The notes beneath the pieces are model-generated. The model made no database searches, was not told where the DNA came from, and saw nothing but the letters and a program-made list of their open reading frames with translations. From Ahrensia sp. (GTDB taxonomy: Bacteria; Pseudomonadota; Alphaproteobacteria; Rhizobiales; Rhizobiaceae), in contig PAKZ01000043.1 in the NCBI GenBank assembly GCA_002706335.1, forward strand, positions 62,001-126,000: a stretch of 64,000 nucleotides of DNA. Direction: 5' to 3'. Shown here in pieces: positions 1 through 64,000 of this stretch. Positions within the stretch are counted from its first letter, which is position 1; each line of letters opens with the position of its first letter. A program made the position numbers and the translations under genes.

Positions 1-2785
1 CAAAAAGCTCCGCGAGGACGCCAGGGACCGCCCCCGCTACGTGCTCCATGACGGGCCGCCCTATGCCAATGGCAACATCCATATCGGCCACGCACTCAAC
101 AAGATCCTCAAGGACGTCATCACGCGCTCGTTCCAGATGCGCGGCTATGACTCCAACTACGTGCCCGGCTGGGACTGCCACGGGCTGCCGATCGAGTGGA
201 AGATCGAGGAGCAGTACCGCGCCAAGGGCAAAAACAAGGACGAGGTGCCGGTCAACGAATTCCGAAAGGAATGCCGCGACTTCGCCGATCACTGGATCAA
301 GGTCCAGTCGGAGGAGTTCAAGCGTCTCGGCATCGAGGGCGACTTCGACAATCCCTACACGACCATGAATTTCCATGCGGAGAGTCGCATCGCCGGCGAA
401 CTGCTGAAATTCGCCATGTCGGGACAACTCTATCGCGGCTCCAAGCCGGTCATGTGGTCCGTTGTCGAGCGCACGGCACTGGCAGAGGCCGAGGTCGAGT
501 ACCAGGACTACGAATCCGACACGATCTGGGTGAAGTTCCCTGTGCTGCAGGGTCCGGACGACCTGATGGGCAATTTTGTCGTCATCTGGACCACAACGCC
601 CTGGACGATCCCGGGTAACCGCGCCATCGCCTATTCGCCGCGCATCGCCTACGGTCTTTACGAGGTGACGGCGGCGGAGAACGATTTCGGGCCGCAGCCG
701 GGCGAGAAGCTGGTCTTTGCCGACGCGCTGGCCGAGGAGAGCTTCGCCAAGTCCAAGCTCGAATACAAGCGTCTGCGCGACGTCAAGGCGGACGAGCTTG
801 CCTCGCTGGTCTGCGCTCACCCCTTGAAAGGCTTCGGCGGCGGTTACGATTTCAATGTCCCGCTGCTTGCCGGCGATCACGTCACCGATGACGCGGGCAC
901 CGGCTTTGTGCACACCGCGCCCGGCCACGGCCGCGAGGACTTTGACGCATGGATGGATAATGCCCGCGATCTGGAAGCGCGCGGTATCTCGTCGGCCATC
1001 CCCTTCACCGTCGACGACGCCGGCTATTTCACCAAGGACGCGCCGGGCTTCGGGCCCGATCGCGAGGGCGGGCCGGCCCGCGTCATCGACGACAAGGGCA
1101 AGAAGGGCGACGCCAACCAGTCCGTCATCGCCGCGCTGATCGCCGCCGAAAGGCTGTTCGCGCGCGGCCGTCTGAAGCACACCTATCCGCATTCCTGGCG
1201 CTCCAAGAAGCCGGTCATCTTCCGCAACACGCCGCAATGGTTCGTGCACATGGACATGGATCTCGGCGACGACACGACGCTGCGCTCGCGCGCGCTGAAG
1301 GCAATCGACGACACCCGCTTCGTGCCGGCCGCCGGCCAGACGCGCTTGCGCTCCATGATCGAGGACCGGCCGGACTGGGTTCTGTCCCGTCAGCGCGCCT
1401 GGGGCGTGCCGATCTGTGTCTTTGCCGACGAGGACGGAAACGTGCTCAAGGACGAGGCGGTCAACGCGCGCATCCTCGAAGCCTTCGAAAAAGAGGGCGC
1501 CGACGCCTGGTTCGCCGAGGGCGCCAAGGAGCGCTTCCTCGGCAATGAACACGATCCGGCGAAGTGGACGCAGGTGACCGACATTCTCGATGTCTGGTTC
1601 GATTCCGGCTCGACCCACGCCTTCACGCTGGAGGACCGTCCGGACCTGAAATGGCCGGCCGATGTCTATCTGGAAGGCTCTGACCAGCATCGCGGCTGGT
1701 TCCACTCATCGCTGCTGGAAAGCTGCGGCACGCGCGGCCGCGCGCCCTACGACACCGTCATCACCCATGGTTTCACCATGGCCGAGGACGGCAAGAAGAT
1801 GTCGAAATCGCTCGGAAACAACGTCACGCCACAGGATGTGATGAAGGATTCCGGCGCCGATATCCTGCGCCTTTGGGTGATGAACACCGATTACTGGGAA
1901 GACCAGCGCCTCGGCAAGGCGATCCTGCAGACGAATATCGACGCCTATCGCAAGATGCGCAACACGATCCGCTGGATGCTCGGCACGCTCGCCCATGACG
2001 AGGGCGAAAGCGTCGAACTTGCCGACATGCCGGAGTTGGAGAAGTATATTCTGCATCGGCTCTGGGAGCTCGATCACGTCGTCAACAACGGCTACGAGGC
2101 CTTCGACTTCAAGAAGATCTCACGCCAGATCCACGACTTCATGGTGCTCGAACTGTCGGCCTTCTATTTCGATGTCCGCAAGGACGCGCTCTATTGCGAT
2201 GCCCCGTCGAGCAAGCGCCGCAAGGCAGCGCTGCAGGTCGTCCATCACATCTTCGATAGAGTAGTGACCTGGCTTGCGCCGATGCTGCCCTTCACCATGG
2301 AAGAGGCCTGGATGTCGCGCTATCCCGACGCCGTTTCGGTACATCTGGAACAGTTCCGCAAATGCCCGGGCGATTGGCGCGACGACGAGTTGGCCGCCAA
2401 ATGGAAGAAAGTGCGCCAGGTGCGTCGCGTCGTCACCGGCGCGCTGGAGATCGAGCGCAAGGAAAAACGAATCGGCTCCTCGCTGGAGGCCGCGCCCTTC
2501 GTTCACGTTACCGACGATGGGCTGCGCGAGGCGATCGAGGGGCTCGACATGGCGGAGATCTGCATCACCTCGGCCATCTCGATCTCGCCGAAGCCTGCGC
2601 CGGATGGCGCGTTCACGCTTCCCGAGGTGTCGGGCGTGGCGGTCGTGCCGGAATTGGCGATGGGCACCAAATGCGCTCGATCCTGGCGCGTGACGCAGGA
2701 TGTCGGCTCGGATCCGGCATTCCCCGACGTTTCGGCGCGAGACGCCGCCGCCCTGCATGAATTGCAGAAACTAGGGCGGTTGTAA
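1..2785 (+). CDS. ileS: isoleucyl-tRNA synthetase, 5' end outside window
   Basis: Charges tRNA-Ile with isoleucine in the cytoplasm (class I synthetase). The open frame runs from base 2, so the true start lies upstream. The residues just before the GTG at 41 ([15 protein letters not shown]) already belong to the conserved N-terminal region, so that GTG is not the start. The HIGH signature is in [12 protein letters not shown] and the KMSKS loop is KKMSKSLGN; the editing/CP1 insertion and anticodon-binding region follow. The C-terminal end corresponds to the zinc-binding segment, but only one cysteine of the usual four remains (KCARSWRVT, then [11 protein letters not shown]), so it probably binds no zinc. 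Identity is secure; only the N-terminus is missing. Confidence 0.97.
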
Positions 2786-2939
2786 CCGGACTGCGGCAAT
2801 GTGTGAGTGGCCCTCAGGCCGCCTGCGCATTGCCGAATCCCGTGTTTTTCGCTAAACCACCATCAATTCGCCGGATTTACCGGTCAGCGCGGGGGCTATC
2901 GGATATGACGCCTTCGACCAGGGGAATGGCAAAGCAGTG

Positions 2940-3509
2940 ATGACAGACAGCAAACGTCCGGCGCGGATCGCCACATTCGTCATGCTTGGCGCGGGCGCCT
3001 TCGCCCTTACCGGCTGCCTCGGTCCGACCTACGGCACCGACAAGCCGGCGATGACCCAGTTTATGGACGATTTGTCCACGTCGATGTCGCTCGGCCGCAA
3101 GGGAGAGCGCACGATCATCGACTACAAGCCGCGTCCTGGCATCGTGGAGCCGGCGGACAAGTCGGTGCTGCCGGCGCCGCAGCAGAATATCGCCGAAGCT
3201 TCGCCGGAATGGCCGGAATCGCCGGAAGAACGCCTGAAGCGCATCAAGGGCGAAGTCGATGAAGGCCGTCGTCTGCCCAATCTGGCCGTGACCGATGATC
3301 CGGATGTGACAGTCCAGCAGACATCGCGCCAGAACATCGCTTCCATGCAGCGCACCTATCTGACCGATCCGCCGACCGAATACCGCCAGCCCGCGGAAAC
3401 GGCTGCCTACGGTGACCTCGGCGAGACGGAAGCGACCAAGGAACGCCGCCGCAAAAAGGCCAACAGCGAGGGCAAGGGCGGCTGGCGCCGCTTGGTGCCC
3501 TGGCTGTAG
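2940..3509 (+). CDS. small putative outer-membrane or periplasmic lipoprotein
   Basis: 189-residue secreted protein. A short basic N-terminus, a hydrophobic stretch and the lipobox LTGC (about residues 23-26) mark a lipoprotein signal peptide. The mature part is polar and proline-rich, without a domain I recognise, and ends in a very basic segment (KERRRKKANSEGKGGWRR). The frame opens with GTG-ATG at 2937-2942; I use the ATG at 2940, with AGGGGA about 15 bases upstream as a weak ribosome site. It follows ileS after 154 bases and meets tadA tail to tail, 10 bases apart. The function is unknown. Confidence 0.8.
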   Translation: MTDSKRPARIATFVMLGAGAFALTGCLGPTYGTDKPAMTQFMDDLSTSMSLGRKGERTIIDYKPRPGIVEPADKSVLPAPQQNIAEASPEWPESPEERLKRIKGEVDEGRRLPNLAVTDDPDVTVQQTSRQNIASMQRTYLTDPPTEYRQPAETAAYGDLGETEATKERRRKKANSEGKGGWRRLVPWL

Positions 3510-3519
3510 GATTTCTGCG

Positions 3520-3990
3520 CTAACCGCGTTTTTCCACGAAAAAGGATTTCAGCAGGCGCGACGCCTCGCGCTCGCCGATGCCGGGATAGACGTCCGGCGC
3601 GTGATGGCATGTCGGGCTCGCAAAAAAGCGGACGCCGGACACCACCGCGCCGCCCTTCGGATCGTCGGCGGCAAAATAGAGACGGCGGATCCGCGCAAAC
3701 GAGATCGCCGCGGCGCACATGGTGCAAGGCTCAAGCGTGACATAGAGGTCGCAGCCGCCGAGTCGCTCCTGTTCGAGGTTGCCGCAGGCTTCGCGGATCG
3801 CCAGAACCTCGGCATGGGCGGTGGGATCGTTGAACTCCCGGGTCCGGTTGCCCGCCGCGCCGACGACCGTCGTGTCATGAACGACCACCGCGCCGATCGG
3901 CACCTCGCCGCGTTCGCCCGCCGCGACGGCTTCCTGCAGCGCGAGGTCCATGAAGCTTCGGGATTTGGGCCTGGCCTGGTTCTCTGACAC
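3520..3990 (-). CDS. tadA: tRNA-specific adenosine deaminase TadA
   Basis: Deaminates the wobble adenosine of tRNA-Arg(ACG) to inosine. The 156-residue protein has the full cytidine/adenosine-deaminase zinc site: H59-A-E61 (HAE, the Glu being the proton shuttle) and P88-C89-x-x-C92 (PCTMC). Length is usual for the family. An internal Met at residue 14 (MDLALQEA) is an alternative start closer to the family consensus. It is divergent from rluB with a 62-base shared promoter region. Confidence 0.95.
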   Translation of the reverse strand: MSENQARPKSRSFMDLALQEAVAAGERGEVPIGAVVVHDTTVVGAAGNRTREFNDPTAHAEVLAIREACGNLEQERLGGCDLYVTLEPCTMCAAAISFARIRRLYFAADDPKGGAVVSGVRFFASPTCHHAPDVYPGIGEREASRLLKSFFVEKRG

Positions 3991-4052
3991 AATTTCTCTC
4001 GCATGGCCGGCCCCTGCCTGTTAGGGAGCCGATCAAAGAAGGCAAACAGCAA

Positions 4053-5813
4053 ATGGCAAATGAAGACAAGCCCCGCGGCCGGCCCGGAAAACCGGCGGCC
4101 GGCCGCGCAACGCAAGGCAAGGGACCCGGCGGGAAACCGCGCGGCGGCAAGGGCGGCGAACCGCGCTCACGAGGCTTCAAGGACGGACCCGGCGGCGGCC
4201 AGGGCGCCAAGGGCGAGATGCGCTCTCGCGGCTTCAAGGGCAGCCCGGCGGGAGCTGCGGGTGAGGGTCGTTCGCGCGGTTACAAGGACCGGCCCGACGG
4301 CGGCGCGCCCCTACGCGACGGTGACGGCAAGCCGCGCCCCTATCGCGAGCGCCCGGCACGCGATGGCGACAAACCCCGCACGTTCCGCGAGCGGCCACAG
4401 CGCGACGGTGACGAAAGACCGCGCAGCCCCCGTGACGGCGACAGGCCTCGTCCGAACAGGGAACGCCCGCAACGCGAAGGCGGAGACAGGCCGCGCAGCT
4501 TCGGTGGAAGGCCGGATCGCGACCGCGCTCCGCGCCCGAACCGCGAGGAGCGGCCGGCCCAGCCCGCAACCCATGATGACGCGCAATCGGAGGTGCCGGT
4601 CGAGGCCGAACCTGAGCGCATTTCCAAATATATGGCCCGCGCCGGAATTGCCTCGCGCCGCGACATCGAACGGATGATCGAGGACGGTCGCGTCACGTTG
4701 AACGGGCAGAAACTGGAAACGCCGGCCGTCAATGTCACCGCCAGCGACACGATCCTGGTCGATGGCGAGCCGATCCCGGAAATCGAACGGACGCGGCTGT
4801 GGCTCTATCACAAGCCCGCCGGCCTCGTGACGACCAATCGCGACCCGGAAGGTCGTCCGACAGTCTTCCAGAAATTGCCCGCCGAGATGCCGCGCGTCCT
4901 GTCGGTCGGCCGGCTCGACATTAACACCGAGGGCCTTCTGCTGCTGACCAATGACGGCGGGCTCGCCCGCGTCCTTGAACTGCCGCAGACGGGCTGGTTG
5001 CGCCGCTATCGCGTGCGCGCCCACGGTAAGGTCGACCAGAAACGCCTTGATGACCTTAAAAACGGCATCGCCGTCGACGGCGTCTTTTACGGCGCGGTCG
5101 AGGCGACGCTGGAGCGCGAGCAGGGATCCAATGTCTGGATCACCGTGGGCTTGCGCGAAGGCAAGAACCGCGAGGTCAAGAACATCCTTGGCGCGCTCGG
5201 CCTCGAGGTGAACCGCCTGATCCGCATTTCCTACGGCCCGTTCCAGCTCGGCGAATTGCCGGAAGGCGCGGTGCAGGAAATCCGGGGACGCACCTTGCGC
5301 GACCAACTCGGCACGAACCTGATCATCGAAGCGGGCGCCAATTTCGACGCGCCCGTGCGCAAGCCCTTCTCCAACAGGGCGGTTAAGGCGGAAGAAGGCC
5401 AGACCCGTCTCGTGCAGGTGAAGAAGCACGGCGACTGGGTGAGCGCATCGCCGCAGGAAAGACCCCGCCGCGGCGGCAAGGGCAACGACCGCGAGGAGTT
5501 TCTTGGTCGGCTCGACACTCGCAAGCCGGAACGGCGCGAAAAGACGGCGTCCTCCCCGCGTGGCGAATCCGACAAGCAGCGCCATGGTCGAGCCTCAAAT
5601 GTCTGGATGGCGCCTGGCGCGCGGCCGCAGGGCAACAAGCCGAAGCCGGCCCCCGACCGCGACCGGTCAGGTCCGCAGGAGGGCGGACGGCCCCCGACCG
5701 GTAGGTCCTCGCCCGGAAAAGGCTTTTCGAAAGGGCCTGGCAGGGATTCAAGCAGGAATTCCGGAAAGGGATTCGGCAAAGGTCCGGGCAAGGGCCCGCG
5801 AAAGAAGGACTGA
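4053..5813 (+). CDS. rluB: rRNA large-subunit pseudouridine synthase RluB-type, with long Arg/Gly-rich tails
   Basis: Converts a uridine of 23S rRNA (position 2605 in E. coli for RluB) to pseudouridine. The S4 RNA-binding domain is at about residues 188-235 and the RsuA/RluB catalytic domain at about 245-420, with the motif GRLDINTEG carrying the catalytic Asp289. The 586-residue length is about twice the core. Residues 1-185 consist of repeated basic units (RSRGFK, then RERPQRDGD-like), and residues 430-586 are again Gly/Lys/Arg-rich and end in GKGPGKGPRKKD. These tails are probably disordered RNA-binding extensions. rsmD starts 3 bases after the stop, so the two form an rRNA-modification operon. 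Confidence 0.93.
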   Translation: MANEDKPRGRPGKPAAGRATQGKGPGGKPRGGKGGEPRSRGFKDGPGGGQGAKGEMRSRGFKGSPAGAAGEGRSRGYKDRPDGGAPLRDGDGKPRPYRERPARDGDKPRTFRERPQRDGDERPRSPRDGDRPRPNRERPQREGGDRPRSFGGRPDRDRAPRPNREERPAQPATHDDAQSEVPVEAEPERISKYMARAGIASRRDIERMIEDGRVTLNGQKLETPAVNVTASDTILVDGEPIPEIERTRLWLYHKPAGLVTTNRDPEGRPTVFQKLPAEMPRVLSVGRLDINTEGLLLLTNDGGLARVLELPQTGWLRRYRVRAHGKVDQKRLDDLKNGIAVDGVFYGAVEATLEREQGSNVWITVGLREGKNREVKNILGALGLEVNRLIRISYGPFQLGELPEGAVQEIRGRTLRDQLGTNLIIEAGANFDAPVRKPFSNRAVKAEEGQTRLVQVKKHGDWVSASPQERPRRGGKGNDREEFLGRLDTRKPERREKTASSPRGESDKQRHGRASNVWMAPGARPQGNKPKPAPDRDRSGPQEGGRPPTGRSSPGKGFSKGPGRDSSRNSGKGFGKGPGKGPRKKD

Positions 5814-5816
5814 CCG

Positions 5817-6395
5817 ATGCGTGTCGTCGGCGGATCGTTTCGCGGGCGCACGCTCGCTTCCCCTAAAGCCGGCTCGGACGCCATTCGCCCGACCACTGAC
5901 CGCACCCGCGAAAGCCTGTTCAACATCCTCGTTCATGCCTGGTCTGACAAGCTTGACGGCACCCGCATGCTCGATCTCTTCGCGGGAACGGGCGCGGTCG
6001 GCGTCGAGGCGCTGTCGCGCGGCGCGGCGATGGCCCTGTTCATCGAACAGTCGGCGCAGGGCCGCGGCCTTATCCGCGCCAATATCGAGGCGTTCGCTCT
6101 TCAGGGTGTGACGAAACTGTTTCGCCGCGACGCGACGCGGATGGGCGATATAGGCACGATGGAACCGTTCGATTTCGTCTTCGCCGATCCGCCCTATGGC
6201 AAGGGCCTGGCTGAACGGGCGCTCGCCTCGCTGCGCGACGGCGGCTGGCTGAAGCCGGGCGCGCTGGTGGTTGTGGAGGAGGCCGCGACAGCCGGATTTG
6301 CGCCGCCGCAAGGCTTTCGGCTTGCCGATACGCGCGATTTCGGCGACACCCGTATGTATTTCATGATCGGCGGTGACGATGACCGGGACGCTTGA
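5817..6395 (+). CDS. rsmD: 16S rRNA (guanine(966)-N2)-methyltransferase RsmD
   Basis: Methylates N2 of G966 in 16S rRNA using SAM. The 192-residue protein shows the family N-terminus (MRVVGGSFRGRTL, RPTTDRTRESLFNIL), the SAM-binding motif LDLFAGTGAVGVEALSRG (about 52-69) and the catalytic N6/N2-methylase motif D124-PPY127. It follows rluB by 3 bases and its end overlaps the next gene, so the three are probably co-transcribed. Confidence 0.95.
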   Translation: MRVVGGSFRGRTLASPKAGSDAIRPTTDRTRESLFNILVHAWSDKLDGTRMLDLFAGTGAVGVEALSRGAAMALFIEQSAQGRGLIRANIEAFALQGVTKLFRRDATRMGDIGTMEPFDFVFADPPYGKGLAERALASLRDGGWLKPGALVVVEEAATAGFAPPQGFRLADTRDFGDTRMYFMIGGDDDRDA

Positions 6396-7269
6396 GAAGA
6401 AAGAGAAATCCGTGCCGGCGACCCACAAAGGGCCGACGGTGGCTGTCGCCTTCGGCGGCGGCGGCGCGCGCGGCCTGTCGCATATCCATGTGATCCGGGC
6501 CCTCGACGATCTGGGCATCCGCCCGGTGGCGATTTCCGGCGCATCGATCGGCGCGATCATGGGCGCGGCGATGTCGAGCGGCATGGCCGGCGACGAAATC
6601 GGCGATTACGCGCTGGGCCTGCTCGGCAACCGCGCCGACATGATCGCCCGGCTGTTTCGGCGTCCGTCCACCGTAGCTGCGACTGTCGATCGGGGCTTTC
6701 GCCTCGGCCAGTTCGATGTCCAGCGCATCGTGCAGAACTTCATGCCGGATACGATCCCGCATGAATTCTCGGCGCTTTCCATTCCCCTGTCGGTGATCGC
6801 GACCGATTATTACGGTCACCACGAAACTGTCTTTACCGAAGGCGATTTATGGTCCGCGCTGGCGGCTTCGGCCGCGATCCCGGCCCTGTTTCGCCCGGTG
6901 CGCCGCGACGGCCGTATCTTCATCGACGGTGGCATCTTCAATCCGGTTCCCTACGACCACATCATCGGCAAGGCCGACATCATTCTGGCCATCGACGTCG
7001 TCGGTACGCCGCGCGGCGATCCTCGTCGCATTCCCAAACCGATGGATAGCCTCTACGGCACGTCGCAGCTGATGATGCGCTCGATCCTGAAACTGAAATT
7101 GAAATTGCAGCCGCCGGATGTCTTCGTGCAACCGCCGGTCTCCGATTTCCGGGTCATGGATTTCCTCAAGGCCAAGCAGATCATCGAGCAGACCGCGACG
7201 GTGCGTGAGGAGGTCAAGCGCAAGCTGGATCAGATCATCGAGGCGCGGATCAAGCAGCCCGCGAGCTAA
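6379..7269 (+). CDS. patatin-like phospholipase (RssA/NTE family)
   Basis: Predicted serine lipid acyl hydrolase with a Ser-Asp dyad. Visible features are the oxyanion glycine loop FGGGGARG, the nucleophile elbow GASIG (Ser near residue 56) and the catalytic DGG in FIDGGIFNPVP. There is no signal peptide, so it is probably cytoplasmic or membrane-associated. The reading frame allows GTG at 6373 or ATG at 6379; the ATG is chosen, and either start overlaps the end of rsmD. It is convergent with the MATE gene, with a 4-base overlap of stop regions. The substrate is unknown. Confidence 0.88.
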   Translation: MTGTLEKKEKSVPATHKGPTVAVAFGGGGARGLSHIHVIRALDDLGIRPVAISGASIGAIMGAAMSSGMAGDEIGDYALGLLGNRADMIARLFRRPSTVAATVDRGFRLGQFDVQRIVQNFMPDTIPHEFSALSIPLSVIATDYYGHHETVFTEGDLWSALAASAAIPALFRPVRRDGRIFIDGGIFNPVPYDHIIGKADIILAIDVVGTPRGDPRRIPKPMDSLYGTSQLMMRSILKLKLKLQPPDVFVQPPVSDFRVMDFLKAKQIIEQTATVREEVKRKLDQIIEARIKQPAS

Positions 7270-8693
7270 CCCAGCGTCGCCGCCTTTCCGGTGGAGAATG
7301 GCGAGTGCGCGGTCGGCGGCGGGCCGGGCAGCCGGTCATGGTCGGACCGGTCGCGTTGCTCGATCGTGGCGATGACGCGGAAGCACAGGAACGCGCCCGC
7401 GACCCCGAACACGACGGCCCCCAGCGCCCAGCCTGCGATCACACCCGTCGCGCCGTAATGCTGCGCCCCGAACCACACGAAGGGAATGACCCCGAGTGTA
7501 GACCGTCCCCAGTTGAGCGCCGAGGCATGAAAGGCGAAGCCGAGATTGTTGAAGGCGGCGTTGGAGACGAACAATGCGCCGTTGAACAGGAAGCTCGCGC
7601 TGGCGAAGGTGCAAAAGAAGATCACCAGGTCGCGCGCTTCGCCCTGCGCACCGAACAGCCCGGCCACTTGACCGGAAAACAGCGCCAGCAGTCCCCAGAC
7701 GACCAGCACGTATAGCGTCGTGAAGATCAACGCGTCGCGCATCGTCTCGGTCAGGCGGGGGTAGAGCTTCGCGCCATAATTCTGGCCGAGGATCGGGCCG
7801 ACTGCGCCGGACAGCGCGAAGATCACCGCGAATGCGACCGGCAGGATACGCCCGATGATCGCCCATCCGGCGACCGCGGAGTCGCCGAAGCCGGCGATCT
7901 GCGCCGTGACATAGGCATTGCCGACCGGCGTGGCGAGTTGGGTGAGGACGGCCGGTCCCCCGATTGCGAAGAAGGGCCGCATGGCCGCAGCCAGCGCCGC
8001 CAAGTCCGGCAGCCTGACGAGGCGATGAACGACGATCGCGCCGTGCAGGCCCACCGCCAGCAGCACGATCCGTGACAAGACGGTCGAGATCGCAGCGCCT
8101 TGCAGGCCGAGATCGAAGCCGAAGATGAAAAGCGGGTCGAGCACGGCCGCCGCCGCGCCGCCGGCTAGTGTGACATACATCGACCGCCTGGCGTCGCCGA
8201 CGCCGCGCAGGATGCCGGTCGTGCACATGCCGACAGCCATGATCGCGATCGAGGGAAAGACGATCCGCAGGAAGCCGTCGGCCAGTTGTTTGGTTTCTCC
8301 TTCCGCGCCGATCAGCCCGAGCAGCTGCGGGATCAGCAGCCACGCCACCGTCGAGATCACCCCCATGACGACGCCCATGATCAGCATCGCAGCGCCGCCG
8401 CGCCTGGCGGCTTCCTCGCGGTCGCCGGCGCCGAGCGCCCGCGACACCATCGCACCGGTGGCGATGGTCAGGCCGATCGCGACCGAAATGGTGAAGAATA
8501 TCAGCGTACCCGCGTAGCCGATGGCGGCGGCGAGTTCGGCCTGGCCGAGCAGCGAGATGTAGAACAGGTTCAGCGCATCGACGGCGAAAATGGCGACGAG
8601 ACCAATCGAGCCGGTCATCGTCATCACGATGACATGGCGCATGGTCGAGCCGGTGGTGAACTTTGCCTTGCCGGCGTCGATCGATGAGGACAT
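7266..8693 (-). CDS. MATE family multidrug/cation efflux protein
   Basis: 475-residue inner-membrane protein with about twelve hydrophobic segments arranged as two homologous halves, typical of NorM/DinF-type MATE exporters that use an H+ or Na+ gradient. The first membrane segment follows MRHVIVMTMTGSIGLVAIF. It is the last gene of a minus-strand run (Kef antiporter, VOC protein, MATE); the start lies 9 bases beyond the VOC stop, implying co-transcription. Substrates cannot be deduced. Confidence 0.92.
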   Translation of the reverse strand: MSSSIDAGKAKFTTGSTMRHVIVMTMTGSIGLVAIFAVDALNLFYISLLGQAELAAAIGYAGTLIFFTISVAIGLTIATGAMVSRALGAGDREEAARRGGAAMLIMGVVMGVISTVAWLLIPQLLGLIGAEGETKQLADGFLRIVFPSIAIMAVGMCTTGILRGVGDARRSMYVTLAGGAAAAVLDPLFIFGFDLGLQGAAISTVLSRIVLLAVGLHGAIVVHRLVRLPDLAALAAAMRPFFAIGGPAVLTQLATPVGNAYVTAQIAGFGDSAVAGWAIIGRILPVAFAVIFALSGAVGPILGQNYGAKLYPRLTETMRDALIFTTLYVLVVWGLLALFSGQVAGLFGAQGEARDLVIFFCTFASASFLFNGALFVSNAAFNNLGFAFHASALNWGRSTLGVIPFVWFGAQHYGATGVIAGWALGAVVFGVAGAFLCFRVIATIEQRDRSDHDRLPGPPPTAHSPFSTGKAATLG

Positions 8694-8702
8694 GAACCGA
8701 TC

Positions 8703-9125
8703 CTAATGCGCGAAAACGGCGTCGAGCGAGGCGAAGCCCTTGAATTCCAGCGTATTGCCGGACGGATCGCGGATGAACAGTGTCGCCTGTTCGCCCGGTT
8801 CCCCCTCGAAACGGATCATCGGTTTGTGGAGCCAGTCGATATCGTCGGCCGCTTCGAGCCTGCCGGCCAGCGCCTTCCAGTCATCCATCGTCAGGACGAC
8901 TCCGAAATGCGGGATCGGCACAGCCTTGCCGTCCACCGCGCCGCTCGATGCGTCGGTGTTGTCGCCGGTCTTGAGATGTGCGGACATCTGGTGGCCGAAC
9001 AGGCTGAAATCGAACCAGGTTTCCGACGACCGGCCGGGTTCGCAGCCGAGCTTGTCGCAATAGAAACCGCGCGTCGTCTCGAGATCGTCGACGGGAAAAG
9101 CCAGGTGAAAGGGTGTCAGGGTCAT
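8703..9125 (-). CDS. VOC family (glyoxalase/dioxygenase fold) protein
   Basis: 140-residue single-domain vicinal-oxygen-chelate protein. The N-terminal FHLAFPVDDLETTRGFYCDKLG is the standard first beta-alpha unit with its His. A second metal-ligand-like His occurs in PIPHFGVVL, and the Glu in DPSGNTLEFKGF completes a His-His-Glu site. The start ATG overlaps the Kef antiporter stop by 4 bases (ATGA), so translation is probably coupled. The neighbourhood of an antiporter and an exporter suggests stress or detoxification, but the substrate is unknown. Confidence 0.88.
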   Translation of the reverse strand: MTLTPFHLAFPVDDLETTRGFYCDKLGCEPGRSSETWFDFSLFGHQMSAHLKTGDNTDASSGAVDGKAVPIPHFGVVLTMDDWKALAGRLEAADDIDWLHKPMIRFEGEPGEQATLFIRDPSGNTLEFKGFASLDAVFAH

Positions 9126-10951
9126 GGGGTTTGTTTCTCCTCCTCGGCGGCGGGCTCTTCGTCCGTCGCGGTATTGATCACCTTCGCCTCGCGGCGCGGC
9201 TTGGTCAGCGGTTCCGGCGTGACCGGGCGGGTGTGCAGCATGTGGCCGCCCGCGAAGATGCCCTCGGCCTGCTGGATGCGCAGCCGCTCGGCGTCGCGTT
9301 TTTCCACGTCTTCGGCGATGGCGCGCGCCAGATCCTGCGCGGAACCCAGGGCTTCAAGGGTGCGCTGACCGAATTCGAGGCCGGACTTGAAGGTCTCGCG
9401 CATCTCGTAATCGACGCCGCGCGCTCTCAGTTCCAGCGTATGAGCGCGGTCGTAGGATCGCACGAACAGCTTCGCATCGGGATATTCCGACTGGACGAGA
9501 TCGACGATCTTGTCGGTGATCTCCTTCTTGTGGGTGCAGACGGCGACGATCTTGGCGCGCTTGATACCCGCGGCCTCAAGCACATCCTTGCGGGTGCCAT
9601 CGCCGAAGTAGATGCGAAAGCCGAAAGTCTGCGCCGAGCGGACCCGGTCGACCGAATGATCAATGATGGTGACATCGGAGCCGCCGGCGAGTAGGATCTG
9701 CGAGGCGATCTGGCCGAAGCGCGAGAAGCCGACCATCAGAACGTCGGCGCCCGCGCCGTCAAAGTCCTCGTCCATCTCCTCCTGCGCCTCCTCGCGCACA
9801 AGAAACCGCCCGGCCATAACACTGAGCGGTGTCAGGGCCATGGAAAGCGTCACGACGGAGACGAGCAGCGACGCCATGGCGCTGTCGAAGACGCCCAGCG
9901 CCACCGCCGCGGAAAACAGGACGAAGCCGAACTCGCCGCCCTGCGGCAGGATCAGCGCGGTGCGTACCGAGACCTCGTGATCCGAGCCGAACAGGCGGCA
10001 CAGCACATAGATGATCGCCGCCTTGACGGCCATCAGGATCGGTACGGCCACAAGGATCGCCAGCCAGTTGTCGACGATCACCGGCAGGTTGAGCGACATG
10101 CCGATCGCCATGAAGAAGAGGCCGAGCAAGAGCCCGCGGAACGGCTCGATATCGGCTTCCAGTTCGTGTCGATAGGAGGATTCAGCCAGCATCACACCGG
10201 CGATGAAGGCCCCCATCGCCATCGACAGGCCGGCGACCTGCATCAGCAAGGCAGACCCGATGACCACGAGAAGCGCGGCCGCGATCATCGCCTCGCGCGC
10301 GCCGGTGCGGGCGATGATCTGGAACAGCGGATTGAGAGCGTAGCGTCCCGCGATGACCAGCGCCGCCACGGCGACGATAGCGATCATGAAATCTGCAAGA
10401 GCGTTACCGCCAACATCGGGTGCGCTCGATGCGACGAAGGGCAACACCGCAAGAAGCGGCACGATGGCGAGATCCTGGAAGAGCAGGATCGCAAATGATT
10501 TTCGGCCGTGGCGGCGGTTGATCTCACCGCGTTCTTCCAGAACCTGCAAGGCGAAAGCCGTCGAGGACAGGGCCAGACCGAAGCCGATCACGACGGACGC
10601 GCCGAAATCGAAACCCGGTATCGCCATCGCCAGCGCAGTGAGGGCGATGCCGGTCAAAACGACCTGGGTGAGGCCGAGGCCGAATATGTCGCGCCGCAGC
10701 TCCCAGAGCCGCGACGGTTTGATTTCGAGTCCGATGACGAAAAGCAGAAAGACAACCCCGAGTTCGGCGACGTTGAGGATCTCCTCACTCTCCGTGATCA
10801 TCCGCCCGATCGGTCCTATGACGATGCCGGCGGCGAGATAACCGAGAACTGTGCCGAGCCCGATTCGCTTGAACAAAGGCGCTGCGACCACGGCGCCGCC
10901 CAGCAGCATCACCGCCTCGACATAAAAATCCGGGGTCGCACCGCCCGCCAT
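9122..10951 (-). CDS. Kef-type K+/H+ antiporter (CPA2) with RCK/TrkA-N domain
   Basis: 609-residue inner-membrane protein. The N-terminal two-thirds is a Na+/H+-exchanger (CPA2) domain with about twelve membrane segments. The cytoplasmic C-terminus begins near DVLMVGFSRFGQIASQ, a Rossmann GxGxxG-like RCK_N nucleotide-binding domain. Its likely role is potassium efflux in exchange for protons under electrophile or pH stress. The open frame extends 19 codons upstream, but the ATG at 10951 (MAGGATPDFY) is preceded by AGGGAG at good spacing and starts the conserved region, so I use it. It heads the minus-strand run with the VOC and MATE genes. A second homologue lies at 62132-63997. Confidence 0.93.
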   Translation of the reverse strand: MAGGATPDFYVEAVMLLGGAVVAAPLFKRIGLGTVLGYLAAGIVIGPIGRMITESEEILNVAELGVVFLLFVIGLEIKPSRLWELRRDIFGLGLTQVVLTGIALTALAMAIPGFDFGASVVIGFGLALSSTAFALQVLEERGEINRRHGRKSFAILLFQDLAIVPLLAVLPFVASSAPDVGGNALADFMIAIVAVAALVIAGRYALNPLFQIIARTGAREAMIAAALLVVIGSALLMQVAGLSMAMGAFIAGVMLAESSYRHELEADIEPFRGLLLGLFFMAIGMSLNLPVIVDNWLAILVAVPILMAVKAAIIYVLCRLFGSDHEVSVRTALILPQGGEFGFVLFSAAVALGVFDSAMASLLVSVVTLSMALTPLSVMAGRFLVREEAQEEMDEDFDGAGADVLMVGFSRFGQIASQILLAGGSDVTIIDHSVDRVRSAQTFGFRIYFGDGTRKDVLEAAGIKRAKIVAVCTHKKEITDKIVDLVQSEYPDAKLFVRSYDRAHTLELRARGVDYEMRETFKSGLEFGQRTLEALGSAQDLARAIAEDVEKRDAERLRIQQAEGIFAGGHMLHTRPVTPEPLTKPRREAKVINTATDEEPAAEEEKQTP

Positions 10952-11057
10952 CTGTATCTCCCTGAACCGAAACCGGGATCGCGTCTTGATGCCGGACGCC
11001 CCGGGCAATACATGAAAGCCGAAAGCCTTACCGGTTTCCTGCCCTTTCTAAGCGCTT

Positions 11058-11073
11058 TTTGCTGCGCAGCAAA
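11058..11073. promoter_or_regulatory. 16-base perfect palindrome in the kef/pmbA divergent region
   Basis: TTTGCTGCGCAGCAAA is its own reverse complement. It lies 24 bases before the pmbA start and 107 bases before the divergent antiporter start. It could be a dimeric-regulator operator. There is no T-run, so it is not a terminator. Confidence 0.4.
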
Positions 11074-11096
11074 CCGGCCAGCCACTCGGAGATTTC

Positions 11097-12434
11097 ATGA
11101 CAGACCAGACCCAGTCACTGATCGACCGCGCCGCTTCCCTCGTGGAAGCCGCAAAACGGGCAGGGGCCGACGCGGCCGACGCCGTCGTGGTCCGGTCGCG
11201 TTCCAAGAGCGTCTCGGTGCGGCTCGGCAAGGTGGAAGGCACGGACGCCTCGGAAAGCGACGACTTCTCGCTGCGCGTCTTTGTCGGATCTAAGGTCGCG
11301 AGCGTCTCTGCCAACATAGCCGGCGATGCCGACAATCTCGCCGAGAGAGCCGTCGCCATGGCGAAGGTCTCGCCGGAGGACAAGTTCAACACGCTGGCCC
11401 CGGAAGACCGCCTGGCCCGCGATTTCCCCGATCTCGACCTCTATGACGACACCGAGATTTTCGCCGAACAGATGGCTGCGGACGCGCTGGCGATGGAAGA
11501 GGCGGCGCGCGCCGTGCCGGGTGTGACGAATTCTTCGGGTGCAGGCGTGTCGGCCGGATCGGGCGGGCTGGTGCTCGTCACCTCGCATGGATTTTCCGGC
11601 GCCTATCGCCGTTCCCGCTACTCCCGCTCCGCCAGCGTCATAGCCGGGGAGGGCACGGCCATGGAGCGCGATTACGAATTCTCCTCGAAGCTCTTTTTTG
11701 CCGATCTGCGAGCGCCGGAGGAAATCGGCCGTGAGGCCGGAGAGCGTACGGTGCGCCGGGTGAATCCGCGCAAGGCCGCGACGGGCACGGTGACCTGCGT
11801 TTTCGATCCGCGCGTTGCGCGCGGCATGCTCGGCCATCTCGGCGGCGCGATCAACGGCGCTTCGGTCGCCCGCAAGACGAGCTTCCTGCGCGACAAGATG
11901 GGCCAACAGATCGCCAATCCGGCGATCACGGTCATCGACGAACCGATGCGCCGCCGCGGCCAGGGCTCGCGCCCATTCGACGGCGAGGGCGTTCAGGGCG
12001 ACACGCTGACCATGGTCGGCGAGGGCGTTCTGAACCACTGGTTCCTGTCCACCTCGATCGCCAACGAACTGGGCCTGCAGACAAATGGGCGCGGCGCGCG
12101 CTCCGGCACCTCGGTCTCCGCATCCTCGACCAATCTGTCGCTCGAACCCGGAAACCGGTCGCCCGAGGACATGATCCGCGAGATCGGCGAAGGTTTCTAT
12201 GTCACCGAAGTGTTCGGACAGGGCGTCAATATGGTGACCGGCGAATATTCGCGCGGCGCATCGGGCTTCTGGATCGAGAATGGCGAAATCGCCTATCCGG
12301 TGTCGGAGGTGACGATCGCCTCCAATCTCAAGGACATGTTCATGCGGATGTTGCCGGCCAGTGATATGGACCGTGATTTCGCCACGGCGTCGCCGACGCT
12401 TGTCATCGAGGGCATGACCCTCGCCGGGCAATAA
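11097..12434 (+). CDS. pmbA: TldD/PmbA family metalloprotease PmbA
   Basis: 445-residue member of the U62 family. PmbA (TldE) pairs with TldD to form a metalloprotease that degrades unfolded or modified peptides and matures some RiPPs; PmbA itself lacks the metal site. The N-terminus (SLVEAAKRAGADAADAVVVRS, shortened here) and the SRGASGFWIENGE region near the C-terminus are characteristic. TldD is not in this window. It is the first gene of the plus-strand block leading to lpxK; the phosphatase gene starts 7 bases after its stop. Confidence 0.93.
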   Translation: MTDQTQSLIDRAASLVEAAKRAGADAADAVVVRSRSKSVSVRLGKVEGTDASESDDFSLRVFVGSKVASVSANIAGDADNLAERAVAMAKVSPEDKFNTLAPEDRLARDFPDLDLYDDTEIFAEQMAADALAMEEAARAVPGVTNSSGAGVSAGSGGLVLVTSHGFSGAYRRSRYSRSASVIAGEGTAMERDYEFSSKLFFADLRAPEEIGREAGERTVRRVNPRKAATGTVTCVFDPRVARGMLGHLGGAINGASVARKTSFLRDKMGQQIANPAITVIDEPMRRRGQGSRPFDGEGVQGDTLTMVGEGVLNHWFLSTSIANELGLQTNGRGARSGTSVSASSTNLSLEPGNRSPEDMIREIGEGFYVTEVFGQGVNMVTGEYSRGASGFWIENGEIAYPVSEVTIASNLKDMFMRMLPASDMDRDFATASPTLVIEGMTLAGQ

Positions 12435-12441
12435 CAAAACC

Positions 12442-13269
12442 GTGGCGAACGCACCCGAAACTGCCAGCGGTCGCGCCTCTGTCGCTGAGGACCTCGCCCT
12501 GATCCGCGACGCTGCAGAGGAAGCCGGTCGGATCGCGCTCTCCTATTTTCACGGCCACCGGGAAATGGATGTGCGCATGAAGGGCGGCAATTCGCCGGTC
12601 AGCGCCGGCGACCTCGCCGCAGACACCTATTTGCGCAAGGTCCTGATGACCGCCCGGCCGGACTATGGGTGGCTGTCCGAGGAAAGCGCCGACATCTCGC
12701 AAACCCGCCGGCAGACCGCGCCGCGCAGTTTCATCGTCGATCCGATCGACGGAACCCGCGCCTTCATTGACGGGCGCGATATCTGGTGCGTGTCAATTGG
12801 TATTGTCGAGGACGAGAAGCCGATCGCGGGCGTATTGGAATGCCCGGCGCTTCGCGAACGCTACTGGGCGTCGGCGGGCGGCGGTGCGTTCAAGGATGGT
12901 CGCCGGCTCTCTGTCACGGGGTCGCGCGCGCAACCCGTCGTCGCCGCGCCGCCCAAGGCGGAACCGCAGCTCGAACGGGCCTTTCCGGGCGGTTACATAA
13001 GGCGCGGGCATATCCCGTCGCTGGCCTATCGTATCGCGATGGTCGCAGACGGCGCGCTGGACGCGACACTGGTCAAGCCGAGATCGCATGACTGGGATAT
13101 CGCGGCCGCTGTCGTGATCCTCAATGAGGCCGGCGCGCGTCTGACCGACATGGAGGGGGCCCGTGTGACGCTGAACGGCGAGGATATCGTCAAGCCGGCC
13201 ATGATGGCCGGATCACCGCGCACGCTAGAGGCAATGTTCGGTGTTGTGACGGCGCGAGCATTCGGTTAA
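12442..13269 (+). CDS. cysQ: inositol monophosphatase-superfamily phosphatase, CysQ-like (3'(2'),5'-bisphosphate nucleotidase)
   Basis: Mg-dependent phosphatase of the FIG superfamily. The metal ligands are visible in WLSEES (Glu), in DPIDGTRAF (Asp, Asp) and in SHDWDIAAA (Asp). The 275-residue length fits CysQ, which hydrolyses 3'-phosphoadenosine 5'-phosphate, but an inositol or other sugar phosphate cannot be excluded. Translation starts at a GTG (12442), 7 bases past the pmbA stop; no closer ATG exists before the conserved helix. Confidence 0.85.
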   Translation: MANAPETASGRASVAEDLALIRDAAEEAGRIALSYFHGHREMDVRMKGGNSPVSAGDLAADTYLRKVLMTARPDYGWLSEESADISQTRRQTAPRSFIVDPIDGTRAFIDGRDIWCVSIGIVEDEKPIAGVLECPALRERYWASAGGGAFKDGRRLSVTGSRAQPVVAAPPKAEPQLERAFPGGYIRRGHIPSLAYRIAMVADGALDATLVKPRSHDWDIAAAVVILNEAGARLTDMEGARVTLNGEDIVKPAMMAGSPRTLEAMFGVVTARAFG

Positions 13270-13317
13270 GCACCCCAAGAACTTGCATGAATCTCACAGT
13301 GAGAGGGTATCGCAGCC

Positions 13318-13557
13318 ATGGCTGATCATGAAGAAGACAAGCAACTGTTGCATCTCGTCTTCGGCGGCGAACTGGAGTCGCTCGACAGCACGCGTTTCCG
13401 CGATTTGAACGATCTCGACATCGTCGGTGTGTTTCCCAACTACAAGACGGCGGAAGCCGCGTGGAGGGCCAAGGCCCAGCAAACCGTCGATAATGCGCAT
13501 ATGCGCTATTATGTCGTGCATCTCCATCGCCTGCTCGATCCCGAAAAGGACACATAA
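13318..13557 (+). CDS. DUF4170 family small protein
   Basis: 79-residue acidic-to-neutral soluble protein, all of it one DUF4170 domain (LLHLVFGGELESLDSTRF, shortened; ends RYYVVHLHRLLDP). No catalytic residues are known to me. It lies between the CysQ-like phosphatase and the LPS genes, and I recall its being found at the same place in other Hyphomicrobiales. GAGAGG about 10 bases upstream is the ribosome site. The function is unknown. Confidence 0.85.
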   Translation: MADHEEDKQLLHLVFGGELESLDSTRFRDLNDLDIVGVFPNYKTAEAAWRAKAQQTVDNAHMRYYVVHLHRLLDPEKDT

Positions 13558-13664
13558 ACGTGATTGACGGAGCGCCGAAGGGTTGCACGCGCGTCTGTCG
13601 CGGCGACCTGGCATCGGCCGAACCGGCCCGATAGCAGCCCTATCGATCCGATCCGCGGTAACAG

Positions 13665-14444
13665 ATGACAGGCATCGAGATAACGACGAGAAAAACAATA
13701 GGGCGATCGTCCTGGCCGCTTCGAAAGCGCCTTTGGGTCAAGCTGCGCGCGCGGCTGGTGACATCCGATCGCATGATGTCCGTACTTGCGGGACTGGTCG
13801 TTGCCTATATCCGCCTCGTCTACAAGAGCAACCGGCTGGTCGAGTTCGACGAGCAGCGCGCCGACAGGCTGCTTGCGGAACATGCGCCGGTGATCGTGAC
13901 ATGCTGGCACGGCCAGCATTTCATCGCGCCGATGTTCACCCGCGGCGGCGAACCGTCCGTCGCCATGGTGTCGCGCAGCAAGGATGCCGAGCTCAATGCG
14001 CGCGTGGTCGAGAAGCTGGGCTTCGAGACGGTGCGCGCTTCGGGCGGCCGCGCCTCGGCCCGAATGGCCAACAAGGGCGCCGTTCGCGGCATCCTCGCCT
14101 TGCGCGAAAAATTGAGGGCCGGTCACTCCGTTTTTATGATGGCCGATATCCCGCACGGCACGCCCCGCGAGGCGGGTCTCGGCATCGTCTCCATCGCCCG
14201 CTTCACCGGGGCTCCGATCGTCCCGATCGCCTATGCGTCCTCGCGCCGCCATGTCTTTCAAAAAGCGTGGGACAAGGCTGTCATGAATCTCCCCTTCGGC
14301 CGGGCCGCGCTCTATTTTGGCGATCCGATCCGCGTGCCCCCCGACGCGGATGACGCCAAATTAGAGGAACTCAGGCTGGAACTGCAGAACGCGCTCAACA
14401 GCCTGCTCGACAAGGCCCATGCGACCGTGGATGCGCCCGCATGA
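13665..14444 (+). CDS. lysophospholipid acyltransferase-like protein (DUF374)
   Basis: 259-residue protein of the DUF374 family, related to PlsC/LpxL-type acyltransferases. A hydrophobic N-terminal segment (MMSVLAGLVVAYIRLVY) probably anchors it to the inner membrane. CWHGQHFIAPMF stands where the acyltransferase His motif is expected, and DIPHGTPREAGLG corresponds to a downstream acceptor-binding motif. Its stop overlaps the waaA start by 4 bases, tying it to lipid A/Kdo assembly; an acyl transfer to a lipid A precursor is the likely role, by inference. The upstream 107 bases show no clear promoter. Confidence 0.85.
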   Translation: MTGIEITTRKTIGRSSWPLRKRLWVKLRARLVTSDRMMSVLAGLVVAYIRLVYKSNRLVEFDEQRADRLLAEHAPVIVTCWHGQHFIAPMFTRGGEPSVAMVSRSKDAELNARVVEKLGFETVRASGGRASARMANKGAVRGILALREKLRAGHSVFMMADIPHGTPREAGLGIVSIARFTGAPIVPIAYASSRRHVFQKAWDKAVMNLPFGRAALYFGDPIRVPPDADDAKLEELRLELQNALNSLLDKAHATVDAPA

Positions 14445-15820
14445 GCGAGATGTGGGCACGTACCGCGCTACAGACCTATCGCTGGCTGGGTGCCGCGATC
14501 TACCCCTTCATGGGCACCTATGTCGCCCTGCGCATGACGCGCGGCAAGGAAGAGCGCGGTCGCCGTCATGAGAGATACGGCTACAGCAAGCTCGAGAGAC
14601 CCGACGGTCCGCTGATCTGGGTCCACGCTGCCAGCGTCGGCGAGACGGGTGCGGTTTCGAGCCTGATCCAGAAGATCCGCGCGCTCGGCATCAACGTGAT
14701 CCTGACGACGGGCACGGTTACCTCGGCAAGCTTCGCGCGCGACCGCTTCGGCCCCGACATCCTGCACCAATATGTCCCCCTCGACATGAAGCCGGCCGTC
14801 AGCCGTTTCCTCAATCACTGGCAGCCGGATCTGGCGATCTTCGCGGAATCCGAGATCTGGCCGATGACGATCCTGGAACTTGGCGCGAGGCGCATTCCCC
14901 AGGTCCTCATCAATGGCCGTATGTCCGACCGCTCCTTCCGGCGTTGGAAGAAACGCATCGCGCTCGCCGAATCGCTGTTCGAGAATCTCTCCCATGTCGC
15001 GGCGCAGACCGAACAGGACGGCGAGCGGTTCTCTGCGCTGGGCGCGCGTCCCGTCACCGTGACCGGCAATCTGAAGGCGGATGTTGGCGTGCCACCCGTC
15101 GACGAGGTCGATCTTCGGCGTCTGACGTCGGCGATTGGCGACCGGGCGCGCTGGGCAGCGATTTCGACCCATGACGGCGAAGAACTGGCCGCGGCGCGAG
15201 TCCACAAGGCGCTGTCCAAGTACCGGCCCGGCTTGTTGACCATCATCGTGCCGCGCCACCCCGACCGAACCCCCGGCTTGAAAAAGGCCCTGGAGGATCG
15301 CGGCCTTGGGGTCGCCTGTCGCAGCAGCGGCGATCCCGTGACGCCCGCAACCGACATATTCCTCGGCGACACGATCGGCGAGATGGGCCTCTATCTGCGC
15401 CTGACCGACATCGCCTTCGTCGGAAAGTCGCTTATCGGCGAGGGCGGCCAGAACCCGCTCGAACCGGCGATGCTCGGCACGGCGATCCTGAGCGGGCCTA
15501 ATGTGTCGGCCTTTACCGAGGCTTATGAAAGGCTGACCGAGGCCCGCGGCGCGCGCATCGTCGAAGACGAGGCGACACTCGCCAAGACAGTGCACCACCT
15601 TTTGTCGCAACCCAAGGTCTGCGAGGCCATGGCGCGCGCCGGAGCTCGCGTGGTCGACGAGATGGGCGGCGCGCTCAACCGGACCTGGCAGGCGCTTGAT
15701 CCCTATATCCACCCTTTACGCGTGCAGGCGGCCCTGCGCAGCGACGGCCCCGAATTCCGTCCATCGTCCAGCACGTCGGGCGTCGGACCCGCTCGAAGGA
15801 GCGCACTTGGCTGGAAGTGA
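14441..15820 (+). CDS. waaA: 3-deoxy-D-manno-octulosonic acid (Kdo) transferase
   Basis: Transfers Kdo from CMP-Kdo to the lipid IVA precursor on the cytoplasmic face of the inner membrane. Typical features are the N-terminal membrane anchor, LIWVHAASVGE, FAESEIWP (catalytic Glu region) and the C-terminal glycosyltransferase half containing GGQNPLEPAMLG. The 459-residue length is slightly above the usual 420-440 because of a Ser/Pro-rich tail after residue about 425. The tail overlaps the lpxK start by 14 bases. Confidence 0.95.
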   Translation: MSEMWARTALQTYRWLGAAIYPFMGTYVALRMTRGKEERGRRHERYGYSKLERPDGPLIWVHAASVGETGAVSSLIQKIRALGINVILTTGTVTSASFARDRFGPDILHQYVPLDMKPAVSRFLNHWQPDLAIFAESEIWPMTILELGARRIPQVLINGRMSDRSFRRWKKRIALAESLFENLSHVAAQTEQDGERFSALGARPVTVTGNLKADVGVPPVDEVDLRRLTSAIGDRARWAAISTHDGEELAAARVHKALSKYRPGLLTIIVPRHPDRTPGLKKALEDRGLGVACRSSGDPVTPATDIFLGDTIGEMGLYLRLTDIAFVGKSLIGEGGQNPLEPAMLGTAILSGPNVSAFTEAYERLTEARGARIVEDEATLAKTVHHLLSQPKVCEAMARAGARVVDEMGGALNRTWQALDPYIHPLRVQAALRSDGPEFRPSSSTSGVGPARRSALGWK

Positions 15821-16859
15821 GGCGCCGCCTTTCTGGTTCCGTGAGAAGGGCTGGGCGGCCTATAGCCTGGCACCCTTGGGCTGGGTATACGGCGCCGCCG
15901 CGCGCTGGCGGATGGATAACGCCAAGCCGTTCGAGGTCATGGCGCCGGTCATGTGCATCGGCAATCTCACCGTCGGCGGTTCGGGCAAGACGCCGACGGC
16001 CATCGCCATCGCGAAGGCGGTCCGGGAGGAAGGCTATACGCCGGGCTTCCTGACGCGCGGCTATGGCGGCTCGCATCCCGGTCCGCATCTTGTCGACCTG
16101 GAACATGACACGGCGAGTGCGGTTGGCGACGAGCCGCTGTTGCTGGCGCGTGTCGCGCCGACAATCGTGTCGCGCAATCGCGCGGCCGGGGCAAGAAAGC
16201 TCCTGGAACACGGCGTCGACTTTATCGTCATGGATGACGGCTTCCAGAGCCGGAAGGTCTATTTCGACTATGCGCTGATCGCGCTCGACGCCCGGCGCGG
16301 CCTCGGCAATGGCTCGATCATTCCCGCGGGCCCGCTGCGCGCGCCTGTGATCGACCAGATGCGCCATGCCGACGCTCTTCTGAGGATCGGCGACGGCGCC
16401 GGGGGCGTCGCGGTCGTGCGGGCGGCGGCGCGGGCGGCAAAGCCCGTGCTGCGCGCCGATCTCGTACCGCACAAGCTGGACGGGCTCGAAAACGCAAAGC
16501 TTCTGGCCTTTTCGGGGATTGGCGATCCGACCAAGTTCTTCGACACGCTGGAGGGCGCCGGTTATACGATCGCGTCGCGCCGCTCTTTCGGCGATCATCA
16601 TGCCTTTACGGATGCCGACGCCGAGGAACTGCTCGACCGCGCGCGTGCCGAGGATCTGGTTCCGGTGACGACGGAAAAGGATGCCGTTCGGCTCAGCCGG
16701 CTGAACGGGCCGATCGCGGAACTGAAGAAAATGACCCGGGTGCTGCCGGTCGATCTCGTTTTCGAAAACCAGGTCGCACTGAAAGACCTGATCGCAGATG
16801 TGGCCAGGCGCTATCACAAGCGCCGGATCAGCCGTCCGGCGGTCAGTTCCGATCCATGA
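15807..16859 (+). CDS. lpxK: tetraacyldisaccharide 4'-kinase LpxK
   Basis: Phosphorylates the 4' position of the lipid A disaccharide. The P-loop is GNLTVGGSGKTPTA, followed by TRGYGG and the MDDGFQ motif. The frame is open from 15696, but homologues begin with SEAPPFW-type sequence. Here that follows a TTG at 15807 with GAAGGA six bases upstream, so I take TTG as the start, giving 350 residues and a 14-base overlap with waaA. The end overlaps the opposite-strand DUF2093 gene by 17 bases. Confidence 0.93.
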   Translation: MAGSEAPPFWFREKGWAAYSLAPLGWVYGAAARWRMDNAKPFEVMAPVMCIGNLTVGGSGKTPTAIAIAKAVREEGYTPGFLTRGYGGSHPGPHLVDLEHDTASAVGDEPLLLARVAPTIVSRNRAAGARKLLEHGVDFIVMDDGFQSRKVYFDYALIALDARRGLGNGSIIPAGPLRAPVIDQMRHADALLRIGDGAGGVAVVRAAARAAKPVLRADLVPHKLDGLENAKLLAFSGIGDPTKFFDTLEGAGYTIASRRSFGDHHAFTDADAEELLDRARAEDLVPVTTEKDAVRLSRLNGPIAELKKMTRVLPVDLVFENQVALKDLIADVARRYHKRRISRPAVSSDP

Positions 16860-17061
16860 ATTCCAGCTCGCGCTTCAGCGACGTCTCGGCGTCGACATAA
16901 GGCTCCTGGCGCTGGACGCTCCAATATTTCAGTTCGTCGAGCGGGATCGGCTTTCCGGTAACCGCGCAGCGCACGAACGTACCCGGCGACAGGACCTGAT
17001 AGTCCGCATCGAGATAGCGAATTTTCGCTTCGGCTGAATTGGGCATGTCGAAGATGTTCAT
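16843..17061 (-). CDS. DUF2093 family protein
   Basis: 72-residue protein matching DUF2093 over its length (AKIRYLDADYQVLSPGTFVRC, shortened; VTGKPIPLDELKYWSV). It includes a small CxVTGxPI-like segment but not enough cysteines for a zinc site. It shares the strand and probably the transcript with neither lpxK (opposite) nor, clearly, mutL, which ends 46 bases downstream on the same strand side. The function is unknown; I recall the position beside lpxK as being common in this order. Confidence 0.85.
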   Translation of the reverse strand: MNIFDMPNSAEAKIRYLDADYQVLSPGTFVRCAVTGKPIPLDELKYWSVQRQEPYVDAETSLKRELEFMDRN

Positions 17062-17107
17062 TGCTCCTTAGCGCCACAAAATCGCGCGGAGGTCAACGCC
17101 CGGCGAA

Positions 17108-18913
17108 TCAGCGCCGGCCGAAAAGCCTCTCGATATCCGTCAGTTTCAGTTCGATGAAGGTCGGTCGGCCATGGTTGCAGGTACCCGATCCTGGTGTCGC
17201 CTCCATCTGCCGCAGCAAGGCGTTCATCTCCTCGCCGCGCAGTCGCCGTCCCGACCGCACCGAGCCGTGGCAGGCCATGGTGGAAGCGACTTTCTCGATA
17301 TTGTCGCGTATGCGCAGCGCGCCGTTTTCTTCCGCCAGATCGTCGGCAAGATCGCGGAGCAGGCCCTGGGCGTCGACTTCGCCGAGAATGGACGGCGTCG
17401 CCCGCACCGCCACCGCTCCGGGGCCGAACCGCTCTATCTCCAGCCCGAACCTTCCCAGCGTCTCGGCCTCCTCGACCAGCCTTTCGACATCCTCGACTGG
17501 CAGGTCAACGATATCGGGCACCAGCAGCATCTGCGAAGGCAGGGCGCGGGCGGCGAGCGCGTTCTTAAGCGCCTCGAAGACGAGACGCTCATGCGCCGCA
17601 TGCTGGTCGACGATGACGAGACTGTCCGCCGTCTGGGCGACGATATAGTTCTCGTGGATCTGCGCGCGGGCGGCGCCGAGCGGATGATCGTCCATCGGCG
17701 TTGCCGGCGCTGCCTGGTCCGCCAGCGCTGCCGACGGCGCGATGCCGGCGAAATCGCGCTGCTCGCGCTCGGAGAGCCCGGATCCGAAATCGAGCGGCTG
17801 GTTGACCGAAGGCCCGGATGGCGAAGGCCGCCAGGATTGCGCGGGACGTGTGATTACGCCCGGCCGGAACGCCGCGGTCATCGCCTCGGCGGCGGATGTC
17901 GAGGCGCGCACGCCTTCGTCGGCGAGCGCCCGGCGGATCGCCGAAATCATCAGTGCGCGCACGAGGCCCGGATCGCGGAAGCGCACTTCCGCCTTGGCCG
18001 GGTGTACATTGACGTCGACGAGGCGCGGATCGACCTCGATGAAGATGGCGCAGACGGCGTGTCGGTCGCGCGGCAGCATGTCGGAATAGGCGCCACGCAG
18101 GGCGCCCGTCAGTTGACGGTCTCGCACCGGCCGTCCGTTGACATGGATGAACTGGTGGTTTGCCGCCGCCCGGTTGAAGGAGGGCAGGCCCGCAAAACCG
18201 GCCAGCCGCACGCCCTCTTTCTCGGCGGCGAGCTCAACCGAATTATCTCGGAAATCGCGTCCGAGGATCTGCGCGATACGCGCGATCAGCGCCTGCGAAT
18301 CCGTCCCGGTCGCCGGCAGTTCCAGGGTCGATCGGTCGGAGCCGGCCAGCGTGAAGGAGACGCTCGGCCAGGACATCGCGATGCGTTTGACCGTTTCCGT
18401 GATCGCATTGGCCTCGGCGCGATCCGATTTCAGGAACTTCAGCCGCGCCGGAACGGTCCGGAAAAGCCCCGTGACCTCGACCATGGTTCCGGGATTGCCT
18501 GCCGCCGGCCTCGGCCCCGACGCTTTGCCGCCGTCGACAACGATTTCGCTGGCCTCACCGCCGTCCCTGGGGCGCGAGCGAATGACGAGCCGCGACACCG
18601 AGCCGATGGACGGCAGCGCCTCGCCACGGAAACCGAGCGTTGCAATCGCGTTCAGGTCGCGTTCGATCTTCGAGGTGCAATGACGCGAAATCGCCAGCGG
18701 CAATTCGTCGGCGCTCATGCCCGATCCGTTGTCGGTGACGCGCATGAGACTCTTGCCGCCGCTGCCGGTGAGGATCTCAATGCGATCCGCGCCGGCGTCG
18801 AGAGCGTTTTCAACAAGTTCCTTGACGACATTGGCCGGTCGCTCGATCCCCTCGCCGGCGGCGATCTGGTCGACGATCGTGTCGTCGAGGCGATGGATTC
18901 GAAGCGGATTCAT
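17108..18913 (-). CDS. mutL: DNA mismatch repair protein MutL (endonuclease type)
   Basis: 601-residue GHKL ATPase that couples MutS recognition to strand incision. The N-terminal ATPase motifs are [24 protein letters not shown] and [10 protein letters not shown]. The C-terminal domain holds the complete endonuclease motif DQHA(X)2E(X)4E ([12 protein letters not shown]), then ACHGSVRSG and CNHGRPT. It is therefore a nicking MutL, as expected outside Dam/MutH bacteria. The frame is open to 19225, but conserved sequence starts with [11 protein letters not shown] at 18913. [11 protein letters not shown] differs slightly from the usual GEVIERP. Confidence 0.95.
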
Positions 18914-19007
18914 GGCGCGGATTATAGGCAGCGGGGTGTGCCGGCGAAACGGCGCGCGACGACTTTCAACCGATGGATTTTTATGGGCCCGAAAGCCTTT
19001 CACCATC

Positions 19008-19037
19008 TTGATGCCCAGATGCCGGCATCGATATATT
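19008..19037 (+). promoter_or_regulatory. probable sigma-70 promoter of the DUF442 gene
   Basis: TTGATG at 19008-19013, then a 17- or 18-base spacer, then ATATAT/TATATT at 19031-19037. It stands 25 bases before the ATG at 19063 and close to the only AT-rich stretch of the mutL divergent region. Confidence 0.5.
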
Positions 19038-19062
19038 AATGCGTCACAGGAGCATTTCGTCA

Positions 19063-19419
19063 ATGAGCACAGTCCAAGCCAAATTACCGGCGGGCATGCG
19101 CCAGATCGGTAACGGGGTCTATGTTTCCGGACAGGTCCTTCCGGAAAATATCGCCGCATTGGCCGGCGAAGGCTGCAAAACGCTGATTTGCAATCGTCCC
19201 GACAATGAGGGGCCGGACCAGCCATCCGCGGATACGATCAAGGCGGAGGCCGAGAAGCACGGCATCTCCTTCCACTACATTCCGGTTGGTCACGGCGGTA
19301 TCTCGCGCGACAGTATCGATGCGATGCGCAAGGCGCTGTCGGAGGCCGAGGGCCTCGTGGTGGCGTATTGCCGCTCCGGCGCGCGGTCGACGCATCTCTA
19401 CGCCTTTTCCCGTCCGTAA
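19063..19419 (+). CDS. DUF442/TIGR01244 family phosphatase-like (sulfur transferase-type) protein
   Basis: 118-residue single-domain protein with a Cys-phosphatase/rhodanese-type active loop, C103-R-S-G-A-R108-S. In this family such domains occur alone or fused to the persulfide dioxygenase-like Blh proteins, linking them to sulfide handling; the reaction here is not established. The start at 19063 has ACAGGAG about 10 bases upstream; the frame extends 8 codons further without a ribosome site. The protein ends right after the active loop helix (THLYAFSRP), as usual for the family. Confidence 0.85.
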
Positions 19420-19529
19420 CGGTAACGGCCTGCCGTTTTACGCTCGCTGCGCAGGTCGCGCTCTGGCGCTACGGGTGCCACGGCTGGTAGAGACCGGACC
19501 AATCCGGTTCAACTCATGCTGCGGAAAGA

Positions 19530-20567
19530 ATGCTCGGGATCGATTGGCGAAAGACAGCGATAGCGCTCGCCGCCGGATTCGGCGGTGCGTTGGTCGGGGT
19601 CTATGCCGGAGTGCCGGCCGGCAGCCTGCTCGGCAGCACCTTCGCCGTCACGGTGGCCGCATTGATCGGGCTGCGCCCCACCGTTCCGCCCTTTCTGCGC
19701 GATTTCGGCTTTTGCGTCATCGCGGTCTCGCTCGGTTCCGGCGTGACGCCGAATATCCTCTCCGAACTCGCCCGCTGGCCGATGAGCCTCGCCATGCTCG
19801 CCGTGGCCATGCTGTCGGTGATCTTCATCTGCGGTTGGATCTTGCAGCGGTTGTTCGGCGCGGAAGCGCCGGCGGCTTTGCTCGCGACGTCGCCCGGCGC
19901 GCTCTCCTACACGCTGGCGCTCGCTGACGATCGTGGCGCAGATGTACGCTTCGTCATGGTTCTGCAGAGCCTGCGCCTGTTGCTGATAACATTGCTGCTG
20001 CCGCCGCTGATCGGTTATGCCGAGGGTGGAGCCGGTGTCGCTCCGCAAGGTGACGCGCCCCATATCGGATATGGCGCCGGCGCGATCCTGCTCGCGGCGA
20101 CGTTCGTCCTCGGCACGCTGATCACGCGCTTGCGGGTGCCAGCTCCGATAGTGATGGCCGGCCTTGTGCTCAGCGGCATAGCCCACGGCGCCGGCTTTGT
20201 TTCCGGGCGGCTCGCCGATCCGGTGACCTTTGTCGGCTTCACTGTCATCGGCGCGGTTATCGGGACCCGTTTCGCGGGCATCAGCCGCGCTGAACTCAAG
20301 CGCCTCGGCATGGCGGGCGTCGCGTCGACATCGGTTGCGGTTTCGATCTCGGTCGCGTTCGCCTGGATCGTCTCGCTGCTGCTGTCCCTGCCGTTCGGGC
20401 AGGTCTGGGTTTCGTTTGCACCGGGGGGCGTCGAGGGCATGTCGTCGATGGCGCTGGCGCTGGGTTATGACCCCCTCTATGTCGCGGTGCACCACGTTTT
20501 CCGCATTCTCCTGCTGATCCTGATCCTCCCTGTCCTGATCAGGTTCGCTGGAAAAAGAATCATATAA
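19530..20567 (+). CDS. AbrB-family integral membrane protein
   Basis: 345-residue inner-membrane protein with about ten hydrophobic segments in two related halves. It matches the Pfam family called AbrB (putative ammonia monooxygenase/regulator duplicated membrane domain), which is not the DNA-binding AbrB of Bacillus. GSLLGSTFAVT and SPGALSYTLALADDRGADVRFV are the repeated, conserved parts. Transport function is likely, but the substrate is unknown. It ends 100 bases before the TAXI binding-protein gene. Confidence 0.85.
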   Translation: MLGIDWRKTAIALAAGFGGALVGVYAGVPAGSLLGSTFAVTVAALIGLRPTVPPFLRDFGFCVIAVSLGSGVTPNILSELARWPMSLAMLAVAMLSVIFICGWILQRLFGAEAPAALLATSPGALSYTLALADDRGADVRFVMVLQSLRLLLITLLLPPLIGYAEGGAGVAPQGDAPHIGYGAGAILLAATFVLGTLITRLRVPAPIVMAGLVLSGIAHGAGFVSGRLADPVTFVGFTVIGAVIGTRFAGISRAELKRLGMAGVASTSVAVSISVAFAWIVSLLLSLPFGQVWVSFAPGGVEGMSSMALALGYDPLYVAVHHVFRILLLILILPVLIRFAGKRII

Positions 20568-20667
20568 AACAGTTATTTAACAGATATTCGTCGTCCGTGT
20601 AGCGACGGGCGTTGCTTTCTTGATTTGATCAGGCAATCTTCTCTGTTTCTGCAAGTGGGAGAATGTC

Positions 20668-21627
20668 ATGAAACTATTACTTCGTACGATCGCTGCCGGA
20701 GCGCTGGTGTTGGGCGCGCATTCTGCTGTGGCCGAGGAGACGTTCATCACGATCGGCACAGGCGGCCAGACCGGCGTTTACTACGTCGTCGGCCAGTCGA
20801 TTTGCCGACTGGTGAATCGCGGCACGGCGGAGCACAACATCAAATGCACCGCACCGTCGACCGGCGGTTCCATCGACAACATCAACGCCATCAAGAATGG
20901 CGACCGGCAGATGGGCGTCGCCCAGTCGGACTGGCAGTTCCACGCCTATAACGGCTCGTCCCAGTTCGAGGGTGACAAGTTCGACAAGCTGCGCGCGGTC
21001 TTCTCCGTGCATGGCGAGCCCTTTACCGTCGTTGCCCGCGCCGATGCCGGCGTGAAGAATTTCGACGATCTCAAGGGAAAGCGCGTCAATATCGGCAATC
21101 CGGGGTCGGGCCAGCGCGCGACCATGGACGTCGTCATGAACGCCAAGGGCTGGACGCTTGACGATTTCGCGCTCGCTTCCGAGCTGAAGGCCGCCGAACA
21201 GGCCGGCGCGCTCGGCGACAACAAGATCGACGCGATGATCTATACCGTCGGCCATCCGGCAGGCGCGATCCAGGAAGCGACGACAACCACCGACGCGACG
21301 CTCGTCGATGTCGACGGTGACGCAATCGCCAAGCTGGTCGAGGACAACCCGTACTACGCCTGGGCGACCATTCCAGGCGGTATGTACAAGGGCAATGATG
21401 AAGACACGACGACCTTCGGCGTGAAGGCGACCTTCGTCTCCTCTTCCGATGTGCCCGATGAGGTCATCTACCAGGTCGTCAAGGCGGTCTTCGACAATTT
21501 CGACCGCTTCAAGAAGCTTCACCCGGCCTTCGAGAACCTGACCGAAGAGCAGATGATCAAGGACGGCCTGTCCGCGCCGCTGCATGACGGCGCCGTGAAG
21601 TACTACAAGGAACGCGGCTGGATGTAA
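20668..21627 (+). CDS. TAXI-family TRAP transporter substrate-binding protein
   Basis: 319 residues with a Sec signal peptide (cleavage after SAVA, about residue 22), so it is periplasmic. TIGTGGQTGVYYVVGQSIC is the TAXI signature, followed by GSIDNINAIKNGDRQMGVAQSDW and GNPGSGQRATMDV. It captures a small acid or amino acid derivative for the fused permease downstream. GTGGGAG precedes the ATG. A strong terminator-like hairpin follows, which should make this gene more abundant than the permease gene. Confidence 0.95.
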   Translation: MKLLLRTIAAGALVLGAHSAVAEETFITIGTGGQTGVYYVVGQSICRLVNRGTAEHNIKCTAPSTGGSIDNINAIKNGDRQMGVAQSDWQFHAYNGSSQFEGDKFDKLRAVFSVHGEPFTVVARADAGVKNFDDLKGKRVNIGNPGSGQRATMDVVMNAKGWTLDDFALASELKAAEQAGALGDNKIDAMIYTVGHPAGAIQEATTTTDATLVDVDGDAIAKLVEDNPYYAWATIPGGMYKGNDEDTTTFGVKATFVSSSDVPDEVIYQVVKAVFDNFDRFKKLHPAFENLTEEQMIKDGLSAPLHDGAVKYYKERGWM

Positions 21628-21637
21628 TTCGCCGCCG

Positions 21638-21670
21638 GACCCCGCAGGCTTGCCTGCGGGGTCTTCTTTT
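21638..21670 (+). terminator. rho-independent terminator/attenuator between TRAP binding protein and permease
   Basis: GACCCCGCAGGC (21638-21649) pairs perfectly with GCCTGCGGGGTC (21652-21663), followed by TTCTTTT. It lies inside the transport operon, 10 bases after the binding-protein stop and 50 before the permease ATG. Confidence 0.85.
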
Positions 21671-21719
21671 CGAGGGGTTGTGCAACTAGGCCGCATGATG
21701 CGGCGCGATCGGGGATGAG

Positions 21720-24470
21720 ATGATGGCTGAAACGTCGAGCGCGAAAGAACATGAGGGTCTCAGCCAGGCGGAAATCGACGAACTCGTCGCGCAGGCCGAT
21801 ACCGGCGGCCGTAACGCCGGCCCCTTCATAGGACGCCTCATTGCCGGCATCGCGCTCGTTTGGTCGCTGTTCCAGCTTTGGTTCGCCTCGCCGCTGCCCT
21901 TTGCGCTCGGTTTTGGCGTTTTCAACGACACCGAGGCTCGCTCGATCCATCTCGCCTTCGCCATCGTGCTGGCGTTTCTCGCCTTTCCGCCTGCCCGTTC
22001 GACCGTGCAGACCGCGCTCGGGGTCGGTGTGCCGCTCGTCCTTGGCGGGCTTCTTGCGCTCTCGGCGGGAGACATCTTCCCCGCCTGGGTCGTTTTGCTG
22101 ATCACTGTTGTCGTGGCCGGGGCCTGCGCGCTTCCAACCAGCGGCAACCGCGTCGCCATCCAGGAATGGGCCATGGCGATCGTCGGCGGCTTCTGCGCCG
22201 CCTATATCTTCCTGTTCTATCGCGATCTCGCGGACCGGGTCGGCCAGCCGATCTTCATCGACTATGTTGTGTCCATTGCCGGGTTGCTGCTGTTGCTCGA
22301 GGCAGCGCGGCGTTCGCTCGGCCCGGCCCTCGTCATCGTCGCCTCGGTGTTTCTGCTCTACACCGTGCTTGGGCCGTATATGCCCGAGATCATCGCCCAC
22401 AAGGGCAACAATCTGCGCGAGATCATCAACCACCACTGGATCACGACCGAGGGCGTGTTCGGCATTGCGCTCGGCGTATCCACCTCCTTCGTCTTCCTGT
22501 TCGTCCTGTTCGGCGCGCTCCTGGACAAGGCCGGCGCGGGCAATTATTTCATCCAGGTCGCCTTTTCGCTGATGGGCCACATGAAGGGGGGACCCGCCAA
22601 GGCGGCGGTCGTGTCCTCGGCGATGACCGGCCTGATCTCCGGCTCATCCATCGCCAATGTGGTGACGACAGGCACTTTCACCATCCCGTTGATGAAGAAG
22701 GTCGGCTTCTCCTCCGAGAAGGCCGGCGCGGTCGAGGTCGCGTCTTCGGTCAACGGTCAGATCATGCCGCCGGTCATGGGCGCCGCAGCTTTCCTGATGG
22801 TGGAATATGTCGGCATTCCCTATTTCGACGTGGTCAAGCATGCTTTCCTGCCGGCGGTTATCTCCTATATCGCGCTTGTTTATATCGTCCACCTGGAAGC
22901 CGCCAAGGCCGGCATGGAAGGCCTGCCGCGCTCCTATGAGCCGGGCCCGTGGATGCGCCGCATCGTCGGCTTCGTCTTCGGCGTTCTCGTGCTGTGCGTG
23001 CTGTCGCTCGCCGTCTATTACGGCATGGGCTGGATCCGGCCGACCTTCGGCGCCGCCTCTCCCTATGTCATCTTCGCCGTGCTGACGGCGGCCTATGTGG
23101 GTCTTCTCGCCTTCGGGTCGCGCTATCCCGAGCCGAAGATGGACGATCCCAACGCGCCGGTTACCTCGCTGCCGCTGCCGGGACCGACCATAAAATCCGG
23201 CCTGCATTTCATCCTGCCTGTCGTCGTCCTCGTCTGGGCGTTGATGGTGGAGCGGCTGTCGCCGGGCCTGTCGGCCTTCTGGGCGTCGGCCTTCATGATC
23301 TTCATCCTGCTGACCCAGCGCCCGCTTCTCGCGATGTTCCGCGGCGAGGGCGAGATGGGCGCGGCGGTCAGGCGCGGCTGGGATGAGCTGATCGATGGCC
23401 TGATCTCCGGCGCGCGCAACATGATCGGTATCGGCATCGCAACCGCGACGGCCGGCATCATCGTCGGCGCGGTTTCGCAGACCGGCGTAGGCTCGGCGCT
23501 TGCCGATGTCGTAGAGGTTCTGTCCGGCGGCAATTTGCTCGCGATCCTGTTCCTGACGGCGATCCTGTCGCTGATCCTCGGCATGGGCCTGCCGACGACG
23601 GCGAACTACATCGTCGTCTCAGCGTTGCTCGCTCCGGTGATCGTGACGCTCGGCCAGGAAAACGGCCTGCTGGTGCCGCTGATCGCGGTCCATCTCTTCG
23701 TTTTCTATTTCGGCATCATGGCCGACGTGACCCCGCCGGTCGGCCTCGCCTCGTTTGCGGCGGCGGCCGTTTCCGGCGGCGATCCGATCCGCACCGGCGT
23801 CGTCGCCTTCTTCTATTCGCTGCGGACCGCGGCGCTGCCCTTCCTGTTCATCTTCAACACGGATCTGCTGCTGATCGAGGTCGACTGGATCCACGGTCTG
23901 TTCGTCTTCATTACCGCGACGGTGGCGATGCTGTTGTTCGCGGCGGGCACGCAGGGCTGGTTCCTGGCCCGCAACCGGATCTGGGAAACGGTTGCGCTGC
24001 TTCTGCTCGCCTTCACCTTCTTCCGGCCGGGCTTCTGGATGGACATGATCTATCCGCCTTATGAGGAGGTCGCGCCGGCGGAAATCGCGGCGGCGGCCGG
24101 AGACGTTCCCGCCGGTGACAGCCTGCGCATGCGGATATCCGGCATGGACGCCGTCGGTGAGGTTCGTGAATGGGTCGTTCTGCTGCCGCTGCCCGAGGGC
24201 GCGACCGGCGAGGAGCGGCTGGAGGCTGCCGGCCTCACGATCGTCGATCGCGACGGCAAGACAATCATCGACGACGTCACCTATGATTCGCCGGCCCAAA
24301 AGGTCGGGCTGGACTGGGATCAGGAGGTCATCCGCGTCCTCAAGCCGGCCAATCCGCCGACGAAATATCTCATGTATATTCCGGCGCTCCTGCTGCTTGC
24401 CCTCGTCATCTGGGCGCAGCGGCGGCGAGCGGAGAGTGCGCCGGGCCGGCCGCGCGAAGCGGCCGCGTAG
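21720..24470 (+). CDS. TRAP transporter permease, fused DctQ-DctM type with C-terminal DUF3394
   Basis: 916-residue inner-membrane protein combining the four-segment DctQ-like small subunit and the twelve-segment DctM-like large subunit, as usual for TAXI systems. The large-subunit motif GGPAKAAVVSSAMTGLISGSS is clear, as are GMGLPTTANYI and DVTPPVGLASFAAAA. The last 140 residues form a DUF3394 domain (periplasmic-looking, residues about 780-880) with a final membrane helix. It probably works as a Na+-driven symporter. The start is ATG-ATG with GGGGATGAG upstream. Confidence 0.95.
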   Translation: MMAETSSAKEHEGLSQAEIDELVAQADTGGRNAGPFIGRLIAGIALVWSLFQLWFASPLPFALGFGVFNDTEARSIHLAFAIVLAFLAFPPARSTVQTALGVGVPLVLGGLLALSAGDIFPAWVVLLITVVVAGACALPTSGNRVAIQEWAMAIVGGFCAAYIFLFYRDLADRVGQPIFIDYVVSIAGLLLLLEAARRSLGPALVIVASVFLLYTVLGPYMPEIIAHKGNNLREIINHHWITTEGVFGIALGVSTSFVFLFVLFGALLDKAGAGNYFIQVAFSLMGHMKGGPAKAAVVSSAMTGLISGSSIANVVTTGTFTIPLMKKVGFSSEKAGAVEVASSVNGQIMPPVMGAAAFLMVEYVGIPYFDVVKHAFLPAVISYIALVYIVHLEAAKAGMEGLPRSYEPGPWMRRIVGFVFGVLVLCVLSLAVYYGMGWIRPTFGAASPYVIFAVLTAAYVGLLAFGSRYPEPKMDDPNAPVTSLPLPGPTIKSGLHFILPVVVLVWALMVERLSPGLSAFWASAFMIFILLTQRPLLAMFRGEGEMGAAVRRGWDELIDGLISGARNMIGIGIATATAGIIVGAVSQTGVGSALADVVEVLSGGNLLAILFLTAILSLILGMGLPTTANYIVVSALLAPVIVTLGQENGLLVPLIAVHLFVFYFGIMADVTPPVGLASFAAAAVSGGDPIRTGVVAFFYSLRTAALPFLFIFNTDLLLIEVDWIHGLFVFITATVAMLLFAAGTQGWFLARNRIWETVALLLLAFTFFRPGFWMDMIYPPYEEVAPAEIAAAAGDVPAGDSLRMRISGMDAVGEVREWVVLLPLPEGATGEERLEAAGLTIVDRDGKTIIDDVTYDSPAQKVGLDWDQEVIRVLKPANPPTKYLMYIPALLLLALVIWAQRRRAESAPGRPREAAA

Positions 24471-24487
24471 GAGGGGAGTAAACGACG

Positions 24488-24913
24488 ATGTACAAAGCGA
24501 TCATGCTGCCGATTGACCTTGCGCACGAGAGTTCGTGGAAAAAGGCAATCCCCGTGGCCCTGAAGATGGCCGAGGCATTCGGCGCAAAGCTGCACGTCAT
24601 CACCGTCGTGCAGGACATCCGCGATGGGATGGTGGCGCAGTATTTCCCCGACGACTTCGAAACGAAGATGGTGCGCGAGGCCGCCGAGACGCTCTCCGGC
24701 GTCGTCGCACGCGAAATGCCGGGGGTCGACGTCACCGAGCATGTCGCCGCCGGCCAGATCTATCGCGAGATCGTGCGGGCCGCGGAGAAGAACGGCTGCG
24801 ATCTGATCGTCATGGCGTCGCATCGTCCCGAACTCGCCGATCTTTTGATCGGGCCGAATGCGGACCATGTCGCGCGGCACACGCCGGCCTCGGTCATGAT
24901 CGTTCGGGAATAG
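24488..24913 (+). CDS. universal stress protein, TeaD-like
   Basis: 141-residue UspA-fold protein. The C-terminal nucleotide-loop region is ASHRPELADLLIGPNADHV, close to the HRPxLxDxLLGxNA form of TeaD, the ATP-binding protein that modulates the ectoine TRAP transporter TeaABC in Halomonas. It lies 17 bases after the permease stop with AGGAGGGGAG as ribosome site, so a role in regulating this transporter's activity is a reasonable inference. Confidence 0.9.
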   Translation: MYKAIMLPIDLAHESSWKKAIPVALKMAEAFGAKLHVITVVQDIRDGMVAQYFPDDFETKMVREAAETLSGVVAREMPGVDVTEHVAAGQIYREIVRAAEKNGCDLIVMASHRPELADLLIGPNADHVARHTPASVMIVRE

Positions 24914-24930
24914 ACGCACCGCCCGCATTT

Positions 24931-24957
24931 GCGCCGCAATCGCGGCGCATGCGCCGC
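24931..24957 (+). repeat. three-arm element able to form two alternative hairpins
   Basis: GCGCCGC (24931-24937), GCGGCGC (24942-24948) and GCGCCGC (24951-24957). The middle arm pairs perfectly with either flanking copy. It lies between the usp stop and the aminotransferase start (25012). No T-run follows. Confidence 0.5.
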
Positions 24958-25011
24958 CGCAAATTCGATCAGGCGGAATGAGACGCGGAACTGGTCGAGA
25001 GGGATGACTTC

Positions 25012-26334
25012 ATGACTTCGCACATTTTCGGTCGCTCGACCGCGGGATCGTTGCCCGTGGCCGCGAAGGGCGACGGCTGTTACATCGTCGACACCAACGG
25101 CAAGCGCTATTTCGACGGGTCGGGCGGCGCGGCGGTCTCCTGCCTCGGCCATTCAGACGCGGATGTGACGGCCGCGATCAAGGAGCAGGTCGACAGGATC
25201 GCCTTTGCCCATACCGGCTTCTTCACCTCCGAACCGGCGGAAGATCTGGCGAACCTTCTAGTGGAACATGCGCCGGAGGGCATTGACCGCGTCTATTTCG
25301 TGTCCGGCGGTTCCGAGGCGGTCGAGGCGGCGATCAAACTGGCGCGGCAATATTTCCTCGAGATAGGCCAGAATCGTTATCGAGTCATCGCGCGGCGCCA
25401 GTCCTATCACGGCAACACGCTGGGTGCGCTGGCCGCCGGCGGCAATGAATGGCGCCGCCGGCAGTTCGCGCCGATGCTTGTCGAGACCTCGCATATTTCT
25501 CCCTGCTATGAATATCGCGGCCGCGACGAGGGCGAGAGCGCCTTCGACTACGGCCAGCGCGTCGCCAACGAGCTGGAATCCGAGATCGCGCGGCTGGGTC
25601 CGGAAACGGTGCTCGCCTTCATCGCCGAACCGGTCGTCGGCGCAACGGCGGGCGCGGTGCCGCCGGTTGAGGGCTATTTCAGGCGCATCCGCGAGATTTG
25701 CGACAAACATGGCATCCTGCTGATCCTCGACGAGGTGATGTGCGGCATGGGCCGAACCGGCACCCTGTTCGCCTGCGAGCAGGAAGGTATTTCGCCCGAT
25801 ATCGTCACGATCGCCAAGGGCCTTGGCGCGGGCTACCAGCCCATAGGCGCGATGCTCTGTACCGCGAAGATTTACGATGCCATCGCCGCGGGGTCGGGCT
25901 TCTTCCAGCACGGCCACACCTATATGGGCCATCCCGTCGCCACCGCCGCCTCGCGCGCCGTAATCAACGCCATCCTCGGACGGGGATTGCTGCCGAAAGT
26001 GCGCGACCAGGGCGCGCGGCTGAAGGCCGAGTTGCACAATGCCTTCGGCCAGCATCCCAATATAGGCGACATCCGGGGCAGGGGCCTTTTCCTTGGCATG
26101 GAATTCGTTGCCGACCGCGAGACGAAGGAACCGTTCGATCCGAAGCGCGGCGTCGCGAAGAACTTCAAGAAACACGCCTTCGAGGCAGGCCTGATCTGCT
26201 ACCCGATGAGCGGCACGATCGACGGGGCGAGGGGCGACCATGTCCTGCTCGCACCGCCCTTCATCATCGAGGATGCGCAGATCGACGAAGTCGTCGGCAA
26301 GCTCGACATGGCGGTAAAGGCGGTTTTCGCGTGA
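25012..26334 (+). CDS. class III PLP-dependent aminotransferase
   Basis: 440-residue fold-type I enzyme of the omega-aminotransferase group. LDEVMCGMGRTG carries the PLP-ring Asp240 and IAKGLGAGYQPIGA carries the Schiff-base Lys269. It should transfer a terminal or beta amino group to an oxo acid. The BKACE gene overlaps its stop by 4 bases (GTGA), so the aminotransferase product is probably the BKACE substrate or a precursor, for example a beta-amino acid turned into a beta-keto acid. AGAGGGATGACTTC precedes the ATG. Confidence 0.9.
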   Translation: MTSHIFGRSTAGSLPVAAKGDGCYIVDTNGKRYFDGSGGAAVSCLGHSDADVTAAIKEQVDRIAFAHTGFFTSEPAEDLANLLVEHAPEGIDRVYFVSGGSEAVEAAIKLARQYFLEIGQNRYRVIARRQSYHGNTLGALAAGGNEWRRRQFAPMLVETSHISPCYEYRGRDEGESAFDYGQRVANELESEIARLGPETVLAFIAEPVVGATAGAVPPVEGYFRRIREICDKHGILLILDEVMCGMGRTGTLFACEQEGISPDIVTIAKGLGAGYQPIGAMLCTAKIYDAIAAGSGFFQHGHTYMGHPVATAASRAVINAILGRGLLPKVRDQGARLKAELHNAFGQHPNIGDIRGRGLFLGMEFVADRETKEPFDPKRGVAKNFKKHAFEAGLICYPMSGTIDGARGDHVLLAPPFIIEDAQIDEVVGKLDMAVKAVFA

Positions 26335-27104
26335 GTTTCCTTGCATTGCCGGAGATCATGGTCGCGCCCAACGGGGCGCGGCGCACTAAAGCCGATCATC
26401 CGGCAATGCCGGTGACGATCCCGCAGACGGTCGCCACGGCCAAAGCCTGCTTCGAGGCCGGCGCGGGCGGCATCCACGCCCATGTCCGCGACGCCGACCA
26501 GGCGCATGTTCTCGATGCCGGACTCTATCGGGAACTCGTCGCGGAACTCGCCCGCGAACTGCCGGATATGACCGTGCAGATCACCACAGAGGCGGTCGGC
26601 CGATACTCGCCAGAAGAACAGCGCGCCGTAGTTCGCGCCGTGATGCCGAAAATGGTATCCGTGGCGTTGCGCGAAATGATTCCAGATCCCGACACAAGCG
26701 AAGCCGCGCGATTTTACCAATGGGCGCATGAGGCGCAGATCGCGGTCCAGCACATCCTCTACACGCCAAACGAGGTGTCGAGACTCGAGGAACTGGTCGA
26801 AACCGGCGTCATTCCGCGCGACGACCTCCAGTGCCTCTTCGTGCTAGGCCGTTACGCCAAGGATCAGGAAAGCGATCCGCTTGACCTTCTGCCCTTTCTC
26901 GACACGCTGAACATGTCGGCGTTGGTCGCCGACTGGGCTGTCTGTGCCTTTGGTCGCGGCGAGACGGCGGCGCTTCAGGCGGCATTTGCCGCCGGCGGCA
27001 AGGCGCGGGTGGGCTTCGAGAACAGTCTGTGGAATGCCGACGGCTCGCTCGCCGCCGACAATGCCGAACGGGTTCGGGAGATTTCGGCGCTGCAATCCCG
27101 TTGA
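26331..27104 (+). CDS. beta-keto acid cleavage enzyme family (BKACE, DUF849)
   Basis: 257-residue TIM-barrel enzyme. BKACE proteins bind Zn through HxH and condense a beta-keto acid with acetyl-CoA, giving acetoacetate and a new acyl-CoA. GGIHAHVRD holds the HxH (H49, H51). The C-terminal VGFENSLW sits where most members have G-x-E-D-N, so Asp is replaced by Asn. The frame is open 211 codons further upstream inside the aminotransferase gene, but the conserved start is the GTG at 26331 overlapping that gene's stop. It is shorter than the usual 270-310 residues. Confidence 0.9.
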   Translation: MSFLALPEIMVAPNGARRTKADHPAMPVTIPQTVATAKACFEAGAGGIHAHVRDADQAHVLDAGLYRELVAELARELPDMTVQITTEAVGRYSPEEQRAVVRAVMPKMVSVALREMIPDPDTSEAARFYQWAHEAQIAVQHILYTPNEVSRLEELVETGVIPRDDLQCLFVLGRYAKDQESDPLDLLPFLDTLNMSALVADWAVCAFGRGETAALQAAFAAGGKARVGFENSLWNADGSLAADNAERVREISALQSR

Positions 27105-27161
27105 CCCGTCTCCGAGGCTGGTGCAGACCAGCGGCCGGTCCGGCCAAAAGGGGAGTATCGC

Positions 27162-27809
27162 ATGATCCGGTTTCACGGTTATTTCAGGTCGTCGGCGTCC
27201 TATCGCTGCCGAATCGGTTTCAACCTGAAAGGGATCGGCTACGAATTCGTGCCCGTCCATCTTCTCAATGAAGGCGGGCAGCAGAAGAAGCCGGACTATC
27301 AGGCGCTCAATCCCCAAATGCTGGTCCCGACGCTGGAAGCGGGCGACCTGACGGTCGGCCAGTCGCTGGCTATCCTCGAATGGCTCGACGAAACCCATCC
27401 CGAACCGCCGCTCTTGCCGGCCAATGCCGACGATCGCGCCCGCGCGCGCGCCTTTGCGCTGGCGATCGCCTGCGATACGCATCCGTTCCAGAACCTGCGC
27501 GTCCTGCAATATCTGCGCGACGATCTGGCGCAGGACAAGGACGGCGTCGATCGCTGGCTTCAACGCTGGCTTGGCGGCGGGCTTGCCGCCTGCGAGCAAT
27601 TGCTGGCCGCCCGCGAAAACCAGACGACATTCTGCTTCGGCGAAACGCCGGGGCTGGCGGATATCTGCCTCGTGCCGCAGCTTTTTTCGGCGCGCCGCTT
27701 CAATATCGACTTGTCGAACATGCCGCGGATTGTCGCGATCGACGAAGCCTGCAACGCGCTATCCGCTTTCGCCGATGCCCATCCTTCGAAGCAGCCGGAC
27801 GCTGATTGA
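27162..27809 (+). CDS. maiA: zeta-class glutathione S-transferase, maleylacetoacetate isomerase-like
   Basis: 215-residue two-domain GST. The zeta signature SSASYRCRIGFNLKG (usually SSCSxRVRIAL) contains the catalytic Ser/Cys region, and the thioredoxin-like domain continues with VPTLEAGDLTVGQSLAILEWL. Canonical members isomerise maleylacetoacetate or maleylpyruvate with glutathione. No homogentisate or gentisate genes are nearby, so the substrate here is open. GGGGAG lies 7 bases before the ATG, 57 bases after the BKACE stop. Confidence 0.85.
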   Translation: MIRFHGYFRSSASYRCRIGFNLKGIGYEFVPVHLLNEGGQQKKPDYQALNPQMLVPTLEAGDLTVGQSLAILEWLDETHPEPPLLPANADDRARARAFALAIACDTHPFQNLRVLQYLRDDLAQDKDGVDRWLQRWLGGGLAACEQLLAARENQTTFCFGETPGLADICLVPQLFSARRFNIDLSNMPRIVAIDEACNALSAFADAHPSKQPDAD

Positions 27810-27834
27810 GAACAGGCCATCGCGACGCCAATTC

Positions 27835-27851
27835 TTTAGAACAATTAAAAA
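27835..27851. promoter_or_regulatory. candidate iron-control (Irr/ICE-like) element
   Basis: TTTAGAA, three bases, TTAAAAA: an imperfect inverted repeat resembling the rhizobial iron control element (TTTAGAA...TTCTAAA). It lies 10 bases before the -35 hexamer of the promoter heading the iron gene group. The right half matches at only five of seven positions. Confidence 0.35.
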
Positions 27852-27860
27852 CTAGAGTGT

Positions 27861-27889
27861 TTGACACAAGTTTTAGGCTGAGGCATAAA
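27861..27889 (+). promoter_or_regulatory. sigma-70 promoter of the iron gene group
   Basis: A perfect -35 hexamer TTGACA (27861-27866), a 17-base spacer and CATAAA (27884-27889). It lies in an AT-rich stretch unlike the surrounding coding DNA and stands about 50 bases before the GTG at 27941. Confidence 0.65.
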
Positions 27890-27911
27890 CCTGAGACCGA
27901 AAGTCAGGTTT
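27887..27911 (+). other. stem-loop in the 5' leader of the iron gene group
   Basis: AAACCTGA (27887-27894) and TCAGGTTT (27904-27911) are perfect inverted repeats around the 9-base loop GACCGAAAG. The repeat begins within the -10 hexamer, so it may act as a DNA operator or as a leader RNA hairpin. Confidence 0.5.
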
Positions 27912-27940
27912 GTTAATCAGGTAAAGTCGCGAGCCGCGCA

Positions 27941-28471
27941 GTGTACGAACGTTTCAATTGCCGGAATGGAAATGCCTCCGCCTATTTGGCGCGGCCCGCC
28001 GAGCGGCTGGTGCTCGAAGGCTATCGCCATTGGACATGCGGCTTCGCAACGGGCGACGGCATGTCGTGGCGGTCCGCGACGGAACTTTACGAAGACATTC
28101 TGGGCGGACACGGTTCCGCGACGGCGGTGCAGGCGCTTTCGGATTTCGTGTCGACGCTCGGCCGTTGCGCGACCTGTCCGCTGAAGACCTTCGCATCCGG
28201 TTCGTCGCATATCTGCCGCGACGAGGTTCTGGTGATGGGGCTGATCGCCGGCATCCAGAACGATGACGAGGAAGCGACCGCGCTCTGCCTCTCGGAGTTG
28301 TCCTGCGAGACGCGCTGCGACGAGGTGGTGCTGGCGGCGGGGGCCTTCGCTCTGGTTCTGCGCGGCCTCGACAAACACCTGCTTCCGATCCCCGCCTCGG
28401 TGCTGCACGACATTCTCGCACGCTCTCATCCCGCATGGCGGGACACGCAATCTAATCGAACTTTACATTAA
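27941..28471 (+). CDS. cysteine-rich protein of unknown function heading the iron operon
   Basis: 176 residues with no family I recognise and no signal peptide, so probably cytoplasmic. It has eight cysteines (7, 33, 76, 79, 92, 116, 122, 126); C76-x-x-C79 with H90 and C92 is a plausible metal or Fe-S site. The C-terminal half is helical and hydrophobic (VVLAAGAFALVLRGLDK). Coding is supported by its position directly after a strong promoter and 18 bases before the imelysin gene. The GTG start has a weak ribosome site; the next in-frame Met is residue 41. Confidence 0.65.
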   Translation: MYERFNCRNGNASAYLARPAERLVLEGYRHWTCGFATGDGMSWRSATELYEDILGGHGSATAVQALSDFVSTLGRCATCPLKTFASGSSHICRDEVLVMGLIAGIQNDDEEATALCLSELSCETRCDEVVLAAGAFALVLRGLDKHLLPIPASVLHDILARSHPAWRDTQSNRTLH

Positions 28472-28489
28472 ACAAGACGGAGACGACTT

Positions 28490-29767
28490 ATGATCGCAAC
28501 GCGAACAGCCAAACTGTTGACGGGTGTCGCACTCGCGACTGCGCTCGCTTCGCCGGCCTTGGCCGCCGATGTGACGCCGGAAGCGGTGGTGAACACCTAT
28601 GCTGACATCGCGCTCGCCAAATACGAGGATTCGCTGGCCACCGCCAAGGCGCTGGATGCTGCCGTCGACTCTTTCCTCGCAAGCCCCTCCGCCGAAGGTC
28701 TGCAGGCCGCCAAGGATGCCTGGCTGGCCGCGCGCGTACCCTATCAGCAGACGGAAGCCTATCGTTTCGGCAACGCTATCGTCGATGACTGGGAAGGCCG
28801 CGTGAACGCATGGCCGCTCGACGAAGGTTTGATCGACTATGTCGACGCGTCCTATGGCACCGAAAGCGACGAGAACAACCTCTATACGGCGAACGTCATC
28901 GCCAACCCGGAGATCGAAATCAACGGCGAGAAGGTCGACGCCTCCGAGATCACGCCGGAATTTCTGTCGGAAACGCTTCAGGAAGCCGGCGAAATCGAGA
29001 CCAATGTGGCGACCGGTTATCACGCCATCGAGTTTCTCCTGTGGGGCCAGGATCTGAACGGCACGGACGCCGGCAGCGGAGAGCGGCCCTGGACGGATTT
29101 CTCGACTTCGGAATGCACCCATGGGCATTGCGAGCGGCGCGCCCAGTATCTCGCCTCGGCGACGACCCTCCTCGTTTCCGACCTTGAGGAGATGGTGGCA
29201 AACTGGGAAGAAGGCGGCGAAGCCCGCAAGGAAGTCACCGCCGATCCGACGGCCGGCCTGTCCGCGATCCTGACCGGCATGGGCTCGCTCTCCTACGGCG
29301 AATTGGCCGGCGAGCGGATGAAGCTCGGCCTCCTCCTGCACGATCCGGAAGAAGAGCATGACTGCTTCTCCGACAATACGGACAAGTCGCACCTCTATGA
29401 CGCGATGGGCATTCAGAACGTCTATCTCGGCAGCTATGAGCGTGTCGACGGCACGACCGTTTCCGGCCCGTCGATCTCCGATCTCGTCGCCGCGAAGGAC
29501 GCCGATACCGATGTTGAACTGAAGGCCAAGCTCCAGGCGACCATGGATGCGATGCAGGCCATGGCGACGCGCGCCGACACGGTGGAAGCCTATGACCAGA
29601 TGATCGGGGCGGGCAATGAAGAGGGCAATGCCGTTGTGCAGGCCGCCATCGATGGCCTGATCGACCAGACCCGCTCGATCGAACGCGCGGTCACCTTGCT
29701 CGATCTCGACGGGATCGCTATCGAAGGCTCCGACAGCCTCGATAGCCCCGATGCGGTTTTCCAGTAA
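28490..29767 (+). CDS. imelysin family periplasmic protein (iron-regulated, IrpA-like)
   Basis: 425 residues with a Sec signal peptide (cleavage after ASPALA, about residue 25). Imelysin (M75) proteins are two four-helix-bundle periplasmic proteins tied to iron uptake. The diagnostic GxHxxE is intact: G176-Y-H178-A-I-E181. It has a cysteine pair near SECTHGHCERR and ends shortly after a Val/Asp-rich helix. GGAGACGACTT precedes the ATG. Bfd- and bacterioferritin-like genes follow, supporting an iron role; protease activity is doubtful in the family. Confidence 0.93.
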   Translation: MIATRTAKLLTGVALATALASPALAADVTPEAVVNTYADIALAKYEDSLATAKALDAAVDSFLASPSAEGLQAAKDAWLAARVPYQQTEAYRFGNAIVDDWEGRVNAWPLDEGLIDYVDASYGTESDENNLYTANVIANPEIEINGEKVDASEITPEFLSETLQEAGEIETNVATGYHAIEFLLWGQDLNGTDAGSGERPWTDFSTSECTHGHCERRAQYLASATTLLVSDLEEMVANWEEGGEARKEVTADPTAGLSAILTGMGSLSYGELAGERMKLGLLLHDPEEEHDCFSDNTDKSHLYDAMGIQNVYLGSYERVDGTTVSGPSISDLVAAKDADTDVELKAKLQATMDAMQAMATRADTVEAYDQMIGAGNEEGNAVVQAAIDGLIDQTRSIERAVTLLDLDGIAIEGSDSLDSPDAVFQ

Positions 29768-29797
29768 GATAGGTGCATTAAAGAAGGTCTGACCGGC

Positions 29798-30115
29798 ATG
29801 ATTGTTTGCAGTTGCAACGTAATCATGAAGAAGGAAATCGAGGAGGTTATCGTCAGCCTCCTCGACGAGGACGCCTGGCAGTTGATTACGCCGGGCGTCG
29901 TCTACCATGCCATGAAGAAGCGCGGGCGCTGCTGCGGCTGTTTCCCGAATGTGATCTCGATCATCGTCGATGTAACCGAACGGTATCATCGCGAGATCGA
30001 GACGCCGGACGACAAGATCATTCCCTTCATCCAGAAAATCCAGGCCGAGCATCAGCGGTGCGAAACAGTGCGCATGTTGGCTCGACAGGCGAAAATGCGG
30101 CGAGCCGCAGCTTGA
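29798..30115 (+). CDS. bfd: bacterioferritin-associated ferredoxin-like [2Fe-2S] protein with C-terminal extension
   Basis: 105 residues. The N-terminal 55 match Bfd/BFD-like domains: C4-x-C6 and C45-x-x-C48 (within GRCCGCFPN) give the four ligands of a [2Fe-2S] cluster. In Pseudomonas, Bfd reduces bacterioferritin core iron for release. Escherichia coli Bfd is 64 residues; here a basic 50-residue tail follows (EHQRCETVRMLARQAKMRRAAA, shortened). It sits between imelysin and bacterioferritin genes, 30 bases after the first and 63 before the second. Confidence 0.9.
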   Translation: MIVCSCNVIMKKEIEEVIVSLLDEDAWQLITPGVVYHAMKKRGRCCGCFPNVISIIVDVTERYHREIETPDDKIIPFIQKIQAEHQRCETVRMLARQAKMRRAAA

Positions 30116-30178
30116 TGGATCGGGCCTACGGGGTTAGGCCTCGTCGGCGACTTTCAGCAGCGAACAGGAGTGGGATCG

Positions 30179-30664
30179 ATGAAGGGCAAGGGCAAGGTAA
30201 TCGAGCGCCTCAATGAGGCGCTTTTTCTCGAATTGGGGGCCGTCAACCAGTATTGGTTGCACTACCGCCTGCTCGACGACTGGGGCTTCGGCAAGCTGGC
30301 CAAGAAGGAGCGCGAGGAATCGATCGAGGAAATGAACCACGCCGACAAGCTGGTCCAGCGCATCATCTTCCTCGAAGGCCACCCGAACCTGCAGAATGTC
30401 GCGCCGCTGCGCATAGGCCAGAACGTCAAGGAAGTCCTCGAAGCTGACCTGGCCGGCGAATACGACGCCCGCACCTCCTACAAGCTGTCGCGCGAAATCT
30501 GCCGTGAAGAGGAGGATTACGTCACGATGAATCTCTTCGAGGAACTGCTGACGGACGAGGAAGGTCATATCGACTTCCTCGAAACGCAGCTCGATCTTCT
30601 GGGGAAGATCGGCGAAGAGAGATATGGACTGTTGAATGCACACAGTGCCGACGAAGCGGACTAG
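30179..30664 (+). CDS. bfr: bacterioferritin
   Basis: 161-residue 24-mer subunit storing iron as a ferric mineral. All ferroxidase ligands are in place: E18, E51, H54, E94, E127, H130, with Y25 and the haem-binding Met52 (IEEMNHAD). The frame allows a GTG at 30170, but AGGAG at 30166-30170 with 8-base spacing selects the ATG at 30179, which also matches the family N-terminus ([15 protein letters not shown]). Confidence 0.97.
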
Positions 30665-30673
30665 CGCGGCGTC

Positions 30674-30698
30674 CGATCTGATTGGAGCGATCAGATCG
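30674..30698 (+). terminator. stem-loop after bacterioferritin
   Basis: CGATCTGAT (30674-30682) and ATCAGATCG (30690-30698) form a perfect 9-base stem with a 7-base loop, 10 bases after the bfr stop. Only TT follows, so it is either a weak terminator or an mRNA-stabilising end. Confidence 0.5.
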
Positions 30699-30741
30699 TT
30701 AAACTTGCGGTGCCAGCTGAGTTTTTGGACCGGTAATCTAA

Positions 30742-30765
30742 CCGATCATGATTTGTCATGATCGG
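30742..30765 (+). promoter_or_regulatory. 10-base perfect inverted repeat covering the start codon of the di-haem gene
   Basis: CCGATCATGA (30742-30751), TTTG, TCATGATCGG (30756-30765). The ATG at 30758 lies in the right arm, so in mRNA the start codon would be paired. It may instead be a DNA operator. Confidence 0.6.
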
Positions 30766-32278
30766 GAACCGTTCCAGGATCTTCGTCCTCGTGCTGTCGG
30801 CAGGCATGGCGGGCGCAGCGCTCGCCGGTGGCCTGCCGGCGCAACGTAACGATCTCGATACGAAGGATCTCGCCCGTGTGCGGGCTGTGATCGCGCTGAC
30901 AAGGGATTTTTCGAAGGCCGAAGCGTTCGAGGCGATGCCCGGCGGAGCGGCGACGACGAAGAAGACGATCAATCGCGATATCTTCTCCCAATCTTCCGCC
31001 AATCTGACCTTTGAACAGGAACGCGACTTCAAGCTCGGTAACGCGCTCTTTCGCAAGCTGTGGGTGTCCTCGCCGTCGTCGACCCAGGCCTCGGACGGGC
31101 TCGGGCCCCTTTACAATGCGCGAAGCTGCCAAGCCTGTCACCTGAAGGACGGTCGCGGACATCCGCCGCGAGCCGGCGAGGGCGCATCCTCGATGTTCCT
31201 GCGGCTGGCGCGCGCGCCGGAAACTGCGGAGGAACGTGCGGCGGTGGAGGATTACCTGATCCTCAACATGCCCGATCCGGTCTACGGCGAGCAGCTTCAG
31301 GAATTCGCCGTGCCGGGGCTGAAGGCCGAAGGGCATCTGCGAATCGCCTATGAGGAAGTCCCGGTGACGCTCTCAGGCGGCGAGGTTGCCTCGCTCAGGA
31401 AACCGTCCTACTCGGTCGACGAGCTCGGTTACGGTCCGCTCGATAAGGTGACCACGCTGTCGCCGCGGGTCGCCCCGCCGATGATCGGGCTCGGCCTCAT
31501 TGAGGCGATCGAACCCGCCGACATCCTCGCCAACGCCGATCCGGACGACGCCGATGGCGACGGGATTTCCGGCCGACCGCAGCTCAGGCGCTTCGAAAGC
31601 GGCGCTGCGCCGGTCCTCGGCCGGTTCGGCTGGAAGGCCCAGAACACGACGATCCGCATGCAGAGCGCCCATGCATTCGCCGGCGACATCGGCATCTCCA
31701 CGCCGGACGTGCCGAAGAGCCATGGCGACTGTACCACCGTCGAGACTGACTGCCTGGCTATGCCCGTCGGCGTGCAGAAACGGCTCGGCGACACCGAGGC
31801 GCCCGATCCGGTGCTAGATCTCGTCACCTTCTATTCGCAGAACCTCGCGGTTCCGGCGAGGCGCGATGTGGCCGATCCGCAGGTCCTGCGCGGCAAGGCG
31901 CTGTTCTACGATCTCGGCTGCACCGCCTGCCACACGCCGAAATTCGTCACCAGCCGCGATGCGGAGATCAGTCCGCACGCTTTCCAGTTGATCTGGCCCT
32001 ATTCCGACTTCCTTCTGCATGACATGGGCGAGGGCCTCGCCGACGGGCAGCAGGTCGGGGTCGCGAGTGGAACCGAATGGCGAACCGCGCCGCTTTGGGG
32101 CATCGGTTTGACGGAAACGGTCAACGGCCATACGTTCTTTTTGCATGACGGGCGCGCGCGCAATCTGACCGAGGCGATCCTTTGGCATGGCGGCGAAGCG
32201 CAACGCGCACGCGACGCCTTTGCCGCCTTGGAAAAGGCCGATCGCGAGGCGCTTATTCACTTTCTGGAGTCGCTTTGA
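30758..32278 (+). CDS. di-haem cytochrome c oxidoreductase (thiol oxidoreductase-like, DHOR family)
   Basis: 506 residues with an N-terminal signal peptide (about residues 1-23), hence periplasmic. Two c-type haem sites are visible: C124-QAC127-H128 and C388-TAC391-H392, as in the di-haem oxidoreductases related to MauG/cytochrome c peroxidases. DPDDADGDGISG (261-272) looks like a calcium-binding loop. Members commonly accompany imelysin genes and may oxidise Fe(II) or reduce peroxide during uptake (inference). No ribosome site is seen upstream, only the palindrome at 30742-30765. The next gene overlaps its stop by one base. Confidence 0.92.
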   Translation: MIGNRSRIFVLVLSAGMAGAALAGGLPAQRNDLDTKDLARVRAVIALTRDFSKAEAFEAMPGGAATTKKTINRDIFSQSSANLTFEQERDFKLGNALFRKLWVSSPSSTQASDGLGPLYNARSCQACHLKDGRGHPPRAGEGASSMFLRLARAPETAEERAAVEDYLILNMPDPVYGEQLQEFAVPGLKAEGHLRIAYEEVPVTLSGGEVASLRKPSYSVDELGYGPLDKVTTLSPRVAPPMIGLGLIEAIEPADILANADPDDADGDGISGRPQLRRFESGAAPVLGRFGWKAQNTTIRMQSAHAFAGDIGISTPDVPKSHGDCTTVETDCLAMPVGVQKRLGDTEAPDPVLDLVTFYSQNLAVPARRDVADPQVLRGKALFYDLGCTACHTPKFVTSRDAEISPHAFQLIWPYSDFLLHDMGEGLADGQQVGVASGTEWRTAPLWGIGLTETVNGHTFFLHDGRARNLTEAILWHGGEAQRARDAFAALEKADREALIHFLESL

Positions 32279-33363
32279 TGCGCATTGTCGCCGCTCTTTT
32301 TCTTTTTGTCCTGACACTTTCCCCCGCCCGCGCCATCGAATTGACGATTGGGGACGAGGAGGCGATGAAGCCGGTACGCACGCTCGTCGCGGCGTTCATC
32401 CAGCCCGGTTTCGAGCGCTTCGCCGAACAGGCTGAACTGGCCGAGATCGCGGTTTCCTCGCTCTGCAAAGAGCCTGGCGATCGATCGCTGGAGGCCGCGC
32501 GCAATGCGTTCAAGGACAGCGCGCTGGCGCTGGCGCGGATAGAGTTCCTGCGCACCGGCCCGCTGGCGCAGGAAAACCGGCTTGAACGGCTCCTGTTCTG
32601 GCCGGACCGCCGCGGCATCGCATTGCGTCAGGTCCAGGGGGTGATCGCCGAAGGCGACGAGAGCGTCACCGATCCCGCGAACCTGCCGGAAAAAAGCGTG
32701 GCGCTGCAGGGATATAACGCACTGGAATATCTGCTGTTCGGAACCGGATCCGATACGCTCGCCGAGCCGGGCGACGCCTTCCGCTGCGGCTTCGCCCATG
32801 CGGTCGCGGCCAATATCCATCTGATCGCCGCCCAGCTAAGCGAAGAATGGACTCAGGAAGACGGTTTTGCGGCCGCCTGGACCAGTCCCGGTCCGGAGAA
32901 CGACTATTTCCGCAACACAGAGGAAGCGATCAGCGAGTTGCTGTCGATCCCTTCGGAAGCTTTCGAGATCATTCGCGACCAGCGCCTTCAGCCGATCGTT
33001 CCCGAAGAAGACGGCAAGGCCAATCCGAAGAGCGCGCTGTTCTGGCGCTCGGATCTGACGATGCCGTTCATCCGGGCGAATTTCGATGCGCTGCGCACCT
33101 ATTTCGAGGTTTCGGAGATGATCTCGATCCTCCCGGAGGATCAGCGCTGGCTCGGCAAGTCCATCGAGTTCGAGTTCAACAATTCGGGGGATATCCTGTC
33201 GCGGCTGCAAATGCCGGTCGCGTCCATCCTCAAGGACGAGGATCGCGCCGGCGAACTGGGCTATCTCGTGATCCTTACGCAGAGCCTGCAGCAGCTATTC
33301 GGCACGCAAGTGACTTCGGCGCTCGGCCTCTCCGTCGGCTTTTCATCGCTCGACGGAGACTGA
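32278..33363 (+). CDS. second imelysin-family periplasmic protein, GxHxxE motif altered
   Basis: 361 residues with a short signal peptide (about 1-19, ending PARA). The overall pattern is imelysin-like, but the signature reads G145-Y-N147-A-L-E150 where GxHxxE would be expected, so the His is replaced by Asn. The frame is open from 32182, but the ATG at 32278, overlapping the previous stop (TGATG), begins the signal peptide and is the start. It lies 3 bases before the DUF1513 gene and is probably a partner or structural relative of the first imelysin. Confidence 0.88.
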   Translation: MRIVAALFLFVLTLSPARAIELTIGDEEAMKPVRTLVAAFIQPGFERFAEQAELAEIAVSSLCKEPGDRSLEAARNAFKDSALALARIEFLRTGPLAQENRLERLLFWPDRRGIALRQVQGVIAEGDESVTDPANLPEKSVALQGYNALEYLLFGTGSDTLAEPGDAFRCGFAHAVAANIHLIAAQLSEEWTQEDGFAAAWTSPGPENDYFRNTEEAISELLSIPSEAFEIIRDQRLQPIVPEEDGKANPKSALFWRSDLTMPFIRANFDALRTYFEVSEMISILPEDQRWLGKSIEFEFNNSGDILSRLQMPVASILKDEDRAGELGYLVILTQSLQQLFGTQVTSALGLSVGFSSLDGD

Positions 33364-33366
33364 ACG

Positions 33367-34461
33367 ATGCGCCTCTTCTCACCGACAACCCCGATCGATC
33401 GCCGCGCCTTCCTGACCGCCGCCGGTGGCGCGTTTCTCGCCGGCCTCGCGTCGCGCTCGGCGGCTGCGCTGGCGAATACGGACGCGGTCTTCGCCTCGGC
33501 CTATCTTGACGGAAACGGGGGCTTCGGTGTCGCGCTGCTGGCCGAGGACGCCACTGTCCTGCATCGCTACGACTTGCCCGAGCGCGGCCATGACGCGGTG
33601 TTCGGCCCGGACGGCCGGACGCTGGTGGTTTTCGCGCGGCGTCCCGGCACATTCGCCGCCGTGATCGACATGCGCGGCGAAGACGAACCACTTATCGTCC
33701 ATGCGCCGGAGGGCCGCCACTATTATGGCCATGGCTGTTTCTCGCCGGACGGAAAGCTGCTCTTCTCGACGGAAAACGATTACGATAATGCCCGCGGCGT
33801 CATCGGCGTCTACGACGCCACGGACGGGTTCAGGCGCATCGGCGAGTTCTTCTCCGGCGGTATCGGCCCGCATGACATGACGGTCTTGCCGGACGGACGC
33901 ACCATGCTGATCGCCAATGGCGGACTGGAAACCCACCCGGATTACGGCCGCGCTGTGCTCAACGTCGCGACCATGAAGCCGAACCTCGCCTTCATCGATC
34001 TCGCCGATTACAGCGTGCTCTCCGTCGGCGAGCTGACACCGGACCTGCACAAACTGTCGATCCGCCATCTCGCCATGGCCGAAGACGGCACGACATGGTT
34101 CGGAGCCCAGAACCAGGGCGATATCCACGAGGCGTTGCCTCTTGCCGGTTCTATATCGCCCGATGGCGATATCCGTCTGCTCGACCTGCCCGAGGACGAA
34201 CTGCGATCGATGCGCGGCTATATCGGCTCGGTCGCCTATAATGGCCGATCGGGCTCGGTACTGTTCACGTCGCCGCAGGGCAATGTCGCTGTCGAAGTTG
34301 CATGCGACACCGGCGCGATCCGCAATCGCATGGACCTGCCGGATATTTGCGGCGCGGTCGACCGGGGGCCGGGCTACCTGCTGTCAAGCGGCATGGGAGT
34401 GCTCGACGGGCGCCATACCGACCTGTCATGGGACAATCACATCGTCCGACGCGCCATCTGA
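33367..34461 (+). CDS. DUF1513 family periplasmic beta-propeller protein, Tat-exported
   Basis: 364 residues. The N-terminus DRRAFLTAAGGAFLAG is a twin-arginine signal, so it is exported folded and may carry a cofactor. The mature part has repeated blades (FGPDGRTLVVFARR, FSPDGKLLFSTEND, LPDGRTMLIANGG), giving a beta-propeller. DUF1513 proteins usually accompany imelysin and di-haem genes, and the cluster is thought to be an iron-uptake module. It ends one base before the convergent VOC gene. Confidence 0.9.
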   Translation: MRLFSPTTPIDRRAFLTAAGGAFLAGLASRSAAALANTDAVFASAYLDGNGGFGVALLAEDATVLHRYDLPERGHDAVFGPDGRTLVVFARRPGTFAAVIDMRGEDEPLIVHAPEGRHYYGHGCFSPDGKLLFSTENDYDNARGVIGVYDATDGFRRIGEFFSGGIGPHDMTVLPDGRTMLIANGGLETHPDYGRAVLNVATMKPNLAFIDLADYSVLSVGELTPDLHKLSIRHLAMAEDGTTWFGAQNQGDIHEALPLAGSISPDGDIRLLDLPEDELRSMRGYIGSVAYNGRSGSVLFTSPQGNVAVEVACDTGAIRNRMDLPDICGAVDRGPGYLLSSGMGVLDGRHTDLSWDNHIVRRAI

Positions 34462-35049
34462 TCAGCGCGAATAGGGATCCTTCGGGCCGCGGTCGTCCGA
34501 CAGGCTGTCGAAGGTCTTCGCGGTCAGTTTCTCGATGGCGTCGGCCAGATGGATGCGGTCGATATGGTGGTCGCCGCGCGCCACGCGGATCTTGTGCGCC
34601 TCCAGCATGACCTGTCCGTGAGACACGCCCCAAGGCGGCTCGAACCGGTAGGAGGCGAGTTCGATCAGGAACCCCAGCGGATCCGTGAAATAGATCGAAT
34701 CCATGAAGCCGCGATCCTTGACGCCGCTATGCTCGATGCCGCGTTCGTCCAGTCGTTCCACCGCCTGCCAGAATGTCGCCTGCGAGATTGAAAGCGCCAG
34801 ATGATGGACACAGCCGATATCGGTCGGGGTGCGTGTCGGCTCCGGCTTGCGGCTTTCATCCGTGAAGATCGTGATAAGCCGTCCATCGCCCGGGTCGAAA
34901 TAAAGATGGCTTTCGCTGTCTCGGTCTAGATTGGGCTGCTCGAACACAAAGGGCATGCCGAGCACACCTTCCCAGAAATCGATGGATGTCTGCCGGTCGG
35001 CGCCGACCAGCGTGATGTGATGGACCCCTTGGGTTTGCAGTTTTCGCAT
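34462..35049 (-). CDS. VOC family (ring-cleavage dioxygenase-like) protein
   Basis: 195 residues; one vicinal-oxygen-chelate domain pair with candidate metal ligands in GVHHITL (His), GCVHHLALS (His) and FLIELASYRF (Glu). This resembles the extradiol dioxygenase/glyoxalase superfamily, but no aromatic pathway genes adjoin it. GGGAGG 7 bases upstream of the ATG at 35049 fixes the start; the frame continues 13 codons further. Divergent from sitA and convergent with the DUF1513 gene. Confidence 0.85.
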   Translation of the reverse strand: MRKLQTQGVHHITLVGADRQTSIDFWEGVLGMPFVFEQPNLDRDSESHLYFDPGDGRLITIFTDESRKPEPTRTPTDIGCVHHLALSISQATFWQAVERLDERGIEHSGVKDRGFMDSIYFTDPLGFLIELASYRFEPPWGVSHGQVMLEAHKIRVARGDHHIDRIHLADAIEKLTAKTFDSLSDDRGPKDPYSR

Positions 35050-35142
35050 CGTTCTTCCTCCCGTCTGCCGCTGAGCGTATCCCGGCAAAGCTACATGGTC
35101 CGGCCCGTTCTGTCGCGTCGGAGGGTCACATCGAATAGCTGT

Positions 35143-35157
35143 TGCGAATGCTTCGCA
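35143..35157. promoter_or_regulatory. Fur/Mur-type palindrome upstream of sitA
   Basis: TGCGAA, TGC, TTCGCA: a perfect 6+3+6 inverted repeat 30 bases before sitA. It is similar in form to the TGCAAAT-type repeats bound by Fur/Mur in alphaproteobacteria, where Mur represses sitABCD with manganese. Confidence 0.6.
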
Positions 35158-35187
35158 GAAGCGTTAAAGAGTCACGATGGAGTTTTC

Positions 35188-36096
35188 ATGATGATGTCGA
35201 AGTTACTGCAATCCCTGGCGCTGGGCGGTTGTCTGTTAATCGCCGCGAGCGGCGCTTCGGTCGCGGCGGAAAAGTTCAAGGCGGTCACCACATTCACCGT
35301 CATCGCGGACATGGCGCGCAATGTCGCGGGCGATGCGGCGGTGGTGGAATCGATCACAAAGCCGGGCGCGGAGATTCACGGCTACGAGCCGACACCGCGC
35401 GACATATTGCGCGCTCAGGACGCGGATCTTGTTCTGTGGAACGGTCTCAATCTCGAACGCTGGTTCGAGCAGTTCTTCCGCAACCTGCGCGACGTACCCG
35501 CGGTAACGCTCTCCGACGGCATCGAGCCGATTTCGATCGACGAGGGAGCATATCAAGGCAAACCCAATCCGCATGCCTGGATGGCCCTGCAGAGCGCACT
35601 GGTCTATGTCGACAACATCCGCGATGCGTTTTCCGAACATGATCCGGACAATGCCGAGGCTTATGCGGCCAATGCCGAGCGCTACAAGGCTGAAATTCGC
35701 GCTGCGATAGAACCGTTGAAGGCGATGATCGCCACCGTTCCGGAAGAAAAGCGCTGGCTGGTTAGTTGCGAGGGCGCGTTCAGCTATCTCGCCCGCGATT
35801 TCGGCCTGAAGGAACTCTATCTCTGGCCGATCAACGCCGACCAGACCGGTACGCCCCAGCAGGTTCGCAAGGTCATCGATGCAGTGAGGGAACACGACAT
35901 TCCGGTCGTTTTCTGCGAGAGCACGGTCAACAACGATCCGGCCAGGCAGATCGCTCGCGAGACGGGTGCCGAATATGGCGGCATGCTCTATGTCGATTCG
36001 CTGACCGAGGTCGACGGTCCGGTCCCGACCTATATCGACCTGCTGCGCGTCACGTCGGAAACGGTCGCGCGCAAACTCGCCTCCGCAGTCAACTGA
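35188..36096 (+). CDS. sitA: manganese/iron ABC transporter substrate-binding protein SitA
   Basis: 302 residues, periplasmic, with a signal peptide ending about SVAA (residue 27). It belongs to the cluster A-I metal-binding proteins; ligands are suggested by [10 protein letters not shown] (His), PNPHAWMAL (His), [12 protein letters not shown] (Glu) and MLYVDSLTE (Asp), the His-His-Glu-Asp set typical of Mn/Fe rather than Zn. Three consecutive ATGs at 35188-35196 are possible starts; GGAG lies 5-8 bases upstream. The longer open frame to 35017 has no ribosome site. Confidence 0.93.
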
Positions 36097-37010
36097 TGCT
36101 GCGCGAAGACCAGTCCGCTCAAGCCGCGCCCGCGGATATCGGTTCCGGCATATCCGTCCGCGACATCACCGTGACCTACCGCAACGGTCATACCGCGCTG
36201 CATGAAGCATCCTTCGATATCCCGACCGGCACGATTGCCGCCCTTGTCGGCGTCAACGGATCGGGCAAGTCCACCCTGTTCAAGGCCATAATGGGCTTCC
36301 TGCCGACCGGTGCGGGCGAGATCAGCGTCCTCGGCCAGACCGTTCGGGACGCGCTGCGAAAAAATCTTGTCGCCTATGTGCCGCAGTCCGAGGAGGTCGA
36401 CTGGAGCTTTCCGGTCCTCGTCGAGGACGTGGTGATGATGGGCCGTTACGGGCGCATGAATTTCCTGCGCATCCCCACCGGCAAGGACCGCGAGGCCGTC
36501 TCGGAAGCGCTCAAGCGCGTCGGCATGTCCGATTTCCGCCATCGCCAGATCGGCGAATTGTCGGGCGGTCAGAAGAAGCGTGTATTCCTCGCCCGGGCGC
36601 TCGCCCAGGAAGGCCGGGTGATCCTGCTCGATGAACCCTTCACCGGCGTCGACGTTAAGACCGAGGAGGCGATCATCGCGCTTCTGCGCGATCTGCGTGA
36701 CGAGGGCCGCGTCATGCTGGTCTCGACGCACAATCTCGGTTCCGTGCCGGAGTTCTGCGACCGCACGGTGCTGATCAAGGGCACGGTTCTCGCCTATGGC
36801 CCGACCCAGACCACCTTCACCGCCGACAATCTCGAACGCGCCTTTGGCGGCGTCCTTCGCCATTTCGTGCTCGGCGGTCATGCGCTGCACGACGATGACG
36901 ACCGGCGCGAGGTCAAGATCCTGACCGACGACGAGCGCCCGCTCGTCATGTATGACGAGAAGACCCAGCGCTCCTGGCCGGCGCAGGGCGCGTCCGCGGA
37001 AGAGGACTGA
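36096..37010 (+). CDS. sitB: manganese/iron ABC transporter ATP-binding protein SitB
   Basis: 304-residue ATPase. Walker A is GVNGSGKST, the signature is LSGGQKKRV and Walker B VILLDEP. The ATG at 36096 overlaps the sitA stop by one base, and the conserved domain begins shortly after; the upstream open frame lies inside sitA and is ignored. The last 50 residues are acidic and charged beyond the ABC domain, as in SitB proteins. Confidence 0.95.
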
Positions 37011-37012
37011 CC

Positions 37013-37870
37013 GTGGCGACGCTGCTGGAACCCTTTGCCTATGGCTATATGACCAACGCCATGTGGGTCAGCGCGCTGGTCGGCGCCGTCTGCGCGTTCC
37101 TCTCCGCCTTCCTCATGCTCAAGGGCTGGTCGCTGATCGGCGATGCATTGAGCCATTCCATCGTGCCGGGCGTCGCCGGCGCCTACATGCTGGGCCTGCC
37201 CTTCGCGCTCGGCGCCTTCATCGCCGGCGGCCTCGCGGCGGGCTCCATGCTCTTCCTGACGGAGCGCTCGGGCCTCAAGGTCGATACGATCATCGGCCTG
37301 ATCTTCACCTCCTTCTTCGGCCTCGGCCTGTTCATGGTCTCCGTGTCGCCGACCTCGGTCGATATCAAGACCATCACGCTCGGCAACATTCTCGCGATCA
37401 CCCCGGAGGACACGCTGCAACTGGTGATCATCGGGGTCGTCTCGCTTGCCGTCCTGCTGCTCAAATGGAAGGACCTTATGGTCACCTTCTTCGACGAGAC
37501 GCACGCCCGCTCGATCGGCCTGCGCACCGGCGCACTGAAGGTCGTCTTCTTCACGTTGCTGGCGGCGTCCTGCGTTGCCGCGCTGCAGACCGTTGGCGCG
37601 TTCCTCGTCATCGCCATGGTCGTGACGCCCGGCGCGACGGCCTATCTCCTGACCGATCGCTTCCCCCGCCTTCTGGTGCTGAGCGTCGCCATCGGCGCGG
37701 TCACCAGCTTTTCGGGCGCATATCTGAGCTACTTCCTCGACGGCGCGACCGGCGGTGTCATCATCACCCTGCAGACGCTGATCTTCCTAGCCACCTTCCT
37801 CCTCGCCCCGAAACACGGAATGCTGGCGGCCCGCCGCCGAGCCGCCGAGGCGCTGGAGACCGGCCGATGA
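37013..37870 (+). CDS. sitC: manganese/iron ABC transporter permease SitC
   Basis: 285-residue inner-membrane permease of the ABC-3 type with about eight hydrophobic segments; LMLKGWSLIGDALSHSIVPGV is the family hallmark. It starts at a GTG two bases after the sitB stop and overlaps sitD by 4 bases. With SitD it forms the heterodimeric channel. Confidence 0.95.
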   Translation: MATLLEPFAYGYMTNAMWVSALVGAVCAFLSAFLMLKGWSLIGDALSHSIVPGVAGAYMLGLPFALGAFIAGGLAAGSMLFLTERSGLKVDTIIGLIFTSFFGLGLFMVSVSPTSVDIKTITLGNILAITPEDTLQLVIIGVVSLAVLLLKWKDLMVTFFDETHARSIGLRTGALKVVFFTLLAASCVAALQTVGAFLVIAMVVTPGATAYLLTDRFPRLLVLSVAIGAVTSFSGAYLSYFLDGATGGVIITLQTLIFLATFLLAPKHGMLAARRRAAEALETGR

Positions 37871-38703
37871 TCGAACAGGCGCTGATGCCTTTCCAGTTCG
37901 TCTTCATGCAGAACGCATTCTTCATCGCGCTGATCGTCGCGGTGCCGACGGCGCTGCTATCCTGCTATCTGGTTCTCAAGGGCTGGGCGCTGATGGGCGA
38001 TGCGATCAGCCATGCGGTGCTGCCCGGTATCGTTATCGCCTATATCGCCAACATCCCGCTCGTCATCGGCGCGTTCGCGGCCGGTATGATTTGCTCGCTC
38101 GGCGCGGGGTTCCTGCAGGAAAACAGCCGCGTCAAGCAGGACACCGTCCTCGGCATCGTCTATTCGGGCATGTTCGGCGTCGGCATGGTTCTCTACACCA
38201 AGATCAGGACCGACGTGCATCTCGATCACATTCTGTTCGGCAACATGTTGGGCGTCGGGGCGGGCGACCTCTGGACGGCCGGTGTCATTTCACTTGTCGT
38301 CTCCGCCGCGATCCTGCTGAAATGGCGCGATCTGCTTCTCCACTCCTTCGATCCGGCGCAGGCGAAGGCGTCCGGCCTGCCGGTGGCGCTGTTCCACTAC
38401 GGCCTGCTCGCGCTCCTGTCGCTGACTATCGTCGCCACCCTTAAGGCGGTTGGCCTGATCCTCGCCATCGGGCTTCTGATCGCGCCCGGCGCGATCGCGT
38501 TCCTCGTCACCCGCTCCTTCGGGCGCATGCTCGGGGTCGCCGTCGCGGTGACGATTCTGGCGACGACCGGCGGCGTCTATGCCAGTTTCTGGCTGGATAG
38601 CGCGCCGGCGCCGACTATCATCCTGATCCTGACGGCGGTTTTCATCGTCGCCTTCTCAGCGAAGATGCTGCGTGTCCGCGCGGCGACCGGCCGGGCCGCA
38701 TGA
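37867..38703 (+). CDS. sitD: manganese/iron ABC transporter permease SitD
   Basis: 278-residue ABC-3 permease paralogous to SitC (LVLKGWALMGDAISHAVLPGI). The ATG overlaps the sitC stop (ATGA). It has about eight membrane segments and ends in a short basic tail. Last gene of the sit operon; the next gene has its own strong ribosome site 80 bases on and is unrelated. Confidence 0.95.
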   Translation: MIEQALMPFQFVFMQNAFFIALIVAVPTALLSCYLVLKGWALMGDAISHAVLPGIVIAYIANIPLVIGAFAAGMICSLGAGFLQENSRVKQDTVLGIVYSGMFGVGMVLYTKIRTDVHLDHILFGNMLGVGAGDLWTAGVISLVVSAAILLKWRDLLLHSFDPAQAKASGLPVALFHYGLLALLSLTIVATLKAVGLILAIGLLIAPGAIAFLVTRSFGRMLGVAVAVTILATTGGVYASFWLDSAPAPTIILILTAVFIVAFSAKMLRVRAATGRAA

Positions 38704-38782
38704 CAAGCTCAATCGCTCTGCCGCATTGCCTCACGACGCCGGAAAACGCATAACGCTATTCGCCGGTCGACAGGAGGAAACA

Positions 38783-39205
38783 ATGGGCAGCGAAATCGAA
38801 TGCTATCGCGGCGTTGTTCATCCATGGCTTTGCGATTCCATGGGCCACATGACGACGCGCCACTATACGGCGATGTTCGATGACGCATCCTATCATCTGT
38901 TTGCCGCGCTCGGTTTCACGCCGGATCATCTCGCCGCCGGCATCGGCCTTGCCGATGTCAAGATGACCACTTCTTTCCTTGCCGAACTCAATGCCGGCGC
39001 GCTCGTCATCGTCCATGGCGGCGTCGTCCGCGTCGGCACCAAGTCGATGACCGCGCATTACCGCATGAGCAATCTGCATACCGGCGAGACTGCCGCCGAG
39101 CTTGAGTCGGTCACCGCGCAATTCGACCTGAAGGCGCGCAAGGCCGTTCCGCTTCTGCCGGAGATCAGGGCCAATGCGGAACGTCGGCTGGCCGGGGCCG
39201 GGTAA
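38783..39205 (+). CDS. acyl-CoA thioesterase-like hotdog-fold protein
   Basis: 140 residues. VVHPWLCDSMGHMTTRHYTAMFDDAS matches the 4-hydroxybenzoyl-CoA thioesterase-type hotdog motif (usually D-x-x-G-H-x-N), with Asp, Gly and His present and Asn replaced by Thr. It should hydrolyse an acyl- or aryl-CoA thioester; the substrate is unknown. AGGAGG 5 bases before the ATG at 38783 sets the start although the frame opens at 38672. The next gene is 20 bases away. Confidence 0.85.
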   Translation: MGSEIECYRGVVHPWLCDSMGHMTTRHYTAMFDDASYHLFAALGFTPDHLAAGIGLADVKMTTSFLAELNAGALVIVHGGVVRVGTKSMTAHYRMSNLHTGETAAELESVTAQFDLKARKAVPLLPEIRANAERRLAGAG

Positions 39206-39225
39206 TTTCGGTGCGAGAGGATATG

Positions 39226-39861
39226 ATGGCTTCCAAGACTGTCGATATCACCGAACTTGCCGACCTGCTGACCGCCCGGTCGAACGGCAGCCGCCTTGTG
39301 GCGGCCGTCGCCGGGGCGCCGGGCTCCGGCAAGTCGACGCTTGCCGAAACGCTGGTCGCGGAAATCGAAACGCGCCGTCCCGGCATTGCCGCCATATTGC
39401 CGATGGACGGCTATCACTATGACGATGTTCTGCTCGATGAAATGGGCCGCCGGGCCCGCAAGGGCGCGCCCGACACATTCGATGTCGGCGGATACCGCCA
39501 CATGCTGCAACGGCTGCGCGCCGACAATGAGGCGACGGTTGCGGTGCCGGTCTTCGACCGGGCGATCGAGATCGCCCGCGCCGGCTCGCGATTGATTTCC
39601 CGAGAGGCAAGGATCATCGTGACCGAGGGCAATTATCTGCTGTTGCGCGAACCGCCCTGGTCCGAACTCCGGTCCCTTTTCGACGTCACCGTCTTCATCG
39701 ATGTTCCCGAGGAGGTGCTGCGCGAGCGCCTTGCCGCACGCTGGAATGGATACGGCATGAATGCGGAGGCGATCCGCGCCAAGCTCGAGGAAAACGACCT
39801 GCCGAACGGACGCCGCGTCATCGCTGAAAGCATCGAGCCGGATTTCCGCGTCAAGGCGTGA
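39226..39861 (+). CDS. P-loop nucleoside/sugar kinase family protein (FrcK/PanK/uridine kinase-like)
   Basis: 211 residues with Walker A GAPGSGKST and the substrate-binding DGYHYDDVLL. EGNYLLL corresponds to the lid-side acidic motif. It belongs to the phosphoribulokinase/uridine kinase group; close relatives in rhizobia include FrcK of the fructose operon. AGAGG at 39216-39220 favours the ATG at 39226 over the ATG at 39223 and the GTG at 39211. The phosphorylated substrate is unknown. Confidence 0.85.
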   Translation: MASKTVDITELADLLTARSNGSRLVAAVAGAPGSGKSTLAETLVAEIETRRPGIAAILPMDGYHYDDVLLDEMGRRARKGAPDTFDVGGYRHMLQRLRADNEATVAVPVFDRAIEIARAGSRLISREARIIVTEGNYLLLREPPWSELRSLFDVTVFIDVPEEVLRERLAARWNGYGMNAEAIRAKLEENDLPNGRRVIAESIEPDFRVKA

Positions 39862-39953
39862 CATTACGTCCCCAACGTTGAATATGGCTGGAAATTGTCG
39901 CCTTCGGCGAGCACGATCCGCGCAGATGATTGTTGCTGCCCGGCGGAGGGAAG

Positions 39954-40652
39954 ATGGACGACGCGCTATTCGAATTTCTCAGATCGGTCGACACGCCAAC
40001 CGTCTGCAATGCCATCGAAACGGCGCAGGGAAAGCGCGGATTTTCCGCCTTCACGCGCCGGCCTGTGATCGTCGCGGACCCGGATGCCAGGCCGATCGTC
40101 GGTTTTGCCAGCACCGGAAAGGTTGCCAGCAAATTTCCGTCCCCGGAAACGCCGGAATCGGTGCGCGAACGACGGCTCGGCTACTATCGGCACATGGCGA
40201 CTTCGCCGAAACCCGCCATCGCTGTCATCGAGGATATCGACTATCCCGAGTGTCTCGGGGCCTTCTGGGGCGAGGTCAATGCCACGGTGCATAAAGGACT
40301 GGGGCTGAGCGGCGCGATCACCAACGGCCTCGTGCGCGATCTCGGCTCCCTTCCGGCCGATTTCCCGATCCTTGCCGGCTCGGTCGGTCCCAGCCGCGCC
40401 TTCGTTCATGTCACGGGATTCGGTATGCCGGTCGAGATCTTCGGCATGCCGGTGAAACAGGGCGACCTGATCCATGCCGACCAGCATGGCGCCTTAGTCA
40501 TCCCACCCGACGTGGTAAGCGTTCTCCGCGAAGCCGTTCGCACGGTTCTGGAGGCGGAAAAGGTCGTTCTGGAAACCGCGCGCAAGCCTGATTTCGACAT
40601 CGACATGCTCGTGGATGTCTGGACCCGTTTCGAGGATACGCGCAACGGCTGA
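39954..40652 (+). CDS. RraA/HMG-aldolase family protein
   Basis: 232 residues of the RraA-like fold, which includes 4-hydroxy-4-methyl-2-oxoglutarate/oxaloacetate lyases and RNase E regulators. The active segment is GAITNGLVRDLGSL, with the Arg and Asp of the metal and substrate site; Asn stands where many members have Asp before the Gly. GGAGGGAAG directly before the ATG at 39954 sets the start over the upstream open frame. It is possibly a C-C lyase, but the substrate is unknown. Confidence 0.85.
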   Translation: MDDALFEFLRSVDTPTVCNAIETAQGKRGFSAFTRRPVIVADPDARPIVGFASTGKVASKFPSPETPESVRERRLGYYRHMATSPKPAIAVIEDIDYPECLGAFWGEVNATVHKGLGLSGAITNGLVRDLGSLPADFPILAGSVGPSRAFVHVTGFGMPVEIFGMPVKQGDLIHADQHGALVIPPDVVSVLREAVRTVLEAEKVVLETARKPDFDIDMLVDVWTRFEDTRNG

Positions 40653-40795
40653 CGCCGGAAAATTGTGTCGTCTTCGGTGGCGCGAGGAACATAGCGTTCG
40701 ACGCAATCGGGGGAATGCGCCCTCAGGCATCTTCACAGGGACGTCTGTCTCGTTGCACATTCGCAGGGAGATTCCCCAACGGAGGGCGGGTGCCC

Positions 40796-41923
40796 ATGAC
40801 GCGATTTGCCGGCGAGCGGAAATTGAAAAGTTCATCAGCGCTTCGCGCCATCGGATTGCTCGCCTTGTTGTCGGCGGGCCCGGCGGCTGCGCAGGAAAGC
40901 GCATCTGCTGCTGGCGAGGATGCAGCTGCCCCGGTTGCAGATCTGGCCCCTACCGGCCAGAATGAATGCGTGCGCGGTGCGAGCTGCCTCGTCGACGTAA
41001 CGATCGAAAACCGCGGCGAGGCGTCCTTCGACGGAGCGGCCGGTATCCGTGGTTCCTTCGATCCGGCCGTGAAAGTGGAATCGGCGCGCGCCGACAACCG
41101 CAGCCTGAAATGCAGGGTCACGGACGATAACGTCTACGAATGCGCCGGTTCCGCGCTGAAGGTAAAGCCGGGCGAGGCCTCATATATACAGGTCGTCGTC
41201 GATATCCCTTCCGACTTTGCTGCCAAGGAAATCGCCCACTCCCAGGAAATACTCTGGTCCGAAGCGACGACCGGTGACGGCAATGCGGAAAACGACATGC
41301 AAGTTTCGACAATCGCCGTCATCGACCCGGCCATGTTGCCCGCTGTCGACCTGGCGCTCGCGGCGGATGAGGAGCAGAAGAACTGCGTTGCTGGCGCCGA
41401 GTGCAGCCTCGTCTTCAATGTGACCAATAACGGCCCGGCGGATTTCGACGGCACGATCGAGGTCGAGGCGGTTGCCGACCAGGCGCTGGTCGAGTTCACG
41501 GGCGCGTCGCCCTCCGACTGGGCCTGTCTCGGAGCCGGAAGCCGTTTCGTCTGCACATGGAAGAGAGCGGGTATCGAAGCGGAGGTGACGAAACTGCTGA
41601 CGCTGAACCTGATGACGGGTTCCATGGCGCTGGGCGATCTCGAAACCTGCGCCGAGGTCAGCAGGAATACGCCGGGCCACGTCGCCGACATTCAGCGGGC
41701 GCTCAACGAGGCGGGTTTCGATGCCGGGCCGGTCGACGGCGTCGCCGGGCGTCGCACCCGCGCCGCGATCAGCGCCTATCAGGAGGCGAACGGACTTGCC
41801 GTCACAGGCGAGATCGGCACCGCGCTGCTGCGGCAACTGCTGGGCATCGCCAAGCTCGAAGACATGGACCCGGACAACGACCGCACCTGCTTAACCGTCG
41901 ATATCGTTGCGCCAGCAGAATAA
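40796..41923 (+). CDS. secreted protein with two cysteine-paired Ig-like domains and a peptidoglycan-binding domain
   Basis: 375 residues. A basic N-terminus and hydrophobic core ending GPAAAQ give a signal peptide. There follow two similar domains (residues about 55-165 and 185-290), each starting with a C-x5-C pair (ECVRGASCLVDV and NCVAGAECSLVF) and closing with another Cys pair; these resemble DUF11/CARDB-type beta sandwiches. A PG_binding_1 domain follows (VADIQRALNEAGFDAGPVDGVAGRRT). It probably sits at the cell wall, with an unknown role. GGAGGG is 9 bases before the ATG. Confidence 0.8.
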   Translation: MTRFAGERKLKSSSALRAIGLLALLSAGPAAAQESASAAGEDAAAPVADLAPTGQNECVRGASCLVDVTIENRGEASFDGAAGIRGSFDPAVKVESARADNRSLKCRVTDDNVYECAGSALKVKPGEASYIQVVVDIPSDFAAKEIAHSQEILWSEATTGDGNAENDMQVSTIAVIDPAMLPAVDLALAADEEQKNCVAGAECSLVFNVTNNGPADFDGTIEVEAVADQALVEFTGASPSDWACLGAGSRFVCTWKRAGIEAEVTKLLTLNLMTGSMALGDLETCAEVSRNTPGHVADIQRALNEAGFDAGPVDGVAGRRTRAAISAYQEANGLAVTGEIGTALLRQLLGIAKLEDMDPDNDRTCLTVDIVAPAE

Positions 41924-42015
41924 GCGCGTCCTGTCACCGAATTGGCTCGGGGCTTTCCTCGGGCATTTGAACGTGCCACTCCCGTGCGCGGAATAGCGAT
42001 GGGAGTGACTTTGCA

Positions 42016-42921
42016 ATGAGTATTACATTCGACGGGCAGGTGGCGATCGTCACAGGCGCTGGAAACGGATTGGGCCGTTCTCATGCGCTTGCGCTCGCCA
42101 AACGCGACGCGAAACTGGTGATCAACGATCCGGCTCGCAATGCCGACGGCAAGAGCGCCGCAGAAGACGTCGCCGCCCTGATCATTGCGGAAGGCGGCGA
42201 GGCGATCGCCAACACCGACAGCGTCGCGGATTTTTCTGCCATGGAGGCCATGGCGGCAAAGGCCCTGTCGAAATGGGGCCGTATCGACGTGCTGGTCAAC
42301 AATGCCGGCCAGCTGCGCGACAAGAGCTTCGCCAATATGGACATGGCCGATTTCCGCACCGTGGTCGACGTGCACCTGATGGGCAGTACCTATTGCACCA
42401 AGGCTGTCTGGGCGGCGATGCGCGAACAACGCTACGGGCGCATCGCCATGACGACATCGGCGTCGGGCCTCTATGGCAGCTTCGGTCAGGCCAATTACAG
42501 CGCCGCGAAGATGGGGCTGGTCGGCCTGATGAACACGTTGCATCTCGAAGGCGCGAAATACGATATCCGGGTCAACTGCCTCGCCCCGATCGCCTCGACT
42601 GCGATGACCGAGCAGATCCTCGACGAATCGCAACGTGTGGCGATGACCACCGAAAGTGTCTCCGCTGCGCTGGTCTATCTGGTGAGCGGGGAGGCGCCTT
42701 TTCGCACCGTCCTTTGCGCCGGCGCGGGCAGCTACGCCGCCACGAGGATCTATGAGACGGAAGGCATTTTCCTCGAGCCTCAAGACCAGACGCCGGAAAA
42801 TGTAGCGGCCGGAATCGAAGCCATCCTCGATCCGGAAGGGCAAAAGGGTCTGGCCGATGGCGGAGAGCAGGCGAGGAAATTTGCCGGAAAATTCCTCGCC
42901 GGCACACCGTCAGCCAGTTGA
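42016..42921 (+). CDS. short-chain dehydrogenase/reductase, MFE-2-like
   Basis: 301 residues. The NAD(P) motif TGAGNGLG (14-21), NNAG and the catalytic YSAAK are present, followed by a long C-terminal part. Sequence such as VINDPARNADGKSAAEDV is typical of the hydroxyacyl-CoA dehydrogenase domain of multifunctional enzyme type 2, so a 3-hydroxyacyl-CoA substrate is likely. It is convergent with the ThDP enzyme, 24 bases between stops. The 92 bases upstream show no definite promoter. Confidence 0.88.
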   Translation: MSITFDGQVAIVTGAGNGLGRSHALALAKRDAKLVINDPARNADGKSAAEDVAALIIAEGGEAIANTDSVADFSAMEAMAAKALSKWGRIDVLVNNAGQLRDKSFANMDMADFRTVVDVHLMGSTYCTKAVWAAMREQRYGRIAMTTSASGLYGSFGQANYSAAKMGLVGLMNTLHLEGAKYDIRVNCLAPIASTAMTEQILDESQRVAMTTESVSAALVYLVSGEAPFRTVLCAGAGSYAATRIYETEGIFLEPQDQTPENVAAGIEAILDPEGQKGLADGGEQARKFAGKFLAGTPSAS

Positions 42922-42945
42922 CTGAATGCCACGCGCTGCGCTGGC

Positions 42946-44577
42946 CTATCCCGGCATGGTCCGGAGGATGAAGGGCCAGGGATTGCCCTCGCTTCCCGGC
43001 TCGATCTGCACCTCGATAAGGCTGGGCGCGTTGTCGCCCAGCGCGCGTTGCAGTTCCGGACGCAGCCCCTCCGGCGAGCCGACACGCGCGCCGCGCATGC
43101 CGAACGATTCTGCAAGCTTGACGAAGTCCGGATTATGCAGGTCGGCGCCGATCACATGGCCGTTGAAGGCCGTGATCTGGTCTCGCCTGACATTGCCGTA
43201 GGAGCTGTTGTTGAAGACGATCACCGGCAGGGCGATGTTGTATTGCACCGCTGTCGCCATCTCCTGCACGGCGAACATGAAGCCGCCATCGCCGCAAATC
43301 GACACGACCGGGCGATCGGGACAGGCCACCTTCGCCCCGAGCGCCGTACCATAGCCGCTACCGAGCGTGCCCTGATAGCCCGAGGAGATATAGCTCCGCG
43401 GCCGATGGACGGGATAGCCGAACCATGAGGCGAAGCCGACCTGTGACAGATCGTCGACCAAAATGCCGTCTTCGCCCAGCAGGTCTCGCATGACATCAAG
43501 ATATCCGATCTGCGGCTGGACAGCAGCCTCCGCCTCGGCGCGCGCCTCGGCCTTCGCTGCGACGCTGCGCGCGGTACGGCCCGATCCGGAAATCGCGGTG
43601 CGTTCGGCCGCGGCGTTCAACTCCGCTGCGCCTTCCGCCGCATCCGCGAGGATGTTGACGTCGCAGGGATAGCGGCGGAACTCGGCCGGATCGATATCGA
43701 CGCGGATGGTCTTGAGCCCCTCCGGAGCGCCGCTCCAGCGCCACTCGAGGATTTCAAGCCGGGTGCCGAAGGCGATCACGAGGTCGGTCTCGGGCCAGAG
43801 CTTGTGGGCGGAAAACAGATTGTGGCCGAGATTGTCGGCCTCGCTGACAATGCCTCGGCCATTGCGCAGCGAGACAACCGGGGCCTCGAGGCGACGCGCC
43901 AGCTCGAGAATGCTCTCACCGGCCTCCACTGCGCCGCCGCCGACGAAGATCATCGGCGCGCGCGCATCGGCGATCAGCCGGATGGCGGCCTCGATCGCCT
44001 CGGAATCGATCGGCGGGTTTGGCAAGGGCGGCAGCGGATCGGCAAAGGCGACCTCGCCCTTCTCGGTGAACGTGTCCCAGAAGGTTTCGAGCACGGCGGG
44101 TCCGCACCGGCCGGATGTCATCTGCTGGAATGCTTCGGCGATGCGCTGTGGCGCTTCCGCCGGATACTCGATCCGCTCCGCCCATTTCGTGAAGCCGGCG
44201 ACTGTGCCCAGCTGGTCCGGCATCTCGTGGAGATGACCGCGCCCGCGTCCGAAAAAGGCGCGCGGCACCTGACCCGTCAGGGCAAGAACCGGCGCATTGA
44301 CGCCGAACGCGGTGAGCAGGGCGGCGGATGCGTTGAGAATGCCGGGGCCGGGCACCACCGAACATACGCCGGGCCGGCCGGTCGCGCGCGCATATCCCAT
44401 CGCCATATAGGCACAGGCCTGTTCGTGGCGCGCGCCGATGACGCGAATACGATCCTGTTTTTGATGGAGTGCGTCGAACAATCCGTAGGTCTGGGCTCCA
44501 GGCAGTCCGAAGACCGTATCCACCCCATGCCGCAATAGCTGCCCGACAATCGCTTCCCCACCCGTCATCGCGGACAT
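42946..44577 (-). CDS. thiamine diphosphate-dependent enzyme (acetolactate synthase-like)
   Basis: 543 residues with the three-domain ThDP fold. The catalytic Glu52 lies in GARHEQACAYMAMGYA, and the ThDP/Mg motif runs from SICGDGGFMF to NNSSYG. A Glu at 52 excludes glyoxylate carboligase, which has Val. It could be a decarboxylase or carboligase of a 2-oxo acid; the FAD-binding loops needed for acetolactate synthase cannot be judged here. GGGAGG 6 bases before the ATG fixes the start. It is on the same strand as the lyase and regulator genes but 214 bases beyond them. Confidence 0.85.
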   Translation of the reverse strand: MSAMTGGEAIVGQLLRHGVDTVFGLPGAQTYGLFDALHQKQDRIRVIGARHEQACAYMAMGYARATGRPGVCSVVPGPGILNASAALLTAFGVNAPVLALTGQVPRAFFGRGRGHLHEMPDQLGTVAGFTKWAERIEYPAEAPQRIAEAFQQMTSGRCGPAVLETFWDTFTEKGEVAFADPLPPLPNPPIDSEAIEAAIRLIADARAPMIFVGGGAVEAGESILELARRLEAPVVSLRNGRGIVSEADNLGHNLFSAHKLWPETDLVIAFGTRLEILEWRWSGAPEGLKTIRVDIDPAEFRRYPCDVNILADAAEGAAELNAAAERTAISGSGRTARSVAAKAEARAEAEAAVQPQIGYLDVMRDLLGEDGILVDDLSQVGFASWFGYPVHRPRSYISSGYQGTLGSGYGTALGAKVACPDRPVVSICGDGGFMFAVQEMATAVQYNIALPVIVFNNSSYGNVRRDQITAFNGHVIGADLHNPDFVKLAESFGMRGARVGSPEGLRPELQRALGDNAPSLIEVQIEPGSEGNPWPFILRTMPG

Positions 44578-44605
44578 GTCATGCCTCCCCTCTCTCGATA
44601 TTCAT

Positions 44606-44619
44606 GCATTCCGGTATGC
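44606..44619. promoter_or_regulatory. imperfect dyad upstream of the ThDP enzyme gene
   Basis: GCATTCCGGTATGC is an imperfect inverted repeat (GCAT/ATGC arms round CCGG) 29 bases before the ATG at 44577, read on the minus strand between TTGTCA and AATATC, which resemble promoter hexamers with a 17-base spacer. Weak evidence. Confidence 0.3.
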
Positions 44620-44791
44620 TGACAAAACCGATCCGGAAGGCATTCTGCGGCCCTCTATGCGGCGAGTCCGGAGGCTGCATCAAATGCAAACAAGGGCTCT
44701 GTCATTAGAAAAGCGTATGCGGGCAATGTTGCGGAAACGTGCTGTCACGGCGCGCGGGATGCGGGAACGTGTCGCCGAACCGTGGCTGCCG

Positions 44792-45712
44792 TCAGATATC
44801 CACGCCTTCGAGATCGTTGTAGCGCGCTTCATGGCGCTTGAACTCGGGCTGGCCCATCAGTTGCCAGATGTCGTCGATGCTTGCCAGCAGGTCGGGCCTG
44901 TGAACGATCTCGCCGCTACCTGTAGACTGCTTGAGAATCGCGAGCGCAGATTCCATCGCCTGGATGGCGGCGGCTGGCAGCATGCGCGGGAAGGTCACAC
45001 GCTTGACGCCGATTTCCTCAAGAACTTTCAAGGGGATCAAGGGAGTGGTGGGTCTTGTACGAATGCCGAACCCCATATTGACGGAGACCGGAACGTCGAT
45101 CGCGTCGACCAGCGCCTTTATCTGGTCCTCTCCGCCGATCGCATCGGCGAAAATCATGTCGGCGCCCGCCTTGGCGTAGAGCTGGGCGCGGCGGATCGCG
45201 CCTTCAAGCCCCTCGACCGCAATTGCGTCGGTGCGGGCCAGAATGATGAAGTCGTCGTCCTTGCGAGCGTCGCAGGCCGCCTCGATCTTGCGCGCCATCT
45301 CGCGCGGATCGACCACATCCTTGCCGTCCATGTGGCCACAGCGCTTGGGGCTCACCTGGTCTTCGATGTTTATCCCGGCGACACCGGCGTCCTCGAAAAG
45401 CCTAACCGTATGCAGCATGTTGGCCGGCGTGCCGTATCCGGTGTCCGCATCGGCCATTACGGGGATCGAGACCGACCGGGCGATCATTCGGCACGCCTCG
45501 ACATTGTCGCTCAGCCCCATGATGCCGACATCCGGTACGCCGAGCCGCGAATTTGAGAGACCGGCCCCGGTAGTGCAGGCGGTCTTGTAGCCCATCTTCT
45601 CCACCAGCCGAACGCTGTATCCATCGAACACGCCGGGTGACACGATCAGTTCGTCGGCTGCCATGAGCTCGCGCATGCGCGCGGTCGGTTTCGTCATCGT
45701 GTCGCCGCTCAT
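44792..45712 (-). CDS. isocitrate lyase/PEP mutase superfamily C-C lyase (PrpB/dimethylmalate lyase-like)
   Basis: 306-residue TIM barrel. K123-R-C125-G-H is the lyase signature with catalytic Cys, and Mg ligands are D88-x-D90 and E117-D118. This pattern fits 2-methylisocitrate lyase (PrpB) and 2,3-dimethylmalate lyase, not the phosphonate mutases. It should cleave a 2-hydroxy-di- or tricarboxylate into pyruvate plus another acid. The ATG at 45712 overlaps the GntR stop by 4 bases, so the regulator and lyase are one transcription unit; a long upstream frame is inside the GntR gene. An aconitase-family gene is divergent. Confidence 0.9.
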   Translation of the reverse strand: MSGDTMTKPTARMRELMAADELIVSPGVFDGYSVRLVEKMGYKTACTTGAGLSNSRLGVPDVGIMGLSDNVEACRMIARSVSIPVMADADTGYGTPANMLHTVRLFEDAGVAGINIEDQVSPKRCGHMDGKDVVDPREMARKIEAACDARKDDDFIILARTDAIAVEGLEGAIRRAQLYAKAGADMIFADAIGGEDQIKALVDAIDVPVSVNMGFGIRTRPTTPLIPLKVLEEIGVKRVTFPRMLPAAAIQAMESALAILKQSTGSGEIVHRPDLLASIDDIWQLMGQPEFKRHEARYNDLEGVDI

Positions 45713-46383
45713 ACTGCTTTTCTGCTCCCTGAATCGGATGTCTCGGTCGAGCCGTCGCTGAACAGCAGCTTTTCGAGGGAATTGGTAGCCCTTTGGATGT
45801 GCGTCCTCATCAGGGATTCCGCCAGCTCCGCATCGCGCGCCTTCATCGCGCGCAGCATCTGCCAGTGTTCCGCATAGGCATTCTCGCGACGGCCGGGCTT
45901 TTCGCCCGAGCGCGCGCGATAGAGCCGCAGCAGGTGATAAAGCTCGTCGCACAGAAGGGTCTGGATACGTACGTTCCCGCATCCCTTGGCGATGCGGACA
46001 TGGATATCGAGCGCATCGACGGTGTGATCGGTACGAGACCTGGCGAACTCCGAAAGCAGCGTGTCCAGCTCCGCATCCGGCATGTTTTTCGTGGCGAGGC
46101 GGATGGACATGCACTCCACTGCCTCGCGAAGCTGGAATATCTCGACCATGTCGGACGGCGACAATTCGACCACGCGGGCCTTCAGATAAGGCTCACGGAC
46201 GACGAGGCCGCGCCCCTGGAACATCTTGATCGCCTCGCGAACCGGACCTCTGCTGACCGAAAAGCGCTCGGCCAGCGCCGCCTCGTTCAATGTGCCGCCG
46301 AGCGGAATCTCGCCTGCGATCAAAAGCGCGAAAATCTTGTCGAAGATCTGGTTCACCAAAGGTGTCTGATCCGGCTCTTGCAT
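45709..46383 (-). CDS. GntR family transcriptional regulator (FadR subgroup, FCD domain)
   Basis: 224 residues: winged helix-turn-helix at about 10-75 (AALAERFSVSRGPVREAI is the recognition region) and an all-helical FCD ligand-binding domain at about 80-205, with metal-ligand His residues in LDIHVRIA, EHWQML and THIQRA. FadR-type regulators usually respond to a pathway metabolite and repress adjacent genes. It is divergent from the catabolic run and shares its operator-like repeat, so it probably controls it and itself. Confidence 0.92.
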   Translation of the reverse strand: MQEPDQTPLVNQIFDKIFALLIAGEIPLGGTLNEAALAERFSVSRGPVREAIKMFQGRGLVVREPYLKARVVELSPSDMVEIFQLREAVECMSIRLATKNMPDAELDTLLSEFARSRTDHTVDALDIHVRIAKGCGNVRIQTLLCDELYHLLRLYRARSGEKPGRRENAYAEHWQMLRAMKARDAELAESLMRTHIQRATNSLEKLLFSDGSTETSDSGSRKAV

Positions 46384-46392
46384 CCAACCGTC

Positions 46393-46405
46393 CTGTCAAC
46401 ACTTT
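46393..46405 (-). promoter_or_regulatory. candidate GntR operator copy A
   Basis: On the minus strand AAAGTGTTGACAG, 10 bases before the regulator's ATG. It cannot be a -35 element of that gene because no room remains for a -10 box, which favours an operator reading. Confidence 0.45.
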
Positions 46406-46472
46406 GAGCGGTTACATATCATTTGTTGGCAAGATAGACGACGAAAATGGCCCGTGCAAGCGTCAAATCCAA

Positions 46473-46506
46473 AAAGAGTTGACAGTTTTGCGGCTGGCTG
46501 TAGGCT
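46473..46506 (+). promoter_or_regulatory. promoter and operator copy B before the aconitase-family gene
   Basis: AAAGAGTTGACAGTTTT (46473-46489) contains TTGACA at 46479-46484; TAGGCT at 46501-46506 with a 16-base spacer is the best -10 candidate. It lies 34 bases before the ATG at 46540. Confidence 0.5.
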
Positions 46507-46539
46507 TTGTCGTATAGTCTGGAGTTCCCGAGAAGCGAC

Positions 46540-49236
46540 ATGCCAACAGTCACGCGCGAGCATATCCCGTTCTGCCGGTTCACGCCGCCGGATGGCGATA
46601 CGTTGAGCGCTGTCGACCTAGCCTCGTTGCTCGCCGATCGCACCGCGCCGCTGCCCTCATGTCTCAAGATCGTCCTCGAAAACGTGTGCCGTCAAGTCGC
46701 GACGGGCAGTGCGAAGCCGGCTTTGGCGCGCGAGATCGCCACATGGACAGCCCAATCCTCCAATCTCTCTGTCCCGCTGCTCGTGTCTCGGCTGATCATG
46801 CCCGATTCGAGCGGCCTGCCGGTACTGATGGATCTTGCCGCCGCGCGCGACGCGGCCTGCGCCGCCGGGCTAAGCGCCGACGCGGTCGAACCGCGTGTGC
46901 CGATATCGCTGGTGATCGACCACTCGCTGATCGTGGACGCCGCCGGAAGAGCTGATGCGCGCGCGCGCAATATCGCCGAGGAATACCGGCGCAATGCCGA
47001 GCGCTACAGCTTCTTCAAATGGGCGCAGCAGGCATTCTCCAACCTCCGGGTCGTGCCGCCGGGTGCGGGGATTATCCACCAGGTTCATCTGGAAAAGCTC
47101 GCCATGCTGGTCGATATGGTGGACGTGCCGGGCCAGGGCCGCGTCGCCGCGCCTGAGTTCGTTCTGGGGTGCGACAGTCACACGCCGATGGTCAACGGTA
47201 TGGGTATGTTGGCCTGGGGTGTCGGCGGCATCGAGGGGGAGGCGGCGGCGCTGGGGCAGCGGCACGTGGCGCGCATACCGCGGGTCGTCGGGGTCCGTTT
47301 GGCCGGGCGGTTGCCGGCCGGCGCAACGACCACCGATGTGGTGCTTACGATTACCGAGAAGCTTCGCAAGGTCGGCGTCGTCGGCGATTTCGTGGAGTTC
47401 TTTGGCGAGGGCGTCGCGGCGATGTCGGTGCCCGAGCGGGCCACCATCGCCAACATGGCCCCTGAATACGGCGCCACGATCGGCTATTTCCCGATCGATG
47501 CGAAAGTGATCGACTATATGTGCCAGTCCGGCCGCAGCGAGCCCCATGTGGCCATGGTTGATGCCTATGCCCGGGCGACGGGCCTGTTCGTCGAGGATCA
47601 CGCGATCGAGGCGGACTATTCCGAGGTGGTCGACATCGATCTGGGAGCGATCGTCGCCTCGGTGGCCGGTCCGAAGCGGCCGCAGGATCGCGTGGCGCTG
47701 ACCGAAATCAAGCCTTCCTTCGCCGAGGCGCTGGCGGCGCCAGCCGCAGACGGAGGTTTCGATGTGGCGCCCGAAAAGCGCGACATGGCTGTCACGGTCG
47801 ACGGCATGGATGCGCCCCTGAGGAACGGTTCGATCGTGATTGCGGCTATCACCTCATGCACGAACACCTCCAACCCGGCGGTCATGCTGGCGGCCGGGTT
47901 GTTGGCGCGCAACGCGGTGCGCAAGGGGTTGATGACACCCGGCTGGGTCAAGACATCAATGGCACCGGGGTCGCGTCTGGTCGAAGACTATCTTCGCTTC
48001 ACCGGACTGCTGGAGAGTCTCGAAACGCTCGGCTTCCATGTCGTAGGCTTCGGATGCACGACGTGTTCGGGGAAATCTGGTCCGATTGCGCCGGCGCTCG
48101 CCGAAGCGATTGCCGCCAACGATCTTGTCGCCGCGGCCGTTCTTTCAGGCAACCGCAACTTCGAGGGCCGAATCCATCGCTCCTGCCGCGCGAACTATCT
48201 CGCCTCCCCGCCACTGGTCGTGGCCTTCGCGCTTGCCGGACGTGTCGACATCGATTTCGAGAAGGAAGCGCTCGGGACGGGTCCGGATGGCCAGCCGGTT
48301 TATCTGAAGGACATTTGGCCGGCTCCCGATGAACTGGCTATGCTGATGCGCGAGACCGTAACTCCCGCTCAGTTCCGCCAGAGCTATGCGAGTCTCTTCG
48401 ACGGCACAGATCTCTGGAAGCAGCTTGAGACGCAGTCCGGACGGCGTTTCAAATGGGATCCGGCGTCGACCTATGTCTGCCGTCCGCCTTTTTTCGATAC
48501 CGCCGCCGTGCCCCTGCCGGACACTCTTGGCAATGCAAGGGTCCTGCTTAAGACAGGAGATTCGCTCACCACGGACCATATCACGCCGAGCGGCGAGATA
48601 TCGCCAGCCTCCGTGGCTGGGCGCTATCTGCTCGACCGTGGTGTGAAGGAGCGCGACTTCAACGCAGTGACCCAGCGGCGCGGCAATCATGAATTCATGT
48701 CTCGCATTACATTTGCCAATCAGCGCCTGAAGAACTTTCTGACACCGGGAATCGAAGGGGGTGTTACGCGGACTTCGCCCGATGCGGATCCGATCCCGAT
48801 GTACGAGGCGGCGCAATCGTTCCGGCGAGCGGGTTCGGCGGCCATCGTTCTCGCCGGTCGCGACTACGGCATGGGGTCGAGTCGGGACTGGGCCGCAAAG
48901 GGTCCGAAACTGCTGGGGGTGAGGGCCGTGCTCGCGGAGAGCTACGAGCGCATCCACCGCTCCAACCTGATCGGTGTAGGCATCGTTCCGCTGGTTTTCG
49001 AGAACGGAGATACGGCCGCATCGCTCGGCTTGACCGGATTCGAGGAATTCCGCTTCGGCAATATCCATGCAGCGGTCCGCGATGGCGAAGCGGTTGCTGT
49101 CGAGGCTACGCCCGATAACGGAGCGCCGCGCCGGTTCGAGGCCCGCGTCGACGTCGGCGGGGGCGTGGAACGCGACCTACTCTTTTCCGGCGGCATGTTC
49201 GCAGCCTTGCTCGGCAGATTGGAAGAAGCGGCATGA
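46540..49236 (+). CDS. aconitase-family hydratase (AcnA-like, divergent)
   Basis: 898 residues, single chain with the [4Fe-4S] hydratase fold. Cluster ligands are in SCTNTSNP and in GCTTCSGKSG (canonical form GCTTCIGNSG), and RDYGMGSSRDWAAKG is the C-terminal swivel-domain motif. It would dehydrate/hydrate a 2-hydroxy-polycarboxylate such as citrate, methylcitrate or an alkylmalate. Its place in a substrate-specific operon argues against being the main TCA aconitase. The open frame starts at a TTG (46507), but the ATG at 46540 is the better start. The amidohydrolase overlaps its stop (ATGA). Confidence 0.88.
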   Translation: MPTVTREHIPFCRFTPPDGDTLSAVDLASLLADRTAPLPSCLKIVLENVCRQVATGSAKPALAREIATWTAQSSNLSVPLLVSRLIMPDSSGLPVLMDLAAARDAACAAGLSADAVEPRVPISLVIDHSLIVDAAGRADARARNIAEEYRRNAERYSFFKWAQQAFSNLRVVPPGAGIIHQVHLEKLAMLVDMVDVPGQGRVAAPEFVLGCDSHTPMVNGMGMLAWGVGGIEGEAAALGQRHVARIPRVVGVRLAGRLPAGATTTDVVLTITEKLRKVGVVGDFVEFFGEGVAAMSVPERATIANMAPEYGATIGYFPIDAKVIDYMCQSGRSEPHVAMVDAYARATGLFVEDHAIEADYSEVVDIDLGAIVASVAGPKRPQDRVALTEIKPSFAEALAAPAADGGFDVAPEKRDMAVTVDGMDAPLRNGSIVIAAITSCTNTSNPAVMLAAGLLARNAVRKGLMTPGWVKTSMAPGSRLVEDYLRFTGLLESLETLGFHVVGFGCTTCSGKSGPIAPALAEAIAANDLVAAAVLSGNRNFEGRIHRSCRANYLASPPLVVAFALAGRVDIDFEKEALGTGPDGQPVYLKDIWPAPDELAMLMRETVTPAQFRQSYASLFDGTDLWKQLETQSGRRFKWDPASTYVCRPPFFDTAAVPLPDTLGNARVLLKTGDSLTTDHITPSGEISPASVAGRYLLDRGVKERDFNAVTQRRGNHEFMSRITFANQRLKNFLTPGIEGGVTRTSPDADPIPMYEAAQSFRRAGSAAIVLAGRDYGMGSSRDWAAKGPKLLGVRAVLAESYERIHRSNLIGVGIVPLVFENGDTAASLGLTGFEEFRFGNIHAAVRDGEAVAVEATPDNGAPRRFEARVDVGGGVERDLLFSGGMFAALLGRLEEAA

Positions 49237-50606
49237 CCTACGATCTTGTGCTCAAAGATGGCGAAATCGTCTTTCCCGGCGAAGGGCTGGCCAAAGGCTC
49301 TATTGCCGTGAAAGGTGGAAAGATCGCTGCCCTGCTCTCGCCGGGCGAACATGTTGAGGCGCGCCGGGTCATCGACTGCACAGACCGGCTGATCATGCCG
49401 GGGCTGATCGACCCTCACACCCATATCGGTTTTGGCGACAAGGAAAACGACTGGCTGACGGAAAGCCGCACCGCCGCGCTCGGCGGGGTGACCGGGCTGT
49501 TCAGCTTTTGGCGCAGCGACGATCTCGGCGCGGCAACCGGGCCTTGGCGCAACGCGGCGCTCGAGCGGTCGGCGATCGATTTCGGCTTTCATTTCGGCGT
49601 GACGTCGCGACGCCACGTGGCGGAACTGGCGGCGCTGTCGCAGCGTTTCGGCGTTACTTCGGTAAAGGTCTATCTGATGTACAAGGGCGCAGCCGGCGCC
49701 GCCAAAGGCTTCGGCGAAGTCGATGACGGACTACTTTTCGCGGCGCTGCAGGCCGGCGCCAAAATTCCGAACGGCGTCGTCGGGGTTCACTGCGAGAACA
49801 CCGAGGTGATCCCGGTGCTGCGAGAACCGCTGAAAGCGGCGGGTCGCGATGATCTCAAAGTGTGGGACGAACAATCTCCCGGCTTCCTAGAAACGGAAAA
49901 TGTCTTTCGCGTCAGCTACTTCGGGGAGAAGACCGGCTGCCCCGTCAATATCGTCCACATGTCGGCGGTCGAGAGCCTCGATCTCGTGCGCAGGCTGCGC
50001 CACCGCAACCGCCCGCCGATTCATATCGAGACCTGTATCCACTATCTTTCGCTGACGCGCGACGCCGATATCGGCAACATCGGCAAGGTGAACCCGCCAT
50101 TGCGCTGCCAGACAGATGTCGACGGCCTGTGGGAAGGGGTGCGCACCGGGGAAGTGTCGACCATCGGCTCCGACCATGTGCCGCGCAAGCGGTCGACCAA
50201 GGGGCCGGACATCTGGCAGGCGTCGGCCGGCTTTCCGGGAATCGCGCAGATCTTGCCGGTGCTGTTGAGTGAAGGTTGGCGCAAGCGCGGCATTCCGCTC
50301 CAAACGCTCGCCGCGGCCACGTCGCGCAATGTCGCCGAACTCTATTCGGTTCCAAACAAGGGGCGTATCGCGCCCGGTTTCGACGCCGATCTGGTGGTGG
50401 TGGATCCGGACAAGGAGACGACGGTCGACGCCGCCGACTATCCGTCCCATTCCGACTATTCGCCCTATCAGGGGATGACCTTCACGGGCGCCGTTCAGCA
50501 CACGATCCTTCGGGGCATGCCGCTGGTCGAAGACGGCGCGCTTACAACCGACATTGAGGCTGGCGGGGCATACCTGCACCGCGCGCCGCAAGGGGAAACG
50601 AAATGA
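49233..50606 (+). CDS. cyclic amidohydrolase (dihydropyrimidinase/hydantoinase/dihydroorotase type)
   Basis: 457-residue metal-dependent hydrolase. DPHTHIGFG provides H62-x-H64, SVKVYLMYKG the likely carboxylated Lys145, HCENTEV and IHIETCIHYL the further His ligands, and GSDHVPRK the catalytic Asp. Members open cyclic amides or imides such as dihydropyrimidines, hydantoins, allantoin and dihydroorotate. It starts inside the aconitase stop and overlaps the amidase start, so translation is coupled. The precise ring substrate is unknown. Confidence 0.88.
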   Translation: MTYDLVLKDGEIVFPGEGLAKGSIAVKGGKIAALLSPGEHVEARRVIDCTDRLIMPGLIDPHTHIGFGDKENDWLTESRTAALGGVTGLFSFWRSDDLGAATGPWRNAALERSAIDFGFHFGVTSRRHVAELAALSQRFGVTSVKVYLMYKGAAGAAKGFGEVDDGLLFAALQAGAKIPNGVVGVHCENTEVIPVLREPLKAAGRDDLKVWDEQSPGFLETENVFRVSYFGEKTGCPVNIVHMSAVESLDLVRRLRHRNRPPIHIETCIHYLSLTRDADIGNIGKVNPPLRCQTDVDGLWEGVRTGEVSTIGSDHVPRKRSTKGPDIWQASAGFPGIAQILPVLLSEGWRKRGIPLQTLAAATSRNVAELYSVPNKGRIAPGFDADLVVVDPDKETTVDAADYPSHSDYSPYQGMTFTGAVQHTILRGMPLVEDGALTTDIEAGGAYLHRAPQGETK

Positions 50607-51322
50607 CCGAACGGATCTGGGACAAATTCCTGACCGACAAGGACAAGGAAATCTATCAGCTCGCCGGCTACGGCAAACGCGGCGGCTTCGGCAAGCGGCC
50701 GGCGCTCTTCGTCATCGACGTGCAGTATAATTTTTGCGGCGACGAACCCGGGCTGAGCCATGCGGAAGGGCTGAAGCAATACCGGACCTATTGCGGCGAG
50801 GTCGGTTGGAAGGCAGTGCCCCATATCGAGCGGCTCATGCATATCGCGCGGCGGAAGAACCTGCCGATCTTCTACACCCAATCGGAACGCCGGCCCGACA
50901 TGATCGACAGCGGCGTGCAGACGGGCAAGAACCATCGCGGCCGCGAGAAGACCTCGGTCGAAGGCAGCCATGCGACGCAGACCGTCGCACCGCTCGCGCC
51001 GCGGCCGGAGGATATCCTGATCGGCAAGCGCAAGCCTTCCGCATTCTTCGGCACGCTGTTCATGAGCCATCTCAACTTTCTGGATGTCGACACGCTGATC
51101 ATGACGGGGTGCACGTCGTCTGGATGCCTGCGCGCGACGACTGTCGACGCCTATTCCTTCAACTTCAAGACGATCATACCGGAGGAGACGGCATTCGATC
51201 GGTTCGAGGCCAGTCACGCGATCAACCTGTTCGACATCAACTGTAAATATGCCGATGTCATCCCGACTGAGGAGGTCGCGACTTATCTGGAAGGTTTGCC
51301 TGTGCGCGGTCCGACGGATTGA
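50603..51322 (+). CDS. isochorismatase-fold amidase (N-carbamoylsarcosine amidase/maleamate amidase-like)
   Basis: 239-residue cysteine hydrolase with a complete catalytic triad: D39 (VIDVQ), K144 (GKRKPSAFF) and C170 (TGCTSSGCLRATTVDA). This is the pattern of N-carbamoylsarcosine amidase, maleamate amidohydrolase (NicF) and related linear amidases. After ring opening by the upstream hydrolase, it would release ammonia (and CO2 from a carbamoyl group). Last gene of the first run; 180 bases of AT-rich regulatory DNA follow. Confidence 0.9.
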   Translation: MTERIWDKFLTDKDKEIYQLAGYGKRGGFGKRPALFVIDVQYNFCGDEPGLSHAEGLKQYRTYCGEVGWKAVPHIERLMHIARRKNLPIFYTQSERRPDMIDSGVQTGKNHRGREKTSVEGSHATQTVAPLAPRPEDILIGKRKPSAFFGTLFMSHLNFLDVDTLIMTGCTSSGCLRATTVDAYSFNFKTIIPEETAFDRFEASHAINLFDINCKYADVIPTEEVATYLEGLPVRGPTD

Positions 51323-51349
51323 TCGCGCTATGTGCATAATTAACATGCA

Positions 51350-51365
51350 GATTGTTGACACTTTG
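51350..51365 (+). promoter_or_regulatory. candidate GntR operator copy C
   Basis: GATTGTTGACACTTTG, 28 bases after the amidase stop and 138 before the flavin monooxygenase start. TTGACA at 51355-51360 has no convincing -10 partner. Confidence 0.4.
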
Positions 51366-51443
51366 TCATTTTTTGAAGCGGCATATGCGAGTTTCGTGGC
51401 TGAAATTTGAGAAAAAGAACGAATTCCGCGCTTCTTCAAAAAT

Positions 51444-51475
51444 AGTGTTGACACTTTTATGAGTGGCGGTAGCAT
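51444..51475 (+). promoter_or_regulatory. promoter and operator copy D before the flavin monooxygenase gene
   Basis: AGTGTTGACACTTTT (51444-51458) holds the dyad AGTGT-TG-ACACT and the -35 TTGACA (51448-51453). TAGCAT at 51470-51475, with a 16-base spacer, is the candidate -10. It stands 28 bases before the ATG at 51503. Confidence 0.55.
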
Positions 51476-51502
51476 GGGATCATCAGAGGCCGCGAGGTGG
51501 GA

Positions 51503-52696
51503 ATGACCGACGCGAATATCGGGAAGATGATTGTTGCAGGGGCCGGGCCGGTGGGTTTGACGCTCGCTCTCATGCTGCGGCGCGCCGGCATCGACGTCAC
51601 CGTTGTCGAGAAGCGGGCCACGGTAAACCTCCAGTCCAAGGCGTCGACGTTCCATGCGTCGACCATCGATCTTCTCGAAACCTGTGACGTTCTCGATTCC
51701 ATGTTGGCGAAAGGGACTCGGGTCGACAGCGTTCAGTATCGCGCGCCCGACGGAGTGGTTCTGGCGCAGCTGGATTTCGACCTCCTGAAAGATCGCGTTC
51801 GCAACCCGTTCCGGATGCACTACGAGCAGGGCGAACTGACGACCCTGATGCGCGACCTGTTCGTCAAGGAAGGCGGCGACCTGCGGTTCAACGCCGGCGT
51901 GTCCGGGGGGGAGCAGGACGACGCGGGCGTGACCGTGACGACCGAGGATGGGCAGACGATTCGCGCCGGCGCTTTGTTTGGCTGCGACGGCGCCCAATCC
52001 TTCGTGCGCGAGGCAGTCCGGATCGGCTATGTTGAGAAGCCCTATCCGGGCATGGTCCTGCGGCTTTACGCGCAAACCGATATGCGCCAAATCTTCCCGG
52101 GCCTGGGCGGTATCGCCTATTTGCATCTCCGTGACGAGACCTGCAGCCTGTTGGAAATGCCCGATTGCTGGCGCATTGTCGTGCGCGTTCCCGCGGGCGT
52201 TTCAGAAACGGAGGCCATGACCGACGAGTGGGTCGTCGACAGGTTGCGCAACCTGCTGTCGATCGAAAAACTGATGCCGAGCGTGAGCGGCCGCGACGTC
52301 TATTCGGCGCGCAGCCGGCGGGCTTTCGCGGCGAGTGCCGGTCGCGTTTATCTCGCGGGCGACGCGCTCCATCTGACGAACACCAAGGGTGGAATGAACC
52401 TGAACGCCGGATTGCACGACGCTTTCGCCTATTCCCTGGCCGCCGTCGAATCCTTCGCTTGCGGCGATACCGCGCCGCTGGACCGGGCCGCATGGGAGCG
52501 CGAGCGAGTCGCCCGCTGCATCCTCTTGCCGCGCACAAGCGAAAACGCCGGCACCGGCAGCGAGCGGGTCAAGCGCATCGCGTCGATCACGACGTCTCCG
52601 GAAGGGGCGCGGGAATTCCTGGCCAAGCAGGCCATGCTGGACATGCTGGGCGGCGTTTCCCCGGAACTGGTGGGGACGGGGGCTGTCCATGTCTGA
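51503..52696 (+). CDS. FAD-dependent class A monooxygenase (aromatic hydroxylase family)
   Basis: 397 residues. GAGPVG (13-18) is the FAD ADP-binding motif, GCDGAQS the DG motif, and GDALHLTNTKGGMNLNAGL the FAD-ribityl GD motif. Such enzymes hydroxylate activated aromatic or hetero-aromatic rings using NAD(P)H and O2. The C-terminal part is short (no thioredoxin-like domain as in phenol hydroxylases). The start is ATG at 51503 with GAGG upstream; a GTG two codons earlier is possible. The next gene overlaps its end by 8 bases. Confidence 0.9.
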   Translation: MTDANIGKMIVAGAGPVGLTLALMLRRAGIDVTVVEKRATVNLQSKASTFHASTIDLLETCDVLDSMLAKGTRVDSVQYRAPDGVVLAQLDFDLLKDRVRNPFRMHYEQGELTTLMRDLFVKEGGDLRFNAGVSGGEQDDAGVTVTTEDGQTIRAGALFGCDGAQSFVREAVRIGYVEKPYPGMVLRLYAQTDMRQIFPGLGGIAYLHLRDETCSLLEMPDCWRIVVRVPAGVSETEAMTDEWVVDRLRNLLSIEKLMPSVSGRDVYSARSRRAFAASAGRVYLAGDALHLTNTKGGMNLNAGLHDAFAYSLAAVESFACGDTAPLDRAAWERERVARCILLPRTSENAGTGSERVKRIASITTSPEGAREFLAKQAMLDMLGGVSPELVGTGAVHV

Positions 52697-53483
52697 CATA
52701 AACGCAGCCTGCCGGCTCGGCACGATCGTGCCGCCGGCCAATCCCGCCGTCGAGCCGGAAATGCGTGTGCTCCTGCCTGCCGAGGCGGCGTGCCACTATG
52801 CCCGGCTTCCGGTGTTTCCCGACACGACGCTCTATGAGCGCAACGATCTCTATCTCAAAGCCTATCCGGCCGCACTCGAGAGCTTCGGCTCGCTCAGGCC
52901 CGATGCGATTTCCATTGCCATGACGGGTTCCTCATACAAGCTGTTGCCGGAGGGCGACATGCGCATGTGCAGGCAGCTGAGCGAACAGGCCGGCGTGCCG
53001 GTGGTGACCGCGAGCCTTGCCATTCTGGCTGTCCTGCGGGGGCTGCGGATGACGCGCATCGCGATGGTATCGCCCTATCCCAGCGAACTGACCCGGTTGG
53101 CGAAGTCCTACTGGATCTCAGCCGGCATGGACGTCGTCCAGGTTCACTCGATTTCCGATGAATTCCGGGCCTATGAACTGACGCCGGACGATGTCGGCGC
53201 GGAAGCCCGCAAAATCGACGCGTCGGCGGTGGACGCCACCGTCATAAGCGGAACGGGAGCCAACACGCTCGCGGCCCTTGCCGGGCTGAACGCGAGCTCG
53301 CCCGCGCCCTTCCTGCCATCCAATTTCTGCTCGGCGCTGGTCCTGACCGCGCTTTCCGGATTTCCCGCATCGCCGGCGCTACGCAGCGCGGCGCCGCAAT
53401 GGGAAGATCGCTGGGACAGCGCTCTTTCCGCGATCCGGGAGCAGATCAGCGACCTCACGGGTTCGACCGGAGGCGGGGAGTAG
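52689..53483 (+). CDS. Asp/Glu racemase-superfamily protein (maleate isomerase/arylmalonate decarboxylase-like) without both catalytic cysteines
   Basis: 264 residues. The fold is suggested by GTIVPPANPAVEPEM, the usual start of maleate isomerase-like proteins. The two catalytic cysteine positions (roughly 77-80 and 186-190) read AMTGSS and ISGTGA, with no Cys at either; the remaining cysteines (8, 35, 94, 214) lie elsewhere. It therefore cannot use the two-cysteine mechanism of maleate isomerase or racemases. It overlaps the flavin monooxygenase and precedes the transporter. The reaction is unknown. Confidence 0.8.
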   Translation: MSDINAACRLGTIVPPANPAVEPEMRVLLPAEAACHYARLPVFPDTTLYERNDLYLKAYPAALESFGSLRPDAISIAMTGSSYKLLPEGDMRMCRQLSEQAGVPVVTASLAILAVLRGLRMTRIAMVSPYPSELTRLAKSYWISAGMDVVQVHSISDEFRAYELTPDDVGAEARKIDASAVDATVISGTGANTLAALAGLNASSPAPFLPSNFCSALVLTALSGFPASPALRSAAPQWEDRWDSALSAIREQISDLTGSTGGGE

Positions 53484-53539
53484 ACCGGACCGCAAGCGGT
53501 TCAAGGGCATCAAATCAAGCAGAGGAAGGGCATACGACA

Positions 53540-54571
53540 ATGAAACTAGTCACCACACTCGCCGCATCCGCGGCAATCGCACTCACGGCAACGGCACCCT
53601 CGATGGCGCGCGATCTCACGATCGTCGGCTTCGGCGGCGGCTACCAGGACAGCGCCCGGGAAACCCTGTTCAAGGGCTATCAGGACGCGACCGGAACGAC
53701 GGTCGTCGACGACGTGTATAACGGCGAAATGGCCAAGATCTACGGCATGGTCGAGACTGGCAACGTGACCTATGACGCGATCATGGTTGAAGCGCCGGAA
53801 CTGGTGCGCGGCTGCGAGGACGGCGTCTTCGCCAAGATCGATTATTCCGTCATCGATCGCGCCAAGTTCATCGACGGCGCAACCACCGAATGCGGCGTTG
53901 GCGGTACAGGCTGGGGCGCCGCCCTGTTCTATGACAAGACCGCGCATCCCGACGGGCCGGACACGATTGCCGATTTCTGGGATACCGAAAAGTTCCCCGG
54001 CAAGCGCGCCATGCGTACGGGCCCGAAGATGACGCTCGAAGCCGCTCTGATGGCAGATGGCGTGTCCAAGGACGAAGTTTACGATGTTTTATCGACCGAT
54101 GAGGGTGTCGACCGCGCTTTCGCGAAGCTCGACGAGATCAAGGACGATCTCATCTGGTGGAAGTCCGGCGCTCAGCCGCTCCAGCTTGTCGGCAGCGGTG
54201 AGGTGGATTACGCCTTCGCCTATACCGGCCGCGTCATCAACGCGAATGCCGAGGGCGGCAACTACGCGCTCGAATGGGACACGCTGCTGTACTCCATCGA
54301 CTACTGGGCAGTCGTGGAAGGCTCTCCGAACAAGGAGGAGGCGATGAAGCTGATCGACTTCATCACCAACGCCGATGAGCTTCGCAAGCAGGCGGCGATC
54401 TGGCCGATTTCCCCGGCCAACAAGGAAGTCAACGAGGATCCGGCGATCCAGGAGGCAAACCCGGGCATGGTGCTCAATCACAGCGATGAAGGGCTGTTCA
54501 TCAGCACCGAGTTCTGGATCGAACACGGTGACGAGCTGGAAGCCCGGTTCACCGCCTGGGCCGCGCAGTAA
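53540..54571 (+). CDS. PotD-like ABC transporter substrate-binding protein
   Basis: 343 residues with a signal peptide (cleavage after APSMA, about residue 22). It belongs to the SBP_bac family of polyamine/opine/thiamine-type binding proteins: the mature N-terminus reads LTIVGFGGGYQDSARE. AGAGGAAGGGC precedes the ATG at 53540; the frame opening at 53399 lies inside the previous gene. Its position in the catabolic run suggests it binds the pathway substrate, probably a cationic or amide-bearing small molecule. A GC-rich stem-loop follows. Confidence 0.9.
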   Translation: MKLVTTLAASAAIALTATAPSMARDLTIVGFGGGYQDSARETLFKGYQDATGTTVVDDVYNGEMAKIYGMVETGNVTYDAIMVEAPELVRGCEDGVFAKIDYSVIDRAKFIDGATTECGVGGTGWGAALFYDKTAHPDGPDTIADFWDTEKFPGKRAMRTGPKMTLEAALMADGVSKDEVYDVLSTDEGVDRAFAKLDEIKDDLIWWKSGAQPLQLVGSGEVDYAFAYTGRVINANAEGGNYALEWDTLLYSIDYWAVVEGSPNKEEAMKLIDFITNADELRKQAAIWPISPANKEVNEDPAIQEANPGMVLNHSDEGLFISTEFWIEHGDELEARFTAWAAQ

Positions 54572-54581
54572 ACAGACCATC

Positions 54582-54606
54582 GGCGCCCGCGTTCTGCGCG
54601 GGCGCC
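54582..54606 (+). terminator. strong intercistronic stem-loop between binding protein and permease genes
   Basis: GGCGCCCGCG (54582-54591), loop TTCTG, CGCGGGCGCC (54597-54606): a perfect 10-base GC stem 10 bases after the binding-protein stop. No T-run follows, so it more likely protects the upstream mRNA or causes partial termination. Confidence 0.7.
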
Positions 54607-54629
54607 ACACTCGTGAATCGAACGCCACC

Positions 54630-55808
54630 ATGTCGAAGAAATCACGGATATCCTGGCTTCTCGTCGCGCCCCTCCTGGTGCTGGTGACGGTCGGCTTCCT
54701 GCTGCCGATCGGCTACACCATGGTCAAGGCGGTGGAAAATCCCGAGGTAACGGCGGCGCTGCCGCGCACCGCTGCGGTTCTCGACACGTGGGACGGCGAG
54801 GGCATGCCGCCCGAAGCTGCCTTTGACGCGCTGGTCGAGGACATACGCAGCAGCCGTAGCGGCCTGGAATTCGGCGCGATGACGCGCCGGCTGAACTTCG
54901 AACTGAACGGCAGCCGCTCGGTCATCATGAAAACCCGGCGGACGGTGGATGCCCTCGACGCGCCTTATTCCGAAAGCCTTCCGGTCGAGATCGCCGAATG
55001 GGGCGATCCCGAGTTTTGGCGGCTGATCAAGACCAATTCGAACCCCGTCACGGCGAGCTACCTTCTGAGGGCGCTGGACCTTCAGGTGACGCCGGGCGGT
55101 TCGATCGAGCGCGTCCCTGCTGATCGCGCGATCTTTCTCGACCTCTTCATGCGCACCTTCTGGATCAGCATTTGGGTGACGGTGATATGCGCATTCCTCG
55201 CCTATCCGACGGCGTATTACATCTCGACCCTTTCGGACCGCGCCGCCAGCTACGCGATGCTATTGGTTCTCGTGCCGTTCTGGACCTCTATTCTGGTGCG
55301 CACGACCGCCTGGTTCATCCTGCTTCAGACAGAGGGGCCGGTAAACATGGCGCTGGTCTGGTCCAGCATCATCGATGAGCCCATCCAGCTTATTTTCACG
55401 CGGTTCGCGGTCTATGTCGCGATGGTCCATGTGCTGTTGCCGTTCCAGATATTGCCCCTCTACAGCGTCATGAAACGGCAGGGGCCGCAATATCTGCGCG
55501 CGGCGGCGTCGCTCGGCGCGCCGCCATGGCGGCAGTTCCTGTCCGTCTATCTCCCGCTGACCCTGCCGGGTGTCGCGGCCGGCGCTGCGATGGTGTTCAT
55601 GCTGTCGGTTGGCTTCTACGTGACGCCGGCTCTCGTCGGCGGCCTGCAGGACCAGATGGTCAGCTACTACATCGCGTTCTTCACCAATCAGTCGATCAAT
55701 TTCGGCATGGTGGCCGCGCTCTCGCTGCTCCTCCTGGTCTTCACCGGGGCAATAATTCTGATCGCACATCGGCTCATCCCGAATGTCGGCGGCGCGATCC
55801 GGGCGTGA
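54630..55808 (+). CDS. ABC transporter permease, PotB-like
   Basis: 392-residue inner-membrane protein. The first membrane helix (WLLVAPLLVLVTVGFLLP) is followed by a periplasmic insertion of about 130 residues, then five helices with the permease-ATPase coupling loop around RAAASLGAPPWRQFLSVYLPLTLPG (shortened). The large insertion occurs in this polyamine/opine subgroup. The ATG at 54630 is chosen over the open frame from 54375, which runs through the binding-protein gene. The second permease starts 8 bases after its stop. Confidence 0.9.
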   Translation: MSKKSRISWLLVAPLLVLVTVGFLLPIGYTMVKAVENPEVTAALPRTAAVLDTWDGEGMPPEAAFDALVEDIRSSRSGLEFGAMTRRLNFELNGSRSVIMKTRRTVDALDAPYSESLPVEIAEWGDPEFWRLIKTNSNPVTASYLLRALDLQVTPGGSIERVPADRAIFLDLFMRTFWISIWVTVICAFLAYPTAYYISTLSDRAASYAMLLVLVPFWTSILVRTTAWFILLQTEGPVNMALVWSSIIDEPIQLIFTRFAVYVAMVHVLLPFQILPLYSVMKRQGPQYLRAAASLGAPPWRQFLSVYLPLTLPGVAAGAAMVFMLSVGFYVTPALVGGLQDQMVSYYIAFFTNQSINFGMVAALSLLLLVFTGAIILIAHRLIPNVGGAIRA

Positions 55809-55815
55809 GGGGCAG

Positions 55816-56613
55816 ATGACGCGTATCGCGACAAAAGTTTTCGCCTGGATCGTGCTGGCCTTCCTCGTCGCGCCGCTTCTCGCGATTTTTCCGCTATCCT
55901 TTTCTTCGGGCACCATCCTGACCCTGCCCGTCCCCGGCTATTCGCTGCAGTGGTACGAGGAGTTCTTCCTCAACGACCGTTGGCTTGATGCGACCCGCAA
56001 CAGCTTCATTGTCGGTACCGCGACGATGGTCCTCGCGACGCTTCTGGGAACCACTGCGGCCTACGGTTTGAACATGTCGAACTTCCGCGGCAAGCAGATC
56101 GTCCTGGTGCTGCTTTCGATGCCGATGGTAGTCCCGCTGATCGTGACGGCGGCGTCCATGTTCCTCGCCTTCTCCGCGGTCGGCCTCGCCAACACGCTGT
56201 GGGGCCTTGTCATCGCCCACACGATCATCGCGACCCCATATGTCGTGATCACCGTGCTTGCCTCGCTGCAGACTTTCGATCCCAACCTGATGCGGGGAGC
56301 ACTTTCGCTGGGCGCCCCGCCGGTTACCGCGTTCCGGGAAGTGGTCCTGCCGATGATCCTGCCGGGCGTCGCCGCGGGCGCAATCTTCGCGTTCGCGACA
56401 TCCTTCGACGAGCTCGTGATCGCGATCTTCATTACCGGCCCGGGCGAATTCACGCTGCCGCGCCAGATGTTCGCCGGCCTGCGCGAGTTTCTGAGCCCGA
56501 CGATCGCAGCAGCAGCCGTGATAATGATCCTTCTGTCCTTCGTGCTGCTCTTCGTCAGTGAGGCCGTGCGCCGCCGCGGCGAAAAGCTGGTGGCCAGACG
56601 GGCAAATCAATGA
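55816..56613 (+). CDS. ABC transporter permease, PotC-like
   Basis: 265-residue permease with six hydrophobic segments. The coupling motif is RGALSLGAPPVTAFREVVLPMILPG (shortened), and the C-terminus is basic. GAGGGG lies directly before the ATG at 55816; the frame opens at 55783. Partners with the PotB-like permease and the ATPase, whose start overlaps its stop by 4 bases. Confidence 0.92.
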   Translation: MTRIATKVFAWIVLAFLVAPLLAIFPLSFSSGTILTLPVPGYSLQWYEEFFLNDRWLDATRNSFIVGTATMVLATLLGTTAAYGLNMSNFRGKQIVLVLLSMPMVVPLIVTAASMFLAFSAVGLANTLWGLVIAHTIIATPYVVITVLASLQTFDPNLMRGALSLGAPPVTAFREVVLPMILPGVAAGAIFAFATSFDELVIAIFITGPGEFTLPRQMFAGLREFLSPTIAAAAVIMILLSFVLLFVSEAVRRRGEKLVARRANQ

Positions 56614-57749
56614 GGAACAAGGAAATGTCTTCCCGAACGGAACCGCTGGTCGTTTTCGACTCCGTCGACAAGGTCTACGAGGGAGGCGTCAAGGTCGTGG
56701 ATAATCTCAACCTTCGCGTTGAGCATGGCGAATTCCTCACGCTCATTGGCCCGTCGGGCTCGGGCAAGACGACGACCCTGATGATGCTGGCGGGTTTCGA
56801 GGCGCCGACGAAGGGCATAATCCGTTTCGACGGCGCGCCTCTCAACGATGTTCCGACCTACAAACGCGACTTCGGTATCGTCTTCCAGAACTACGCGCTC
56901 TTCCCGCATATGACGGTCGCCGAGAATCTTGCCTTTCCGCTGCGCATGCGGCGCGAGAACAAGGCGGTGATTGCCGAGCGGGTTCGAAACACGCTCGACA
57001 TGGTGAAGCTCAGTGCTTTGAGCGATCGGATGCCCACGCAGCTCTCGGGCGGACAGCAGCAACGCGTCGCGTTGGCGCGCGCCCTCGTTTTCTCGCCCCG
57101 CATGGTGCTGATGGATGAGCCGCTGGGCGCGCTCGACAAGCAGTTGCGCGAACACATGCAGCTTGAGATCAAGCGGCTGCACGAGGATCTGGGCATAGCG
57201 ATGCTCTATGTGACGCACGATCAGTCCGAAGCCCTAACCATGTCGGATCGCGTGGCGGTGTTCGAACAGGGCAAGATCCAGCAGATCGGTTCGCCGCGCG
57301 ACGTCTATTCGCGGCCCTCCAACAGGTTCGTCGCCTCATTCATGGGCGAGAACAATCGTCTCGACGCTACGGTTGCCGGGATTTCCGAAGAGTGCGTGAC
57401 CGCGCACGTAGGCCAGGGCGGTGTGGCCGTGCGAGCGCATGCGGTCGCCGGCGGTCCCGCCGCCGGTGAGCAGGCGACGCTCATGGTGCGTCCGGAGTGC
57501 ATCCAGCTTTTTCATCGCGACGGTTTTGAAAACAATGTCGAAGGCCGCGTAACCGACGTGATCTATCACGGCGATCATGTCCGGCTTTGCCTGTCTGTCG
57601 AGGGCATCGGTGCCCTTGTCGCGAGGCGGCCGGTTGTCACAGGGGAACCGGGGTTCGCGGAAGGCGATGTCCTGCCGGTCAGCTGGTCGGCCAGGGACAT
57701 GCACGCATTCACCATTGATCCGTCCGAACGCACTGAAGGAAATGCATGA
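56610..57749 (+). CDS. ABC transporter ATP-binding protein, PotA-like
   Basis: 379 residues. Walker A GPSGSGKTT, signature LSGGQQQRV, Walker B VLMDEP and the H-loop THDQ are complete. The C-terminal 120 residues form the TOBE/regulatory domain of the PotA/UgpC type. ATG at 56610 overlaps the permease stop (ATGA); a second ATG five codons in (56625) with AAGGAA upstream is an alternative. It energises the importer in this catabolic run. Confidence 0.94.
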   Translation: MRNKEMSSRTEPLVVFDSVDKVYEGGVKVVDNLNLRVEHGEFLTLIGPSGSGKTTTLMMLAGFEAPTKGIIRFDGAPLNDVPTYKRDFGIVFQNYALFPHMTVAENLAFPLRMRRENKAVIAERVRNTLDMVKLSALSDRMPTQLSGGQQQRVALARALVFSPRMVLMDEPLGALDKQLREHMQLEIKRLHEDLGIAMLYVTHDQSEALTMSDRVAVFEQGKIQQIGSPRDVYSRPSNRFVASFMGENNRLDATVAGISEECVTAHVGQGGVAVRAHAVAGGPAAGEQATLMVRPECIQLFHRDGFENNVEGRVTDVIYHGDHVRLCLSVEGIGALVARRPVVTGEPGFAEGDVLPVSWSARDMHAFTIDPSERTEGNA

Positions 57750-59296
57750 TGCCCCCTCTTCCTATTCCGAACGCTGCAAGTCCGCAGGTTCGGCGTACGC
57801 CCGAAGGCCCGCAGGGTCGGCTGCAATACGACCTCTACATCGGCGGCGAATTCGTCGCGCCGGCCGGCGGTCGCTACTTCGAGACGACCGACCCCGTGAC
57901 GGGGGAGGTCTGGGCCGACGTCGCGCGCGGCTCGGAAGCGGATGTTGACGCGGCCTGCCGCGCGGCGCAGGCGGCGTTTGAAGATCCGGCCTGGCGCGGC
58001 CTTTCGGCGTCTGCCCGCGGCGCGCTGATGCGCCGGCTCGGCGACCTGATCACCGAGAACGCCGACTGGCTGGCCGCGGTGGAAATGAAGGACAACGGCA
58101 AGCTCATCGCCGAACTCGGCAATCAGATGCGCTATATGGCGAACTACTACTATTACTATGGCGGGCTGGCCGACAAGATCGAGGGCTCGACGATCCCGAC
58201 CGACAAGCCGGGCGTGTTCAACTTCACGCGCTACGAACCCATCGGCGTCGTCGCCTGCATCATGCCGTGGAACTCTCCGCTGCCGCTGACCTCCCTCAAG
58301 CTCGCCCCGGCGCTTGCGGCAGGTAACACGGCCGTTCTCAAGCCGTCGGAATTCACTTCCGCCTCGCTGCTGGAATTCGTCAAGCTTATCGAACTGGCGG
58401 GGTTCCCCAAGGGCGTGGTGAACGTGGTCACCGGTCTTGGCCACGAGATGGGGAACTCCCTTGTATCTCACCCCCTTGTCGAACGGATTGCGTTCACGGG
58501 CGGCCCCGAGGCCGGACGTATCATCAATGAGCAGGCTGCGCGCTCGATGAAACGCGTCACGATGGAACTTGGCGGCAAATCGCCCAACATAGTCTTCGAG
58601 GACGCCGATCTCGAGCAGGCGGTCAAGGGAGCCGTGACGGGCATTTTTGCCGCGTCCGGGCAGACCTGCGTGGCCGGTTCGCGGCTGCTGCTGCAGAGGT
58701 CGATCCACGATGACTTTATCGGTCGTCTGGTCGACTTCCTGGAGGATATCCGGTTCGGCCATCCGTCCGACCCGCAAACACAGATCGCGCCGATTTCGAC
58801 CGCGCCGCAACTGGCCAAGATAGAGGACTATGTCCGGATAGCGCAGGAAGAGGGTGCGACGTTGGTGCGTGGGGGCAAGCGCGCAAGTGTCGAGGGATAT
58901 CCGAATGGCCTTTTCTACGAGCCCACGATCTTCAGCGACGTCACCAACGATATGCGCATCGCCCAGGAAGAAGTGTTCGGCCCGGTCCTCTCGGTCATCC
59001 CCTTCGACGACGAAGATGACGCGGTGCGCATCGCCAATGACGTGAATTTCGGTCTCGCCGCAGGCATCTGGACCGAGAATCTGGCGCGCGGAATTCGCAT
59101 GACCGAGAAGGTCAGGGCCGGCACGATCTGGGTCAACAATTACCGTTCGACCAGCACCACGTCGCCCTTCGGCGGTTTCAAGATGAGCGGAATCGGGCGC
59201 GAGGGCGGCATCGCCGGAATCATGGAGTATCTGGAACTCAAGAGTGTGTGGATCTCAACCAATGTCGAAATTCCGAACCCGTTCATACGGCGATGA
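57746..59296 (+). CDS. NAD(P)-dependent aldehyde dehydrogenase
   Basis: 516-residue ALDH-superfamily enzyme oxidising an aldehyde to the acid. The oxyanion Asn176 (MPWNSP), cofactor Lys199, general base Glu274 (MELGGKSPN) and nucleophile Cys308 (SGQTCVAG) are all present. The start overlaps the ATPase stop by 4 bases, so it is the final gene of the transporter run and probably oxidises a pathway intermediate released after amide cleavage. The aldehyde is unknown. Convergent with the RidA-family gene. Confidence 0.93.
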   Translation: MMPPLPIPNAASPQVRRTPEGPQGRLQYDLYIGGEFVAPAGGRYFETTDPVTGEVWADVARGSEADVDAACRAAQAAFEDPAWRGLSASARGALMRRLGDLITENADWLAAVEMKDNGKLIAELGNQMRYMANYYYYYGGLADKIEGSTIPTDKPGVFNFTRYEPIGVVACIMPWNSPLPLTSLKLAPALAAGNTAVLKPSEFTSASLLEFVKLIELAGFPKGVVNVVTGLGHEMGNSLVSHPLVERIAFTGGPEAGRIINEQAARSMKRVTMELGGKSPNIVFEDADLEQAVKGAVTGIFAASGQTCVAGSRLLLQRSIHDDFIGRLVDFLEDIRFGHPSDPQTQIAPISTAPQLAKIEDYVRIAQEEGATLVRGGKRASVEGYPNGLFYEPTIFSDVTNDMRIAQEEVFGPVLSVIPFDDEDDAVRIANDVNFGLAAGIWTENLARGIRMTEKVRAGTIWVNNYRSTSTTSPFGGFKMSGIGREGGIAGIMEYLELKSVWISTNVEIPNPFIRR

Positions 59297-59326
59297 GGCG
59301 GTGGGAGCGAGATGCCCCCGACCACT

Positions 59327-59710
59327 TCAGCGCATGGCGACGACGCGCATTTCCACCAGCGCGTTGACAGGTATGAACTCGGTAACCCCGATCGCAGACC
59401 AGGCGGGATACGGCTCGCCGATATACTGGTCCTTGACCGCGGAGAAGACGTCGATGTGCTTGCGGAGATCGACATGAAAGCTGGTCAGTTCGACGATGTG
59501 TTCGAAACCGAGGCCCGCTTCGGAAAGATAGGTGGCGAGCTTGTCGAAGGCCTTGTGGAACTGGGCTTCCGGATCCGTGGGGACAGGCTCGTTGGGGCGC
59601 GCGGCGGTGACGCCTGACAGGAATACGAATGCGCCGGTGTCGATGACCGGCGAATAATGGAGGTTCTGGTAATAGTGTTGATACCGTTCAGGAACGAGAC
59701 TTTTTTTCAT
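59327..59710 (-). CDS. RidA (YjgF/UK114) family protein lacking the deaminase arginine
   Basis: 127 residues. The family sequence FVFLSGVTAARP and PVNALVEMRVVAMR is clear, but the segment that normally reads ARxAV with the deaminase Arg105 reads PAWSAIGV here, so Trp replaces Arg. It is therefore unlikely to hydrolyse enamines/imines and belongs with the Rid4-7-type proteins. GGAAGA 6 bases before the ATG at 59710 sets the start; the upstream open frame (to 59824) is unsupported. It is convergent with the aldehyde dehydrogenase and may act on the same pathway. Confidence 0.85.
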   Translation of the reverse strand: MKKSLVPERYQHYYQNLHYSPVIDTGAFVFLSGVTAARPNEPVPTDPEAQFHKAFDKLATYLSEAGLGFEHIVELTSFHVDLRKHIDVFSAVKDQYIGEPYPAWSAIGVTEFIPVNALVEMRVVAMR

Positions 59711-59906
59711 CAGGTCTTCCGGGGTTTGGCTGCAGGCGGAGGCATTCCGACTGTTCCAGTGTGCTATCATTGGGCCCTTGCCGGCGCCAGCGTCACATCG
59801 ACACGGCGGCGCACGCGAACGCATTCGGCACCGGCACGAAACGTGGCCTCGCCGTACGAATTGCCTTTGAATGATGGGCCGGCAAGTTCTACCTTACTGG
59901 GTGATG

Positions 59907-59918
59907 CGGTTCGAACCG
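59907..59918. promoter_or_regulatory. 12-base perfect palindrome upstream of the unknown gene at 59978
   Basis: CGGTTCGAACCG in the 267-base divergent region 59711-59977. A possible operator; the rest of that region shows no clear promoter, terminator or RNA gene. Confidence 0.35.
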
Positions 59919-59977
59919 TTCGCGCCCCGGCTTCGTCGGATCGGCGCCGAAAGACATCCGTTTTTGGAGATGCCGGC

Positions 59978-60499
59978 ATGCAGGATTTACAAGGCTATTC
60001 GATCGACGTGAAATCCGTCGATGTTGAGGAAAGAGAAGATGGCACGGGGCAGATCGTCTTTCGCTATCAGGGCAGGGCGGAAGAAAAGACGACCAGGGCC
60101 GACTTCCGCTCGGATTCGCTGCCGGACCTTTTCGACTGTTGCCAGGAAATTGCCCAGAATGTCGTGATGAGCGAATTTCGCCCGAATACCGGCGTCAATT
60201 TCAAGTTCGATCTCGTCGGCGAAGACGGCATCTCCATCTGGCATACGACGCCGGACAATTATCTGAAGATGCCCCTGCAAATGAACATCGACTGGACCTG
60301 CCAGCATCTGAAGACCAGCTACGATTCCTACACCGCGCTTGGCGTCATACGTATACCTGATCAGATGAAGCTCGTGTCCGGTCGGGTTCCTTCGCAAAAG
60401 CTCGCGGAATTGCTGATGAATTCGATGGTTTCGGGGCTGGAGTTCATTGGACAGATGTTCGTCCAGCGCGAACAGATGGGACGGGAGCACAAAGTCTGA
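59978..60499 (+). CDS. conserved-looking protein of unknown function
   Basis: 173 residues that I do not recognise. It is soluble and acidic-to-neutral, with no signal peptide or membrane segment. The first half is rich in beta-type sequence (GQIVFRYQGRAEEKTTRADF) and the second helical (QKLAELLMNSMVSGLEFIGQMFVQRE). Three cysteines (around 45-46 and 100). GGAGA lies 8 bases before the ATG at 59978; the frame opens at 59657 but the upstream part is Arg/Pro-rich and non-conserved in character. It is followed by 200 bases without a clear signal. Confidence 0.55.
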   Translation: MQDLQGYSIDVKSVDVEEREDGTGQIVFRYQGRAEEKTTRADFRSDSLPDLFDCCQEIAQNVVMSEFRPNTGVNFKFDLVGEDGISIWHTTPDNYLKMPLQMNIDWTCQHLKTSYDSYTALGVIRIPDQMKLVSGRVPSQKLAELLMNSMVSGLEFIGQMFVQREQMGREHKV

Positions 60500-60700
60500 C
60501 AGGCATCCAACCGATCTGACGGCCGATTGGCTGAAGCAGAAACAAGGCGTCGGCTGCAAAGCCCCGCCTGAGTAAACCGCAACTGCAGGACATGTCTTTT
60601 GCGTCCCTGTCGGGATGCAGGGATTTGCTGTGCAAAATTTCCTGGCGGGTGATCGCCGGGATGGAGTTTTCCGCGAGGCCGAAAGCCTCCGGCACGACCT

Positions 60701-62002
60701 ATGAATGGATCAGATATGGAACCGGACGCGGACCGCTTCGCAAAGGCAAATGAATATCGCGCGCGCGCGATGAAGACGGTGAGCTTCGGGGTTTCCTCGA
60801 CGCCGCGCGGCAGGCAGCAGCCGGCGCCGATCGTCGCGGATTTCGCGCGCGGCGCGCATGTATGGGACAATGCGGGAAACCGCTACATCGATTATTCGGC
60901 CGGTTACGGTCCGCTCATACTCGGCCATTCGCCCGCCTGCGTCATCGACGCGGTGAAGGCGGAACTGGATCGTGGTTTGCGGACGGCCTCCGTCCATGCC
61001 GGCGAAGCGGCGCTTGCCGAACTTGTCTGCGAAACCCTGCCGAGCGCGCAAAAATGCGCCTTCGTCAGTTCCGGTTCCGAGGCCATTCAACTGGCGTTGC
61101 GGGTTGCGCGCGCCGCCACCGGGCGCACCAGGATCGTCAAGTTTCGCGGCCACTATCATGGCTGGCTCGATACAATCCACGCCGCGGGATCGGTGGGAAA
61201 TGACGGTCCGTCGACAATCGGGCAGGATCCGGCCGCGCTGGAGTCGCTGACGATTATTGACTGGGGCGATATAGACGCGCTGCGCACCGCGCTCACGGCG
61301 GAGCATGCGGCTGTGATTCTGGAACCGATCGCCGTCAACGGCGGCTGTTTCATGCCGCGTGAAGGTTTCATCGAGGAGGTCCGCCGACTGACGGCCGAAC
61401 GCGGGATCGCACTGATTTTCGACGAGGTTATCACCGGGTATCGCTTGTCGCTCGGCGGGGCCCAGGCGGTTCTCGGCGTCACGCCGGACATTTCGGTGAT
61501 CGGGAAGGCGATGGGTGCCGGGCTGCCGATCGGCGCGGTGGTTGGTTCCGATGCCTTCATGGAACCCGTCAGCACCGGCCGTCTGCTTCATCGCGGAACG
61601 TTCAACGGCAATCCGCTATCCGTCGCGGCGTCCATCGCCTGCATCTCGCATCTGTCGGACAATGCCGGGGAGATCTATCCGAGGATCGATGCGATGACCG
61701 CGCAATTGCAGGAATATGTGCGCCAAAGCGCGGCGCGGCATGGCGTGGCGTGCGCGGTGAACCGAACAGGTTCCGCCATGCAGATCGCGCTCGGGCTGAC
61801 AGAAATGACGACATTCGCAGACACGGCGAAGGCGGATTTTGCCAGGACCCAGAGATTTGCCGGAAAACTGCTGTCGCGCGGCATCCAGATCATCGGACGC
61901 GGCCTATTGTACATGACCGACGCGCATGGCGACGACGACATAGCGGAAACCATGTCCGTTTTCGACGAGGCGTTTGCGCAGGAAGCAGCCGAACAAGGCT
62001 GA
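60701..62002 (+). CDS. glutamate-1-semialdehyde aminomutase-like class III aminotransferase
   Basis: 433 residues. FDEVITGYRLSLGG holds the PLP Asp241 and VIGKAMGAGLPIGA the Schiff-base Lys269; the gene resembles HemL in fold and motifs. It is probably not the housekeeping hemL, because it lies in an accessory region and HemL-like paralogues commonly serve as aminotransferases or aminomutases in catabolism. It is convergent with the second Kef antiporter. The start ATG has only a weak ribosome site. Confidence 0.88.
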   Translation: MNGSDMEPDADRFAKANEYRARAMKTVSFGVSSTPRGRQQPAPIVADFARGAHVWDNAGNRYIDYSAGYGPLILGHSPACVIDAVKAELDRGLRTASVHAGEAALAELVCETLPSAQKCAFVSSGSEAIQLALRVARAATGRTRIVKFRGHYHGWLDTIHAAGSVGNDGPSTIGQDPAALESLTIIDWGDIDALRTALTAEHAAVILEPIAVNGGCFMPREGFIEEVRRLTAERGIALIFDEVITGYRLSLGGAQAVLGVTPDISVIGKAMGAGLPIGAVVGSDAFMEPVSTGRLLHRGTFNGNPLSVAASIACISHLSDNAGEIYPRIDAMTAQLQEYVRQSAARHGVACAVNRTGSAMQIALGLTEMTTFADTAKADFARTQRFAGKLLSRGIQIIGRGLLYMTDAHGDDDIAETMSVFDEAFAQEAAEQG

Positions 62003-62131
62003 GAGTCGCGACGTCCTTGAGAGCGGTGTCTCAAATTCGTTATAGCCGTCCGCTTCCTGCCAAGGTCCCCGATTCGGAGGCAGTGCAAGACTGCGTGAGG
62101 TGCAATTCACTCTCCGTCCTATGCGTGCGCC

Positions 62132-63997
62132 TCAATCCTGGCGCGGTTGCAGCTTTTGCCGCATGTTCTCCTTCAATTCCTCCTCCCAGTTTTGCAGGTT
62201 TTCCCGGATTAGACGGGAATACTCACTGTCATCTGCATGCGGATCATCGCTGTTGATGAATGCCTCTGCCGTTTCGAGCATCGCCTTGCGATCGAACGCC
62301 TCGAACACCCCGACAAGTTGTTCGGCCTTCTCACGGGAATGTCCGAGCGCTTCAAACGCAGAGCGTGCAGCGCGGATCGAGCTGTCATAGGTTTCGCGGA
62401 TGATGTCGCGGCACCCCGCCGACCAAAGGTCATAGACATGCCAACGATCAATCGCGCGGGCAATGACGTGAACATGTGGATGATGTTCATGCATGTGGCG
62501 CGCGAGTTCCGTCGCCGCTTCCTTGTTGTCGATGGCGATCACCAGAATTTTGGCATTCTCGATACCGGCGGCATGGAGAAGATCGGGTCGGGTCGCGTCG
62601 CCGTAATAGGCGCTGAGGCCGAACCGGCGCAGCATCTTGAGCTGGTCGCTGCTGTAGTCGACCACCGTCGTCTGGTAATCGGCCGCTTGCAGGGCGCGAT
62701 TGACAATGCCGCCAAATCGCCCGTGGCCTGCGATGATGATCCCGGAACCGTCGGGAATTTCGTCAGCCTCGCGTTCCTGCTGGCGCGAGTAGCGCGGTGC
62801 GATCAGCTTGTCATAAAGAATGAACAGGGCCGGGGTGAGAAGCATCGACATTGCAATGACCAGCAGAAGCAGATCGGCGACCGGCGAGGGAATAACGGCA
62901 TTGGCGACCGTGAAGGAAACCAGCACGAAACCAAATTCGCCGGCCTGCGCCAGGCCGAGCGCGAACAGCCATTTGTCGCCGCCGGCAAGCTTGAAGACAC
63001 GGCCGAGCACCAGCATGACGGAGCATTTGAGAAGGATCAGGCCAAGCGTAAGCCCGATAATCAGCGCCAGGTTCTCGCCCATTAGGGCGAAGTCGATGCT
63101 GGCGCCAACGGTGATGAAGAACACGCCAAGGAAAATGCCCTTCAAGGGCTCGATGTCGCTTTCCAGTTCGTGCCGATATTCGCTGTTGGCCATGACGACA
63201 CCGGCGAGGAAGGTGCCGAGAGCGGGCGACAGCCCCACCATCGTCATCAGCAGCGCGATGCCGACAACCATCATTAATGCTGTGCTGACGAAAAGCTCAC
63301 GCAGCCGCGCGCGTGCGACGTATCGGAAGACCGGGCCCGTCAGATACCGGCCTGCCAGAACGACGAGGGCAATAGCCGCCACCGTAATCAGCGCAGTTTG
63401 CCACCCGGGCAATCCCTCGACGAGGTTGAGGTTCAGCGCGGAAGCGGCGTGATCGCCGCCGTGATCATCGCCCTGATGCCGCGCATCGCTGAGTTCCTTC
63501 AGCGCCAGCAGCGGGATCAGGGCAAGCATGGGGATGACCGCAATATCCTGAAACAAAAGAACCGCGAAGCTCGCCTGTCCGCCATCGCTGCGCATCAGTC
63601 CCTTTTCGTTGAGCGTCTGGGTGACGATAGCCGTCGACGAGAGGGCGAAGATCAGGCCGATTGCGAGTGCAATGGTCCAGGAAAGCCCGAACAACATTGC
63701 CGCCGCGGCAACGGCGAGGGCTGTGACGCCAACCTGCAGGCCGCCCATCAGAAAGATCTTCGCCCGCATCGCCCATAGCACTTTGGGCTGCATTTCCAGG
63801 CCGATCAGGAAGAGCATCATCACCACGCCGAACTCGGTGAAATGTTGCAAAGCGACAACATCCACACCGGCCCAGTGCAGGATCGGGCCGATGGCAATTC
63901 CCGCGATCAGGTAGCCCAGGACCGAACCCAGACCGAAACGCGAGGCAAGCGGAACGGCGATCATCCCGGCCAGGAACAGCGTGAATGTGATGAACAT
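62132..63997 (-). CDS. Kef/YbaL-type cation/proton antiporter with TrkA-N domain (start may lie beyond window)
   Basis: 621 residues. A CPA2 exchanger domain of about twelve helices is followed by an RCK_N domain beginning GIIIAGHGRFGGIVNRAL (GxGxxG-like). A histidine/aspartate-rich insert (DARHQGDDHGGDHAAS) lies in a loop between membrane segments and could sense metal or pH. The C-terminal tail is charged. It is paralogous to the antiporter at 9122-10951. The first Met sits 3 bases from the window edge, so an upstream start is possible. Confidence 0.9.
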   Translation of the reverse strand: MFITFTLFLAGMIAVPLASRFGLGSVLGYLIAGIAIGPILHWAGVDVVALQHFTEFGVVMMLFLIGLEMQPKVLWAMRAKIFLMGGLQVGVTALAVAAAAMLFGLSWTIALAIGLIFALSSTAIVTQTLNEKGLMRSDGGQASFAVLLFQDIAVIPMLALIPLLALKELSDARHQGDDHGGDHAASALNLNLVEGLPGWQTALITVAAIALVVLAGRYLTGPVFRYVARARLRELFVSTALMMVVGIALLMTMVGLSPALGTFLAGVVMANSEYRHELESDIEPLKGIFLGVFFITVGASIDFALMGENLALIIGLTLGLILLKCSVMLVLGRVFKLAGGDKWLFALGLAQAGEFGFVLVSFTVANAVIPSPVADLLLLVIAMSMLLTPALFILYDKLIAPRYSRQQEREADEIPDGSGIIIAGHGRFGGIVNRALQAADYQTTVVDYSSDQLKMLRRFGLSAYYGDATRPDLLHAAGIENAKILVIAIDNKEAATELARHMHEHHPHVHVIARAIDRWHVYDLWSAGCRDIIRETYDSSIRAARSAFEALGHSREKAEQLVGVFEAFDRKAMLETAEAFINSDDPHADDSEYSRLIRENLQNWEEELKENMRQKLQPRQD

Positions 63998-64000
63998 GAA

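Follow-up and report, generated by a model that had tools for sequence, protein, structure and literature searches.

A group of genes from Ahrensia sp. may form an operon for the import and catabolism of a glutamate-like amino dicarboxylate, with beta-glutamate as the lead candidate and with a chemistry that would not include acetyl-CoA-dependent cleavage; we put this forward tentatively as the best explanation of the observations below. Comparisons among genomes support the conclusion that the transporter, the aminotransferase and the BKACE-family gene of this group are a conserved, catabolic-looking unit.

Organization of the gene cluster

The source DNA, here called the window, was a 64,000-nt stretch of assembly GCA_002706335.1 (contig PAKZ01000043.1, positions 62,001-126,000). 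Profile matches on translated ORFs confirmed 6 genes, all on the + strand, between window positions 20668 and 27809 (Table 1), with spacings, in order, of 92, 17, 98, -4 and 57 bp. All 6 matched the order given in the original prediction, namely a TAXI-TRAP transporter, an aminotransferase, a BKACE-family gene and a zeta GST, including the overlap of the GTG start of the BKACE-like gene with the aminotransferase stop (GTGA).

Table 1. Positions and profile matches of features in the Ahrensia sp. cluster
Feature	Position	Strand	Profile	Score (bits)	Cut-off (bits)	Remarks
TAXI-family TRAP solute-binding protein (SBP)	20668..21627	+	TIGR02122	358.8	84.35	
Terminator-like hairpin	21637..21664	+				intergenic (SBP/permease); 12 pairs, T-rich tail
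Fused TRAP permease	21720..24470	+	TIGR02123	671	320.65	
Universal stress protein (USP)	24488..24913	+	PF00582			141 aa; downstream of TRAP permease gene
Class III PLP aminotransferase	25012..26334	+	NF005685/PRK07483	762.4	485	
BKACE-like (DUF849) protein	26331..27104	+	PF05853	182.8		
Zeta GST	27162..27809	+	TIGR01262 maiA	279.4	171.05	

The transporter was assigned to the TAXI-TRAP type on the basis of a TAXI SBP and a single fused permease, both above cut-off. By visual examination, the SBP has a putative signal peptide; DUF3394 makes up the C-terminal part of the permease (residues 727-904). The hairpin between the SBP and permease genes probably lets the SBP outnumber the permease. Of 36 related loci put to a simple test, 21 have a hairpin and T-rich tail 3' of their TAXI gene. 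The PLP residues of the aminotransferase were taken, by motif, as Lys269 and Asp240.

Regulatory USPs of the TeaD type have a glycine-rich ATP-binding motif. Such a motif was not seen by eye in the Ahrensia sp. USP, in which the stretch MASHRPELADLLIGPN is without the first glycines and without the Ser/Thr of the ATP motif. The earlier description of this protein as TeaD-like is therefore correct for gene position, and not for the motif.

Conservation of the gene neighbourhood

We examined 2 samples: 385 genomes of Alphaproteobacteria (the class sample, which includes the Ahrensia sp. genome itself), and 80 named loci with the BKACE-like group, which were collected partly by a GFEN pattern and some of which are on short contigs. 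In the class sample, the BKACE-like group was present in 54 genomes, the aminotransferase in 105 (103 above cut-off) and both genes in 48, with a Fisher p of 3.9e-25 that is indicative only, since the genomes are related. Of the 54 class genomes with the BKACE-like gene, 41 have the aminotransferase gene no more than 3 kb from it, a conservation on which we reject chance adjacency of the pair, and an aminotransferase scoring at least 500 bits was found in 61/80 named loci. With a TAXI gene also near in 32/80 named loci, the predicted link of transporter, aminotransferase and BKACE-family gene was borne out.

It counts against our best explanation that a TAXI gene was not near in the other 48 of the 80 loci (some contigs being short) and that other importers occur. 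A GlnHPQ-type importer was found in 6 named loci, all without TAXI, and one GlnH from these loci scored 308 bits to the glutamine-binding protein 1ggg. A further point against the explanation is that GlnH of E. coli is a glutamine protein and not a glutamate protein.

Several other genes were found near the pair. Directly upstream of the BKACE-like gene, a 3-hydroxyacyl-CoA-dehydrogenase-type gene was present in 2 loci (L117 and L081), and PurU-type genes were present to its 3' side in 4/80 named loci. A GcvT/FAD-oxidoreductase-type gene adjoins the aminotransferase gene in 3/80 (L051, L063, L099) and lies about 7 kb away in 2 further named loci, a possible one-carbon link. Among the 6 relative loci, L172 and L174, both of the same genus, have a GabD-type dehydrogenase gene between the BKACE-like gene and the GST gene, whereas the copies seen in the 80 named loci are all distant, with identities of no more than about 37%; we rejected this dehydrogenase as a member of the unit.

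Predicted solute of the TAXI protein

The putative binding site of the Ahrensia sp. SBP is of the VcGluP type and consists of Y38, S68, Q86, E117, Y192 and T193. The first 4 of these correspond to VcGluP Y45, S75, Q93 and E125, and were conserved in 32/32 TAXI proteins of the cluster; the position of VcGluP M201 is Thr in 31 of the 32 (one could not be aligned), a residue shared with TtGluBP, which binds Glu/Gln. Among structure-sequence matches of the SBP, VcGluP (8S4J) was second, at 394 bits, to 9oz4 at 396 bits. The resemblance to the VcGluPQM system of Vibrio cholerae, as described in PMC11574862, includes an SBP of the same kind with the same key binding residues, a fused permease with DUF3394 (the 'claw' domain of VcGluQM) and a USP gene downstream. 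Unlike VcGluPQM, the Ahrensia sp. system has Thr in place of M201 and is followed by aminotransferase and BKACE-like genes.

The 4 key residues are weak evidence for specificity because 2 of them are common in TAXI proteins (equivalents of Y45 and Q93 occur in 78% and 54%, respectively) and because all 4 are present in 2 paralogs (L132 and L138, 27-29% identity) among the 6 other readable TAXI proteins of this genome. Since the SBP is VcGluP-like with residues for L-glutamate binding, and since GlnHPQ occurs at 6 other loci, the transported compound probably resembles glutamate or glutamine. The original prediction had proposed an amino compound, which is probable, and had left that compound quite unknown, a view that the glutamate-type predicted site does not support.

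The same residues bind ordinary L-glutamate, which weighs against our best explanation and leads to an alternative that we consider unlikely: that TAXI-TRAP and the USP do no more than import L-glutamate, as VcGluPQM and the system of Cereibacter do, that the cell uses this L-glutamate for nitrogen or to donate amino groups, and that the substrate of the aminotransferase and the BKACE-like protein is some other compound made inside the cell. Besides the glutamate-site residues themselves, this alternative is consistent with the reported binding of L-glutamate by VcGluP (PMC11574862), with the loss of sodium-dependent growth on L-glutamate reported for a Cereibacter TAXI-TRAP deletion (PMC12632250), and with our observation that 0/6 of the other readable TAXI sites in the genome match at all 10 positions compared. 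However, loci from many genera have the TAXI unit close to the aminotransferase and BKACE-like genes, and elsewhere different importers adjoin this pair, which suggests that the TAXI unit feeds it.

Active site of the BKACE-like protein

The Pfam match in Table 1 places the BKACE-like protein in the DUF849 family, with its TIM-barrel fold. An AlphaFold model of the protein had Kce (2y7e) as its best match (Z 30.4, rmsd 2.3, 245 residues), and matched a further structure, 8rip, with Z 28.2. The key residues are R17, H49, H51, T85, E87, I142, Y144, R226, E230 and N231. The protein is like Kce and 8rip in fold and in having counterparts of Tyr145, Arg226 and the Zn ligands H46, H48 and E230; the latter (here H49, H51 and E230) were present in 80/80 named loci and in all 29 class-sample loci that we examined. 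In contrast, 4 other Kce positions are replaced. The catalytic Glu143 is Ile in this protein, in 79 of the 80 named loci and in 28 of the 29, with Leu in the remaining locus of each set. Asp231 is Asn here and in 29/29 among the best 29 of 53 other genomes matched, Glu14 is Arg (R17) in the group, and G84 is Glu (E87), fixed in 80/80 and in the 29 examined. Other DUF849 rows kept G84, E143 and D231 in 31/31, and had Arg at the place of E14 in 0/31. The BKACE-like group formed one side of a tree branch with 100/100 support, as a separate group, and the Ahrensia sp. protein scored 94.1 bits with the Kce equivalog NF052387, far below its cut-off of 382. The annotation carried by genes of this group, '3-keto-5-aminohexanoate cleavage protein', is probably a misnomer, as the group is without the catalytic base of that enzyme.

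The original prediction had this protein cleave a beta-keto acid with acetyl-CoA. With both the catalytic Glu and Asp231 missing from the group, the known BKACE mechanism is not supported, and ordinary acetyl-CoA-dependent cleavage appears doubtful because the catalytic Glu is replaced and because a Glu-to-Leu change at that place, E171L, is reported to abolish the activity of BKACE15 (PMC11961710); E171 was equated with Kce E143 by the numbering of a shared Tyr. A beta-keto acid, on the other hand, is supported as a sensible substrate by the dehydrogenase-type gene directly upstream in L117 and L081. The engineered CORE cycle described in PMC11961710 likewise has an aminotransferase (beta-alanine transaminase) that feeds a beta-keto acid to a BKACE, but its substrate is malonate semialdehyde and the catalytic Glu of its BKACE15 is present.

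Possibly, the active site has been rewired so that a beta-keto acid is still cleaved with acetyl-CoA, the role of the base having passed to E87 or a different residue; the original pathway would then be right in its chemistry. The invariant E87 could be such a relocated base, a point against our own explanation, and the conserved Zn ligands and Arg226, together with the match of the predicted model to Kce, also fit a rewired site. We judge it nonetheless to be rather improbable, as neither acidic residue (E143 or D231) is kept in the rows that we examined, the E171L result is against it, and, according to PMC4922564, 2 of the 7 DUF849 activity groups and a subgroup of a third are without BKACE activity. 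Of the groups of Bastard et al. in that source, G6 has no BKACE activity and acts on beta-ketoglutarate in a reaction described as decarboxylating, which is in favour of our explanation, and G7 was inactive on all substrates tested; both are DUF849 members like the present group, which may correspond to G6 or to G7.

That the BKACE-like group is a non-BKACE hydrolase or lyase acting on a dicarboxylate is very unlikely: although the cis-epoxysuccinate hydrolase CESH[D] (5ZMU/5ZMY) was the nearest structure of non-DUF849 type among the matches listed (Z 26) and is described as a TIM-barrel relative of Kce with a different catalytic set in the same barrel (PMC6429283), and although BsfD also diverged in chemistry (PMC12871164), E230, the third Zn ligand as in Kce, is retained in the present group where CESH[D] uses another Glu (PMC6429283), and the usual neighbours (the aminotransferase, and the hydroxyacid-dehydrogenase-type gene in 2 loci) point to keto acids. 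CESH[D] and BsfD resemble our proposal as same-barrel relatives with non-BKACE chemistry, and differ in replaced residues and in substrates.

Proposed pathway

In our tentative explanation, which for transport is drawn by homology, the solute would be captured by the TAXI protein and brought into the cell through the fused TRAP permease, where the class III aminotransferase, judged by its family, would strip the amino group to give a keto acid. The BKACE-like protein would take this keto acid at its Zn site; with the family's catalytic base missing, a Zn-assisted decarboxylation, or another base-free reaction, would be likelier than acetyl-CoA-dependent cleavage. For the lead candidate, beta-glutamate (3-aminoglutarate) would be converted to 3-oxoglutarate and then to acetoacetate. 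For activation of the acetoacetate by one enzyme or the other, the genome has 2 acetoacetyl-CoA synthetases and a subunit of a SCOT-type CoA transferase above cut-off.

The fully specified route, comprising TAXI-TRAP (elsewhere GlnHPQ), an aminotransferase for beta-glutamate and a new, Zn-dependent decarboxylase of 3-oxoglutarate that evolved out of the BKACE family when the catalytic base was lost, is distinctly improbable in all its particulars. Neighbours of the GabD, GcvT/FAD and PurU types are left unexplained by beta-glutamate, and the PurU-type genes prompted a weak lead to a malonate-semialdehyde/formyl-CoA route with beta-alanine as substrate.

The zeta GST

The original prediction had linked the GST to the candidate pathway, in an unclear role, and we dropped it as a pathway enzyme. 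In the available DNA, some of it short, zeta GST was absent at 1e-8 from 79/80 named loci, and in the one exception (L059) it lay about 10 kb from the cluster; its place was kept in only 2 loci, both of the same genus, of the 6 relative loci examined, and one same-genus cluster (L176) is without it. The protein is the only maleylacetoacetate isomerase of the genome above the TIGR01262 cut-off (next best, 71.5 bits), and is probably a neighbour that belongs, by its profile match, to tyrosine breakdown outside the operon pathway. The hmgA gene is on another contig, no fah or maiA adjoining it was seen by eye, and no fumarylacetoacetase (TIGR01266) scored above cut-off in the genome.

Significance

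No other identified metabolite of Nitrosopumilus maritimus is as abundant as beta-glutamate. It is reported at 730 mM in this organism and as commoner in deep than in surface water in 2 ocean profiles (PMC8269262), and is described as an osmolyte of methanogens (PMC1224877). A 2025 paper states that KEGG describes a single reaction for beta-glutamate (PMC12502400), and our literature search, which left most subscription journals outside, found nothing on beta-glutamate breakdown by exact phrase or among the wider matches listed. If the proposed reading is true, marine and soil proteobacteria could use beta-glutamate, an osmolyte so abundant in N. maritimus, and a defined gene set would make its breakdown testable.

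Organization of the gene cluster

The complete TAXI-TRAP system, TeaD-like protein (here a universal stress protein, USP), class III aminotransferase, BKACE-family gene with its GTGA overlap and zeta GST named in the original prediction were all found on the forward strand (see table). By a simple test, 21 of 36 related loci carry a hairpin and T-rich tail behind their TAXI gene. In the window, transcription may partly end at this element, whose role would be to have the binding protein made in excess of the permease.

Features of the transporter-enzyme cluster in the window
Feature	Positions	Strand
TAXI solute-binding protein	20668-21627	+
Terminator-like hairpin, 12 pairs, between binding-protein and permease genes	21637-21664	
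Fused TRAP permease, C-terminal DUF3394	21720-24470	+
Universal stress protein	24488-24913	+
Class III aminotransferase	25012-26334	+
BKACE-family gene, GTG start inside GTGA overlap	26331-27104	+
Zeta GST	27162-27809	+

The neighbouring stretch, from 28490 to 34461, looks like an iron-uptake cluster; it starts with an imelysin-type gene (PF09375), followed, by eye, by bfd-like ferredoxin, bacterioferritin, di-haem cytochrome-like, second imelysin-like and DUF1513-like genes.

Conservation of the association

In a class sample of 385 genomes, own genome counted, the BKACE-like group (called at E ≤1e-40) was present in 54 genomes and the aminotransferase family NF005685 (E ≤1e-140) in 105, with 103 above cut-off. 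Both genes occurred in 48 genomes, and the aminotransferase in 57 of the 331 genomes that lack a BKACE-like gene (Fisher p 3.9e-25, which is indicative since the genomes are related). Comparative synteny, proposed in the original prediction as a check, showed the two genes conserved together, at spacings of 3 kb or less in 41/54 genomes and of 156 bp or less in 36.

A scan of named genomes gave at least 564 confirmed relatives, the best 80 of which are the named loci. Among these best 80, an aminotransferase scoring at least 500 bits was found in 61, on the same strand and immediately upstream of the BKACE-like gene except in L047 and L051; TAXI and permease genes were found in 32 and a USP gene in 30, the transporter genes being either collinear with the pair or divergent or, at one locus, downstream. 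RpiR-type regulators were found in 36 of the 80, and three RpiR queries found none in the window. Plasmid records contain the same association, and a Thalassospira row reads RpiR, aminotransferase, BKACE, TAXI, permease, USP.

Variant neighbourhoods were also observed. On Sinorhizobium plasmid pHRC017 (L120, 8889-15151), a related aminotransferase with an RpiR regulator is accompanied, instead of by BKACE, by one gene of the carboxymuconolactone decarboxylase family and two of the Xaa-Pro peptidase family; four Roseibium-type loci (L039, L043, L044, L070) carry a formyltetrahydrofolate-deformylase-like gene (purU, by eye) directly 3' of the BKACE-like gene.

Active site of the BKACE-like protein

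The window protein matched PF05853 (DUF849) and was far below the equivalog cut-offs (Kce, 94/382 bits; 3-oxoadipate, 91/350 bits). Alignment to the reference BKACE, Kce, placed R17 at E14, H49 at H46, H51 at H48, T85 at S82, E87 at G84, I142 at E143, Y144 at Y145, R226 at R226, E230 at E230 and N231 at D231. In the named loci (best 80 of at least 564), R17 was kept in 76/80, I142 in 79/80 (1 Leu), Y144 in 78/80 (2 Phe) and the remaining mapped residues in 80/80, with R17, R226, E230 and N231 partly preselected by search patterns that included GFEN and APNGAR. The class-sample loci other than our own, taken without motif selection as the top 29 scorers of 53 (24 weaker matches lying outside), gave R17 in 28/29, I142 in 28/29 (1 Leu), Y144 in 27/29 and the remaining residues in 29/29.

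In a DUF849 comparison of 33 rows (30 of 48 places, plus L002-L004), G84, E143 and D231 were kept in 31 (29 different), none with Arg at the E14 place; the remaining two, L155 and L156, have the residues of the window protein. All 22 group rows in a 54-row tree fell on one side of a single 100/100 branch, and the AlphaFold model (pLDDT 94.4) had Kce as its best structural match (Z 30.4). Three further DUF849 genes of this genome keep E143 and D231. PMC12871164 states that Tyr at the Kce Tyr145 position is present in all BKACE sequences; among our 31 ordinary DUF849 rows, 20 (L002, L149 and others) have Phe in this column.

Since Tyr173 of BKACE15 pairs with Tyr145 of Kce (PMC12871164), BKACE15 E171 would be Kce E143; E171 is the proposed base, and E171L abolishes activity (PMC11961710). 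The change of E143 to I142 and of D231 to N231, together with the E171L effect, speaks against acetyl-CoA-dependent cleavage of the ordinary kind, as originally predicted for this protein. Possibly, the base has been relocated within the active site, E87, which is new relative to Kce G84 and invariant in the group, being the candidate. Other chemistry on the same barrel is described, in PMC6429283 and PMC12871164, for the Kce relatives CESH[D] (cis-epoxysuccinate hydrolase) and BsfD, respectively.

Binding protein and likely solute

The TAXI protein scored 394 bits against VcGluP (8S4J), the L-glutamate-binding protein of Vibrio cholerae, exceeded only by 9oz4 (396 bits). VcGluP binds L-glutamate, with glutamine and pyroglutamate as weaker ligands (PMC11574862), and VcGluPQM resembles the window system in its DUF3394 domain and downstream USP gene. 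Y45, S75, Q93 and E125 (VcGluP numbering) were kept in 32/32 cluster TAXIs; the Y200 place holds Tyr in 23 proteins and Phe in a further 8, and the M201 place Thr in 31 (one not aligned), as in TtGluBP. Such residues are not unique to the window TAXI within its genome, which encodes eleven TAXI proteins above cut-off. Seven of the other ten were examined, six of them readable at the binding site, at identities of only 22-29%; two (L132, L138) share the four key residues, and none of the six matched all ten compared positions.

A GlnHPQ-type importer with a C45 peptidase was found at 6/80 named loci (best 80 of at least 564), none with a TAXI gene, and the cluster GlnH of Paracoccus pantotrophus scored 308 bits to glutamine-binding protein 1ggg. 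Because two unrelated glutamate/glutamine-type importer families adjoin the same enzyme pair, these likenesses suggest a glutamate- or glutamine-like solute, as a tendency, since other loci carry other importers (for example, a different ABC type in Paracoccus aminovorans). In the GlnHPQ/C45 peptidase clusters, hydrolysis of an amide-conjugated substrate is perhaps the first step. GlnHPQ clusters with the aminotransferase-BKACE pair at L041, L056, L059, L067, L074, L093 and L116 also have the C45 peptidase and an RpiR regulator.

The zeta GST

The GST, originally grouped with the candidate pathway and given no clear role, mostly does not travel with it: the gene was absent from the available DNA of 79/80 named loci (best 80 of at least 564) and lay about 10 kb away at the one remaining. 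Six relative loci were compared. In L172 and L174, of the same genus, everything from BLH and AbrB through to the imelysin gene is present and ordered as in the window, with a GabD-type semialdehyde dehydrogenase gene (by eye; 7253-8707 and 7990-9444, respectively) between the BKACE-like and GST genes, a gap of only 57 bp in the window. L176, of the same genus, has the TAXI-to-BKACE block and no AbrB, GST or imelysin genes within 19.5 kb; the GST was not seen in the remaining three loci, of the same family, either. On a simple reading the GST is maleylacetoacetate isomerase, being the genome's sole gene above the maiA cut-off (279 bits; runner-up, 71.5), with a homogentisate dioxygenase gene on a different contig; that no genome match to fumarylacetoacetase TIGR01266 was above cut-off counts against this.

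Proposed pathway

Because a class III aminotransferase precedes a keto-acid enzyme, the gene order suggests a beta-amino acid as substrate. A 3-hydroxyacyl-CoA-dehydrogenase-type gene takes the aminotransferase's place at two group loci, L117 and L081 (the latter also having, farther upstream, a distant aminotransferase of class III); such an enzyme likewise yields a 3-keto acid. The genes, their conservation, the residue substitutions and the resemblance of the binding site are shown by the data; ligand, reactions and pathway we infer: the solute would be beta-glutamate, the glutamate-like beta-amino acid, which the aminotransferase would convert to 3-oxoglutarate, and the BKACE-like protein would decarboxylate this at its metal to acetoacetate. 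At a Lewis-acid metal 3-oxoglutarate readily decarboxylates to acetoacetate, the Arg that stands where Kce has E14 would fit a substrate with a second carboxylate, and the genome encodes, above cut-offs, two acetoacetyl-CoA synthetases and one SCOT-type subunit. The chain is coherent; taken as a whole, we regard the beta-glutamate reading as improbable.

Among the matches listed, literature searches, outside which most subscription journals lay, showed no paper on beta-glutamate breakdown and no description of this cluster. The families are known; their conserved combination, which we have not seen described, includes a group of the BKACE family whose catalytic site is altered.
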